From Panopea generosa (taxonomy: Eukaryota > Mollusca > Bivalvia > Adapedonta > Hiatellidae), in assembly GCA_029582155.1 (NCBI GenBank), contig CM055895.1, forward strand, positions 43,894,578-43,958,577: a DNA stretch of 64,000 nucleotides, written 5' to 3'. The notes under the pieces were generated by a model. That model was not told the origin of the DNA and did not search any database. It saw nothing but the letters and a program-made list of their open reading frames with translations. The first letter of the stretch is position 1; each line of letters starts with the position of its first letter. Both the position numbers and the translations under genes were made by a program. Below, piece by piece: positions 1 through 64,000 of this stretch.

Positions 1-480
1 ATGTTATCACTTAATATAGAATATCTAACACATTGAGCTTTTCAACACTATCTACAAGGCAACTATTATCATAAAACTATACCGGTATTTTTTTGTAAAC
101 CTTTTCCGTGTTGCTATGTTTTTGGTACTGTACCAATTTCGTGTTTTTTCTAGTTGAATTAAATAAACATCAGTACGTCTTGATGGTATCATTAAATACA
201 AGTGAAATATCAACTTAAAATGCACCCAACAATTACGCTATTGTCTTAGGTTTTAAAACAAGGAATGCAAATTGTAAATTAATGGTACTATATCTCGTAA
301 TTGAATCAGATAATTGTATGCATGTTCAACTAGAATAAATAATGTTTAACTATCCTGATAAAGCATTTTATGTTGATACTATTAAGTGGTTAGAATGAGT
401 CATCAACATTGGAATAAAAATGTTAACAATATTTGTGTTTAAATGATTATATGAGCATATTTGACAATTGATAGGCTAAG
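1..480. repeat. Segmental duplication copy A, part 1
   Basis: No gene seen. This stretch aligns by eye with 10,561-11,030 (copy B). Both contain the run around 'ctgtaccaatttcgtg', then 'tctagttgaatt' and 'aataaacatcagtacgtc' or a close variant, in the same order and spacing. A weaker match exists at about 15,830-15,960 (copy C). The homology begins at base 1, so the duplicated unit probably extends left of the window. Small indels and scattered substitutions indicate an old duplication. No open frame is shared between the copies, which argues against coding function. Confidence 0.75.
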
Positions 481-492
481 CCCTATGGGTCT

Positions 493-837
493 GTTTCACT
501 AAACATCATAAGATGAGATTTTCCTCAACTCAAAACGATTCAATTTTTCTAAATGATGACCGGAACAAACATTTACTCAGTGGTAAAGAAATCAGTTTTA
601 CTAAATGTCTCAGCTTAAGATTGTCCTCAGTGCAAAGTTTGAAAGGCAATATATAAATGATTCATCTTCATCTACATTGATCATTTTGTACTTTGTCATT
701 GACTAATGAATACAAATAATTATATGTAGTGACTTCATTTTTGACTGGTCATATAAAATGCAATGAGTCAATGTTATCATTAAGAGAAATTGAACTTGAG
801 TTGAGGAAAATGTCAGAATGAAATGTTTAGTAAAAGC
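493..837. mobile_element. Foldback/MITE-like element with imperfect inverted ends
   Basis: The left end (493-550) and the reverse complement of the right end (783-837) share 'actaaacat', 'attttcctcaactcaa' and 'ttcaattt' in the same order, giving about 55-bp imperfect terminal inverted repeats around a 230-bp core. The core has a further related piece near 600-640. A similar single arm occurs at about 55,618-55,660. Copy B has no equivalent at its matching position (about 11,030), consistent with insertion into copy A. No transposase is encoded. I cannot assign a superfamily, and no clear target-site duplication was identified. The short open frame at 818-1033 overlaps the right arm and is not a credible gene. 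Confidence 0.55.
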
Positions 838-1203
838 GGCCATAGTTATTTTCTTTAACTACTCCCCGGATATACTTAATTCATTTACATTGATTGTGAA
901 ATATATTGTTAGAATTTATACAAACGTCCTTCGTATAACCAATTCTAAGCAATTGTGGATAAATACCTTAATCAATGTAAAAATCATCGGAACAAATACC
1001 AACACGATCCTGGGTCAGATGAGTGTAACTTGACAACGCTCTGCTTGACATTCACCCGCTTTAAAGGATACTGAACCAGGTGTTTTGTACTTCAGCAATA
1101 TACTTCATCTATAAAAATGTGAAGATAATATCAAGTAACTCATAATCAACATTATGGTATAAAGCACTTGGGTGGATAAAATGAAGACGGCGCTCGAAAA
1201 ATT
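838..1203. other. Non-coding; includes segment inverted relative to copy B
   Basis: No gene seen. Bases of about 870-1,000 read in reverse complement resemble 11,120-11,225 in copy B: the shared run 'atatatttcacaatcaatgtaaa' (in pieces) and a 'gaattggttat'-like string appear in opposite orientation. This is either a local inversion between the paralogs or two independent insertions of the same dispersed repeat in opposite orientations. A related string also occurs near 49,345-49,380. Confidence 0.4.
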
Positions 1204-1402
1204 CAATGATTGATTGATTGAATATTTAGCGTCATTTTATGTCATTGAGGACTAACGGACGATTAACCAGTACTTGAACACACCTATCTCCTCTCGAACT
1301 AACAACTTTCCTACTGAATCAGCTTTGAGAGCCCAAGAGAGAATGGTTCGATTAAACGATCGTTTGTTAGTCCTTGATGGCATCAAACTAATGTCAAATA
1401 TT
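1204..1402. mobile_element. Two SINE-I tail fragments, head to head
   Basis: 1,204-1,330 is a minus-strand copy of the 3' half of the dispersed SINE I family, recognised by the complement of its ending 'gacgctaaatattcaa' and of the 'gtgtgctcgagtactgg' segment. About 35 bp internal to it are missing. 1,331-1,402 is a plus-strand tail with the landmarks 'gatcgt(t/c)tgttagtcc' and 'gatggcat'. The pair forms a natural inverted repeat. No tRNA-like head remains in either piece, so both are truncated copies. Confidence 0.65.
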
Positions 1403-1414
1403 ACCACTGAAAGA

Positions 1415-2470
1415 CACATTAATATATTCATAAAATGAGAAAACTAACATAGTTAATCAACCGACTACAAAACAGAACCATATTATCATTTATCATCCGT
1501 ATCGGAAGCCTATGTATGGTTTTCTCAATTTAATTTGGAATGGCTCCTTTAATTCTTAGTATGTGTTGATATTTGGACGGTAGCCATTTAATTCAGTTCC
1601 ACAATGACGATAACGACATACGCAGTGGTTTATAAATGGAGCTTGTTTGTACAAAATGCCAATGTATGAATTAAATCATACAAAGTAAACTGAACACAAA
1701 CAAATATTCAGAAACTCTTACAAATGTTTTGATATAATCTTAATACCTATTTTTATAAGTACAATATTTTTTTTGTTGTAATACACGCAACGTCGAATCG
1801 GCACCTATGAATTAAATATAAAGCATATCTCATCTTTAATGATACTTTGTATAGTTTATTACAAATAATATATATTATTATCAATCAATGAAGATTTATC
1901 ATGCCAAAAGAGAGTAAAACATTCTATATATATAGTGAGATTTAATTTTCTTTTTCAAATTAATCATTGAATTACGCATTGTGATGGTTTGATATTTTCA
2001 AATTGGCTATTTATTAACTATAAATAATCCATAATATGTTTACAATATCACTAACACCACCTAAGTAAAGTTTTTATGTGTTTATTTTATTCATTTATAG
2101 TTAAAACCCTAACGTACTTATACATATTTTAGCCAGGTAAACAGAAACACTGTTTTTCTTACCTTCTGTACAAATTGGTACGTTTGTGCTTAATTTCTTT
2201 GTAAACGTATACCCAGCCAATGCATCATATCCAATGGAATCTTGAAACCGGTGTCACGTGAGTATCACACGCAATAAGTGGATTCCACGTGGTACTTGTT
2301 GGATCCCCATACATCTGAGGCGGTCACACGAATTTATATTTGATTTTTATGTATCACTTACATTCTTTGTAGGTATTAATTTTTTGGAGAAAAAAGTGTG
2401 TTTTAGTCGAAACTATTCTTTTTTAATATTCATTTGCCGTGTGTTACCAATCCGCCATCTGCGAAACTTT
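1415..2470. repeat. Segmental duplication copy A, part 2
   Basis: No gene seen. It aligns with 11,275-12,345 of copy B. Landmarks shared in order are 'gtgttgatatttgga', 'gccattt(a/t)attcagttccac', 'cgtcgaatcggcacct', 'attacgcattgtg' and 'cacacgcaat'. Part of it also aligns with copy C (17,740-18,000). The frames at 2258-2506 and 11278-11466 are not preserved in the partner copy. Confidence 0.75.
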
Positions 2471-4340
2471 TCTTCGGTTCGTATTAATTTCTTAAATATA
2501 ATATAATATCATGGTTATATAATTTTATTTGTCCACTCAATACACAAAGCGAGGTTAACGATTAAAAATGTACATGGCATTTTTTTAAAAAAAATTGAAA
2601 TTAAAAGATTGAGCAGTAAGAGGTAGGAAATGTTAACCGGACGATAATCATAAAACATAAAAGATTGTTGAACTGTGTTTAATACGAACCAGGTAAAATT
2701 GAGCATGTAGCCATTTGTGAGTGAACATCCATAAATTAGAAGTAAATGTTTACAAATGTTTTACAGGAAAAAGCAAAGAAACTAATAACAATATCCTTAT
2801 GAAAAACAGAACGTAAGCAAACGATAAAAAGGCAGACTCGGTTTTACTCGTACTAAGTTTGTTCATGAGAAATAATAAACACATACCGCTCCTCTCACTC
2901 CTCGCATCGTTTTCAACGGTATTCTATTTGCGTACTAAGTCTGTTCGTGAGAAATAGTTAATAAATACCGTTTCTCACACTCTTCATATCGGTTTCAATG
3001 GTATTCTATTCTCGTACTAAATCTGCTCATGAGAAATAAGGAACACATACCGCTCCTCGCACTTCTCACACTTTTCGCATCGGTTTCAACGGTATTCTAT
3101 TCTCATACTAAGTCTGTTCATGAAAAATAATGAACAAATACCGCTTCTCGCACTCCTTGCATCGGTTTCAACGGTATTCTATTCTCGTACTAAGGCTGTT
3201 CATGAGAAATAATGAACACACACCGCTCCTCGCACTTCTAGCATCGGTTTCAACGGTATTCTATTCTCGTACTAAGGCTGTTCATGAGAAATAATGAACA
3301 CACACCGCTCCTCGCACTTCTCGCATCGGTTTCAACGGTATTCTATTCTCGTACTAAGTCTGTTCATGAGAAATAATGAACACACACCGCTCCTCGCACT
3401 TCTCGCATCGGTTTCAACGGTATTATATTCTCATACTAAGTCTGTTCATGAAAAATAATGAACACATACCGCTCCTCACACTCCTCGCATCGGTTTCAAC
3501 GGTATTCTATTCTCGTACTAAGTCTGTTAATGAGAAATAATGAACACACACCGCTCCTCGCACTTCTAGCATCGGTTTCAACGGTATTCTATTCTCGTAT
3601 TAAATATGTTCATGCGAAATAATGAACATATATCGCTCCTCACAACTCTTGCATCGGTGTCAACGGTATTCTATTCTTGTACTAAGTCTGTTCATGAGAA
3701 ATAATGAACACATACCGCTCCTCGCACTTCTTGCATCGGTTTCAATTGTATTCTATTCTCGTACTGAGTCTGTTCATAAGAAATAATGAACACATGCCGC
3801 TCCTCGCACTTCTTGCATCGGTTTCAATGGTATTCTATTCTCGTACTAAGTCTGTTCCTGAGAAATAATGATCACACACCGCTCCTCGCACTCCTTGCAT
3901 CTGTTTCAACGGTATTCTATTCTCGTACAAAGTCTGTTCATGCGAAATAATGAACACACACCGCTCCTCGCACTTCTAGCATCGGTTTCAACGGTATTCT
4001 ATTCTCGTACTAAGTCTGTTCCTAAGAAATAATGAACACACACCGCTCCTCGCACTCCTCGTATTGGTTTCAACGGTATTCTATTCTCGTACTAAGTCTG
4101 TTCATGCGAAATAATGAACACACACCACTCCTCGCACTCCTCGCATCGGTTTCAACGGTATTCTATTCTCGTACTAAGTCTGTTCATGCGAAATAATGAA
4201 CACACACCGCTCCTTGCATTCCTCGCACTCCTCGCATCGGTTTAAACGGTGTTCTATTCTCGAGCAGCACAGAATTAAGTCCATGATTCCAAGCAATCAA
4301 AAATAATTGGTATGATATACAATAGTTGAAACATTTATTA
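2471..4340. mobile_element. About 1.87-kb insertion in copy A, absent from copy B
   Basis: Copy B runs directly from the 'caatccgtcattccg' area (about 12,335) into 'aataaagtgtgttagttatt' (about 12,380). The corresponding two points in copy A are about 2,455 and 4,355. The extra DNA consists of roughly 375 bp of unique AT-rich sequence, the 82-bp array, and about 80 bp of right flank. I could not find convincing terminal inverted repeats or a target duplication, so the mechanism is open. A non-autonomous element carrying internal tandem repeats is one possibility; deletion from copy B is the alternative. Confidence 0.6.
2847..4262. repeat. 82-bp tandem repeat array, about 17 copies
   Basis: Each monomer begins 'ctcgtactaagtctgttcat' and ends near 'ggtttcaacggtattctatt'. 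The period counts as 82 bp, and most copies differ by only a few bases. Some copies carry small changes; the first and last copies are the most diverged, as expected for an array edge, and the last carries a duplicated 'cctcgcact' piece. Every good monomer contains a perfect 7-bp inverted repeat, TGTTCAT and ATGAACA, separated by the 8 bases 'gagaaata'. No coding function is supported. Confidence 0.95.
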
Positions 4341-4985
4341 TTAATTTATATATAATAAAGCTTGTTAGTTATTGGATAAGTTAAGAGTTTATGATAGTTA
4401 TTTATTTGTTATTTATCTATATACTTACTAGGCATGGTGCCATATCGTAAGTGATTTACTAATTGAAGCAAGTGGAATATGTTAGCCTATAATACACAAA
4501 CTTATTGTATTTAAAGATATGATATAAGCGAAATATGTTCATAGTAATTGTATAGAATTTGATAACGATTCAAATACGTAAATATAGAAAGGTTTAATGT
4601 AGTTTTGATCATTGAAAAATGCTGAGTTTTATTGTCATCTCTTCTGTATGTATATTCAAGCATTGGTGTAAACATATTTTATTGCATAATTCACATAGCA
4701 AACGGGTTGGGCCGCAACATTAGTTACGACTCTCCCCCTGGAATATACAAATAACATTAGATGGCAATTATAACATTCATTACGATTTAAGTATTGTATA
4801 CATGATCATTCATTTATTGCTTAATCGGGGCTGTGTTCTTTGAATATTTGTTCTCAAGTTTGACATTTATTGACATGACATTGTTCATAGAAGTACAATG
4901 CTGTATATAAATATAAGCCATTAGGAATATGACATTGAACATACTCATTTAAGACTGACCTTGCCCTACATATATTCACTGCAGA
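4341..4985. repeat. Segmental duplication copy A, part 3
   Basis: No gene seen. It aligns with 12,363-12,890: 'ggataagttaagagttta', 'actaggcatggtgc' and 'ccttaccctacata' or close variants occur in the same order. Copy A has extra sequence at about 4,620-4,800 relative to B. Confidence 0.7.
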
Positions 4986-4990
4986 CAAAG

Positions 4991-5254
4991 ACGGATTTAG
5001 TCGATAGCGCGTTTGACTATTAACTGAGGAGTTGTGAGTTAGAATCCCAACCTAGCTACATCTGTTGTACTCAATCAGGTCCGGTTAGCTGTGTCGGTAG
5101 CAGGTAGGGGCTGTTAGTTAAAATCTCATCCCGTCAACAGTCTTCGTCAATATTGATACACGATATTGCGTCACATCTCGATAAGTCGTTAGTTCAAGAA
5201 ACCAAGGAAATATTCGCCCTCGATAGCCTATGAAGACACTAAATATTCAAACAA
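4991..5254 (+). mobile_element. SINE I copy (tRNA-derived), double head
   Basis: A tRNA-like head (degenerate A box 'tagtcgatagcgcg', B box 'gtgagttagaatccc') is followed by part of a second head ('ggtccggttagct', 5,079-5,125), then the family body ('cacgatattgcgtcaca') and the 3' end 'gacactaaatattcaaac'. The same double head is present at the matching place in copy B (12,895-13,258), so the insertion predates the A/B duplication. The head is too decayed to be a working tRNA. Confidence 0.8.
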
Positions 5255-6300
5255 TACAGTAACAGTACGAAAATGCAATATTGTCTCAGCAGATTATAGT
5301 TTTGTCACGTTCTCTATGCCTCACCTGATAAACTTTACAGGGAAAGGCATTCACCGGTTATTATCTATGTTTATAGGGTAAAAACCTTAAGTTAATAATT
5401 GACCACAATCTCCGCGGGTTGAACTGTTATATTTGTATCATTCGAACATCGACGTCGAGGCACCTCTACAATTATCGGGGGCACACCTATGTAACCGATC
5501 AAACACTACAAACGGTTGAACATTACATATTAAAGCATTCATCTCTGTCATAAATTATATCAATTTGTCGTGAAAAATTTCATGATAATTATTTAAATCT
5601 GCACCAATACCATTCATCTGATAAAGTACTTGAAATCATCTACTTTTCAATTAATTGTTGATTTTATTTTAATCTCATTTTTATCACATTATATGGTTAA
5701 TATCGATAAATGAGCAACATTCAATTAACAAACCAGTTTGCCACAGGCACCATAGCAGATTCACTTTTATTTTTTACTTTGATGGAGACGTCTAATGTGT
5801 TATCTGTAAGACTCGCGGTTCGATAACACTTGTTTGTGGTAGTAAATATTAAGGAGTTTTGAAATGCACGTACGGTAACAGTTAAAACCATGGGTGTTCT
5901 TCTTTTTATATTTATCCAAGGGTTATAAACTGTTCTTTTATCTTATATTTTCTTTTTGCAATGTACAAAACATGTTTTTTATTCTATAGCTTCAAGTAAA
6001 ACATGTAATTTAAGCTGTATATGGTATTAGCATGATGTACACAGTGTGTCAAAATGCAAACCAAATATTAAAATGTATAAGTTCAAAAAGGGACGACACA
6101 TGCTTACAAACTGATCATTTTCCTAATTTTGCCTGATTAGTATTTAAAGAAATGACAGTGTATTTTAAATTGCTTAAAAATCATATTTCAAATTTGTTAA
6201 GGTTTTGCATATTTTCTTATATAAATGAATCAGGTACAATCTGATTAGCGGCTTACATTCTCTGTCAATGTTTTTTTGATACACTGCTTGAAACACAGCG
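5255..6300. repeat. Segmental duplication copy A, part 4
   Basis: No gene seen. It aligns with 13,259-14,222. The clearest shared stretch is 5,715-5,860 with 13,745-13,880, including 'gacaaaccagtttgccacag' or a variant, 'gtctaatgtgttatctg' and 'cgcggttcgataacac'. The latter strings are nearly identical, the best-preserved part of the duplication. Confidence 0.75.
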
Positions 6301-6302
6301 AA

Positions 6303-6475
6303 TCTAATAGTCTGTAAAAACGGACTCAGCTCGCCCGATTTGGTCCGGTAAACAGCAACATTAAGAAAGCCACATTTCAGCATGTTGATTGGTCATTTGT
6401 TTCAATTGACGTTTTAATGACGTCAAAGTTTATCAAGCGTTTAATTGCTATGGATAGTGGGACAGGCATATAATT
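6303..6475 (+). repeat. Dispersed repeat R, copy 1
   Basis: It shares with 54,740-54,910 the ordered strings 'ctaat..tctgta', 'cccgatt.ggtccg', 'aaagccacattt', 'gattggtca' and 'gggacag..ata'. Copy 1 has a degraded version of the 10-bp hairpin seen in the 54.7-kb copy. A third, internally deleted copy lies at 14,225-14,293 at the matching position of copy B. It has no coding content. It is probably a non-autonomous DNA element, superfamily unknown. Confidence 0.6.
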
Positions 6476-6480
6476 ACACT

Positions 6481-7969
6481 TAGCATCTGATTTGATACTC
6501 ATTTCGACCCCTTGCAGCATAAAGATGCTATGTGCCTTCATGTTTCATATACACATACAATCTTTATGCCCCGAGACGTCGATTTGGACTGTACTGATGA
6601 GTTAAATTAAAACTGTTGTTTGACTTTGGAGTCTCAAATATTACAGTTTTTATCTTCCGTTATTTTCTTCCGTTTTTATCTTCCGTTATTTCCTTCAAGC
6701 ATATTATTGCCCAGTTAATAACTGTGAGTCATTATTACTGCTCTTTGTAACGGTTACACTATACACAATTATACACACTTATTGTTTCACTTTAGATGAC
6801 ACGTCTTTTCATCATTAACGACATGTTACGCTTCATAAAAAGAAGGCACCAAATGAAAACTATGGAGAATTTGTGTATATCCGTATACACATACTAACAA
6901 TCATCAAAGTAGTGTGGTGTCCATTGTGCGACTATGGTTACAGCGCTGGCTTAATATCTTATTTTCTACTTATGGGTATTACTATATTAAAATGATATTG
7001 TATGTATGATTGATTGGTATATATATTTCTTTGCTACAGTAGTCTCGAAACTGGCTTTGCGTATGAATAAGTAATTTTAATACATAATTGTGTAAAGTCA
7101 TAGCGCATATATAATAACTGTCTCCTTTACTTGCGCCACGTTCACAGAGCTTTTGCATATTGCATATATTATATGTTTTATTGGTGTGATGCATTTAATA
7201 TAATTTTGGGGCAAAGTGTAAATAACCCCAAGCAATAATGAATACCTTTCAGGACATGCTAGTTTATTACTAACATTATTGTCACCATTTCTACGGGACA
7301 TTGATGTTGAATATAAACAATTTTAAGCCATTCTTTTTTCTATTTATTCACTTGTTAATTAAAATATTTCAGAATCTGGTGTCGTCCTTACCGGTTGTCC
7401 ATTATTCTATTAAATTGATATTTCTTGAAAAAAAAAAGTTTACCGAATTGATTCGCTAGGCAGATTAAATTTCAAGTTTAATTCCTGTTAAAAAAATACT
7501 ATCTCAATAAACATAAATCCTTCATTTTGTTACACCTTACTTTTCTTTGTTTTTGTTTTCATTTCCTTGATTGACTTCAATAAAAAAACTAATATGACAG
7601 GATACATAGCATTCAAACATCTCAGCCACCAAAGCAGCACAAAAAAACCCCAACACACAGTCAATATAAAAAAACACTAATTCACTAGGAAGTCTCCATC
7701 TGGTTAACAGGTGACCCAACCTCGCATTCGGAACACCTCGGTGGTTGAATGGTTGTTAGGTGATATGATTATGAAAGGTGCATGTACTGATTGACATCAA
7801 AATGCGTTATTGCCATAGGCACTAACAAAATAATGGGTTAGGAAATTGAACATATTTTGGGATACTTTTGTGATACTGTAAAACTACCCAAGACTATCTC
7901 GGTGTTCTTGTTTCATCAAAGTGTTAAATATGGTAAATTAATTAAATTTCCGTTGTCATGAACTTAATC
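6481..7969. other. Non-coding AT-rich interval with small repeats
   Basis: No gene seen. 6,646-6,697 is a 26-bp direct tandem duplication beginning 'gtttttatcttccgttattt' with about two differences. 7,585-7,735 faintly resembles 19,385-19,545 ('agcattcaaa', 'accaaagcagca', 'ccaacctc'), so it is probably another dispersed repeat family. The short minus-strand frames at 6982-7301 and 7537-7719 lack any recognisable domain. Confidence 0.5.
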
Positions 7970-7971
7970 CA

Positions 7972-8096
7972 ACTTTATGTGAGAAAGATTGCCAGTTACT
8001 TGTGGGATGATGGCTGTTCTATTTGGATTCATTCTAACCATAAAACTTGCCATATGTAACTCGAAATGTATTGAAAATGGCGTTAAAGCCAATTAA
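7972..8096 (+). mobile_element. SINE III tail fragment
   Basis: It matches the 3' half of the Leu-tRNA-derived SINE at 55,878-56,100: 'actttatgtgagaaag', 'cagttactt', 'gccatat.taac' and 'aaatgtattgaaaatgg'. The tRNA head is missing. Confidence 0.6.
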
Positions 8097-9258
8097 GAAA
8101 TATAACAAATTAAACGTAACGACTGTTTTCATTCAAACGCGGTTTTACTCTAAATCAAACTCTTGCTTCTCAAATTTGTAAATTATAGGCAAAGATATAC
8201 GAGAATAAAAAAAAACTACTAACAAGATAATTTGTTATCAAAATATTTGATATGAAGACATTAAAAATGTATTTTTGTCTGGTACGTGCTGAGCATAATG
8301 ACGGTTCCATGCAGTTGGATTGATAATAAATTTAAGTGATATAGCTATGATCCAGCGTTAGGTATTGATAAATGATCCAATTAAGCAACTGATTTATACG
8401 TCTTGATTCCACTGGCATGATACTCGTTTTCATTCAGATTTGATCTAAGTTGATACTCCTAACGGTGCGTTTATGCTATTATGTTGTTGTTTAAACATAT
8501 TTAGGCGAAGGGCCACGGAATAAGTGCTCTTGTAATTGACGACAGTTGGGCGTGATAGCCGATAAAAAGCCGTGTTATTCATGTTTTTCTAAGTGAAAAA
8601 AATGGACCATTTACATGTTCTTTGAATCGTATTATGCAAATGATTGATATTAATTCATTAAATAATCTAAATGAAAGAAATGAAGTTAAGATTTTATTTT
8701 TTTTGACCAATGCACTACCATAATTTTAGGAGAAAAGTAGGAGTCAAGTAGCACATATTAAGAGATTTTTTATGTATCTATACCCCAGTTTCCAAGCATC
8801 ATTTTTATTCCTAAATTCATAACACAATTATGACAATGCTTTCAATATGTTAAATAAATAAATAATGTCATTCAAATAGAAGAATAAGTATAAAATAAGA
8901 GACATGCATTTTCAAAGAAGAAACAGTGAATATTTATAACTGCTATCATGAAACTACCCCACGGTGTGCAGGATACATGTATTTATGGTTTAAGATGAGT
9001 TTGTCGTGAATTCACATTTGTTTAATTGTTGGGGTGTATGGGTTAGTGCTTTACTTGGTTTTGATTAATATTTCTGCGTATCACAATAATATAAGTAAAC
9101 TATATTCTACAGCAAATAAAACGATGAACTGCTATTGAATATTCTTCTTATTTAAAACAACCAATATTTCTTTCGTTCAAATTATATTTAACAATGGCTT
9201 GGCTATGCATACATTATCTATATACATGCTTATACTAATAAATTACGACTCCCCGCCT
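8097..9258. other. Non-coding AT-rich interval
   Basis: I see no gene, transposon protein or tandem array here. It is low-complexity AT-rich DNA with short homopolymers. Confidence 0.5.
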
Positions 9259-9387
9259 ACTTGAGGAGATGGGTGTGCTCTAGTACTGGTTAACATTCAA
9301 GGATCACATGAAAGGATGGTTTGGTTAATTGATCTTCTGTTTTAATAAGGAATCAATGGCATAAATATGACGCTAAATATTCCAACC
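9259..9387 (+). mobile_element. SINE I tail fragment
   Basis: Contains the family landmarks 'gggtgtgctctagtactggt', 'taacattcaaggatcac' and the terminus 'gacgctaaatattccaac'. It is 5'-truncated, with no tRNA head. Confidence 0.75.
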
Positions 9388-9555
9388 AAAAGATTTCCTT
9401 CCAATACTTACAATGAGAACTACCCCACTTAACCGTTACTGCATTTCGTTCATTATGGTAAATAGCAAGGATGATCAAAGCATATAATAAAGGAATGCAT
9501 GTTGTATTGTTGGCAATAATGTCCATTACAACGTGCTTATTTCAAATAATGTACT

Positions 9556-9842
9556 TGTTTGAAATATTGCGTCATTGCTTATGCCATCAAGGGCTAACAT
9601 ATGATCAGTTAACCTAACCACTGTTTCAGTACTCGAGCTTATCTATCTCCGCAAGTAACTGATAACTTTCCCACTTGATTCAGCGGTGGAAAACGAATGG
9701 CAGTGAAACGCAATATTCGTATATCAATCATCACGAAGACGGTTACCGGCTGGGGATTCGAACTCGCAATCCCTAGATTGATAGTCAGATGCACTACGGA
9801 CTGATTCGAAATCACAACCCCTACCCAGTACTGGCTAAGCTA
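9556..9842 (-). mobile_element. SINE I copy, near full length, with extra head
   Basis: Read on the minus strand, it has a tRNA-like head with B box 'gagttcgaatcccc', the body with the complement of 'cacttgattcagcggtg', the segment 'gctcgagtactg' and the 3' end with 'aatatt'. A second partial head lies at 9,803-9,842. The ~90-bp stretch at 9,388-9,555 between this copy and the previous plus-strand one is unremarkable. Confidence 0.8.
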
Positions 9843-10560
9843 ATCTTATATATTAAAACAATGAGAGATGAATAAAAAAAGTCATGATAAGACAGCACTT
9901 GTGACTTTAAATAAGTAAGTTAGTGCAAAAAAATTGCAAATAAAAATCAGACATATAGTGTTACGATTTATTACGTATTATATTGCAGAAACCTTACACA
10001 TTTACCAATAACTCTGAGTATATATATTCACTTACACAATACTTAGCAGAAAACAATGCACAATTATCTAAAGTAATAAATCACGTTCATCCAAATACTA
10101 TCAGTAAATTGTCGGTATTTAAAATGTGATTATGAGATGTGCCCACTTATCATTAATGACATATCAATTCACATCTCAACATATCTATCAATCAATCTGC
10201 TTTACATTCATGAGTTTTTTGTACGATAAGCATTTAGAACTGTACTGTGAAAACTGAAATATGGTATAAATAAATTCTAGTGATTCACCATTTTGAAACA
10301 TTGTTAGAAATTGCAATATGTGCAAATTATATATCGGCTTTCAATGTCAAAAGATTGAAGAGTGTTAAGACTTTTTTTCGATCTTAATCTTTATCAATAT
10401 ATATATTTTTTACATTCAATATTTTGTATTATTTCTACTTTTAATGACTCAATGGAGAGGAGTGACACATGTTTAAATGATTCAGTATTGATATTTGATG
10501 CCATACGCACGTGTGGTTGACTTTTATCATAGTTTACTTTAAATTAATAATAAAAATATT
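9843..10560. other. Non-coding AT-rich interval
   Basis: No gene or recognisable element seen. The right edge is where copy B of the segmental duplication starts. Confidence 0.5.
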
Positions 10561-12890
10561 GTATTACATAATAAAGAATTATTAACACTTTGAGCCTTTC
10601 ATCAATATCTGCTAGGCAATTATTATCATAAAACAATATCGATATTTATTTGTAAACATTTTCCTTATTGTTATGCTTTGGATACTGTACCAATTTCGTG
10701 TTTTTTTCTAGTTGAATTTAAATAAACACCAGTACGTCCTGATGGTTTCATTAAATACAAGATCAATATCAACTAAAAGTGTACCCAACAATTACGCTAT
10801 TGTCTTACATTTTAAAACGAGGAATTCAAATTTCAAGTTAATGGTACGATATCTCGAAGTTGAATTTGATTAGTGTTTGCATCTTCAATAGAATACATTT
10901 CTGTCTAAGTATCCTGATGAAGCATTTCATGTTGATAAAATAAGTGGTTAGGATGAGTCACCAACATTAGTATTAATATGTAAGCAATAGTATTGTTTAA
11001 ATGATTATATGAGCATATTTGACAATTGATAAAGAAATCCACGCACAATTATCAATATTATAGATGAAGTTATAGCATTGCAAACATTTCAGCTGAAGAA
11101 AACCTAAAGTTTGGATATGCAGTGAAACTTATCCACGCATGCCTTGTATTGGTTATGGAAAGAAAATCCTCGGTCAAAATTTGTATCAGTTGTAAGAATA
11201 TATTTCACAATCAATGTAAACTATTTAAGTATAGACGCTGCTTAATTAAATAAAATACATATTTACAGCTTCATTAAGTGAGAATACAAACAAAATTAAT
11301 CAGGCGACCACGCATTTATCATCTGTATTATAATACTAGGTATCGTTTTCTCCATTTTAGTCTAGAACGGCTCTTTTTACTCTTAGTACGTGTTGATATT
11401 TGGATTGTAGCCATTTTATTCAGTTCCACAATAACGATAACGTCATATGCAATGGTTAATGTATAGATCTTGTTTGTACCAAATGCAAATGTATAAAATT
11501 AATATAACTATACCATATAAACTCAACACAAACGCATATTCAGAAACTCCTACAAATGAATTAATATAGTCGTAAGACTCTTTTTTTATATAAATATAAT
11601 AATACTTTTTTATTGTAATACAAGCAACGTCGAATCGGCACCTAAGAAATTAATTATAAGTCATATCTCATGTTCAATCGAACTTTGTATAGTTTATTAT
11701 ATAATTGATTTATATTGTATTCGTGCATTTTTTCTTTCATAATTAATCAGGTCATAAGAGAATAAAACATTATATATATAGAGCGAGTTTTGATTTTCTT
11801 TTCCAAATTAATCCTTGAATTACGCATTGTGGTGGTTTGATGCTTCCTAATTGGCTATTAATTAACTATAAATAATCCATAATACAATATCACTAACACC
11901 ACGTACGTATATCTTTGATGTAGATTTCATGCCTTTATATTTAAAACCCTAATGTACTTATAACTCTTGTAATATATTGATTATCGTAAGAGAATTATAA
12001 GTAGTTTAGGCAGATAAACAGAAGCACTGTTTTTCTAACCTTCTGTACAATTTAGTACGTTTTTGCTAAACGTCTTTGTAAACCTATATTTAGTCATTGC
12101 ATCATGTCCATTAAAATCTCGATACCACCATGTCACGTAAGCGTCACACGCAATGCGTGGATCCCACGTTATATTTGTTAGATCTTACCTTGCATCTGAG
12201 GCGATCACACGAATGAAAATTTGTTTTTGGTGTAAAACTAATATTTTTGATGGTATAAATTATTTGGAATAAAGTGTGATTTAGTGAAACATATTCTACT
12301 TTCAAATTGGTATTCATTGACCGTGTTTAAACAATCCGTCATTCCGTGAATCATCTATTAATTATATATATATATGATAATAAAGTGTGTTAGTTATTGT
12401 TATATATTGGATAAGTTAAGAGTTTATGATAGTTATTAAATTGTTATTAATCTATATACTAACTAGGCATGGTGCTGTATCGTAAATGAATTACTAATTG
12501 AAGCCAGTTGAATCTGTAAAATACACTAGACTAATGATATTCTAAGATATGCTATAGGCAATAAAAGTATATATTTTGATAACGGTTTATATACGTAAAT
12601 ATAGAAATGATAGTTTAATGTATTATTTTAATGTTTTTGATCGTTCCAAAACGGTAAGTTTGCCTTTTCTTCTGTACGTATTGTATGCATGATCATTCTG
12701 TTTATTGTTTATGTTCAGCTATTGTGGCGGATGTGTTCATCTCACATTAAACACATATTGTCTTATCTTGAGATGATATTCTTTACAGATTTAGATGACT
12801 ATATAGATAAATATAATTCATTCAGAATATGAAAATTAACATATTCAATCAAGGCGAACCTTACCCTACATAGTTTATTAGGACTACAGA
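10561..12890. repeat. Segmental duplication copy B, left part
   Basis: No gene seen. It is colinear with copy A 1-4,985, but lacks the foldback element, the head-to-head SINE tails and the 82-bp array insertion of copy A. 11,030-11,275 holds sequence without a direct counterpart in A, except the 11,120-11,225 piece that matches 870-1,000 in opposite orientation. A short AT run ('tatatatatatatga', near 12,363-12,377) marks the place where A carries its 1.87-kb extra DNA. Confidence 0.75.
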
Positions 12891-12894
12891 CGAA

Positions 12895-13258
12895 GCCGGG
12901 CTCAGCTGGTAATGCATTTGACTATTAATCCAGATGTTTTCGTTTAAATCTCCAACAGATAAAGCTTTTGCACTTACTGAATCATTTAAAGTATATGCTT
13001 GCTTATCATGATATTCAAATTATGACACATTGTTTTATTATTTGAACTCAATAGGGCCCGGTTAGCTGGTTCGAATCCCAGACCGAATACCGCCTTCGTG
13101 AGTATTGATTCACGACATAGCGTCTCATTTCCATTAGTTTCTCACCGTTGATTTAATTGGAAAAGTTGTTAGTTCAATGATCCAAGGAAAGTATGATGGG
13201 GTTAACTGGTCATATGTTAGCCCTCCATGAAATATAAAAGACACTAAATATTCAAACA
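12895..13258 (+). mobile_element. SINE I copy with ~90-bp interruption
   Basis: The head begins 'gccgggctcagctggtaat'. After about 65 bp the SINE is interrupted by roughly 90 bp of unrelated AT-rich DNA (12,965-13,050). It resumes with a second head ('gggcccggttagctggttcg') and the body ('cacgacatagcgtctca'), and ends 'gacactaaatattcaaac'. It sits at the same place as the copy at 4,991-5,254. Confidence 0.75.
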
Positions 13259-14345
13259 GAACGAAAATGCAATATTATCTCAGCGGATCATAGCCTTGGT
13301 ACGTTCTCTCAGCCTCACCTGATAAACTTTGCAGGGAAAGGCGCCAGCTTGTTATTAACTATGTATACATGGTATAAACTAATATGAGTAATTGATCACA
13401 ATCTCTGTGAGATTAACTATCATATTTGTATCAAGTAAACATCGATGTGGAGGCACTTATGCAAATATCTGGTGGCTGGGATGGTTGAGGGGCACACCTA
13501 TGTTACAGATCAAACAATACAAACAGTTGCTCATTGCAAATTATAAGCGTCATCTCAGTTTCTCATGTATATTAATACATTATTTATATCAATTTGTCGT
13601 GAAGATCTACATGATAATCATCTAATTCTGCACCTATACCAGTCATCTGATAAAGGAATTGAAATCATCTACTTTTCAATTAATTGTTGATTTTTAATCT
13701 CATTTTAATCATGTAATGTGGATAATATCGACAAAATGAGTAACATTCAATTGACAAACCAGTTTGCCACAGGCACCATAGTAGATTCAACTTTATTTTT
13801 ACTTGGAGATGGAGACGTCTAATGTGTTATCTGTAAGACTCGCGGTTCGATAACACTTGTTTGTGGTAGTAAATATTAAGGATAACAGTTAATACCATGG
13901 GTGTTCTCCTTTAGTATTAAGTGTTATAAACTGTTCTCTTATCTAAATTTTCTTTTTGCAATGTTTTATTTCATTATGTGGCTTGAAGTAAAACATATTA
14001 TTTAAGCTGCTCATTACAACACAATGTGCACAGTGTGCCAAATTGCAAAACATATAAAATATTAGTCTAATTAGAGACAACAGATGCTTACCAACTGATA
14101 AATTTGTTTAATTTTGCTTGAATAGTATTTTAGTCGTATCAGTTTTATATAAAAGGAATAATCTGATTGTCGGCTCACAGTCTGTCTCATTGATTTATTC
14201 GATACACTATTTTAAACCCAGCCCGTCTTATAGTCTGTAGTTTGGACCAAGCTCTCCAGAATTGGGAGATATAAGGTACTGAAACAGACTATTCATCGTA
14301 TGATCTACGGAAGCTCTATAGTCATAGCATTAATCAAAGTGTCTA
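13259..14345. repeat. Segmental duplication copy B, right part
   Basis: No gene seen. It matches 5,255-6,480. At 14,225-14,293 the dispersed repeat R is reduced to its two ends ('gtctgtagtttggacc' joined to 'ttgggagatataagg'), an internal deletion compared with copy A. The homology stops just before the 31-bp array. Confidence 0.7.
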
Positions 14346-14374
14346 AGTAATATGCCTTAGAAGTTTCGCGTTAC

Positions 14375-15190
14375 TTTTGAAATGTCCAGTCTCTTTTGTG
14401 AATATATTTGATATGTCCAGTCTATTTTGGAAATTCTTTTGAAATATCCATTATATTTTAACAGTACAAATGTTCAGTACATTTTGTCAATACTTTAAAA
14501 ATGTTCAGTATATTTTGTCAATACTTTTGAAATGTTCAGTTTATTTTGTCATTACTTTAGAAGAGTTCATTTTATTTTGTCAGTTCTTTAGAAATGTTCA
14601 GTCTATTTAGTCATTACTTTATAAATGTTCAGTATATTTTGTCAATACTTTTGAAAAAGTCAGTATATTTTATCAGTTCTTTAGAAATGTTCAGTATATT
14701 TTATCAGTACTTGAGAAATGTTCAGTATATTTTGTCAATACTTTTGAAATGTTCAGTTTATTTTGTCAGTTCTTTAGAAATGTTCAGTATATTTTGTCAG
14801 TACTTTATAAATGTTCATTTTATTTTGTCAATACTTTTGAAATGTTCAGCATATTTTGTCAGTTCTTTAGAAATGTTCAGTATATTTTGTCAGTACTTTA
14901 AAAATGTTCAGTAGAGTTTTTCAGTATATTAGAAATGTTTAGTATATTTTGTCAATACTTTTGAAATGTTCAGTATATTTTGTCAGTACTTTAGAAATGT
15001 TCACAATATTTTGTCAATACTTTTGAAATGTTCAGTTTCTTTTGTCATAACTTTAGAAACGTTCAGTCTATTTTATCAATACATTTGAAATGTTAAAAGT
15101 ATTTTGTCTGTACTTTAGAATTGTTCAGTTCATTTTGTCAATAATTTGGAAATGTTCAGAGTCTTTTGTCAATATCTTTGAGAAATGTTG
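14375..15190. repeat. 31-bp tandem repeat array, about 26 copies
   Basis: The unit is about 31 bp and has two alternating flavours, 'tttgtcaatacttttgaaat' and 'tttgtcagttctttagaaat', each followed by 'gttcagtatatt'. The edges are more diverged. Because 31 is not a multiple of 3, a frame read through it cycles with a 31-residue period. The 106-codon frame at 14594-14914 is this artefact and not a gene. Confidence 0.93.
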
Positions 15191-15780
15191 ATTACATTCA
15201 TTTTAATCATATGTTCTTATATTTTAATGTTTTGTCAACAATAAACCACTTTCAAATGCAGGAAAGGTTAAACATTGCTCTTAGTAAGTTATGAAAACAG
15301 TGCTCCAGTTATCAACAGTATTCAGGTTTTTAAACACCAACGCCTTAGTCTTATTCTTTAAATAAAGTTTGAGCCGTGACATGTTTATAAATAAAATCAA
15401 AAATGTGATTCACTCATTATTTATTTAACAGTCAAAGTTTAAAACGTTCGCTTAATGTTATATTAACATAATTACTATATCCACTAAAATGGTTTGTTAA
15501 AACTATCAAATGATAGCATTGATTAAGACGGGCAAGAGAGACAAAGTTGGCAATTGATCTATAGATCTTTTGATCTCATCGCAGCTATATGAAACAATTA
15601 TATAGATATTAAATAATAATCATTGTTATTCAAAATTACAAACGAAATGTGGCATCATCGAAAATCAGAAACATGATTGCTCAGCATTTTCTTATATAAC
15701 TAACTGTGCGAAAATGCATCTATTGGAAACGTTTGCAATATCTACGATATGTACGATAGTGTAAAGTTTATAAAATAATT
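15191..15780. other. Non-coding AT-rich interval
   Basis: No gene, element or array recognised between the 31-bp array and copy C. Confidence 0.5.
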
Positions 15781-18000
15781 AGAATATGTCATCACTCATT
15801 AAGATAAACTTATATCATTTTGGGGCTTTCTAATATCTTCACAAAACAATTATTATTTCAATACAATGTCGATTTTTGTTGCAATGCTTTCTTTGTAGGT
15901 ATGTTTTTGACGATGAACCAAATCGTGTTTTTTCCCGGATGAATTAAATAAACATCAGTGCATTTAGATGCTATCATCCAATACCAGACACGTACCGACA
16001 GAAACTGTTATATTAACTCAAAAACGTTATTGTCGTGGCAACCCCAAGTTAGTCAGTATTTCATTAGTTGTATTTCAATATCTAAATCCATTGACGACAC
16101 ACATATAAGTTCGTCAACAATTTTATCAACCGTCATCAATTTGATTTTCTTATTTCTTTAAATATCTTGATATCGGAAAAAAAACACAACCTTTTTTCGT
16201 TATTGACTAGTCATGGACTTATTAATGAATCAAAAATATTATTTGTTGTTTTTTGCCAGACTCCACCTGAATGACAATATACAAAAAGTTTGTTTCATCA
16301 CAGTATTTACCTAGCAGAGGTGTAATAAACCGATAGCATAGTTTTAATAGACACATAACTTAGTGTAATATCACTTTCAGTGACTTATTATGCCCGATTT
16401 GTTTTCGTTTTTTACAGAGGTAATTTGAAAAATAAATGGTAAATAATATATTTTCCAGAGTTATGTGATAAAACGCATCTTATATTCGTTCTCATTTATT
16501 ATTAAATTTATTAAACTTGTTGAGAACCATGATATAAGGCTCGACAGAACCAGGTATAGATTTTTTTCAATTTGTTTTATAAATTCAATAATTAATAAAC
16601 ACCCAAATAAGATTCTCTATATTCGTTATTGGCTGTAAACGATGCGATAGACAAAACAATCAATATATTTTTATTTTGTGACTGGTTGACGTTGATCTCA
16701 AGGACGAATAATTAACGTGTTACTTTTGTTTCGGTTGTTTTTCAAACAGCGAATGCAATTTATTAACTAAAACTATTCATACATTTTATGGATGTTATTT
16801 TTTGCATAAAATTGTCATATCGTCTGTCTTAAAGGTAATGGTTTTATTGTTGTTTTTGAGTGTTTTTTTTTTCGTTGAGAAGACTGTGTCGGAAGCTGTT
16901 TCGCTGGTCAATATGTTAAATACAAGTTTATATTATCATTTATTTTCTAATTAATACATTATATTTAATCATATGGCATTTTAATATATAGATAATATAT
17001 AAGAATTTTAATTGGCACAAATTGAAGAAAGAGTAAAACACGTATTGTATAATCAAAAGTGAAGTTTGACCGATTGACTGTTTTACATTAACAATTATAC
17101 TAATTTTAAACTTCATACCAGTGGCTAGTTAAACAGTCTTTTTCGTTATAATTTGTAAATTGGTCTCGTATCTTTGCTTAAGCATGTTCTTTTAATTGCT
17201 ATGTTACTCTTTAATTGTGTCTCGTAGTATATCGTAGGCCCACAAAACAGACCCATGTTAGAGCTTGTCCATATTTTTGACTTCTGATTAATTATAGATA
17301 TCACATTTTAATAAATTCACGTTAACGATGTTGACTTTGTAAATCAAATGTTGAATGTTTTCAATCATTTATCATATCATAAAAATGAGAATAAAAAATC
17401 CGTTTTCGTTTTAGTTAAATGTCTATTAAATTTCCGCCGTGAAAATGGCGCTCCTATTTTGAATCGTCACAAATGACCAGGTTACTTTAGTGGTCACCCG
17501 ATGAAATAAAGATGATAACTCATTTATATTAATATATTATCTCTACAGACAGTATCTCTATCGTTCCATACAAAGCGACTCTTTTTAAACTTTACATTTT
17601 CGTTGATTATTTGTACGGGAGTGTTATTTCAGTCCTAAAGCGATGATCATGGCTTGTGTATTATTAAACATAATTGCTTTAGTTTGATTAATAAATATGC
17701 GAACATATAATTCATACAATGTTAAATAAACTAAAGAGATACGATGTTGTATTATTTTGCTTTGATACACACAACGTCGGCTAGGCACCTATGTAGTTAA
17801 CTACAAGCAGTAAATCTTCTTATAGATAATTTGTATTATTTTTTATATAAATTTCGCATTCCTTCCACTGTCATAATTTTTTTCATAATGGCAAACTATG
17901 ATAAGTGTATAAAAGCGAATGGATACAATTAGCCAAATAGTTATAAATGAAATAGTGAGTGAGTTAATGATAAAAAAATAATTTCCCAATTTACAATTGC
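15781..18000. repeat. Segmental duplication copy C, diverged and partial
   Basis: No gene seen. 15,825-15,960 matches the start of copies A and B ('tggggcttt', 'aatcgtgttttttcc', 'gaattaaataaacatcagtg'), and 17,740-17,830 matches 1,770-1,840 ('acacaacgtcg', 'aggcacctatg'). Between these anchors the resemblance is weak. The copy order and orientation are the same as in A and B. Confidence 0.5.
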
Positions 18001-19559
18001 AGAGCTTGTTGAACCCAGAGTCGGATATTGTGGAAAAAGTATATGTGGTTCACATTGCCCGATATACTTAGTACTGGTTCAGTCAAGAAATACTTATTTT
18101 AAGAAATACGGTATTTACGTCGTTTTACAACCGATATGAAACAAAAAGTTATTTATTTACACTACATAAGTATATACATGCATAACGAAAAGTACATACA
18201 TAAAGTGTTGATGTAAAGTTGATGATATTATAATCATATCATGTTGTAAGTTATTTTTTGTATACAATATTTGTTTTTTTTTACAAAGAATTATCATATA
18301 CACCAATGTCTTGTCAGAGTCCATATATTATTCCAATGTATCAATGGGATCTTATTAGTGACTAATAACATTAATATATGCAAGATTCGAATGTAAGAAG
18401 TAACGTTAATGGAGCGCAGTGTTTACCAGTTGCCTGCCTTCACACAAATATGTGTTAGTGACTTTGATCATTATCTTACACCATACGCTTATGCAATCTA
18501 TCACATTTTTAAAAGAAGAGTCTTCTGTTTTACCTTATTTTATGATGTGCCGACGGGGAAAGATCGAGGTTGATCTTACCAAAAATATCAGATTGAAGCC
18601 CCCACCCAAAATGGTGATTTTGCTACAGACTGTTGCCTAAGGCGGTGGCGTTTTCAAACATTACTTCTGTATATTGATTTCATGCTTATAACGAGTACAA
18701 TTATTTTATATACCACATGGTAACACGTTATAAGTGTCTGATTGAATAGTTTCGCTTGATGCACTAACAGTCCAAATAAAGAATATACTTGATTTTGAAT
18801 TTGGCAAGTAGCATACATTTACGACGTATGTTAGAAAGGATGCACCTGATTTTTAGGAACAAATATTCTCTCGACGAAACCATTTTATAGGTACAATACA
18901 CATTAAGCAAAAGTAAAACCTATTACAGAGATTTAGAACACAAGCATTTTATTTATCATACAATTGTTTTGCATCATGGATTTAGCTTGTACTTGTATTC
19001 GTTGCGTAACTCCTTCATTGCTATTATACACACATGTATCGTTTATCCCATGCATGCAGTTAAACGAACGATCATTTATGGCATCGGGTACACTTTAAGA
19101 TAAAACAGTGTTATCGAGATATCAAGAATTGTGAATCTCGTTCCATTTTTAATGTAGCAATTCAGTTGAACTGTAACAGACACAGGGGCACAGAATAGAT
19201 GTTATATTCTATTTCTAACTAACACAATATTTAATTTGGAGTTATATGGTGCTATATTATTAATAAATATGACGTATACTTCATTTGTTGTATATTAATG
19301 AGAAATGAACTTAGTTGCAACGAGCAAAAATTACATTTTTTTACATATATTACATTTAAGAGAATCAAATATGTAACCAATAGGAAGAGTAGCATTCAAA
19401 AGACACATCAACCAAAGCAGCATGAACACAGTTAATTTACTCTGATTATCATAAGAACAATAAAAACATAGACAGGAAGTGACAATATGGGTGATCGCTG
19501 TGGAACTTTTAGTAGAAGAACCAGGAGCAGCCAACCTCAATCTTCCCCCGTCGTCATAT
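18001..19559. other. Non-coding AT-rich interval
   Basis: No gene recognised. The 73-codon frame at 18419-18640 has no domain or neighbour support. 19,385-19,545 weakly resembles 7,585-7,735. Nothing else stands out. Confidence 0.45.
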
Positions 19560-19950
19560 AATAATCATGGACATTTAAAAAATAATTCATTCCTTAATTG
19601 AACCTTACTATTTTATCTGGAATCTTTAGTTCTGTGACCTCTTTATTTTGAACTGGATTTTAATTGTATTTCGTATGCCATGTACTTTAGATTAACTTTC
19701 TTTCAACACTTCTTCGGTTTGGTCAATTTAAGTGCTTCAACTAAATGTTCGCATAATGAAAGTGTTAAAACATTTCAAAACATCAAAACAAACGTTTGCA
19801 TCATTTGTTTTAGTTAATAGATGTATGGACTGCAACAATCAATCAATAACATACATAACACACTGTCATTGGTCAGTATTTACAGATTATTCAATGTTTA
19901 TTTACAACAAACCATATTGTAAAAACTCAATCGTTCAAACGACATAACGA
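19560..19950. repeat. Tandem unit 1: Y-block fragment
   Basis: It aligns with 28,090-28,440: 'attcattcctt' or a variant, 'acctggaatc' or a variant, 'gatgaaagtgttaa', 'acatcaaaa', 'atttacagatt.ttcaat'. This is the left edge of the L/X/Y tandem duplication. The 71-codon frame at 19732-19947 is broken in the paralogs. Confidence 0.65.
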
Positions 19951-19990
19951 CTGTATTGGACAAAACCGACTATTGCAAATTTCTATCCCA

Positions 19991-20267
19991 GGCCATGCCC
20001 AATAAGCTCAGTCGGTAACGCGTCTGACAATCAATCCAGTGGTCGTGAGTTCGAATCCCCGCCCGGCAGCAGTTTCCGTGATGACTGATATACGACAGTG
20101 TATCTCGTTATCACTCGTCTCTTATCGCTTATTCAAGTGGGATAGTTATCAGTTACTTGGGTGTGCTCGAGTACTGTCTAACTTTTCATGATCTCAGAAA
20201 ACAGTGATTAGGTTAACTGATCGTCTGTTAGCTTTCGATGGCATAAAATGATTCTAAATATTCAATT
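19991..20267 (+). mobile_element. SINE I copy, full length (reference copy)
   Basis: This is the best-preserved member of the family. Its A box lies in 'taagctcagtcggtaacgcg' and its B box is 'gagttcgaatccccgc'. The body has 'gatatacgacagtgtatctc', 'tattcaagtgggatag' and 'gtgtgctcgagtactg', and the 3' end is 'ctaaatattcaa'. It is about 277 bp long. Both internal polymerase III promoter boxes look intact, but no acceptor stem can form, so it is a SINE and not a tRNA gene. Confidence 0.88.
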
Positions 20268-20439
20268 GATCAACAACCATTATCCCAAAATCTGATAGTG
20301 TAATGAAAGGCGTATAATTGGTATATGGCATACATATGTAATATTGAATTTCACTAATGTCGTTAAGAGCTGTTTTTGAACTAAGTGTATTGTTGTAGTT
20401 GCTAATTTAGACATAAGCTACACGTTCTTAACAGTTGGT

Positions 20440-23400
20440 TGTGGTGTATGTGAATCTTTATATTATATAATTAATATATTAGAATAGTGTTCGAAAATAG
20501 TTTATGTTTCATTCTATAACTCACCCCTTGTTTTTTTGTTTTTCTAGTTTTTTATATTTCTCGATCATCTGTATTGTATACTATAATTTCTATATTTGCC
20601 TAATTTCTTCTTTATAGAAGATATACTATCGACTTTTAAACATATTTTATTAAATGTAACATATGCAAATTACGGGGGAAATGTTTCACATGTTTTGGCA
20701 TGGTTTATTTTTATTCATCAGCATATTTATTTTACCCAGCATAGGTAAATAATTATGAGAAAATAAAAGCATAAAACTACCGAGGAACATAATTTTTGAA
20801 AACATAAGTTTAAATTATGTAAATTGCTAGCGACATCATCGGTTCTTATAGTTTATAATGCAATACATCTAGTATATTTCATGTTCCAAATGTATACATG
20901 GTAATGACAGGGAAACATTGCGTTGCCAATGCTAATTTACACATCCAGCATCTGTTAGTCGCATCGTCGTGTGTTTTCTGATTAGGTAAAATAAAACGAA
21001 AGTAAATCTTGATTTTATTGTAGCAATATGAAACATATATATGTATATGATGTTTGTACAAGAAATAACTGTAAAATCATTTCTCTAGTGACGTTTCCAT
21101 TATTTCCTGAAACCAGCAAAAATAAGTGAAAGCGTAGTTTTTACAGTATAAAGGATAAACTATAAAAACGACGGTGTAAAATGATAACAAATATTTTGCC
21201 AAATTTAAGAACAAATAAAAAAGTAGCAAATGTCTATGGGGTTGCCAATATCAATTTTGAAGTTTCTGAAATCAGTTCTGTATGAAATTAGGACTTCTGC
21301 TTTAACAGGACCTTGCTATTTACATACAATTTCATGGACATAAGATCCCTAGGCGCAAAATTAAAGTCATCGATTGAGCTTAATTTCTCTATAACAGCTA
21401 TGATTTCGAAGCAAAATAGCTAAGACTACAACGTGGCAACGTGGCCAAACATTACTAAGGAATATTTAACACGAGTCTACTATTTTGCAGTTTCATACAA
21501 TTCTCCAGACTGCTCCAGCTCAATTATCTGAAAATTGTTAGAGAATATAAATTTTAAATTTTGAACCCGATTTGTTTAACTTAGAAACTTCCCTTGGGCA
21601 ACTATAGGAAAAATGCATATAGTTTATCGTAAAACAATTATTTTGTTTGAAATATTTTCAGTTTTACATGATATTACGAATCATTTGGAAGGGAATGTCT
21701 CCAATGTATATTGTGTTATTTAACGTACATATGCAAGCAAATATATGTTACCGCCGAAAAAAAATCATCATTTTGTTACGTTTGCGATGTCATAAAGAAT
21801 TTAACTGCGTTTGGAACATGGACTTTCATTGTTTATCTTAAACACATATATTTACATTAAGGTATAACGACATTCGCATTAAAATAAATATAATATATTA
21901 AGTATGTTCTCGTACTACAGTATATAAATTATGTGTAATTTTTAATTACTTTTTACAATAAAAATCTTGGTTAAGATAAAAAAAAAATATAAACTTATAT
22001 TACATATTCTGAATTATTCATACGCAGTCTCATAGTTCAAATGAGATTTAACGAGTTTATACATTGTATTGTAAATGTATTTTAAAGAGAAAACGTACAA
22101 CACAACATGATTTTGTTTATGGTATATTAGGAGAAATGCCTTTTACGTATACAATATATTACAGAATAAATTATTGTAAAATATTGGTTGAAATTTTGTA
22201 TAGCTGTGAAAATGAATATTGTAAAATATATATATATAATATGTTGAAACATGATGCTGAAACATACCCAAATAAAGTTTTTTTGGGTAACCTAAGTACG
22301 TGACCTCTTGTCATCTTTGGAATTTTATAATGTCTGGCTTGCACAAGGTGTTGGTAATATAAACATTTTTAAGTATATTTAATCAGACCATTAAGATGCG
22401 TGTCTACAGTCTTGGCATGAACGCTTGGAAAAATCCACAAGGGCAGGATATTTTAGAGAAATTATTATTTTCAGCTCTAATTTTGTTCTGAATATTATAA
22501 ATATACCCAAATTTAGGGTAGCAATTACTAGATAAATTGTTTCATCGTATTCCATTAAAATATAATCTGATAGATGGCATAGACCGAGAAGTATTCATTT
22601 CGCAGATACAAAATACAATTTTTATTAAAAATTGAAGATGAATATCATTTTATTATTGAGTGTTCTTTATATGTAGAATTACGTAAAACATTTATAAACA
22701 AAAACATCTGGTATAAACCAAGTATGTATAAACTGGTACAACTGTTTGGCAGTGAAAATGAAAACGTTATTGTGTATTATCATCATACGTGTAGTTTCTC
22801 CGTAAAAAGAAAACATGGCTGTATGTCCCATGTTTAATTGTCCACTAACTGTTTGGTGTATGAATTTGATTAAACGTAACCTCATAGATAAAACAAATTG
22901 ATTGACATGTATATAGTATGTATGTGTTTTATATGTATATATGCATGCATATTTCTGTATGTAAATGAGATATTTCTCTTTATTTGCGTGGTGTATTTTG
23001 TAATATAAGATACAACATGTGTTACGTCATGTATGTAAATGTATTATCTCTCTTGTATATGTTCAAACGGGTCAATGGCCTTTAAATAGTAAAAAGGAAA
23101 ACATAAAAGATAAAGTTACATCAATAGTGTTAAACACTTCTAGACAATCAAATACTGTAAACTAATAACCAACCATTTAATAGTATACTATTCCAGGCTA
23201 AAAATCACGTTGTTGCGACACATTTTATGTTTATATCAATATGTAGATGAAAATATTAATTGTTCATTGTATCTATCAAGGATAATGGAAACTATAGGAA
23301 CATACATTGTTTTACATTTCCATCACAGAATCGACTTTTTTTTCAAGCTTAGAAGCTCATTCCAAAACGCACTTGTGATGTACTCGTGCGTTAGGTGTCT

Positions 23401-24180
23401 CAAAGGGGTAATTCCTATTTCCAAATCAAATGTGTTTTTTCTTTAATTAGCTCAAATACAATTATTCGAAAATGCCTGTTTTATGGGACTTGGAGCAATA
23501 TACTTGGGCGTTCTGTGTTTCCCTGCAATCTATTTCTCTAATATTTTCGAATATTTCTTTATTTATGATATTGGATTGTTCTTGCTTGTTTGAAAACAAT
23601 TGGTGCTTATCAGTTGACTGTCTATGGTTTAGGGTAGGCTTTAAGTCACATTATATTTGCAGATGCAACTTCTGAAATGCATTTAAACGGGTTGAAATAT
23701 ATTTAAATCATTGTAAAGGTTTCGTGCAGTCATTTAATGATGGTTAGGTTTCGCGTGATATTGCAGTTTTAAGCATAGGGATTAAAACTTCACGTATCGA
23801 AATGTGCTAAGATATTTAGTAATCGATTTTGGTTAATATTTAAAATGCACATCGGACTTGCAATTTGACGGTTTATAGGTATTTGGTCGTCTGGCTTTCA
23901 TTTATTAAAGTATAAAAAGACATAGTGTAACAATAAATATGAATTAGGGAATCCTAAATGCATACAATAAATAAAATGGAAGTAAGTTTGTTTATGAAAC
24001 AGATATTATAAGTCTGTGTTATCTTTAATTTGATAAACAACACAATATTTTATAATCTTTCTGAGGTGTAACTTCTTGTGAATGTGTCACAATACTATCA
24101 TTCTAGAAATTGATTGTTTTTATGTTGCTGTGGAATCCTACGTTTCCTACATGGCATGTATTGTCTTATAAAATGGTGTA
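20440..24180. repeat. Tandem unit 1: L block (L1)
   Basis: No host gene seen. It aligns with L2 (29,560-31,890), L3 (34,600-37,255) and, for its right end only, L4 (44,090-44,500). Shared landmarks include 'atctgtattgtatac', 'gtgtgttttctgat.aggtaaaataaaacg', 'tgcaacttctgaaa.gcatt' and 'aaggtttcgtgcagtca'. L1 differs by a LINE insertion (about 21,990-23,105). No open frame is preserved across the copies. Confidence 0.8.
21990..23105 (+). mobile_element. 5'-truncated, decayed LINE (C-terminal ORF2 part)
   Basis: Conceptual translation gives the C-terminal region typical of invertebrate non-LTR retrotransposon polyproteins. About 22,125-22,300 reads with '..YNMLKHDAETYPNK'. 22,305-22,370 reads 'LLSSLEFYNVWLAQGVGN'. 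22,410-22,470 reads 'SWHERLEKSTRAGYFRE'. 22,500-22,532 reads 'NIPKFRVAITR'. 22,631-22,690 reads 'IEDEYHFIIECSLYVELRK'. These fragments lie in two frames, with several stops and at least two frameshifts, so the copy is dead. The reverse transcriptase core and endonuclease are absent. A TA/TG-rich 3' UTR follows to about 23,100. It is inserted in L1 only; L2 and L3 lack it. Clade assignment (CR1/L2/Jockey-like) is not possible by eye. Confidence 0.8.
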
Positions 24181-24187
24181 CCTATTG

Positions 24188-24466
24188 ACGACCCGCGTCC
24201 AGTTCTCTCAGTAGCGCGTCTGGCTAATATCAATTCAGGTGTTGCGAGTTCGAATCTCCACCCTATCGGTGATGTTTGATTGACGACATTGCGTCGCATT
24301 GTCATTTGCTTCTCATCGTTGGGAGAGTTATAGTTGCTAGATGAGACAGGTATTTTCTAGTATTGGTTAACTTCCAAGGATCAAGGATGGAATGGTAAGT
24401 TTAACTGATCGTCAGTAAGTCCTCGATGACATAAATTACACTAACTATTCAAACAAACAAACAAAA
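24188..24466 (+). mobile_element. SINE I copy between L1 and X1
   Basis: Head 'gtccagttctctcagtagcg', B box 'gcgagttcgaatctcc', body 'gacgacattgcgtcgcattg', 3' end 'ctaactattcaaacaaacaa' with a short CAAA-type tail. The copy at 37,265-37,545 is at the same position in unit 3, so the insertion is older than that duplication. Confidence 0.85.
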
Positions 24467-26455
24467 CCTATTATAGTACATTCAATTTAAAAAAAAACGA
24501 CGATCTATCCGAGTGAAATAAGAACAGATTGCTCCGTACAAAAATATCAATTGTTGTCCCGTGTGTCATATTTCCAACATGTATAATACGGTCATATAAA
24601 TACAAATGTAGCTGATTTCCACATTTCCTGAAGTTAAACATGTGATCTAGGAAACAATACAAATACTATTCAATAAGTATAATAGACAAATGCTTTATAA
24701 TTACCACTGACATTCTATCTGCCCAGTTATTATTGTATTGACCAGTGATACGCTACATGTCTGACAGATCTATTATAACTGAAGATTTGACATGAGTACT
24801 AATCAAAACAATATAGTTCATTTGGTGGTTAACGGTATCTGTCTTATTTAGTCTAAGTAGATTTATTGATGTCTAGATAAATGATATATTTGGAAGGTCG
24901 AATAATTTTATGATCTGAATCATGTTTTACTTCATAGTTCTACCTGCCGCTTCTGTATCGCCTTTCTTCGTTTATTATGTGATTACTATTAATATGCTTA
25001 CACATTTCAAATAAGTTAAATGAGTTATTATGTATATAGTATCATTAAAATTGACAAATTAAAAAGTATTGTATCCACAGATTTACTTAGTCGTTTTCGT
25101 AATTTGAGATTTATAGAGATACTCAAGTCATTTGAATAAAGTTTTATATTTAAATAAACAAATTTTAAAGCATTTATCAATTAGCTCAAAAACATAATTT
25201 TCATTTACTTTCGCGAGCGACATAAGATACTGTTGAAGATGTTTTATTATATACATACATAGATATGGAATATCCCCTAATAAATTAAAAACAATCCGTC
25301 ATAATTGACGCAAATTGGCGATATCATTATAAAGGTAGGGCTTACTAACGCGCACATGAAATCTAACATAATCTTTTAGATATGGTTACATTAAGAAAAT
25401 GGTAATATTAATATCGATGATGAACTGACTAGTTAATTACCCGCTGAGGAGATTCATTATAAATATGGATATACGTTATGTCTAAATATATAAAGATAGG
25501 TAATTTGTTGATCAAAGTACTTTTCAATCTATAACAATATCCATAGTTATAAGGCAATGTTGTTTCACTTTAAAAACAATGTGGCTATTAATCAAGTGTT
25601 ATACATGCCGGATTAGTACATAAAGAGATATATACATATGTCTACCAGGTGGTTTTAGGACTAAAATGAAGATGATTGGTTTAAAGTCTCGTCAATTCCC
25701 AAACCAATATTTTTGTTAAAATGGGATGGAGTAAAATTGAAAAAAATGTCATATATGCAAATGATTATATTCGTCCATTAATCACATACATATCATTAAT
25801 GAATCTTGAAACATGACTCTCAAACTATGTTCTAACGCAATTGAGATGCCATTAAGTGAATATTTTATGATCCATCTAAAACAAACATAACGAACAAGAT
25901 ATAATCAAAATAAGACAAAAGCGCATTGATGCTATGCTGGTTATAAATGTTTTCCTCACATTTGAACTAAACCTTAACGAATACAGATATCAAAACACTA
26001 AATAAATGCGCTCTTGAAATACAGGCGTAATTGTGAGGTTTAAACAAACACAATCACTCTTTTCTCTTTATACATATATTTCTGAAGACAAAATCATGAT
26101 GAAGTGCATACTGTCGCATTTGTAAGAAGAAAGGAAGCTATCTAGAAACCAGGTTTAAGTACAATAGTGAAAGTTCTATTACTGACAGTTCCTCCACTTT
26201 TACCTATTTTATATGTTTGTATTCTTCTTATTACGCTATTGTGTTCGTGGTGCTAAAACGTGTCATTACTAATTCCATACCAATAGTAATTTACCATGCA
26301 TTACCTCCGCAGCAACGTATTTTTGATTAAACAAATCGATGATTTACCTTCAATCTAATGGGTCTATTATGTAATCTTATTGACAACAAGCTGATTGCAT
26401 CTTTGATTCATTCCATGTATTTCACATGTACTCATTAGCTCTCTTTCAACGCTCC
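24467..26455. repeat. Tandem unit 1: X block (X1)
   Basis: No gene seen. It aligns with X3 (37,560-39,450) and X4 (44,500-45,960). Anchors: 'ttattgaccagtgata' or a variant, 'ggcgatatcattataaag', 'tctaacataatc', 'aactgactag', 'taccaggtggt'. At 26,293-26,330 it contains exactly one recognisable monomer ('accatgcattacctccgcag') of the 45-bp repeat that forms a 3.5-kb array at the matching point of unit 3. Confidence 0.8.
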
Positions 26456-26464
26456 TTCTTCACC

Positions 26465-26732
26465 GCAGCGTGGTCTAGTGGCAGAGTGTCCACCTCGCAT
26501 GCGGAAGGTCGTGAGTTCGATCCCGGACCGGGTCATACAAAATACTTCAAAAATGTACTTGAAACTTCCTTACTTGGTTCTCAGTATTTACAAAATAGTT
26601 CTAGATCTGATCGACCCGGTGTCAGTATAATGTGTTTGAGTTGGGTACCATACAAATGTGTCTGCGGCATGATACTCTAGCTGAGGCATGATACTCTAGT
26701 TGCGGCATAATACTCTAGTGCGACACCGTCGC
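26465..26732 (+). mobile_element. SINE II copy, full length, Ala(CGC)-like head
   Basis: The tRNA-like head starts 'gcagcgtggtctagtggcag' (A box) and has B box 'gagttcgatcccgg'. The anticodon arm tccac/ctcgcat/gcgga (one mismatch) places CGC in the anticodon position. The 3' sequence cannot pair with the 5' end as an acceptor stem, so it is not a functional tRNA. The 3' end carries three tandem copies of a 19-bp unit beginning 'ggcatgatactctag' (about 26,666-26,720). The 84-codon frame at 26426-26680 runs through this SINE and is not a gene. Confidence 0.85.
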
Positions 26733-29559
26733 TATATGATAACAAATCAACAAGTCAAAGCTCCTTTAATTTTGAATCATCTAATTGAAAGCATAATGAA
26801 TTGCTTCAACAAACATCATGCCGTGTTTAAAACCTTTCAATATCTCAAAATAATTTACGTGTTGGCATCATCTGTATTTTAAATGTTAATATGCTCATGG
26901 CATTTAAGTATACTTTATGAATGTGACGCATAAGCCAAGCTATGGAAAAGATTTACGAACTTTTTTGGCAATTCATTTCCTCGCACCATTGGTACATAAA
27001 TATGTCATCAAGCATGTGTAGGTTAATAAAAGCAAATAGACGGATACACCTACTGCGGTAACACATTTGTAAACCATAAGTTTATGTAATAATCAGTTCG
27101 TATAATTGATAATGCAATACAATTAGTCAGTTGCATGTTCTAAACTGTTGAACCTCAATTGCCGAATGTAATGGTCATTGACGACATTGACTTACTCATC
27201 CAATACATTAAAATACGTTTTGATGTTACACCACCGTGTGTGTGTTGATAAAGTGAAATAAAACGGAACTGAATCTTGATTATACTATGGAACATGAGAA
27301 ACATCTAGAAATTTAGTACGGACGATAACAATAAAACAATTCCGTTTGTTTTAATTTGTAAATGATAACATAATTATATTCCTAAGGATTTATCGTACAA
27401 CATCGTAAAATGATGACAAAAATATATTCAAATCTAGACATTAGCAACATAAAGAGTATAAATGTCTTAACTTCATGAGAATAAAACGATTAATCATAGC
27501 GTATGTTTTTTCTAACATAAAGCAAAGTGCTGTTATTTTAAACATCTTGTATTTGAACATTTTTGACAACTGTTCCTGGTGAAAAAATAAACAATGAAAC
27601 ATTTAAACATATAAAACTATATACTCGTATGATAATGGTGTAATTTCTATTTTCACTTTACCATGATTTTATCAAATGTTGTTCATGAAGCTCTCGTCTG
27701 TGCGATTTTTCAATCATGAAATACAGAATAAACCGAAGTTAGGCAACACGGAGAGTGTTGCAAATATCAATTGACCAATATTAACGTTTCTTTATCACCA
27801 ACTCAGTCTACAACTTTTATACTGGTGAGTGTGCCTTTCAGTTGCAGAGAGGCGGTAGTTCGGCAGGGGTTCATGACTTTATTCTTTCGCTCCCACCTAC
27901 AAAACTGTTTGCCATATACCGCATAAAATGTATTGAAAAGTCGTTAATTCCTATCCAAGAAGAAAAACACAAAATCATTGATTCCAAGTACACATTACAT
28001 ATAATGATGATGCTGTGGTACTACGATAATCAGATTGCCATACGTGATAAAATCTTAATATTTTAATTGGACAAGATGTTATTAGACGTCTCCCAAAATA
28101 AAATACATTCCTTCATTCAACAATTTACTTTTATTACCTGGAATCTAAAGTTATATGATATCATTATCTTGAACTGGAATTGATTGCTATTTGTATGCAA
28201 TATATGTTGCATGCATCGATCTACTTTCAATGTTCCTTCGTTTTACTCAATTTAATTGCTTAGCCCAAAGGTAATAACGATGAAAGTGTTAACAACATTT
28301 TAAAACATCAAAAATGAGTTTGCATCACTTATTTTATTAACAGATGTTTGTACTGCAGCAATCAATAGCACGAATAACACAACGGCATTAATAAATATCT
28401 ACCGATTACATTATTTACAGATTCTTCAATACAATAATAATTGCAAACAAGCAAATGTTCTAACGATTTTATCTTCACAGTATACAGTTGTGGCTTTTTG
28501 TAAACGCAAAACAACGTTAACAAAAAGACATCCCTCTACTCTGTTTCAGTGTCGTAATAGTCCTTAAGGTTGATGCTTTAACCTGACTTGAAGATCGAAT
28601 GCTGAATAAATCTATGCTTGGAAAAGTACGAAATGTGGCTATTTTATTACCAACTCATCAATTAACTTAACTTCAGCGTGTCGAATCTTTTTCCGTTTCC
28701 TGGTTTCTTCCTCTGCACGATTTTAAATCGCTCTGATGTTAATGAAAAACGTTCATTTATCACTAAAAATCACAATACTTATATCATTTGATTAATACAA
28801 CGCTACTTAACCGTTTGTATCAAAAGTGACAAAATTCACAACGAATATAATCATCATGAAATGCTCTTTACCAGCATATTTGAATGTGTATAAAGAATTG
28901 GAATTAAAGTAACAATACATTTATTATAATGCACTCCAGTCAATACTTTTTCCATAACTTGTTTCCAAAATATGTTTTTGTCAGAAAATAATTGTTTATA
29001 AACAATATAATGTATTGTTCATTCATTCAATAGTTATGATACTCTGGTGTAATTAATGGATTGATTTAATAATTTATATTGCAAATAGACGAATTGCATA
29101 CTATCTTTACGAATATATTATACAAACCATTGCAAATTTCCCTCAACCTAATATCTTACATTTCAATGAAAGACATAACATTCGAATCTGGCATTTACAT
29201 GCAAAATCTGATTTTCATTTAGCAGTCTCAAAGCAGTACCGAGACTATATATGTTTTAACATATATTACATGTGTACTGTACTGATGAAGTTGCGTTCAT
29301 TTTAATGCTACGTTAGATATCAACCACATATTCCTAACAAAGGATTGCGTTAAATGGTACTGTATATCTACACATGCTGAGACGCTTTAGAAACGTTACA
29401 CGTGGACAAACTTAATTTATTAAAAAAACAAATTATTCAATTGAAACAAAACTTTCGGGAAATCAAGAACAATCTTTCCGAATGGCTAGCATTAATTACT
29501 TTTTTGACAGAAGCCAAAATACATATGACATTCCAAGCTACTAACCATATAACGTTTAT
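26733..29559. repeat. Tandem unit 1-2: Y block (Y1)
   Basis: No gene seen. It aligns with Y2 (32,110-34,600), with the left part of Y3 (43,085-44,000) and partly with 19,560-19,950. Anchors: 'tgaaagcataatgaattgc', 'gtaaaatgatgacaaaaat', 'agttgcagagaggcggtag', 'ccaagaagaaaaacac', 'ccattgcaaatttccc'. 27,845-27,960 resembles a SINE III tail. The 90-codon frame at 29402-29674 is interrupted by stops in Y2/L3 (34,450-34,740), so it is not under coding constraint. Confidence 0.78.
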
Positions 29560-31892
29560 ATTATACAATAATATTAGAATTGTGTTCGAAATATATAATT
29601 CATTTTTATGTCCGCATGTTTCTTATATTTCTCGAGTATCTGTATTGTATATTATTATTTCTACATGTGGTTAAGTCAGAATATACTGTCGATATATTTT
29701 CAGCTTGAAAACTGGAAATTACGGGGAACGGGGGTAATGTTTGACAATGTATTTTTGCATGGTTTATTTGCATTTATAAACATGTTTATTTTACCAAGCG
29801 TTGGCGAGTAATTAAAAGCAAACAGAAGTACAGAAGTAATGAGGAAACTAATATTGCAAAATATAAGTTTATATAAATTGTAAACGATAAATTCGTTTTT
29901 TATAGTTTATAATGCAAGAACTCTAGTCTATCAAATGTTCTAAAGCTGAACAAGGTAATGCTAAGTAACAGTGTATGGCGAATATTAATTTACACATCTT
30001 ACACTTGTCAGTATAATTTGATGTCGCATCATCGTGTGTTTTCTTATAAGGTAAAATAAAACGGAAGTAAAACTTGACTTTATTGTAGAACATACGATAT
30101 CCATAAAATGTCAGTCAAGAAATAACTATAATAATTATTTCTTTAGTGACATTTGTGTTAATTCGTGTTATCAGTTGAAAAACAATGATAGCATACAGTC
30201 TTAACAATTATTACTATAAACGACGGTGTTATATTATGATAACAATTTTCACAAAAAAATCTACGAATGCATTAAAAAGTAGCAACGCTCTTCAGGGATA
30301 CCAATATCAATTTTATAGTTCCTTACATCATAATTGCATCGTTATATGACTTTCAGGTATATATCGTGGTAACACCGCCACATATTATTAGGTGATACCT
30401 AACATAATACTGCTATTTTGCAGTTTTATAGAAATCTCACGACCTCTCTGGCTCAAGTATCTGAATTATACGATTTAAAATGAATACTGAACGTAAACAA
30501 TAGTTTCAAAATCCGATTTGCTTTTACTTAGCAATTTTCCTTGGGCAAGTGTAGGAAGAATGCATAGTGTATATCATAAAACAATTATTTTGTTTGAAAT
30601 ATTTTCTCCGTCAACACAGTTTTAAATGCAAAGACAGATAAATTCAGAGGGAACTTTACCAAAGTGTATAATGTTACTTAACAAAGACATGCAAGCCAAC
30701 ATATATTGCCATCGAAACACACTTTGATACATATGTATTATCAAACTGATTTGAACAACGTTCGAACATAGACTAAATAGAGATTTCTGGTATATTTAAC
30801 ACATGTTTTCACATTAAGGTATAACAATATTTAAATGAAATTAAAAATCATATCTTGAGGAAGTTCTGGTACTAAAGTATATAGATTATATGTAACATTT
30901 AAAAACTGATCACAGTATATATCTTAATTTATATAAGAGACAAAAAATTAAAACGTCAAGATAAATCTGTAGTGTAAAACATTTCAAGATAATCAAATAA
31001 TGTAAAGTAAATTAACAATCGATCATACAGTAGTATACTATTTCAACATACAACATGTTGTTGTGACACATTAAATGTTTATTGTATGTATATAAACGTT
31101 AATTACACATTGTGTCTATCCAAGTTTGATAATATATATTCAAAATGGAAATTATAAAAAATACATTGTTTAACATTTCCTTTACAAAACAAAGCTGTTT
31201 TCAATAGCTCAATCTTTATTCTTTGAACATGCCAGTGTTATGGATGATCTGTCTTTTCCACGGAATCTATTTCTATGATATTTTCGAATATTTCTTTATA
31301 TTTGTTATTGGATTAGTGTTGTTTGTTTTAAAACTATTAATGCATATCAGTTGATTGTCTATGGTTTAAGGTAGACTTAAGGTCCCATTATATTTGCAAA
31401 TGCAACTTCTGAAAGGCATTAAAATGGATTGAAATATATCTAAATCGTTGAAAAGGTTTCGTGCAGTCATTAAAGATGGTAATGTTTCGTGTGGTATTGC
31501 AGTTTGAGGCATAGGTATTAAAACTCAAAGAATGAAAATGAGTTAAGATATTTAGTAATCGATTTAAATTAATATCTAAAATGCATATCGGACTTGCAAT
31601 TTGACGCTTTATAAGGATTTGGTTGTCTGGCTTTCATTTATTAATGTATTTAAAAGACATAATGTAACAATGAAAATGAAAACGGGATTCCTAATCATAC
31701 AATAAATAAAATGGAAGTAGGTATTTAATGAAACAGAAGTTTCTGTCAAAAACAACGCCATCTTATAATTCTATGATATGTTTTTATAAACGACACAATA
31801 ACACACCGTGTGTTGCATAACCAATTTAAGGTGTAACCTCTTTTGTATGCTTGATAATAAAATCATTCTATATATTGATTGTTTTAATGTTG
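29560..31892. repeat. Tandem unit 2: L block (L2)
   Basis: No gene seen. It is colinear with L1 without the LINE, and with L3. It ends abruptly after 'attgattgttttaatgttgc' (31,874-31,893), where L1 and L3 continue into SINE I. Here the sequence jumps into the middle of a SINE II. Confidence 0.8.
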
Positions 31893-32102
31893 CTTCGCTT
31901 GCGGAAGATCGTGGGTTCGATCCCCGGCTGGGTCATACCAAAGACTTCAAAAAAGGTACGAGAAGCTTCGTCATCTGGCGCTTAGATTTGAAAGGATAGT
32001 TCTAGGTCTGATAGGCCCAATGTCAGTTTAATATGACTTGGTGGGGTTTCATACATTGGGTCTGCGGTTTGATACTCTAGTGCGGCAGCGCTCGAATTAC
32101 AG
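31893..32102 (+). mobile_element. SINE II copy, 5'-truncated at a deletion junction
   Basis: It starts inside the tRNA-like head ('cttgcggaagatcgtgggtt'), keeps the B box 'gggttcgatccccgg', and shares the body with the copy at 26,465 ('gtcatac', 'actagttctag'-like pieces 'atagttctaggtctgat', 'gatactctagtgcgg'). It has a single 19-bp tail unit instead of three. The missing 5' end coincides with loss of SINE I and the whole X block. Confidence 0.8.
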
Positions 32103-34599
32103 TCTGAAGTAGAAACTGTTGCGATATGACTGAAAAATTGTTGAAAGCGACGCTAAACACGACATAATTCACCTTCAGCTATGAATCAGCTAATGGAAAG
32201 CAGAATGATTGCGTCAACTAACACAAAGCATAATGAAAGTGTTTAAAACCTTTCGATATCTCAAAAATGTTGACGTGTTAGCATCGTTTGTTTTAGTTAT
32301 AAATGCATATATTAGAACAATCAATAATTAACATGCATCATTAGTATAGCATAATTATGTAACTTCGTCAGTCTTTGCGATAAAACAAATTGATAAATTA
32401 TTATGTTATTAGTATCTGCATCTTGGATACACACGTTTCAGAAAAAATAGATTTATTTTCTCTATTTTTTATTTTCCAATATTCTGTTTTTACATATAGA
32501 TCATATGCCCATGTCATTTAACATTACTTATGAACGCAACGCATAAGTCAAGCTATGGAAAAAGTTTACGATTTTATCTGGCAATTCCTTTCATTGAATT
32601 GATATGCATAACTATTTCATCCAACATGTGTAGGTAAATAAAAACAAATAAACAAATAAAACTACTGCGGTAAAACGTTTGTAAACCATAAGATTATGTA
32701 CGGTATTAATCATATAATCACTTTGAACCACACTGACAATTGCACAACGTTATGATCAGAAAAAGAGTAATGCATATATTGACTTACTCATCCAATATTT
32801 TAAAGCCCGTTTGAATGTTGCACCACCATGTGTGTTTCGATAAGGTGCAATAAAACGTGAAAGAAATGAAAACAAAAGTGAATCTTGATTATACTCTGGC
32901 GCATAAGATATATCTAGAGTTTTAGTACTGTCAATATATATAAAACAATTTATCCAGTGATGTTTGTTTTAATAAGTGAAATGATAACATATATTCCTTA
33001 GAAAATATCATGCAACGTCGTAAAATGATGACAAAAATATATTCAGATCTATGAATACACAACATAAAAGAGTAAAAATGTCTTCAATTCATTTTTAGAA
33101 AAATCAATAAGGGTAAAGAAATGATAAATCATAACGTATCCTTTTTCTAACATAACATAAAGTGTTGTAATATTTGATAGTTTGTGTTTGAACATTTTTT
33201 GACGACTGTGCATGGCGAAAAATTAAACAACGAACAGTTAGTTAATATAAAACTATATATTCGTAGTGCAATTTCTATTTTCACTACCATAATTTTATCA
33301 AATTCCATTCAAGGAGCTCATCTCTATGTGTCCTTTCAATTATAAAATACAGCATAAACCGATGTTGGCTGCGCGAAATATTTTTCAAATATTAATTAAC
33401 AATATGAACGTTTCTTTGTCACCAGTTCGGTCTGCAACTTATATACTGGTAAATGTGTCCTTAAGTTGCAGAGAGGCTGTAGTTCGGCTCAGATTCATGA
33501 CTTTATTCTTCCGTCCCCCACTAATGAAACTGTTTGCAATACATAACATAAAATGTATTGAAAAGCCAATGAACCCTATCCAAGAAGAAAAACACAAACA
33601 CATTGATTCCAAGTACACATTACATGTAATGATTATGCAAAAACATTGATTCCAAGTACACATTACATTAAATGATTTACAAAAACTATTTATTTATTAA
33701 CTCATCAATAGAATCTGTTAAACTGTTTCGATTTCCTTTTTGTTTCTTGATTGCTTTCTCTGTCTCACTGCACACTTTTGAATCGAAATGATGTTAATAT
33801 AAAACATTCATGTATCATTTAAAAATTCACCATACAAATATCAAATGATTAATACAACACTACTCAACCGTTTGTATCAGACACGTAATGGTTATCGGAA
33901 GTTACTAAATTCACACCAATTATAATTGTAATGACATTCTCTGTACAAGCATATCTGAATGTGTATAAGCAATTGGAAAGAAAGTAACAAAACATTGATT
34001 ATAATGCACTACTATCCGTAAATGTTTCCAAAATATGGTTTTGTCAGAAAATATGTATTATTCATTCATTCATTCATTAAATAGTTATGACACTCTGGTG
34101 TAATTAATGAATTGATTTAAAAAATTATAATACAGATAGACGAGTTGCATACAAACTTTACGACTATATTGTACGCAATCGACCATTGCAATTTCCCCGC
34201 ACCCTAAAATCATACAGTTCAATGAAAGACATAACGTTGGAATATGGCATCTACATGCACAATCTGATTTTCACTTAGCTGTCTCAAAGCAGTATCGAGA
34301 CAATATATGTTTTAACGTATATTACATGTGTACTGTACTATTTTATTTGCATTTTTCAATGCTACGTTAGACATCAACCATTATTCCTAACAATGGATTG
34401 TGTTGAATGGTACTGTATATCTACACATACTGAGACTCTAAAGAAATGTTACACATAGGAAAATTAAATGTATTCTATAAATAGTTATTTAATTGAAACA
34501 AAAGTTTCGGACAGTCGAGAATAATCCTTCCGAAAGACTTGCATTTATAACTTTCCTTAAACTTGCCAAAAAAACATCTAAAATTCCAAGCTTCTAGCC
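32103..34599. repeat. Tandem unit 2-3: Y block (Y2)
   Basis: No gene seen. It is colinear with Y1 across its length. The frames at 33326-33649 and the opposite-strand frame at 33439-33663 cover the 'cagagaggctgtagttcgg' repeat segment and are not preserved in Y1. A short direct repeat ('cattgattccaagtacacat') is present twice, at about 33,600 and 33,645. Confidence 0.78.
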
Positions 34600-37255
34600 A
34601 TGTATCTCTTATATACATTAGAATAGTGTTCAAAAATATAAAGCAGTTTCACGTCCGCATTTTTTTCGATTATTTTTATGATGACTGTTATTCCAGTTTC
34701 TAAATATATTACTCGAGTATCTGTATTGTATACTATCATTTTTACTTTTGCTTATGTTGGTATATTCTGTAGATCTATTTTCGGCTTTTAAACTTGTTTT
34801 ATTAATGTAACATATACTGCAAATAACGGTGGAATGGTTCACAATGTGTTTATTTGCATTTATAAACATATTTATTGTACCAAGCATTGGCGAGTAATTA
34901 AAAGCAAACAGAAGTATAAAAGTACTGAGGAATCTAATTGGTAAAACGTAGGTTTATGTTAATTGTTAATGATATTATCGTTTTTTATATTTTATAATGC
35001 AATAAATCTAGCCTATCACATGTTATAAAGCTGTACAAGATATTGGTAAATAACAATGCATGGCCAATATTTTAATTATTAAAACATCAAACACTTGTTA
35101 GTATGTTTTGATTTCGCATCATCGTGTGTTTTCTGATAAGGTAAAATAAAACGAAAGTAAAACTTGATTTTATTGTTGCACATAAGATATCCATAAAATG
35201 TTTGTACAAAAAATTACTAAAAAATATAATTTCAATGACGTTTGTGTTAATTCGTGAAGTCAGCTTAAAAACTAGCATACAGTCTTTAGGATTAATAATA
35301 TAAATGACGATGTGAAATGGCAAACACAACTTTCACAAAATCTACGAATACATAAAAAGGTACATTGCTCTATACTTATATCAGATAAACTGTGTATGAA
35401 GACAAAGACTCACTTCTGGAAAAAATAATCTTGCCGTATACGAGTACCTTTAATTACATGGATATATGATTCCTAAGCTCATATTTAAACTCATTTATTG
35501 AACTTTATTTCTAAACAACCTTATTAATTTCAAGACAAAATTAGCAACATCGACAAACATTACTAAGGAATATCTACAAAGATACTACTATTTTTCAGTT
35601 TCATACAATCTAGATACAATCCAGACCTCTCTGGCTCAATTATCAGAATTATGTGATTTTAAATTGCATAGAGAATATAAATATTAGATTATGAATCCGA
35701 TTCGATTTTACTTAGAAATTTCCTTTGGGCAGCTATAGAAAAAGTGCATATTGTGTATCAAACAACAACTAATTTGTTTGAATATTTTCAGTTTTATATG
35801 AAATAACAGTTTATTTCGAAGGAAATGTCTCCAAATAGTACTTTGTTACTTAATGCACACATGCAAGCAAATATATATTACCGTCGAGAAACACTTTGAT
35901 ACATATGTAATGTCTAATTGATTGGAACAATGTTTAAACATACGAGTCATGGAGTTTTCTGATATGTTTAACACATGTTATCACATTAAGTTATAACAAT
36001 ATTTATATGTAATTAAATAGCATATCTCGAGTAGGCGTTTGTACTAGAGTTTATAGATTATATGTAACATTTAATGACTTATTAAACTTATACCGTAGTT
36101 TATATCGGAGACAAAATCATGAAATATAAAACGCCAAATTACATCTATAGGGTTAAACATTTTAAGATTATCAAATACTGTAAACTGATAATCAACCATA
36201 TAATAGTACACTTTTCCAGTCTATAACAATCACATTGTTGCGACACATTTTATATTTTATATTATGTATACGGAAATATTAATAGCTCATTGTATCTATC
36301 AAGGAAAATGCAAACTATAGAAAATACATTGTTTTGCATTTCCATTACAGAATCAAGTTTTTTTTCAAGCCGATACACTGTTTTTATAAAATGCCTGTGA
36401 CATGTATTTGGGCGTTCTGTTTTTCCAAGGAATATTTCCCATTAGATAATCAAGTGTTTTTCTCAATAAGCTCAAACATTATTTTTAGTAAATACCTTTG
36501 TTATGGTATTGCGGCTTTATACTTTGGTGTTCTGCGTTTCCAAAGAACAAATTTCTCTGATGTTTATGAATATTTCTTTATATATGATATTTGATTATTC
36601 TTGCTTGTTTGAAAAATTGATTTGTGCATATCGGTTTATTGTCTATAGTTAAGGGTAGGCTTTAGGTCCCATTATATTTGCAGATGCAACTTCGGAAAGG
36701 CATTTAAATGGATTGAAATATATCTCAATCGTTGAAAAGGTTTCGTTCAGTCATTTAATGATGGTTAGGTTTCGTGTGGTATTCGGTTTTAAGCATATGG
36801 ATTAAAACATAATGTATCAAAATGTGCTAATATATTTTTGTAATCGATTTTAGTTAATATTTCAAACGTACATAGGACTTGCAATTTGACGGTTTATAGG
36901 GATTTGACTGGCTTATTAATGCAGTAACAAGGCATAGTGTAACAATAAAAATTAAAACGGAATTTCTAAATTGGTACAATAAATAAAACTGAAGCAGGTA
37001 TTTTATGAAACAGATGTGAAGTTTCTCTCATTAAACATTACAATCTTATAATTCTGGGATATCTTTTAAAAAATGAAACAATAAAACACAGTGTATTGTG
37101 TAACCGTTCAAAAATGTAACCTCTTATACTTGTGTATGTTTGATAATAATATATTATATATATATATATATATATAAATATATATATTGATTGTTTTATG
37201 TTGCCTTTGAACTCTACGTTTTCTAGTAGGCATGCATTGTCTTATAAAATGTGTA
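34600..37255. repeat. Tandem unit 3: L block (L3)
   Basis: No gene seen. It is colinear with L1 and L2 and lacks the LINE. A (TA)n run at about 37,148-37,192 is longer than in the other copies. Frames at 34630-34887, 35087-35329 and 36334-36594 have no counterpart in L1/L2. Confidence 0.8.
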
Positions 37256-37264
37256 TCTTTTTGA

Positions 37265-37545
37265 GAGCCGGGTCCAGTTAACTTAGTAGCGCGACAGAAT
37301 AATATCAGTTCAGGAGCAATGCGCTCAAATCCACGTCTGTTGACAGTCTCCTTAATGATTTCGTCTCATTGTCGTTTGTCTCCCACCGTCGATTCAAGTG
37401 GGAATGTAATCAGTTACTTAAAGAATTCGGTGTGCTCGAGTACTGGTTCACATTCCAGGATCCTAGGAAAGAGTGGTTAGTTTAGCTGGTCGTCTGTTAG
37501 TCCTCGATGTCATAAGAATAGGCGTAATATTCAAACAAACAATCA
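37265..37545 (+). mobile_element. SINE I copy between L3 and X3
   Basis: Head 'gccgggtccagttaacttag', degraded B box, body 'tgtctcccaccgtcgattca', 'gtgctcgagtactggttcac', and 3' end 'cgtaatattcaaacaaac'. It is at the same place as 24,188-24,466. Confidence 0.85.
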
Positions 37546-39452
37546 AAACCTATTGGGAAACATGCTATTTAAAAACGATTTTCTATCTCAGTGAAATCAG
37601 AACAAAATGGTGAATGCAAAAATAAATCGGTGTCACATTTATCATTGATGATACGATCGTATAATTTTTTTTAAAACATTTGATGCAGATTAAAATACAA
37701 ATCCTATTCAGCGGTTATAATTGTCAAATGCATTATAGGTATCCGTGTATACTCTCTGGTCAGTAACAGATCAATAACACAAGATGCTCTAATGGACATG
37801 TTTGCTAATCTAAACGAAAAGTCTATCTTGTCGTGTCGGCCTTATTGTGTAATAATGTTGATATTTAGTTAGTGAATAGCTTTAGAAGCTCGAATTATGA
37901 TCCGATTCATTTTTACTTCTTATCTATTTGCATTTTCATTTGTATCCATTTCTTCATTTGTTATTTATTCGTAAAGAAATAACATGGCTATTGCGTTATA
38001 AAGTACATGGAATCATGTTGGTAAATTGAAAAGTACTGTATCCATAGATTCACTTAGTCTTTAGCGTAATTGCATTATGTACAGCTATTACATGCGTTTA
38101 TGATACTTAAGTCATATGAATAAAGTTGTATATTTTAATACATTTAAAAGCATTTATTAATTAAACCAAAATCATTATATACATTTACTTTCGCAAACGA
38201 CATAATATACGGTCGAAGATTTTTTATTATAGCATACATTGAATGCCCTCTAATGAATCCAAAAAATCCGTCATGATACATGCACGTTTTCGGCGACATT
38301 GTTATAAAGAGAGGGCTTACTTACAATCTGATCACCTCGGCCTTTATGCTACGCAATAGACCTCTGACATAATAAGGCGCCATTTTGGAACAACTTTCAG
38401 TCACATGATAAAATAAAATGGCGGACACCTTATGCCACCTTATATGCATGTTCGTTGAAAATATAAAAGTTGGTTAATCAAGACTGATATTTTAAATTTA
38501 CCTATAAACATGACCCATGTCGAGTGTTTTATTAAATAATCGGTATAATAACGCCATATATTCAACTTAATGACGGATACATAATGTGTTACTTTCACGC
38601 GACTGAACTCAGACTTGTAACACAGGCGAATAGCGTTGGTGTATTCTAGAGCTATACACGAGGTGTATTATACGGAGGATACGGAAATACCCGATGTTTC
38701 ACGATTGGGCTTACTTAATCACTCTAAAATTCTAACATAATCATGAAGATGTAATTATATAAATAAAAGCGTTTTATTAATATCAATGAAGAACTGACTA
38801 GTAAATTAGCCGCTGATGAGATTAATTACAAACATAAAACATGGTTTTACAATATATTTAATGTATAAAAAGAAGTAAATTGTTCATCAAAGTGCCTTAA
38901 TTTTTAAGATATATTTAGTTATTGGGCAATATTTTTACACTTGAAAGACAATGCAGCTAATAATCAAGCGTAATAAATGCCAAATTAGTACATGACATGA
39001 AGAGATATATAATTAGTTTTACCAGGTGGTCTTAATGACTTAAGTAAATATATTTTCTTTTGAAGTCTCCTGAATTCCAAAACCAATGTTCCTGCTTACA
39101 TTAAAAAGGGAAGGAATGGAATTAAAATGATTATATTCGGCTGTTTATCACATACGTGTTGTAAATGAAAATATATTGCTTGTATTTGTAGAAGTATATT
39201 AGTGTTTAAAAGCATATTAATGTGCATGCTGTCGCGTTTGAAAAACACTGAGAGTTATCTAAAATGATGGATGCACGCACGTGTAAAACTAGGTTTAAGA
39301 CACTAGTTCCGTATTGCTACCGTTCCAAGGCGATGCCCTCTGTTGGCACTTATTCTTCATTTTTGTAATGTACTTATTATTATAAGTATATTTACTGATT
39401 ACACCTGTAGTTCAAAACTTGTAATTTCCAACTTGGTGTTAATAGTTAACTA
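37546..39452. repeat. Tandem unit 3: X block (X3)
   Basis: No gene seen. It is colinear with X1 and X4 except for a 383-bp insertion (38,324-38,706). Its right end leads straight into the 45-bp array. Confidence 0.78.
38313..38717. mobile_element. 383-bp insertion with 11-bp target-site duplication
   Basis: The 11-mer GGGCTTACTTA occurs at 38,313-38,323 and again at 38,707-38,717. X1 (25,345) and X4 (45,335) have a single related 'gggcttact' or 'ggtcttactta' and no intervening DNA, so they serve as empty sites. The insert encodes nothing. Internally it has an imperfect inverted pair, TAAGGCGCCATTTT (38,373-38,386) against AAAATGGCGGACACCTTA (38,415-38,432). Ends are only weakly inverted ('caatctgatcacctcgg' against the complement of 'cccgatgtttcacgatt'). 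An 11-bp duplication without a poly(A) tail would fit a Mutator-like non-autonomous element; this is a suggestion only. Confidence 0.75.
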
Positions 39453-42400
39453 CCACGCACAAGCTCCGCAGCAACTGTTCTGTCAACCATACATCATATC
39501 CGTTACCACATATTTTCAATTGTTCTGTTAACGATGCATTTCCTCCGCAGTCATCAGTTTTCAATTGTCCTGCATTACCCCCGCAGTCATATATGCTCCA
39601 TTGTTCTGTCAACAATGCATTACCTCCGCAGTCACATATTTTCATCGTTTTGCCAATCAAACATCAAATCCAAAGCCACAAGGTTACAATTGTTCTGTTA
39701 ACAAAGAATTACCTACGCAGGTACATATTTTCAACTGTTCTGTAAACCATGTATTGCCTCCGCATTCACATATTTTCAATTATTCAGCCAACCATGCATT
39801 ACCTCCGAAGCCATTTATTTTCAAATGTTCTGTCATCCATGCATTACCTCCGCAGTCAAATATTTTCAATTGTTCTGTCAACCATGCATTACCTCCGCAG
39901 CCATATGTTTTGAATTGTTCTGTCATCCATGCATTACCTCCGCAGCCATATATTTTCAATTGTTCTCTAGTCCACGCATTACCTCCGCAGCCATATATTT
40001 TCAATTGTTCTCTAATCTATGCATTACCTCCGCAGCCAAATATTTTCAATTGTTCTCTAATCTATGCATTACATCCGCAGCCATATATTTTCAATTGTTC
40101 TCTAGTCCACGCATTACCTCCGCAGCCAAATATTTTCTATTGTTCTCTAGTCTATGCATTACCTCCGCAGCCAAATATTTTCAATTGTTCTCTAATCCAT
40201 GTATTATCTCCGCAGCCAAATATTTTCAATTGTTCTCTAATCCATGCATTACCTCCGCAGCCAAATATTTTCAATTGTTCTCTAGTCCACGCATTACCTC
40301 CGCAGTCATATATTTTCAACTGTTCTCTAGTCCATGCATTACCTCCGCAGCCATATATTTTTAATTGTTCTCTAGTCCACGCATTACCTCCGCAGCCAAA
40401 TATTTTCTATTGTTCTCTAGTCTATGCATTACCTCCGCAGCCAAATATTTTCAATTGTTCTCTAATCCATGCATTACCTCCGCAGCCATATATTTTTTAT
40501 TGTTCTATAATCCATGCATTACCTCCGCAGCCAAATATTTTCAATTGTTCTCTAGTCTATGCATTACCGCCGCAGCCAAATATTTTCAATTGTTCTATAA
40601 TCCATGCATTACCTCCTCAGCTTTATATTTTCAATTGTTCTCTAGTCTATGCATTACCTCCGCAGCCAAATATTTTCAATTGTTCTATAATCCATGTATT
40701 AGCTCCGCAGCCATATATTTTCAATTGTTCTGTCATCCATGCATTACCTCCTCAGCTATATATTTTCAATTATTCTCTAACCCAAGCATTACCTCATCAG
40801 CATATATTTTCAAATGTTCGTCATCCATGCATTACCTCTGCAACCAAAAATGTTCAATTGTTGAGTCATTCATGCACTTCCTCCGCAGCCAAATATGTTC
40901 AACTGTTCTGCCATCCATGCATTATCTCTGAAGCCATATATTTTCAATTGTTTCGTAAACCAAGCATTATCTCCGCAGCCATATATTTTTAATTGTTCTG
41001 TAAACTATGCATTACCTCCACAGCAAATATGTTCAATTGGTTTCTAATCCATGCGTTACTTCCGCAGCCAAATGTTTTCAATTGTTCTGAAATCAATGCA
41101 CTACCTCTGCAGCCAAATATTTCAATTGTTCTGTCATCCATGCACTACCTTCGTAGCTAAATATGTTCAATTGTTCTGTCAACCATGCATTACCTTCGCA
41201 ACCATAAATTTAAATTGCTCTGTTATCCATGCATTACCTCTGCTGACAAATATTTACAATTGTTCTGTCATCCATGCACTACCTCCGCAGCCAACTGTTT
41301 TCGATTGCTCTGTCGTCCATGCATTACCTCCGCAGCTATATATTTTCAATTGATCAGTCATTCATGCACTTCCTCCGCAATCAGATATTTTCAATTGTTC
41401 TGTCATCCATGCATTACCTCCGCAGCCAAATATTTTCAATTGTTCTGTTATCCATGATTTACCTCCGCAGCCATATATTTTCAATTGTTCTGTCAACCAT
41501 GCATTACCTCCGCAGCTATTTGTTTTCAATTGCTCTGTCAACCATGCATTACCTCTGCAGCCAAATATTTTCAATTGTTCTGTCATCCATGCACTACCTC
41601 CGCAGCCAAATATTTTCAATTGTTCTGTCATCCATGCACTACCTCATCAGCCATATATTTTCAATTGTTCTGTCATCCATGTATTACTTCCGTAACCATA
41701 TATTTTCAATTGTTCTGTCATCCATGCACTTCATCCGCAGCTAAATACGTTCAATTGTTCTGTCATCTATGCAATACCTCCGCAGCCATATATTTTCAAT
41801 TGTTCTGTCAACCGAGCTTTACCTCTGCAGTCATATATTTTGCATTACCTCCGCAGCCAAATATTTTCAATTGTTCTGTCAACAATGCATTACCTCAGCA
41901 GCCAATATTTTCAATTGTTCTCTAATCCATGCATTACTTACGCAGCCATCAATTTTCAATTGTTATCGTATACATGCATTATCTCTGCAGCCATATATTT
42001 TCAATTGTTTTGTCATCCATGCATTACCTCCGCAGTTATAAATGTTCAATTGTTCTGTCATCCATGCAATACCTCCGCAGTAAAATATTTTCAATTGATC
42101 TCTTATCCATGCATTACCTTCACAGCCATATATTTTCAATTGTTCTATCAACCATGCATTATCTCCGAAGCCAAATATTTCAATTGTACTGTCAACCATG
42201 CAATACCTCCGAAGCCATATATTTTCAATTGTTCTGTCAATCATGCATTTCCTTTGTAGCCAAATATACTCAATTGTTCTGTCACCCATGCATTACCTCC
42301 GCAATCACATATTTTAAGTTATCCAGCCAAATATGCATTACCTCTGCAGCTATATATTTTCAATTGTTCTGTCATTCATGCATAACATCTGAAGCCATAT

Positions 42401-42995
42401 ATTTTCAATTTTTCTGTTAACACTGCATAACCTCTGCAGCCATATATTTTCAATTGTTCTGTCATCCATGCATTACCTCCGGAGCTAAATATTCTAAATT
42501 GTTCTGTCATCAATGCACTACCTCCGAAGCCATATATTTTCAATTGTTCTGTCACCCATGCATTTACTCCGCATCCAAATATTTTCAATTGTTCTGTCAA
42601 CCATGCACTACCTCCGCAGTCAAATATTTTCAATTGTTCTGTCATCAATGCACTACCTCCGCAGTCAAATATTTTCAATTGTTCTGTCATCAATGCAATA
42701 CCTCCGCAGTCAAATATTTTCAATTGTTCTGTCATCAATGCAATACCTCTGCAGCCAAATATTTTCAATTGTTCTGCCATCCATGCATGACCTCCGAAGC
42801 CATATATTTTCATTTGTTCTGTCAACCATGCATTACCTACGAAGCCAAATATTTTCAAATGTTCTGTCAACTATACATTTCCTCTGCAATCATATATTTT
42901 CAATTGTTCTGTCAACCATGCATTGTCTCTGAAACGAATTGTTTCAATTGTAATGCCAACCATGCATTACCTACGCAGCTATATTTTTTAAATTA
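39453..42995. repeat. 45-bp minisatellite array, about 79 copies
   Basis: The consensus unit reads 'gcattacctccgcagccata' followed by 'tattttcaattgttctgtca' and 'tccat'; the period is 45 bp. Subfamilies are visible: a 'ctctagtc/ctctaatc' type dominates 39,960-40,700 and a 'ctgtcatc/ctgtcaac' type dominates elsewhere. Since 45 is divisible by 3, several frames on both strands stay open. Examples are a 475-codon plus frame (39565-40992) with 15-residue repeats 'HALPPQPYIFNCSLV', and minus-strand repeats 'MTEQLKIFGCGGNAW'. Single-base indels move the plus frame from one open frame to another. Substitutions fall at all codon positions, and no upstream exon or conserved start is visible. I treat it as non-coding. 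Confidence 0.95.
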
Positions 42996-44089
42996 AAGAT
43001 CACGATTTTTTCCAGGGATCTGATAGTCTATGGTGTCATCATATTGATGACAAACTGTTGCACTTTATATACATGTCATGTATTTCACATGTACCGGATA
43101 GCTCTCTTTCAACGAACCTTTGGCTTTGAATAAGCTGATTTAAAGCATAATTAATTGCTTTACCTAACATCATGCCATCTTAAAATTGTGTTGGCATCAT
43201 TTGCTTTAGTTGATAGATGCATACATTAAAACAATCAATAACCAACATCGTTACTTAGTATGACGTCATTTAGAAACTTGGTTCGTCAGTCTTTACAATA
43301 AATATAAATGAATGTTAGTGTATCTTTCTTACAGATGCACAGGTTTCAGTTAAAATACTCAAGTGTGATAGTTTTATACTCAATATTTCTTTTATTTTTC
43401 AATGTTCTGTTTTTAGATATATTTATAGAATTTAAGTGCATTTTTCAACGTATCGCATAAGTGTAAAAATAAAAAAAAGTTGTGTTTCATTTTCATTTAC
43501 AATACAAAGTACATCATCACGCATGCGTAGTTACAGAAATAGATGCATAGATCTACTCTGGTAAAACTTTTGTAAAACGTTATTTTATGCAAAGTTTTAC
43601 CTTTATAATCTGTTGTATAGTTTATACCTAAATAAAATTAGTCTGTAACATGTTCTAAACGTTTAAACCTGTATAGCAATTGCACATTTAATGTTATGAT
43701 TAGAAAAGAGTAATGCCGATATTAACTTACTCATCCAGCACTTGTAAGCACGGTTTGATGTTGCACAATAGTGTTGAAATAAAACGGAAGTGAATCTTGA
43801 TTTTATTCTAGTACATAAGATAGATCTAGAATTTTAACACAGGCAATGTCTATAAACAATTTTCTTTAGTATGGTTTATTTTAATTCGTTAAACCAGCTT
43901 TCAAATAACAACTTAAAACATATATTCATTTTGATTAAGCATGAAAAGTCGTGAAATGATGATAATAATTTACTATTTTTTTCATCGTGTACAATATACT
44001 TTTTATATAAACCAATATAAACATTATAATGTTATTCTGTAATATGGTAATTTTGAAAAAAAAAAAATAAAAACTGTTTTATTGTTTAT
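42996..44089. repeat. Tandem unit 3-4: Y block (Y3), truncated
   Basis: No gene seen. The stretch just after the array ('catgtatttcacatgtac', 'agctctctttcaacg') matches the sequence left of SINE II at 26,415-26,455. 43,140-44,000 then matches the left part of Y1, including 'aaagcataattaattgc' and 'aacatcatgcc'. The site where units 1 and 2 carry SINE II is empty here. The right half of Y is missing, and the sequence passes near 44,090 into the end of an L block. Confidence 0.7.
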
Positions 44090-45960
44090 AGTTGTTTGTT
44101 AGTCCTATTATATTTATAGATGGAATATTAATTTGGGTTGAACCATCTTCAATAGCTGGTATAATTATTTCGTGCAATCGCTCAACGATGGCACAGGTTT
44201 TGGTGGTGATGCTCTCATAGGCATGAGCGTTAAAACTAAAATCATCAAAATGTGCAAAGACACTCGGTTTTTAATTTTGGATAATATTAAGAATTGACAT
44301 TTCTCGTTAATTTCAAAGTTTACAATGTTTCGACTGACTGGTTTGCATTTAGTGATTTATTTAGAATACAATGTCTACCAATTAAATGGAGAATATGTTC
44401 ATAATATGATACGATACACTAAATAAAAAGCATTGATCCTCTGGTCAACACGGACAATACTTCTATGTTATAAACAACTGTTTCTTCATATCTCATAAAC
44501 ATTTGCTGCGAGAAACAAAACGAGCTGCGTTCTTTACATATCTGTTAAAAATTCTCCTTGGCAGACAACTTATAGAACATAGTAATTAATGTATTGACCA
44601 GTGATATCTGAGAGATAAACCAGTATAATTAACTATATTCTTATCGCAAACCTATCAGAATAGTTCTAGTTATCACATGCCTATAAAGAAATCGATCAAT
44701 CGACCGTATTCCTCATCAACTGCGAACACTTACAAGATAAAGTTTCTGCAATTCAGTAATAAAGTAGTTGCATATATAGATATGATTTGGAAATGGAATA
44801 AAGACAATTCAGATTTGATGTCATTAAAAAGTTATGTATGCTTACTCTACAGAAACATATTGGTCGCATTTAGCCAATTAAAATAAATAGGTATACTATA
44901 AAATAATTAATTCAAACTATATATACTAAATCAAATTGTATCCATATTTTGTGTGAGGTATAAATTATGTTAAACTAAAATGATACAGCAGTAAACTTAA
45001 TCTGCATTTGCATGCATAGTTACTGTATTTCATTCCGCTAATCTGTAACAGTGGTTTATGACTAATCTATTCATACCATGCATAGAAACTGAGTCACCGA
45101 TATCTCGGTCCTATAATCAAACCAACGGAATAAATTGATTTGCCTAAATACACACATTGACATGTTGTATGTCTATTAACAATTATTTTTGATTAGAATA
45201 ATGTTAACAGACGAATTCACCTTCGCATGCGAGGATTTTCATTATGTTTGTGTATTAAACATATACGATTAAATGCCTTGTCACGAATTCCAAAGATAAC
45301 GTGCATCTTCGGCGACATTGCTATAAAGGTAGGTCTTACTTATTCACACTTGAAATCTAACATAATCATAAGGATGTGGTTATATAAATACAAGTGTTAT
45401 ACAAATATCAATGATTAACTAACTGCTTAATAACCCGCTGATGATATTCATTATAAACTCAAGAAATGGTTTTAGTTTATACTGATTTATTTTAGCTCGA
45501 TTGCGATGAAAGCTCAGAGCTTATATGAACCGTTCTCGAGTCTGTTTCCTGGGTAGAACCAGTACTGAGTGTTGTTTTATGAGAGGCATCGGGTCGAGCT
45601 GGGGATCGAACCCGCAACCTCTGGCGTGAGCGGCCAACACTCTACCCATTAGACTACCGCTCCGCTTAAGAAATGGTTTTACAATACATACTATGTTCAA
45701 ATATATGAGGAGAGGTAATTGGCTGCGCAAAATGCTTTAATCAATAACGGTATCCTTATTTACGGTGCAATGTTATTACATTTTAAACGCTATGTATCCA
45801 TTAACCCATGGTTATCTTTTCCGGATTAACACATGAAGAGATATTTAAATGTGTTTGCCAGGTGGTGTTAAGGGATTAATGTGGGATAATTTGTTTGGAG
45901 TCTCGCGAATTCCTCAAGTTATTTTCTATATGCATTAGAACAGGATGGAATAGAATAAGT
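44090..45960. repeat. Tandem unit 4: L end plus X block (L4/X4)
   Basis: No gene seen. 44,090-44,500 matches the last part of L ('tcctattatatttatagatg', 'tttcgtgcaatcg', 'atcaaaatgtgc'). 44,500-45,960 matches X1 and X3 ('tattgaccagtgatat', 'cttcggcgacattgctataa', 'gccaggtggt'). There is no SINE I between L and X here, unlike units 1 and 3. Homology to the tandem unit fades after about 45,960. Confidence 0.7.
45461..45681 (-). mobile_element. SINE IV copy with perfect 14-bp target duplication
   Basis: The element occupies 45,475-45,667 and is flanked by AAGAAATGGTTTTA at 45,461-45,474 and 45,668-45,681. On the minus strand it starts 'agcggagcggtagtctaatg' (A box), with B box 'gcgggttcgatccccag', then a body containing 'cagtactggttctacccagg' and the 3' end 'aataaatcagtataaa'. 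Length is about 193 bp. X3 has the unfilled site ('aaacatggttttacaat'). The intact target duplication suggests a young insertion. The frame at 45521-45730 is the SINE read through. Confidence 0.9.
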
Positions 45961-46305
45961 TAAAAATTAAGACATGTATTTGATTATATTCGACCGTTTA
46001 TTAAAAATATATGATGTATTGAAAATTAAGTAATTTAAGTAATCCAATTTAACGGAATTGAGAAACGATTTAGTGAATAGTTTTTAATCCATATTTTAAT
46101 ATATTTTGTTCATATCTTTTTTATTTCTTCAAATAAGCGCTGTTTAACAAAATATGTCTTATGGACCATAGGTCTCCTGTTTAACATATACACAAATGTC
46201 ATTATAAAGTCTTTGGTGTTCTTTGTAAATGATAAATTATTAGTTCAGTGTGATACTTGCTATCTGAGTTTGTTCAATAATCAGTGACTATCCTGTGCTG
46301 TTAGA

Positions 46306-46583
46306 CGGGCCCGGTAAGCTCAGTCGATAGCGAGTCTCAATCAACCAACCCATTGGTCACCAGTTTAAATCCCCGCATGGCCATGGTATCCGTGATGATT
46401 AATATACGACATTGCGTCCCATTGTCACTCGTCTCTCACCGTTGAGCGGGAAAATTGTAAAATACTTCTCGAGATAAGTATGCTCGAGTACAGGTAACCA
46501 TACAAGATCATATAAAAGAGTGGATAAGTTAACTGATCGTGTGTTAGCACTCGATGACATCAAAAGATGATAACTATTCACAA
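46306..46583 (+). mobile_element. SINE I copy
   Basis: Head 'gggcccggtaagctcagtcg' (A box), degraded B box 'ccagtttaaatcccc', body 'tatacgacattgcgtcccat', 'gtatgctcgagtacagg', and 3' end 'gataactattcac'. It lies outside the tandem duplication, showing that the family is genome-dispersed. Confidence 0.85.
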
Positions 46584-46913
46584 AAAAACTATTCTGATCT
46601 TAACAATATTACATTGCATGACTTAAACTATTTATTTACGCACACATACTCAAATAAAACGTTCCCTGTAACCACTTTACATCTGTCACCGAATACCGTA
46701 AATGATTAGTTGCAAGTGTTGACATGTTATGATTTAGTTATATCGTGCACCACGTTAAGCGTTTATATTTAAGTACCATCGCACTTGAGATTATCCGCCT
46801 GGTGCATGCGTTTGGAAAACAATAAACTTGCACGCGCCTAACTTTGTTAGCAATTTTATGTAAATGAACGCATGGTCATCAAGATTAAAAAAACAAACTA
46901 ATTAGTGATTGAC

Positions 46914-46962
<49 letters not shown>

Positions 46963-48059
46963 TATTGATAAAAGTTATTTCCTTTCATTTTGTTATGTAT
47001 TGACAATTACACAATTCAGCGTTGATCTTGTTAAAAATATTTACCAAAGTACAGTAACTAATAAACCAACTTTTTACCTAAATTACAAAATTAATATTTC
47101 AGTTGCCCTTGAATTGTCAAAATTTGCATAATGTTTTCTGGTGTGCACACTGCTACCTACATTTTTATTGATTCTTCACCATACTTACAAAGTACTTATA
47201 TAGCATTTTCATCTCGAATACGTCATTGAACTGGCCAAATCAGATATTCAATGTTGGAGTCATGCTCCTTGAAAATTAAAAAAAAAAACATACTTTCAAA
47301 AGTACATACGGTGCCGTTGAAGGTCTGAAACAAACTTATATCTTTAACACAACGGCAAGTCAAACATGGCAACTCTGTACATCGCTTACTTTGTTGGAGG
47401 ACTTTGAATTACTTCTTGTTTATTTAACTTTACTCTAACAATAAAAATGATTATATTAAGCATAAATGTGAGCTGTTACAGAACTGTGTTGTCCCAGCAA
47501 ATAAAACATATGACGCAGTTTGTTATTAATTTACAAGGTATTCTACGTGGCAGACGATATGTAGAATAATTGTTGATGGTTATTGTGCCAAACATTAATA
47601 TCACATACAAATTACTGAAATCGGACATCGGCCAGACATCGCATTTGTTGTAATAAATAAATCATTTTTTTTTTATTAAATCGTCAGAATAATTCGGAAT
47701 GCTTTAATAGTGAGTCAGCGGATATGATCGCGTCTTCTAAATACGTTTGTGTGATAAATGAAAGTTTATATTTATCAAATATGCGTATACTGCTGTTATT
47801 AAGATCGATATGCGATGTCACGTGACTCCCAGCAAACATTGGTATTGGCGATATGCTATTACTGCATCAACAAAACGTTTCTTCAAGTTACTTTAAATAT
47901 CAACTGAAATTGAAAAAATGCTTATATAAAAACGCACATCACCCGACTTGTTGATAAACTATTGCTGTGAAAGAAATGCCGTTTATAACAGTAAACGTTT
48001 TGGTTGGAATTGTTTTCATTAAGAGAATGTCATTTTTCTTCCTATCAATCTATATAACC
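46584..48059. other. Non-coding interval with (GATT)n microsatellite
   Basis: No gene seen. 46,907-46,963 is a GATT microsatellite of about 14 units with one GACT variant near its start. The rest is AT-rich and featureless to my eye. Confidence 0.6.
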
Positions 48060-48616
48060 TATAGCATTTCAAATCAATATTCTAAATTCAACAAAATACG
48101 AACTTATCGTGCCTATTCATTCAAATACGCATTTATCTACCAATTCAATCAAGTACGCATTAATCCTATCCATTTAATCACATATGCATTAATATTTCCG
48201 TTTCAATCAAATAGGCAATAATCAAACCAATTTAATCAAATACGCTTTAATTCTACCAATTCAATCAAATAAGCTTTAATCATACGAATTCAATTAAATA
48301 CGCATTTATCATACTTATTCGAATAAATATGCATTAATCCTACAAATGCATACAACATACGCATACTCCTACCGATTCAATGAAACACGCATAGTCCTAC
48401 CAATTTAATCGAATACGAATTAATCCTACCTATCCAATTAAATACGCATTTATCCTACTTATTCAATAAAATACGCATTAATCCTACAAATGCATACAAC
48501 ATACGCATAATCCTACACATTTAATCAAATACGAATTAATCCTACCTATCCAATTGAATACGCATTAATCGTATTCATTCAATAAAATACGCATTATTCC
48601 TAGCAAGTACGCATTC
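48060..48616. repeat. 29-bp degenerate tandem array
   Basis: Units resemble 'ccaattcaatcaaatacgca' plus 'ttaatccta', about 29 bp, roughly 19 copies, with variants such as 'aaatgcatacaacatacgca' that occur twice at about 130-bp spacing (near 48,340 and 48,485). Further units appear at 49,105-49,200 after an interruption. The 84-codon frame at 47967-48221 overlaps the array and is not a gene. Confidence 0.85.
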
Positions 48617-49108
48617 TTTTTTTACAAATCGCTGTTCATATTGTACAAGTAAAATCAAACAGACAAATCCTATTCGGTTACCCGGGGCACTCTGGACACT
48701 CATGCATAACCACTTTCCTCTCATCTTTACTTCTCTATCTCTTTAACCTTCTCGTTCAATCATTTTCAACTGTCAATTTTTTTCTTATTTTTTTCCCCCT
48801 CCTCTTTTCACAGTTCTTACGAGACTTGTGCAAAACAACCACGGCGTATTTGTTCAAATGGAATAACTACGCCGTGAATAAACTCTTAAGTTATAACAAT
48901 AAATATTTCAAATAACATACTAGTACATGCTTTATATACCGCCACTTGTAAATTCACCTGTATATCACCAGTAATTTCTGGGAGCTAGATTCATACAAGC
49001 TAATTAGCTTTTTTCTTAATCCCAATTCTTAGAATTGTTTGTCATTTATGAATGGCAAATGTTATGTAATATACTATGTACAGTTCTTGAATAAAATATT
49101 GTTTAAAC
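48617..49108 (+). mobile_element. Insertion splitting the 29-bp array; LINE-like 3' end
   Basis: About 490 bp of unrelated DNA separates 'aagtacgcatt' (48,606-48,616) from 'aagtacgcatt' (49,109-49,119). The repeat could be a target duplication, or simply two array units. The insert has a pyrimidine-rich stretch (48,710-48,815), a perfect 9-bp hairpin CACGGCGTA/TACGCCGTG (48,840-48,848 and 48,868-48,876), and an end 'ttgaataaaatattgttt'. This resembles the 3' UTR of a retroelement, but no coding remnant is clear. Confidence 0.5.
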
Positions 49109-49659
49109 CAAGTACGCATTAATCCTACAAATTCATTTGAATATGCGCATTTTACCTCGCAATTCACTTAAATACACAATAATCATTCAAATACGTACGC
49201 AGGTGGAGTGTGTATTTTACTTTATTGCTAGATCACTAGGTCCAAGATCTCACACAAAGATGATCCGATAGTATGTGCTGAGCTTAATTTTCATTATGTT
49301 TCGTGTTGATTATATCTTAGAATACATCGATGGTGGTTTGTGGAGGTTTCTGAATCTTATTTCACAATCGATGTAAAAATCAGATTTCCTGTTTTATTGC
49401 GATATTGAATATGCAAATATATATATCTTTTTAAGCCAATTTCTTAATTCTATTTATCTTCACGAAATATATACTTACACCTGCTAATGCTGTTTTATTA
49501 TCCTATCTAAACACCACCGCCTTAAAACAAGCATTAAAAATGAAACGAAATAACTCATATTACAAGCATAAAGTATTTAATTACAAACGGGTTGAATTGC
49601 ATTGTTGGCAGACATTTAACTGCGTAATTGTGATAATATTATATATTAAGTTTAAGCAG
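49109..49659. other. Array remnant and non-coding DNA
   Basis: 49,105-49,200 contains about three more 29-bp units. 49,340-49,380 has a string ('tcttatttcacaatcgatgt') also seen at about 11,200 and inverted at about 885. No gene. Confidence 0.5.
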
Positions 49660-49790
49660 TTGATACTGATTTATTTTAGCTCGAAATCGAAGAGAGCACA
49701 TACCTTCAATATGTGATGAATATTTGTCCACCCCCTGGAAAGAACCAGTGTTGAGTGTTGTTATTTTTAGAGGCATCGTGTTTAAGTTTC
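49660..49790 (-). mobile_element. SINE IV tail fragment
   Basis: On the plus strand it reads 'tgatactgatttattttagc', 'agaaccagtgttgagtgttg', 'agaggcatcg', matching 45,475-45,600. The tRNA head is missing. Confidence 0.75.
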
Positions 49791-51530
49791 TATTTAGAAA
49801 TTAATGACATTTGTTGAAAGCACGTGAGAACTTACATTTACCAAGAGCATAGTAAGTGAGCCCCCAAATGGGTTCAAATAAACTTATTTTTAAATTCTAT
49901 AAAACTCATCTCAGTATCATGAAAGGGAATATGTCAGGAAAAAAAACGATGTAAATGTCTTTATAAATAATTTTTTTATTAAAAAGGACAAAACGCATCT
50001 CATTATCATTAACAAATGAATGTCGAATGGTTTGGTATGACTAATACGCCAAAACGTGACAAAATCGACATTTAAATTTGAGTGGTAAACTTTAAATGAA
50101 ATCCCCTTTCTACAAATAAACAGCACTTATATGCTGCTTGGCGTAATTCGGGCTTTTTCTAAGATGAAACAATTTTACGCGTGAGCCTGTATCAATTGCG
50201 GGTCTACTTTTTACCCCCCCCCCCCCTTTCATCCCACACTCCCCCAAAATATCTTATATCTTATTAAATTTCACCATATCTCCACTGAAAATAACTTGTG
50301 TGCCCTTTCAGATATTTTGTTGCACCCCTATAAACTGAAATCCTGGATCCGCCCCTGTGCATAACGAATTAAATTGAAATCAAAATGAAATCACATGACT
50401 CATTCAATACATCATAAAACATCACTTTTAAGCGGGAAATCTGTTTTAGTCTAACTTAGGCGTGAACCCAAGTTAAGATGTTTAAATATATATCCTGTCA
50501 GTGAGTATATAAAGGAATGATGTTTTGGGAAAATATGTTTTTAGCCAGTTTTAAAAGTTTGAAAAATCATGATAAATTCCCTTACTTTCCTTTGAAACGT
50601 TGTATGCAAAAAACGCACCACTATACCATTCTCTTACTGCCTGCAAAACAGATTAAGATCTTAAGTGTGAGACATTTTCACGCCAAGCTAGAAACCACAT
50701 TAATACCATTGTAGGTGCACGCTTCTCTAACAAAATGCTAATGACGGTGAATATCAAAGCGAACCCCTAACGAAATGAGCGCTCGCTAATGATGTTTCAT
50801 TAATTTCCATGCACGGATTATAAATAAGAATAATAAATAAACGAAAAATATTTAATTGCAGTCTAATTCGTTCTCGAAAATTAATGGAACGACGATAACA
50901 TGAAAGTCAGTTTTCTTGTCTAATTGGCATTATATTCAAGCTAATAAATGATACTCTGATGAATAATAAATAAACGGATGGGGTTCAGGCTTCTGGAAAG
51001 ATAAGAAAGTTGTTACATTACATGATGAAATATTGAAATGGTGACATTGATTCTTATATACTAAATTTAATGAGTTCAACAAACTGACCGATTTGCTAAT
51101 TTGTATTGCAGCTGTATCCCAACGAATTATTTTCCCTAGAATAAGAGAGTGTTGTCAAGTAATGAAATTAGGAAAATACATAACCAACATGACACAAAGC
51201 TTAAAAGGTAGAAGCTACCTAATCAACATAAAAGCAATATGTATATAAAATATTTATAATAATGAAATAAAAATGAAATTTGTCGAACATGTGTATAAAA
51301 TATTTACTTTTTACGGTTAGGTCAGTATGGTGCACCTTTTTATACATATTTACCTAAAAAACGTATATAAATATTATAGTAATCAGCCCATGTGGATGCG
51401 GTTATTTTTGTTAACATTATCTCGTTGTGTTTACTATTATAAACAAAACAGTAATCAACCCAAGTGGATGCGGCTGTTTAATAAGAAAATTAATTTGATA
51501 GCATTGTCTTGTTGTATGATGAAAGTTTAA
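49791..51530. other. Non-coding interval with poly(C) and a transposon-like end
   Basis: No gene seen. 50,214-50,226 is a run of 13 C. The following AT-rich stretch ends 'gaaatcctggatccgcccct' (50,338-50,357), whose complement resembles termini I associate with dispersed DNA transposons, but no matching left end was found. The frames at 49917-50126, 50517-50714 and 51327-51530 show no domain; the last contains a short direct repeat ('gtaatca.cccaagtggatgcgg' type) at about 51,378 and 51,452. Confidence 0.45.
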
Positions 51531-51533
51531 ACT

Positions 51534-51660
51534 TATTTATTTTACTCCAACTGTGAAACAAGTTTTTACAACTTAGGCAAATCGAAGTCTTCCTTGTTAG
51601 AACCAGTACTAAGTACATACAGAAAAGTGTCTTGCTGAAGGGCACCACTTACAGCCGTGT
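51534..51660 (-). mobile_element. Probable SINE IV-related fragment
   Basis: It shares 'ttatttattttactcc', 'cttccttgttagaaccagta' and 'tgctgaagggcacc' with the general body plan of the SINE at 45,475. It is more diverged than the 49.7-kb fragment. Confidence 0.45.
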
Positions 51661-51959
51661 ATGGTGTTTTGATGGGATAAGAACGAGACAGGACCCACCC
51701 ATACATACTCAAGAAGAGACTTTTCCCATTTTGTTCCAAATGTCTGCCTGATTCAGATTGATATATATGTCGCTCACTTACACTACATTTGTGTCTAATA
51801 CTTATATAATACTCATGTAAGTAATCCCATTTCCTACTTTTTTATTCCTAACGCATTTATATATGAACAAAGATTCGTAGAGATGACGTAGAGAACACTT
51901 GTATTTAAAAAGTGATTCTACATCACAATTGTCTCATGCTGTATTAATTAACTAGAGTG

Positions 51960-52078
51960 ATATGATCCAGTTTCTTGCAAAAGGACAGTGGTTCTAGTCA
52001 GATTCATCCATCAATAAAAATGCATATGCCATATTTAACCTGAAATGTACTGAAAATGGATTTAAGCATCATTCCAAA
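51960..52078 (+). mobile_element. SINE III tail fragment
   Basis: Contains 'gacagtggttctagtcagat', 'catatgccatatttaacctg' and 'aaatgtactgaaaatgg', matching 55,990-56,080. It is headless. Confidence 0.65.
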
Positions 52079-53502
52079 AGAAAAAAAGAAAGACACACCC
52101 AATACATTCATTTGCATGGCAATAAACACTTCACAGTTCTAGGTGCAACTACATACTTGTCTATGTATACATTTATAATAAGCATTTCGTGCTTAATGTA
52201 AACACATAGTATATCAATTTTAAGAGCAGTTTCAAACATAGATGTATCCATGTGCAAACTATTGTTTGAAAGGGACATGGATAATTTATGTTTACATGAA
52301 ATGTTGTAGTAAAGTAAGATATAGTTCATTCATACCGCTGTTCCGTATTAGGAGATCAATGGTGTAATATCCTGTAGCTATACTACTGGCATACTTGTTT
52401 TAGATTATGAATGCATGCTCCAATGCTTTAATGCACGATTCGTCAATTGTTTATGCATTTTTTTCGTATAATTAAAAGGAAATTCTGTCGAATCGGAAAT
52501 GAAAACAACCTCTACGATCGGCTGATTTCTTCTCTTAATAAAATTTCATTGTCATTATTAATCACTGTCTGTTTCCTTATTTCAAATTTAATTGGAAACA
52601 TGTGCTAATGAAGTAAGATATAGCGAGTGACACATGTAATAGTTGTCTCCTAAATTCGTCATTGCACGTGCGATATTATCTATGCGTTATGCAAGAAATT
52701 TATTACACAACATTAAAATATAAAAAAAGAAATATAATACGCCACACGGATTGTTTAATCAGCTTCAGTTGCTATGAATGCAGCCTCATGTTACTGATAG
52801 AAACATATTACTGATTTATATAAATAGTGTTGCTTGGATTGATAAGCATTTTACAATACAGGAAAAAGCGTCATTGTAATCCACCGCCACGACGATATTT
52901 GGTGTCAATGTAAAAACAATTTTGCCGGTAAAATGTACTTTTCAAAGACGTAAATAATATCATCATTATTATTATTATAATTATTATCATTATCATTATT
53001 GTTGTTGTTGATGTTATTTTCATAAAGACAGAAATTCGTTCGCTTTCTTGGCAGTTTACTTTAGGTGATATCGGTGCCATGCATTTAGAGCCGACGTTTA
53101 GATATTAACAACATTTTTAAAAAAAATGAGAAAAATAAGCAATAAAACAAAAGTTTCTATAGCATTTGCCTCAGCCTGTCCTGAATCTAAACACATGCAG
53201 TTAAAAGTCATAAGTGGTAACACATATCTTATAATTAATATGTTTTAATAAGTCATTGGGTTTCTTTCAGCGGAATAAATATTTAACTTACATATTACAA
53301 ATATCAAAGAAAACACTTCACAGCTAGATCAAGTGTTTCAACAATACAGCTGTATGGAGCGCACAAGCAGTTCAATGTAATTAATTCAAAGTACTTTATT
53401 CCACCGGTTGCAGATGCAACCTCCAACAATGACACGTAACGGAAACCGACTGCGCTTATTTTCGGTTGTGTTAAATAAAGAAGTTCGTTTTTGTTTACGT
53501 TA
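52079..53502. other. Non-coding interval with ATT/ATC microsatellite
   Basis: No gene seen. 52,958-53,012 is an imperfect trinucleotide run (ATC/ATT then TTG). The minus frame at 52871-53080 is that microsatellite translated. Confidence 0.55.
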
Positions 53503-53812
53503 TTGTCTGTGTTTTGGGTATGGGGAATTCCCTTTTCTTTCCTCATTTTGTTCAAATACATTAATTTGCTTAATTCTTCGTAAGTTCATTGCAAAGTGTA
53601 CATATTTGTTGTTTGTAGAAGAATGCAGTGAATTTATCGTGCAGCGAACAGAATACGTGGTGCACTTTTCGTTATTGACTGTCTGCTGGTATTCCTAGGC
53701 GGATTCCCTCGGTTTGACTTGTCTTATTTTTTTTCCCTAAATACATTAATTAGCTTAGTTCGTCGTTAGTGTATTGCATTTTATACATATTTACTGTTTG
53801 TTGAGGAACTAT
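53503..53812. repeat. Local direct duplication, diverged
   Basis: 53,503-53,628 and 53,677-53,812 share 'aaatacattaatt.gcttag', 'ttcgtcgttagt' or a variant, and 'acatattt' with 'tgtttgt.ga' in order, a roughly 125-bp direct duplication of old age. The 96-codon plus frame (53408-53698) and 85-codon minus frame (53304-53561) overlap it. Neither has a recognisable domain, and the frame is not kept in the second copy. Confidence 0.55.
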
Positions 53813-54739
53813 CTAAACATGTTCAACATCTTCCATGCCGAGTTAACTAAAAAACAGAATTCTAGGATACAATAAAATAACACATTACATCATTAAAATA
53901 TTTCATTGTAGGTTCGTATTTGTCCATTTCGAACAATAAGTCTGTGTGTTGACGGTCCGTCCGCACACATGCGAAGTCCGCTAGCCATTTTTAAAGGAAA
54001 GTGTGTCCATTTATTATGTTTCGACCGTTAACGTTTAACTCAATAAAGAGCATTTTAAGATATATACAAAGATGTAAGCCTGTTTAATGGAGAAATAAAT
54101 AAACTCTTCACGAATATTTGGTATTACAATGGATATATGTATTTCAATATTTAGTTAAAGTTCTGGTAAAGAGCAACTATTGTTCTTGCAATATATTTGA
54201 TCATTTATTTTTTTACCGAGATGTAGAAGGAACTATTGTCTTAGATATAATACATCGAATGTGTCATAATCTGAAATATGTCCAGCTTGTTATAATATAA
54301 GCTATGACCATCTTGTTATAATATATATTATGTTCTAACTTAATGTCTAACGTGTTTTAATCGATAACGACTCCAACGTGATATTATCAAATATATATTC
54401 AACTTATTTAGTCTAAGTTATGTTACAATCTAAAATGTATTTCGAAATATTTTTTTTAGCAGTGATTACACATCATTTTATATTATTTTAATGATTTATT
54501 TTAAATATATGTATTAGTAATTCGACTTAAAACATGGCATCATAGGGAAACAGTGACACGGCTACAGAAATCATTTAGCGTTAAGTGCAATACAGTGAGT
54601 GCATCACAGCATTTTTTAAAAAAGATACAGATGTATTGATTTGTAAAATATAAAGGCTGACCTTTTTGTCTGCTATCATGTGTGTATATAACGTTAACTT
54701 AAGATTCTTCTCTAATGATTATGTTTGTGCTGTTGTCTC
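53813..54739. other. Non-coding AT-rich interval
   Basis: No gene or element recognised. A short repeat of 'ttgttataatata' occurs at 54,287 and 54,314. Confidence 0.45.
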
Positions 54740-54985
54740 TAATCTGTAGAACGGACCCAGCTCTCCCGATTGGGTCCGTTAAATAGCAATCTTGGGAAAG
54801 CCACATTTGAGCACGTCGATTGGTCAGTTGCTTCAACTGAAAGTTTAAATGGAGCCACAGTTGAGTAGGCGTTCGGTTGCTGCTATGAATTATGGGACAG
54901 ATATAGAATTCTCTCGTTTTTCATTGGGTGTTAATATTCCCGCCTCGGGAGATATCAGGTTCTGAGATAGACTATGTTGTTTCTC
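54740..54985 (+). repeat. Dispersed repeat R, fullest copy
   Basis: This is the longest of three copies (others at 6,303 and 14,225). It opens with a perfect 10-bp hairpin, AACGGACCCA (54,750-54,759) and TGGGTCCGTT (54,771-54,780), and ends 'gggagatatcaggttctgag' then 'atagacta'. There is no open frame. It is probably a non-autonomous transposon; termini and target duplication are not defined. Confidence 0.65.
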
Positions 54986-55877
54986 TTATTTTTTATGTCT
55001 CTTGCTGGTCATCTATTTATTTTATATTTAGTTGGTTTCGTTACTCTTCCTTACGTTTAATGTCGGCATTTTTATTAACATAACTTTACACATGTTTGTT
55101 ATCAAACATGACACTATCATTTTCCTTAAAAACGTAGTTGTAGCCGGAAAACAACAACGTTAAGCAAGTATGATAAAAAGCATTTTGATCAAGGACACAG
55201 ACTGACAATAGTATAGCTAATAGGGTAATATCCTGCCGTTCTGCATCGATATTTTACGAGAGTGAAAGTTTAATACGAGATTAGAATAACCTTAAAATTA
55301 GATTTTGTAGCTAGCTTAGAGAGCGATAAAGTTTCATCTTGTAACCTTGAGTGTTCCGTTCACGCACATTATTGTACAGACATAGACTTTATTTGCCGTG
55401 TAAGTTGGATTTACTGTTGTAATAATTAATGGTGATACTGCTATTAGATCAAAGACCAAACTGTTATATTAAGAGCAAATAATTATGAGCATTTAAATAG
55501 CATTTATTATATGTTTAACTTAAAGGAAACAAGACCATGGAATGCTTGCATGAACAATAATGCATGTTTATTAACGTATCGAATTTAAATGGCCTATGAT
55601 ATTTCAAAACAATAGGCGTTAGCTTTACTAAACATCTCAACTTGAGATTTATCTCAACTTTAACGACTAAACTCATCCTTCCTTAATGAATTTTACGTCA
55701 TGTTTACCAAGATAATTTAGCTATAAATCAGTCACTGTATGAGCTTCACATAGATCTAAGACGTTTGCATCAATGTTTTATACACTGTACGATTGTGTCT
55801 AAACTATTGCACACAATTCAATGCATGCTTATTTTTTTTATATATGATATGTAACACGTGCAACAGCAAATCCAAAT
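54986..55877. other. Non-coding interval with one foldback arm
   Basis: No gene. About 55,618-55,670 ('tttactaaacatctcaac', 'atctcaact') resembles one arm of the foldback element at 493-837. Confidence 0.45.
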
Positions 55878-56100
55878 GTCTTTAGTGGTCGAGTGATCTA
55901 AGACGCTGTCTCAAGATAACGTACCTCTCGTCGCTAAGGACATAGGTACGGGTCCCGCTCACTTCATAAACTTTATGTGAGAAAGTTGGTCAGTTACTTA
56001 CATGACAGTGGTTCTACTCATGTAGAGATGTTTCTCCCCCAATACGTAGTATGCAATATATAACCTAAAATCTGTTAAACCCCATTCAAAAATTAATTAA
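55878..56100 (+). mobile_element. SINE III copy, full length, Leu(CAA)-like head
   Basis: The head 'gtggtcgagtgatctaagac', followed by 'gctgtctcaagata', resembles a tRNA-Leu with CAA in the anticodon position and a long variable arm. The B box is 'ggtacgggtcccgc', degenerate. The body has 'actttatgtgagaaagttgg', 'cagttactta', 'acagtggttctactc' and 'atgcaatatataacctaaaa'. It is about 220 bp. Other tails of the family lie at 7,972, 51,960 and within the Y blocks. Confidence 0.8.
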
Positions 56101-57360
56101 ATACACTGGTATACCGAACTCCGCTCTTTACCATCCGTCGTACTAAAAATGGTAGTCGATTTGAATCGGAACTATGAGCCAAACAAAACAATTATACTTT
56201 TAAGAGTAAAAAACTTTCGATTGTAAATAGCTAAAAGGATGATTTGCTCTGTCTCTATCTCACCAGCCACGTTTTCATTTAATATTGAAATATACAGATT
56301 TTATATTGTGGATGTAGTGCCAAATTTGATATAACATTGAAGTAAGATAAGTCAGTCAAACTATAATTGTAACCTAGGGAGGTATGTTTGTAGCTATACG
56401 ATCAATAGAGTTGCCGTACAACTGCATTAAAATAGTAAAACGACAAAACGCAAATTTTACAAAATGAATTTGACGCAATGTTTACCGAGATAATTTAATT
56501 ATAAATCAGTTTTAGTGTAAGATTGTGTCTTAACTATTGCATACAATTCAATGCATGCTTAATTTTGAATATATAATATGTAACAAGTACACTTGCAGAT
56601 TCAAATGAATTTGAAAATAAGAACAATTGCGGAATCTGTTTTCTGATTTTATGAAAATATGCATTACAAAAGTTAGACGTTCGCATTCTTTGGAATTCTA
56701 CCTCGTCACTGTGTTAGAATAGTTTTATATCAACCCGATCACTCCTATGGTCAGGTAGGAAATGATTTATATCCTAAAACTAAAGAAGAGAAAATAGTCT
56801 CTCAAAGCGTGTATTTGAGTATAGGATGTTTCGTCTTTTGTTAAGATAGACGATTTATCATAGAATGATTTATTATTCAACATAATAAAGCGGGAATAAG
56901 ATAACAGTTTGCTTTTTCGACAGGGACGTTTATCTTGAAGAAACACAAAACTGATGATATCATTGCTTTTTCTCTGTATTCCATGTTGATAAATTGTTAG
57001 TTATGTCAATAAATATATATTAATAACCATAAATGAATCTAACAGTTCCCGTAAGAAACTACATTTGTTTTGTTTGATTTCACAAATCAAGAATAGTACC
57101 AAGGAGCTCATTGTTAGTAAGCCTTCGGACTTGGCAATCCAAGGTTATTTCACACGATAATGTATGTCCAATGTTGCATTAATTGAATACGTATTTGAGA
57201 TTTGCCATTCATTTGATTGGAGTTACCATAGTTTTCTATAGAATATTTTATTGTGATAGATCATTTATAATTTTACATTGGATTTTGCCAAAAACATTAA
57301 TATCAAAACTGCATTCTGTGATACTTTATATTTAATAAGTTGCAATACTTAATTAATTTT
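56101..57360. other. Non-coding AT-rich interval
   Basis: No gene, SINE or array recognised. Confidence 0.45.
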
Positions 57361-57374
57361 ATTTAATAGCGTTG

Positions 57375-57482
57375 ATAGTTATACTCATTTATCTATTTGT
57401 ATTTTTATAAATGAGTATGTATATTTAATGTAACAGGTATATGTGTGTTTTAGCCTGAATAAACACCAACCAATCAATCAAA
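57375..57482 (+). mobile_element. LINE-like 3' tail with 12-bp hairpin
   Basis: A perfect 12-bp inverted repeat, ATACTCATTTAT (57,381-57,392) and ATAAATGAGTAT (57,407-57,418), has a 14-base loop. It is followed by 'gttttagcctgaataaacac' and a short CAAC/CAAT repeat tail. A hairpin upstream of a microsatellite tail is typical of some CR1/L2-type LINE 3' ends. No coding part is present, so this would be an extreme 5' truncation. Confidence 0.5.
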
Positions 57483-58683
57483 TTTGAAATAATTTTCAGG
57501 CGCATGATAAACAAACATGCGTTTGTTTGCAGAACTAAAATTAGTTGTTGCGTTTATAAATTAAAATAAACAAAACACGGGAATAATGACATGATAATTA
57601 GACGACCATGTAAGTTCCTGATAGTCTAAAGGTGATCAAGTTTGGCTCGAAAAAAAATACTCTCTACCGCACTTTATAAACGATCTGGCACTAACACGGT
57701 ATTCTCAGCTATTTTATCCAATACTTTTTAAAGATGTTAATTAGTATATGGCAGTGTTTTTCATTCGATGTTTTTAATAAAAAGAGGTGCAAGTAAAACT
57801 AGATTTAAGCTCAAACAAAATTTTCGTTGCTAAACCTTCTCAGTGGTTACCAAGTACAACTGCTTTTGGTTTCGACATACTTATTTATTCAAAATTTAAA
57901 CAGTAATTAGATAAGTACATTAAATCTCATAAGCAATTAATTTAAAACGTACAATAAATGTTTTCTATTTCGTGTACAAAACGATTAATGTAGTTTGATA
58001 TTGTTGTGGATGTGTAAAATAATTACAGTGAACCGCTTTAATTAGTTAATTGAGTTTGCGCATATGAATGGCCTTATGCAAATGTATCAGGAATGTTATT
58101 TCTATTAAATGATTTTTTTGTGCAAAGTTTTTAAACGTTTTGTAAATAAGTATTCATATATGTATTTATCGAGAAAAAAAAAATAAGTAAAATTGCAATT
58201 GTACAGATAAACTATGATAAAACATGCATAAGACTTTTAGTACAGATGCCCGTTATGCAAATGTTATTCTACATTAATGCACTACATATTACATCTCCAT
58301 ATTGATCGTTCATTTGTATGAGAGAAGATTAACAAACGATAACTCTTCAAACTAGTTACAAGCAGATTATAATATGTTATTCTTGGTCAAACGTTCAATT
58401 GTCTCGTATATTGTCTATGATATGACGACAACGAAAGAGCGAGGTTAGAGGCTCCTGTAAAATAGAATTAAGCTCCCCAGTGGCCGTTTAGCTACTGACC
58501 TATCCCAGACGGTGATCCCAGTATGTTTTTGTCCTTTGATGTTATGTCTTTATAAGTACTTACTACTCTCATACTATGTGATTTGTTTACTGTGTATTAA
58601 TTATGTTTACGCTGTCGTGGTGTTTTTGTCTGTTGAAGCTAAATTTCCTGTTTAAAAGATATGTACTTGTCATAATCTGTATA
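57483..58683. other. Non-coding AT-rich interval
   Basis: No gene or element recognised. Confidence 0.45.
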
Positions 58684-58873
58684 TACATACATGGCGCGGT
58701 TTTCATATGGCGCGTTGCTTAACGTCGCGAAATCAAATGCCGAGACGGTGGGTAACGCGTCTTGACAGATATGTCAGGAACTGTACATATACAATCTTGC
58801 CGCCCATCACATATTACGCTTTACACAGGCATCGTTAAGTAACGCGCCGTGTGAAAAACACACCAAGTATGTA
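58684..58873. mobile_element. 186-bp MITE with 39-bp terminal inverted repeats and TA duplication
   Basis: The left terminus 58,686-58,724 and the reverse complement of the right terminus 58,833-58,871 match at about 32 of 39 positions, including 'ggcgcgtt' and 'cttaacg'. The element is flanked by TA on each side (58,684-58,685 and 58,872-58,873). Most mismatches are C/T or G/A, as expected from decay of CpG sites. There is no coding capacity. A TA target duplication fits the Tc1/mariner superfamily, though its ends do not resemble the Tc1-like element at 62.9 kb. Confidence 0.88.
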
Positions 58874-60829
58874 ATGTAATTTTTTACTGACGGTACTATT
58901 GACAAGTAAAGTAATAACTTTGATCTCAGATTTGTTGCCAGTAATGTTGCATACGTATCTATGTTTGATAATATGTTTGATAAACTGTTGATAAAGTAAC
59001 AGTTACCATTATTAGAGGCTCAAAAAGCAAAGGCAATGATTATATAGAAGATAATTAATTGCTTCTTAATCATATGTGTGTCTCATATGAAAAAGTGTAA
59101 TAGGACTATCTGGCGGAACTTCTTTATTATAATAAAGGGAATATATCAGGTGTTTTCAAAATTAAAAAAAAAATGGCTAAACACATTTCAAACAGTATAC
59201 CTTGCCTATATAAATATATATACTCACTGAACCTGTATTACCAAAAAAAACCCCGATATTTATTGAAACATGTCGAAAAATATATTAAAAAGGGCTTTCC
59301 CAACTTGGGTTACGCGCCTAGATATCTTTCTTTAAATGGAAACACATTTTGTGGCATATTGAATGAGTCACGTGATTTAATTTTGATATTAATTCGATCC
59401 GTTTTATATGTTTTACACGTAGTAAAAATGTTTCATGTTAGAAAGAGTCAGAATAAGGATGCGAAGGTCGTTAACCAGTATTTTAGTGCATCTATTTTTA
59501 GAGTGGGGAATCGTTTCGGTCGCCCATATGGGAAACTGGTAACGACGATAATTAAAATTATCATCATCATTAATCAATCATTCACTGGCCGAAATAGTTT
59601 TGTCCGTTTTAGCGTTGTTAAACGTACTATATGTATTGTGTAAGTGCGGAATTGGCAAAAATATATATTTATTTTGTTTATAGAAATTAGTACTTGGCTC
59701 TATTCATTTAACGAATGTCAATTCAGACTTATATAAACATATGAAACCTTTGTGATTGTCGAAAATCCCCCACTCCCTCATTGATATGTTTTATATATCT
59801 TTGAAGAACTATGCCAAATATTAATGAATCCAAGGAAACAAATATGTAGAATGCATTTTTGCTTGGCACAATAAAATGTCTATATAACTATATAAATAAC
59901 AAGCAAGATGCGGCGTCTTAAAACTGTGATATACTTTAAGATGATGATCAATCTCATTACAGTCATATCCTCAAGGGAATCTCGCCACAACGCATAGAAT
60001 TCACGTCCAGATGACTTTTACGCCAGCCAATCAGAAGCTTGCTTTCAAGGTTTTGAATAAAAAAGTAGGAGTCTGTTTAACCGAAGAAAACTCTGTCATA
60101 TTTAGCTGGGATTGCAATTATCATGATTGTGCGAATATCACGCGTGTATATTTGTTACGACGAAAATTCCGTAATGGATGCGCCCATGTTTTTATAATAC
60201 GTGTAAACGATTTTCACAAGTTTTAGAAATCAGGGACTATACCGGAATGAGCACTTTGATTGGTTGAAATAAAAATACTAAAATATAGCGATATTGGAAA
60301 TCTTTTTTTTTCTACATAAAGAATTTGAATATGTCGTCATCAGGTCTTATATTTACGAAGATCGTGTACTTTAGGAATATTGAGATGATCATTAAACTAT
60401 AAACAACCTATATGCTATTTTCTTTTCAATTCATCTTACCATATATTGGAGACGAAAAATATAAATGGAACCAATTAGTAGCAAATAACGAATAATGACA
60501 ACATATGACATGCTGTTATATAACATATGGATTATGTTCTTCATTTACCTTCGTACTGTTTAATCACATAACTTTCATTTACAATATTGTAATAAACACA
60601 TGACATGTGACGCACGAGAATTGTGAAATAATATATTTCATTTTGAAATGTCATGTGACGTCATCCGGCCAGTTTGCTAGTATATGGATCAAGTCCGATC
60701 TTTTATGAAGCGTTTAAATAGTAAGACATAGCTAATTGGTGTGACATTCAATCTGTTATTATTTTTAAATGACGAACAGTTAACCGATGCTATAGAAATT
60801 ATGGAAGCGTATATGGGACACTCTAATGG
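58874..60829. other. Non-coding interval; one unrecognised 156-codon open frame
   Basis: The longest non-repetitive open frame in the window lies at 59,173-59,643 on the plus strand (156 codons, starting 'MAKHISNS'). It is rich in Lys, Ile and Tyr, as AT-rich random sequence would be, has a run of six Ile from an ATC/ATT stretch, and shows no domain I recognise. A 71-codon frame at 60,011-60,226 is likewise unrecognised. No splice or promoter context supports either. I do not call a gene. Confidence 0.4.
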
Positions 60830-61090
60830 TGTGCTCATGTAGGGTAAATCCTGTTATGGTATGTCGACATGAGCACATAAAATATACAAGTTGTCAAGTA
60901 ATAAGGTGACATGTCTAAATACAACACTTCATGTTGCCAAAAGAGAACTCAACATGTCGTATTACTTACACAACTTGACGACTTAAATTAAATAGACAAA
61001 ATCACATCTTGTTAATCTCGACTTAAACTAATATAACAAGGCAACATACATTTGTCGACAAAGTGTGTTAATCTATGTTTGTTCACAAAA
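60830..61090. repeat. Cluster of inverted motifs built from 'acaagttgtcaa'/'gacatgt'
   Basis: A perfect 11-bp hairpin, TGTGCTCATGT (60,830-60,840) and ACATGAGCACA (60,867-60,877), is followed by a larger imperfect inverted pair. 60,887-60,915 ('acaagttgtcaagtaataag', then 'gtgacatgt') faces 60,950-60,981 (complement of 'caacatgtcgtattactt' and 'acacaacttgac'). Related 'aacaaggcaacat' and 'tgtcgaca' strings continue to about 61,065. It is probably a degenerate foldback repeat. Confidence 0.6.
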
Positions 61091-61299
61091 GGTTTTCAGC
61101 TTTCTAATATAAAACTTCGCGACACAGCGAGATATTCTAGTCATTGAAATATGCAATTTCTCGCCGTGTACGAGTTTACGATAAAAGCAAATTGTTAGGT
61201 ACCAAATTAAATGTGCAAGCGCAATATGATTTGCCTGTAACAATACCAAATCGTTATCATAACCTTCTTATTTTTCTTTAACTTGTTAAAACGTATGTG

Positions 61300-61640
61300 T
61301 AATATCACAAAATTCGATGATATCCTCACAAGGCCTGGTGATATAATTATAAACCCGACGATAGTTTGAAAAGGCCCGACGGTAACAAGGTCGGGAGATA
61401 ACGTCCAAACACTCGGTGATTACATCGCAAAGTACGATGATAAACTCATAAGGCCCGCGGATTGTATCACAAATTCCGATGATAGCCTCACAAGACCAAG
61501 GGATATCCTCACAAACACGTTGATCGTTTCAAAAGGCCCATTGATAGAATAACAAAGCTTGGTGATATCGTCACTAAGCACTGTGATAGTCTCATAAGGT
61601 CCGGCGATTACTAAAGAAAGCCTATTTTCACTTTACACGG
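61300..61640. repeat. Degenerate 21-bp tandem array
   Basis: About 15 units with a 20-21-bp period follow the theme 'aaggcccggtgata' plus a seven-base linker ending 'tcac'. Units alternate loosely between 'aaggcc' and 'aaa' starts, hinting at a 42-bp higher-order unit. Copies are strongly diverged, so the array is old. No stable open frame. Confidence 0.8.
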
Positions 61641-61653
61641 TGATAGCATTATA

Positions 61654-61836
61654 ATGCCCTGTGCTTATCTTAAAATGCACGGTGATAACCTTGTTATAAT
61701 TTCAACGGACTTTGTAAGACTATCGCAGGGCCTTGTAAAGATATGCCCTGTGCTTATCTTAAAATGCACGGTGATAACCTGATATTGCTCGGTGACAACT
61801 ACACAATACCTTGTTATAATTTCAACGGACTTTGTA
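61654..61836. repeat. Recent tandem duplication with internal 31-bp deletion
   Basis: 61,743-61,836 (94 bp) and 61,654-61,716 (63 bp) are identical except that the first copy lacks 31 bases beginning 'tgatattgctcggtgac'. The missing piece is bounded by ACC on both sides, consistent with microhomology-mediated loss. The duplicated segment contains units related to the adjacent 21-bp array. Confidence 0.88.
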
Positions 61837-61839
61837 GCG

Positions 61840-62940
61840 GATAGGGGGCGTATCTGACTGGTGATTTCTTCCGAACCAAAAAATACAAATCGTTATGACG
61901 GGCGTGGGGTGACGTAATGAACACAAAGTTATTTGGTTGTGCGCCTGATCCACGTTAACATGTACATTGTGATTATATTGCCATAAAAGGCAAGCGCGAT
62001 AGATAATTTCAATAAAACGAATAAATCTGTTTCAAACCCGTTACCATTATTACTGCCCACTTTGGTATGACCAGTTATTTATGATGGTTCAGAGCACTGT
62101 TATGATTGTATTTTTTTATATTCAGATTTTAAAGCAATGTCTTTCTCATTAAAACTCAGTTTTACACCACAGGTTTGTATACAACCAAACCTTTTATAGT
62201 TTAGTAAGACATGTAAATATAGTCAATACATGCACATAGACGGTAAAAAAAAAAAGAATGGAAAGAATTTTAAGAATGTAAAGATATCTCTGTTTATGTA
62301 GGTACGCGTATTTTCTAAGCTGCTATTTCAATTTACAAACTGTATATACAGATGCTTTTAAATAACAATTAATATTATACACTTAAATACAAGCCTTTGA
62401 AACTGTACCACACACAGCTGTGCCATGAGTTTCTAAACCACTCGCGGATTCGGTTTGCCGTAATGAGAAACATACACTATTTATCATATTAATGCATAAA
62501 ACAAGATTAAAATGTAGGTTTTATTCTTGAAGGGGCAATCGTGCTGCTTTAATAATAACGTTTCTTTATCATTCGCAAGCATATTTCGAATAACAACACA
62601 AATAAAACCATTTACAGTTATTCGCTTCTTTTCAGCCGAAACTAAAACGATTAGAGTACAATGTGTTTTGTAAATAAATATTGTATTTTGCTAATAAATT
62701 GCTTACATATCCGAATCTGCAATATGGCTATCTCATTAACCATGCCATCGGTCTTTGCAAAACACAGTATCCACGTGTTTTTGATATTATGATATATATC
62801 GTTATATATAAACCATGTCATATATATATGATGTGATAAATATAAAAGCAATAATAAACTAATAACTGATTAATGAACTTGTATCTTAAGATACTTTGTT
62901 GGAATATATTTAATAATCTGAATGAAGTTTATTTATTATA
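61840..62940. other. Non-coding AT-rich interval
   Basis: No gene recognised. The minus frame at 62651-62851 has no domain. The interval ends at the TA preceding the Tc1-like element. Confidence 0.5.
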
Positions 62941-64000
62941 TACTAGCGGAAAAAAAGAAACTGTGCATGTGTAAAATGTTAATGTATCGCTCAATTTTAT
63001 AAATAAAAGCTTGAAACTTTACACAGGTAAGTTGTGTATCCTTCTCTGTCATTAACACTGGTCAGTGCATGAGTTGCACGGGTAGTTTGTCTGTCTGGCT
63101 AACGTCTTCGTTTTCACGTTTTTTTTCGGCCAGCAGTCAATCGCAAACACGTTTGTCGCCTAAACCATGTGTAAAAGCATAGTGTTGATACCTGTAAGAC
63201 ACAAAAACCAGCATAATTTTGAAAAACTTCTTTGATACGCCATGCCAAGGTTGAATGAAACTGACAGATACCGCGCCGTAGGCATGATTGAAGCTGGTGT
63301 ACGTCATACTGACGTTGCCAGACAATTTGGTGTGCACCGAAATACTGTTAACGCCATGTGGAGATGGTACCAACAGTTTGGGACCACCAGAGACCGGCCT
63401 CGGTCAGGATGTCCACCCGTAACGTCTAATCGCCAGGATACGTACATCCGGGTCGCTCATCTTTTTGAACGACTCAGAATTGCTGCTTTGACGGCTAGAA
63501 GTATTCCTGGCCTTAGAAGAATTAGTACCCGAACGATACGTAATCGATTGCTTGAACGAGGCATACGTCCACGACGTCCAGCCATACGTCCTGTTCTACA
63601 GCAACATCATCGTGTAGCACGTTTTGCCTGGTGTAGACGACACATACACTTCACGCAACACGACTGGGCACGTGTTCTTTTCACGGATGAGTCCAGGTTT
63701 CATCTTGACAGCAGCGACGGTCGTTCTAGAGTGTACCGTCGTGTTGGTGAACGTTTCCATGACAGTTGTGTGATTCAACGACGTCCATTCGGCTGAGGTA
63801 GTGTCATGGTGTGCGGTAGCATCTCATCCCTTGGCAGAACAGCTCTTGTGGTTGTGGGCGGCACACTTACAGGCATCAGATACAGTGACGAAATCATACG
63901 GCCTCACGTCCTTCCATTTGTGCAGCAACGTAACGCCACGCTGCAACAGGATGACGCTTGCCCGCACGTGGCGCGGGTCGTCACCGACTTCTTGATCCAG
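62941..64000 (+). mobile_element. Tc1-like DNA transposon, left part (cut by window end)
   Basis: The element probably starts at the TA in 'tatatactagcggaaaaaaa' (about 62,940), about 300 bp upstream of the transposase start, and runs off the window. The change from AT-rich DNA to visibly GC-richer DNA happens inside it, near 63,100. The right end is outside the window, so terminal inverted repeats and the target duplication cannot be confirmed. Confidence 0.7.
63242..64000 (+). pseudogene. Tc1-like transposase, interrupted by one in-frame stop, 3' end off window
   Basis: The frame from ATG 63,242 encodes 184 residues to a TGA at 63,794-63,796, then stays open in the same frame for 68 codons to the window edge. 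Residues about 8-48 form a helix-turn-helix of the paired type ('DVARQFGVHRNTVNAMW'). Residues 50-56 ('RDRPRSG') are a GRPR-like motif. About 84-110 is the second helix-turn-helix ('ISTRTIRNRLLERG'). 'VLFTDESRF' holds the first catalytic Asp (D149). The second Asp lies beyond the stop, in 'LQQDDACPH' (codon at 63,950), about 88 positions later, as usual for Tc1-like enzymes. The third acidic residue is outside the window. The single nonsense change and otherwise clean frame suggest a young, inactivated copy. The frames at 63596-63778 (minus) and 63801-63995 are shadows. Confidence 0.93.

Follow-up and report, generated by a model that had tools for sequence, protein, structure and literature searches.

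The 64-kb stretch of DNA analysed here (the window) contains a tandem array of 45-bp units at 39.4-43.0 kb and, at 26.3 kb, a site with a single copy of the unit, called X1 below. Both sit within six tandem blocks, A to F, which self-comparison and trees assign to two alternating types (A, C and E to type 1; B, D and F to type 2), and self-comparison places the block copies as a local cluster within the 64-kb window. The features of the cluster and of the two sites are as follows, with the basis of each in brackets.

19577-26281, + strand: block A, type 1 (self-comparison, tree)
26059-26281, + strand: left flank of X1, end of block A (alignment)
26282-26324, + strand: X1, single-copy counterpart of the array unit, core at 26294-26313 (profile searches, alignments)
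26325-28013, + strand: block B, type 2 (self-comparison, tree)
26325-26457, + strand: right flank of X1, start of block B, resuming beyond an insertion (alignment)
26458-26766, + strand: putative tRNA-like SINE insertion and second copy of its target duplication (sequence; paralogous copy at 31895-32294)
28095-31859, + strand: block C, type 1 (self-comparison, tree)
31895-33638, + strand: block D, type 2, starting within a copy of the tRNA-like element (self-comparison, tree)
33686-39440, + strand: block E, type 1 (self-comparison, tree)
39179-39440, + strand: left flank of the array, end of block E, paralogous to 26059-26281 (alignment)
39441-39472, + strand: incomplete left terminal unit of the array, 32 bp against 45, with a degenerate 20-bp core at 39453-39472 (sequence; alignment to X1)
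39473-42990, + strand: tandem array of 79 head-to-tail units of 45 bp, consensus starting AATTGTTCTGTCATCCATGCATTACCTCCGCAGC (wrap-around alignment; Tandem Repeats Finder)
39913-40767, + strand: inner block of similar units, numbers 12-30, mean p 0.096 (unit comparison)
42946-42990, + strand: last unit of the array (numbered 80), grading into the right flank and sharing GTAAT with X1 (alignment, sequence)
42995-43185, + strand: right flank of the array, start of block F (alignment)
42995-46092, + strand: block F, type 2, followed by a left-flank-like stretch at 45311-46092 (self-comparison, tree)

The original prediction of an array of about 79 copies was borne out by wrap-around alignment, which counts 79 units at 39,473-42,990; Tandem Repeats Finder reports a 45-bp array at 39,472-42,994, in overlapping rows. 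With 79 units of 45 bp across 3.5 kb the array is a minisatellite, a class whose arrays, according to the excerpted text of PMC3356730, span 0.5-30 kb and are built of tandem units 6-100 bp long. In the wrap-around alignment the units are 45 bp long in 67 of 79 cases and 44 bp in nine, with 36, 39 and 32 bp occurring once each, and position 39,453, given as the array start in the original prediction, is where the core of the incomplete left terminal unit begins. Over all units the mean pairwise identity is 0.805 and the mean divergence from the consensus 0.117, the first eight units being the most degenerate (0.199 from the consensus, against 0.081-0.134 in the other bins). Adjacent units are more alike (identity 0.826) than in any shuffled order (maximum 0.814 in 100 shuffles and 0.817 in 300). 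Mean identity is almost flat at lags 1-8 (0.821-0.827) and falls slowly beyond; among lags 1-15, it lies above all 300 shuffles at lags 1-7 and 10. Within the inner block, stretches of three units repeat at lag 6 with up to 97% identity, and units 12-30 are far more alike than the other units, so part of the array expanded after the remainder.

A higher-order repeat of 135 bp, suggested by a Tandem Repeats Finder period, was rejected, as there is no fixed trimer and local similarity is seen instead. A coding protein repeat was likewise rejected: 45 is a multiple of three and the longest open frame in the array is at least 191 aa, but 10 of the 79 units (44 or 32 bp long) shift the frame and break any reading frame. 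No function is indicated for the array. The strand asymmetry of the array is strong, with a GC skew of -0.42 at 40001-42000.

At X1, alignments show the order left flank, one word, right flank. The core of the word, CCATGCATTACCTCCGCAGC, equals the array consensus at 20/20 bases, and X1 matches the consensus at 27 of 32 columns (5 mismatches, 0.156), the difference being 0.233 over a gapped 43-mer. Profiles of the unit match X1 at 22.3, 22.9 and 23.5 bits in three of four builds (E 2.9e-6 to 6.6e-6), against a best score of 12.6 among 50 Markov-simulated windows, and the fourth build, whose register splits the word, scores X1 at 7.9 bits (E 0.2). Searched with these profiles, the masked 64-kb window holds no place besides X1 (26,293-26,323) with E below 0.5, which upholds the earlier claim of a single monomer at this site. 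Exact-pattern scans for the word in viral and prokaryote collections gave 0 matches, a result of little weight if the window is eukaryotic, as we take it to be by inference.

A closer look at the word at X1 shows that it has GCAGCAAC in common with the left terminal unit and GTAAT in common with the last unit, and lacks the GTTCTGTC part typical of inner array units. Over the same 32 columns, 18 of the 79 array units have a poorer fit to the consensus than X1. Direct repeats at lags 41-49 around X1 (26261-26345) reach a best score of 3, against a shuffled mean of 5.3, and 499 of 500 shuffles reach this score; the test takes X1 to be ancestral and any old repeats to be still visible. A tree of single units that includes X1 has 79% of its length in terminal branches, with an X1 branch of 0.20 against a median of 0.05, and is therefore too short to root.

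The flanks of the two sites were compared by local alignment, each comparison against 300 Markov-shuffled sequences. The right flanks (42,995-43,120 and 26,325-26,457) align at z=20, and the whole left flanks (39,179-39,451 and 26,059-26,292) at z=8.6, with 0/300 shuffles reaching the score in either case. The best local left-flank alignment ends at 39,379, and the nearest 120 bp of left flank alone are weak (z=2.0, with 9/300 shuffles reaching the score). The expectation that the flanks align outside the monomer thus holds on the right and on the distal left, but is weak on the proximal left. The "agctctctttcaacg" segment, which the same prediction had placed at both sites, does occur beside both X1 and the array. 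At X1 this segment is followed by a tRNA-like insertion (~26,458-26,755), which the original prediction does not mention, which is missing from the right flank of the array and which is bounded by an 11-bp target duplication (26447-26457 and 26756-26766, 10/11 identical). We read the insertion as a probable SINE from its sequence, without a database match, and the tRNA and Rfam search of the window gave no match at gathering scores.

In a tree of one block-internal stretch, blocks A, C and E are split from B, D and F at 100% bootstrap, with C and E joined at 100% and B and D at 99% (200 replicates). In a second tree, built from the right-flank stretch in blocks A, B, C and F, the pair F and B separates from A and C at 100%. 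X1 lies at the A|B junction and the array at the E|F junction, so that the two represent the same site in two paralogous copies, 13 kb apart. The third junction of this kind, C|D, appears to mark the breakpoint at which ~26,495-31,859 was later copied in tandem to 31,895-37,148 (the two halves of this duplication diverge similarly, at p 0.192 and 0.189, but at 0.235 and 0.166 over the tree stretch); if so, self-comparison would imply that the C|D junction never carried the word. The starts of blocks A and C are likewise similar to the B and F right flanks (z 3.8-6.3, with 0/300 shuffles in all four comparisons), and contain neither the array nor the word by profile search and alignment. Upstream of these starts, no similarity to either left flank was detected (z -0.6 to 1.6, the score being equalled in 23, 46, 226 and 80 of 300 shuffles), and because they lack the left flank they cannot polarise the ancestral state.

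The wider window is AT-rich, with a GC content of 28-39% in 2-kb steps. A Pfam scan, covering 83 of the 111 stop-free frames of at least 62 aa outside the four arrays, exceeded the cut-off in one frame only, a Tc1-like transposase at 63,236-63,793 (HTH_Tnp_Tc3_2); the single other match among the 83 was a weak one to Chromosome_seg (E 0.008). An 82-bp array of 16.7 copies lies at 2847-4227, inside the segment at 1-6.1 kb, and the paralogue of this segment at 10.5-14.1 kb aligns on both sides of it with no array or unit at ~12340-12403, making a second present/absent pair. Further minisatellites of 31 bp and 29 bp lie at 14372-15189 and 48085-48606, respectively. For neither the 82-bp nor the 31-bp array does the window contain a single-copy counterpart, save an edge remnant of the former; one stray unit of the 29-bp array lies 0.5 kb from it (49107-49128). 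Between the two paralogues, ~82% identical otherwise, an island at 5767-5908 and ~13750-13882 reaches up to 100% identity over 60 aligned columns; it is spanned by a minus-strand frame at 5724-5942 and could be an exon or a conserved element. Self-comparison also shows a family of dispersed repeats, ~200-250 bp long and with copies in either orientation, at 9258-9804, 13069-13258, 20005-20265, 24201-24462, 37358-37539 and 46309-46589.

The age of the array can be set against that of the duplication. The surroundings of the two sites differ by p 0.21-0.26 (JC 0.25-0.32) when substitutions are counted in local alignments, which favour similar stretches; end-to-end alignments give p 0.307 for the right flanks, 0.302 for F against B, and 0.258 for A against E farther in. 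Within the array the mean unit-unit divergence is JC 0.225, slightly under that of the flanks, and the eight left-most units stand at p of about 0.255 from the rest and 0.293 among themselves. Since unit divergence is close to flank divergence, array and duplication are of about the same age. This similarity in age fits an origin of the array near the duplication, and also allows an older array.

That the word was amplified in place, or an array collapsed, at the shared junction is well supported by these comparisons, and in-place amplification is the best explanation, to which we give somewhat better than an even chance. A two-part segment of types 1 and 2, with a single word of 43-45 bp at the 1|2 junction, would have been duplicated in tandem to give two copies of that junction. 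In the copy at 39.4-43.0 kb, slippage or unequal exchange would then have multiplied the word in place to 79 units, close in time to the duplication and with local expansion within the array afterwards, and the word in the 26.3-kb copy would have remained single. The common site and its flanks, the copy numbers of 1 and 79 and the block of similar inner units are observed; we infer the ancestral single copy, the relative timing of duplication and amplification, and the step to the first doublet. The chances seem evenly balanced that both states have been kept in one tandem cluster in this way, a single junction word having been duplicated, one copy amplified ~79-fold near the duplication and the other single ever since. 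Several observations argue for amplification: the flanks and the word align across the two sites and X1 is the sole other significant copy in the 64 kb, the alternating block types set X1 and the array at homologous junctions, and no array is present at the starts of A and C, with which the right flanks were also compared. The mean unit divergence slightly under that of the flanks points the same way, as do the incomplete left terminal unit and the degeneracy of the first eight. The difference between X1 and the consensus over 32 columns is smaller than the flank differences, which would follow from a consensus close to the ancestral word and drift of X1 along one branch. The similar inner units and the decayed left edge are consistent with amplification followed by growth.

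Contraction is a possibility to be taken seriously, though on balance the less likely one. In this reading an array would already have stood at the junction when the segment was duplicated, and recombination or slippage between its incomplete first unit and a late one would have reduced the X1 copy to a single unit, with almost the same expected sequence as amplification. The left-edge units have diverged roughly as far as the flanks, so that part of the array could predate the duplication; the 0.233 between X1 and the consensus exceeds one branch of flank divergence; and X1, with a core identical to the consensus and a better fit to it than 18 units, could be a surviving array unit. The weakness of the proximal left-flank similarity and the direct-repeat result, which leaves no trace of a slippage substrate, also weigh against amplification. 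With its GCAGCAAC and GTAAT, X1 resembles a hybrid of the first and last units, but this sharing is equally expected if the terminal units retain ancestral sequence, and X1 lacks the GTTCTGTC of inner units. Contraction would also require the loss of every unit except one, and the mean unit divergence is not above that of the flanks; amplification is the more likely of the two. It is quite unlikely that gene conversion or a small insertion instead carried the word from the array to X1: an identical core between flanks that differ by ~21-26% would suit such a transfer, but the word occupies the homologous position, similarity continues through it into the right flank, and mismatches at five of 32 columns mark no especially young copy. 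An accidental match between unrelated flanks, which the proximal left flank alone might suggest, is highly improbable given the alignment of the right and whole left flanks (no shuffle in 300 reaching either score) and a word score of 22-23 bits, beyond any simulated window. Of the original prediction, birth in place after a segmental duplication, the paralogous sites with 1 and 79 copies stand. Its reading of X1 as the "before" state is not shown; the left-edge units are as diverged as the flanks, so the array may match the duplication in age.

Minisatellite initiation is described as hard to study (excerpt of PMC3389668). In one model, minisatellites are born by slipped-strand mispairing at non-contiguous repeats, of which an incomplete terminal unit is the mark (Taylor and Breden, 2000, as described in an excerpt of PMC3389668). 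The incomplete left terminal unit of the array (32 of 45 bp) shows this mark, which is not exclusive to the model, but falls short by more than the 10% that the excerpted text allows. A second model derives the array from a word between direct repeats of 5-10 bp (Haber and Louis, 1998, as described in excerpts of PMC3389668 and PMC2820488). Like the origin described there, amplification here would have acted on a single-copy word between still recognisable flanks; unlike it, X1 has no flanking direct repeats at lags 41-49. Two paralogous sites that share their flanks, one with a single word and the other amplified, offer a candidate pre-array sequence for models of the first step, and if X1 is ancestral it counts against the flanking-direct-repeat model for this word. 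A literature search named no locus resembling the pair of a single word and 79 units, to which we attach little weight; we read the process as already known and the locus as a new instance and a good small example of it. Gray and Jeffreys reportedly described minisatellite transience in primates in 1991, with a long array at one locus and a short or single-copy state at the matching locus. Those loci are orthologous between species, whereas the two sites compared here are paralogous within one cluster, where polarity must be read without a species tree.
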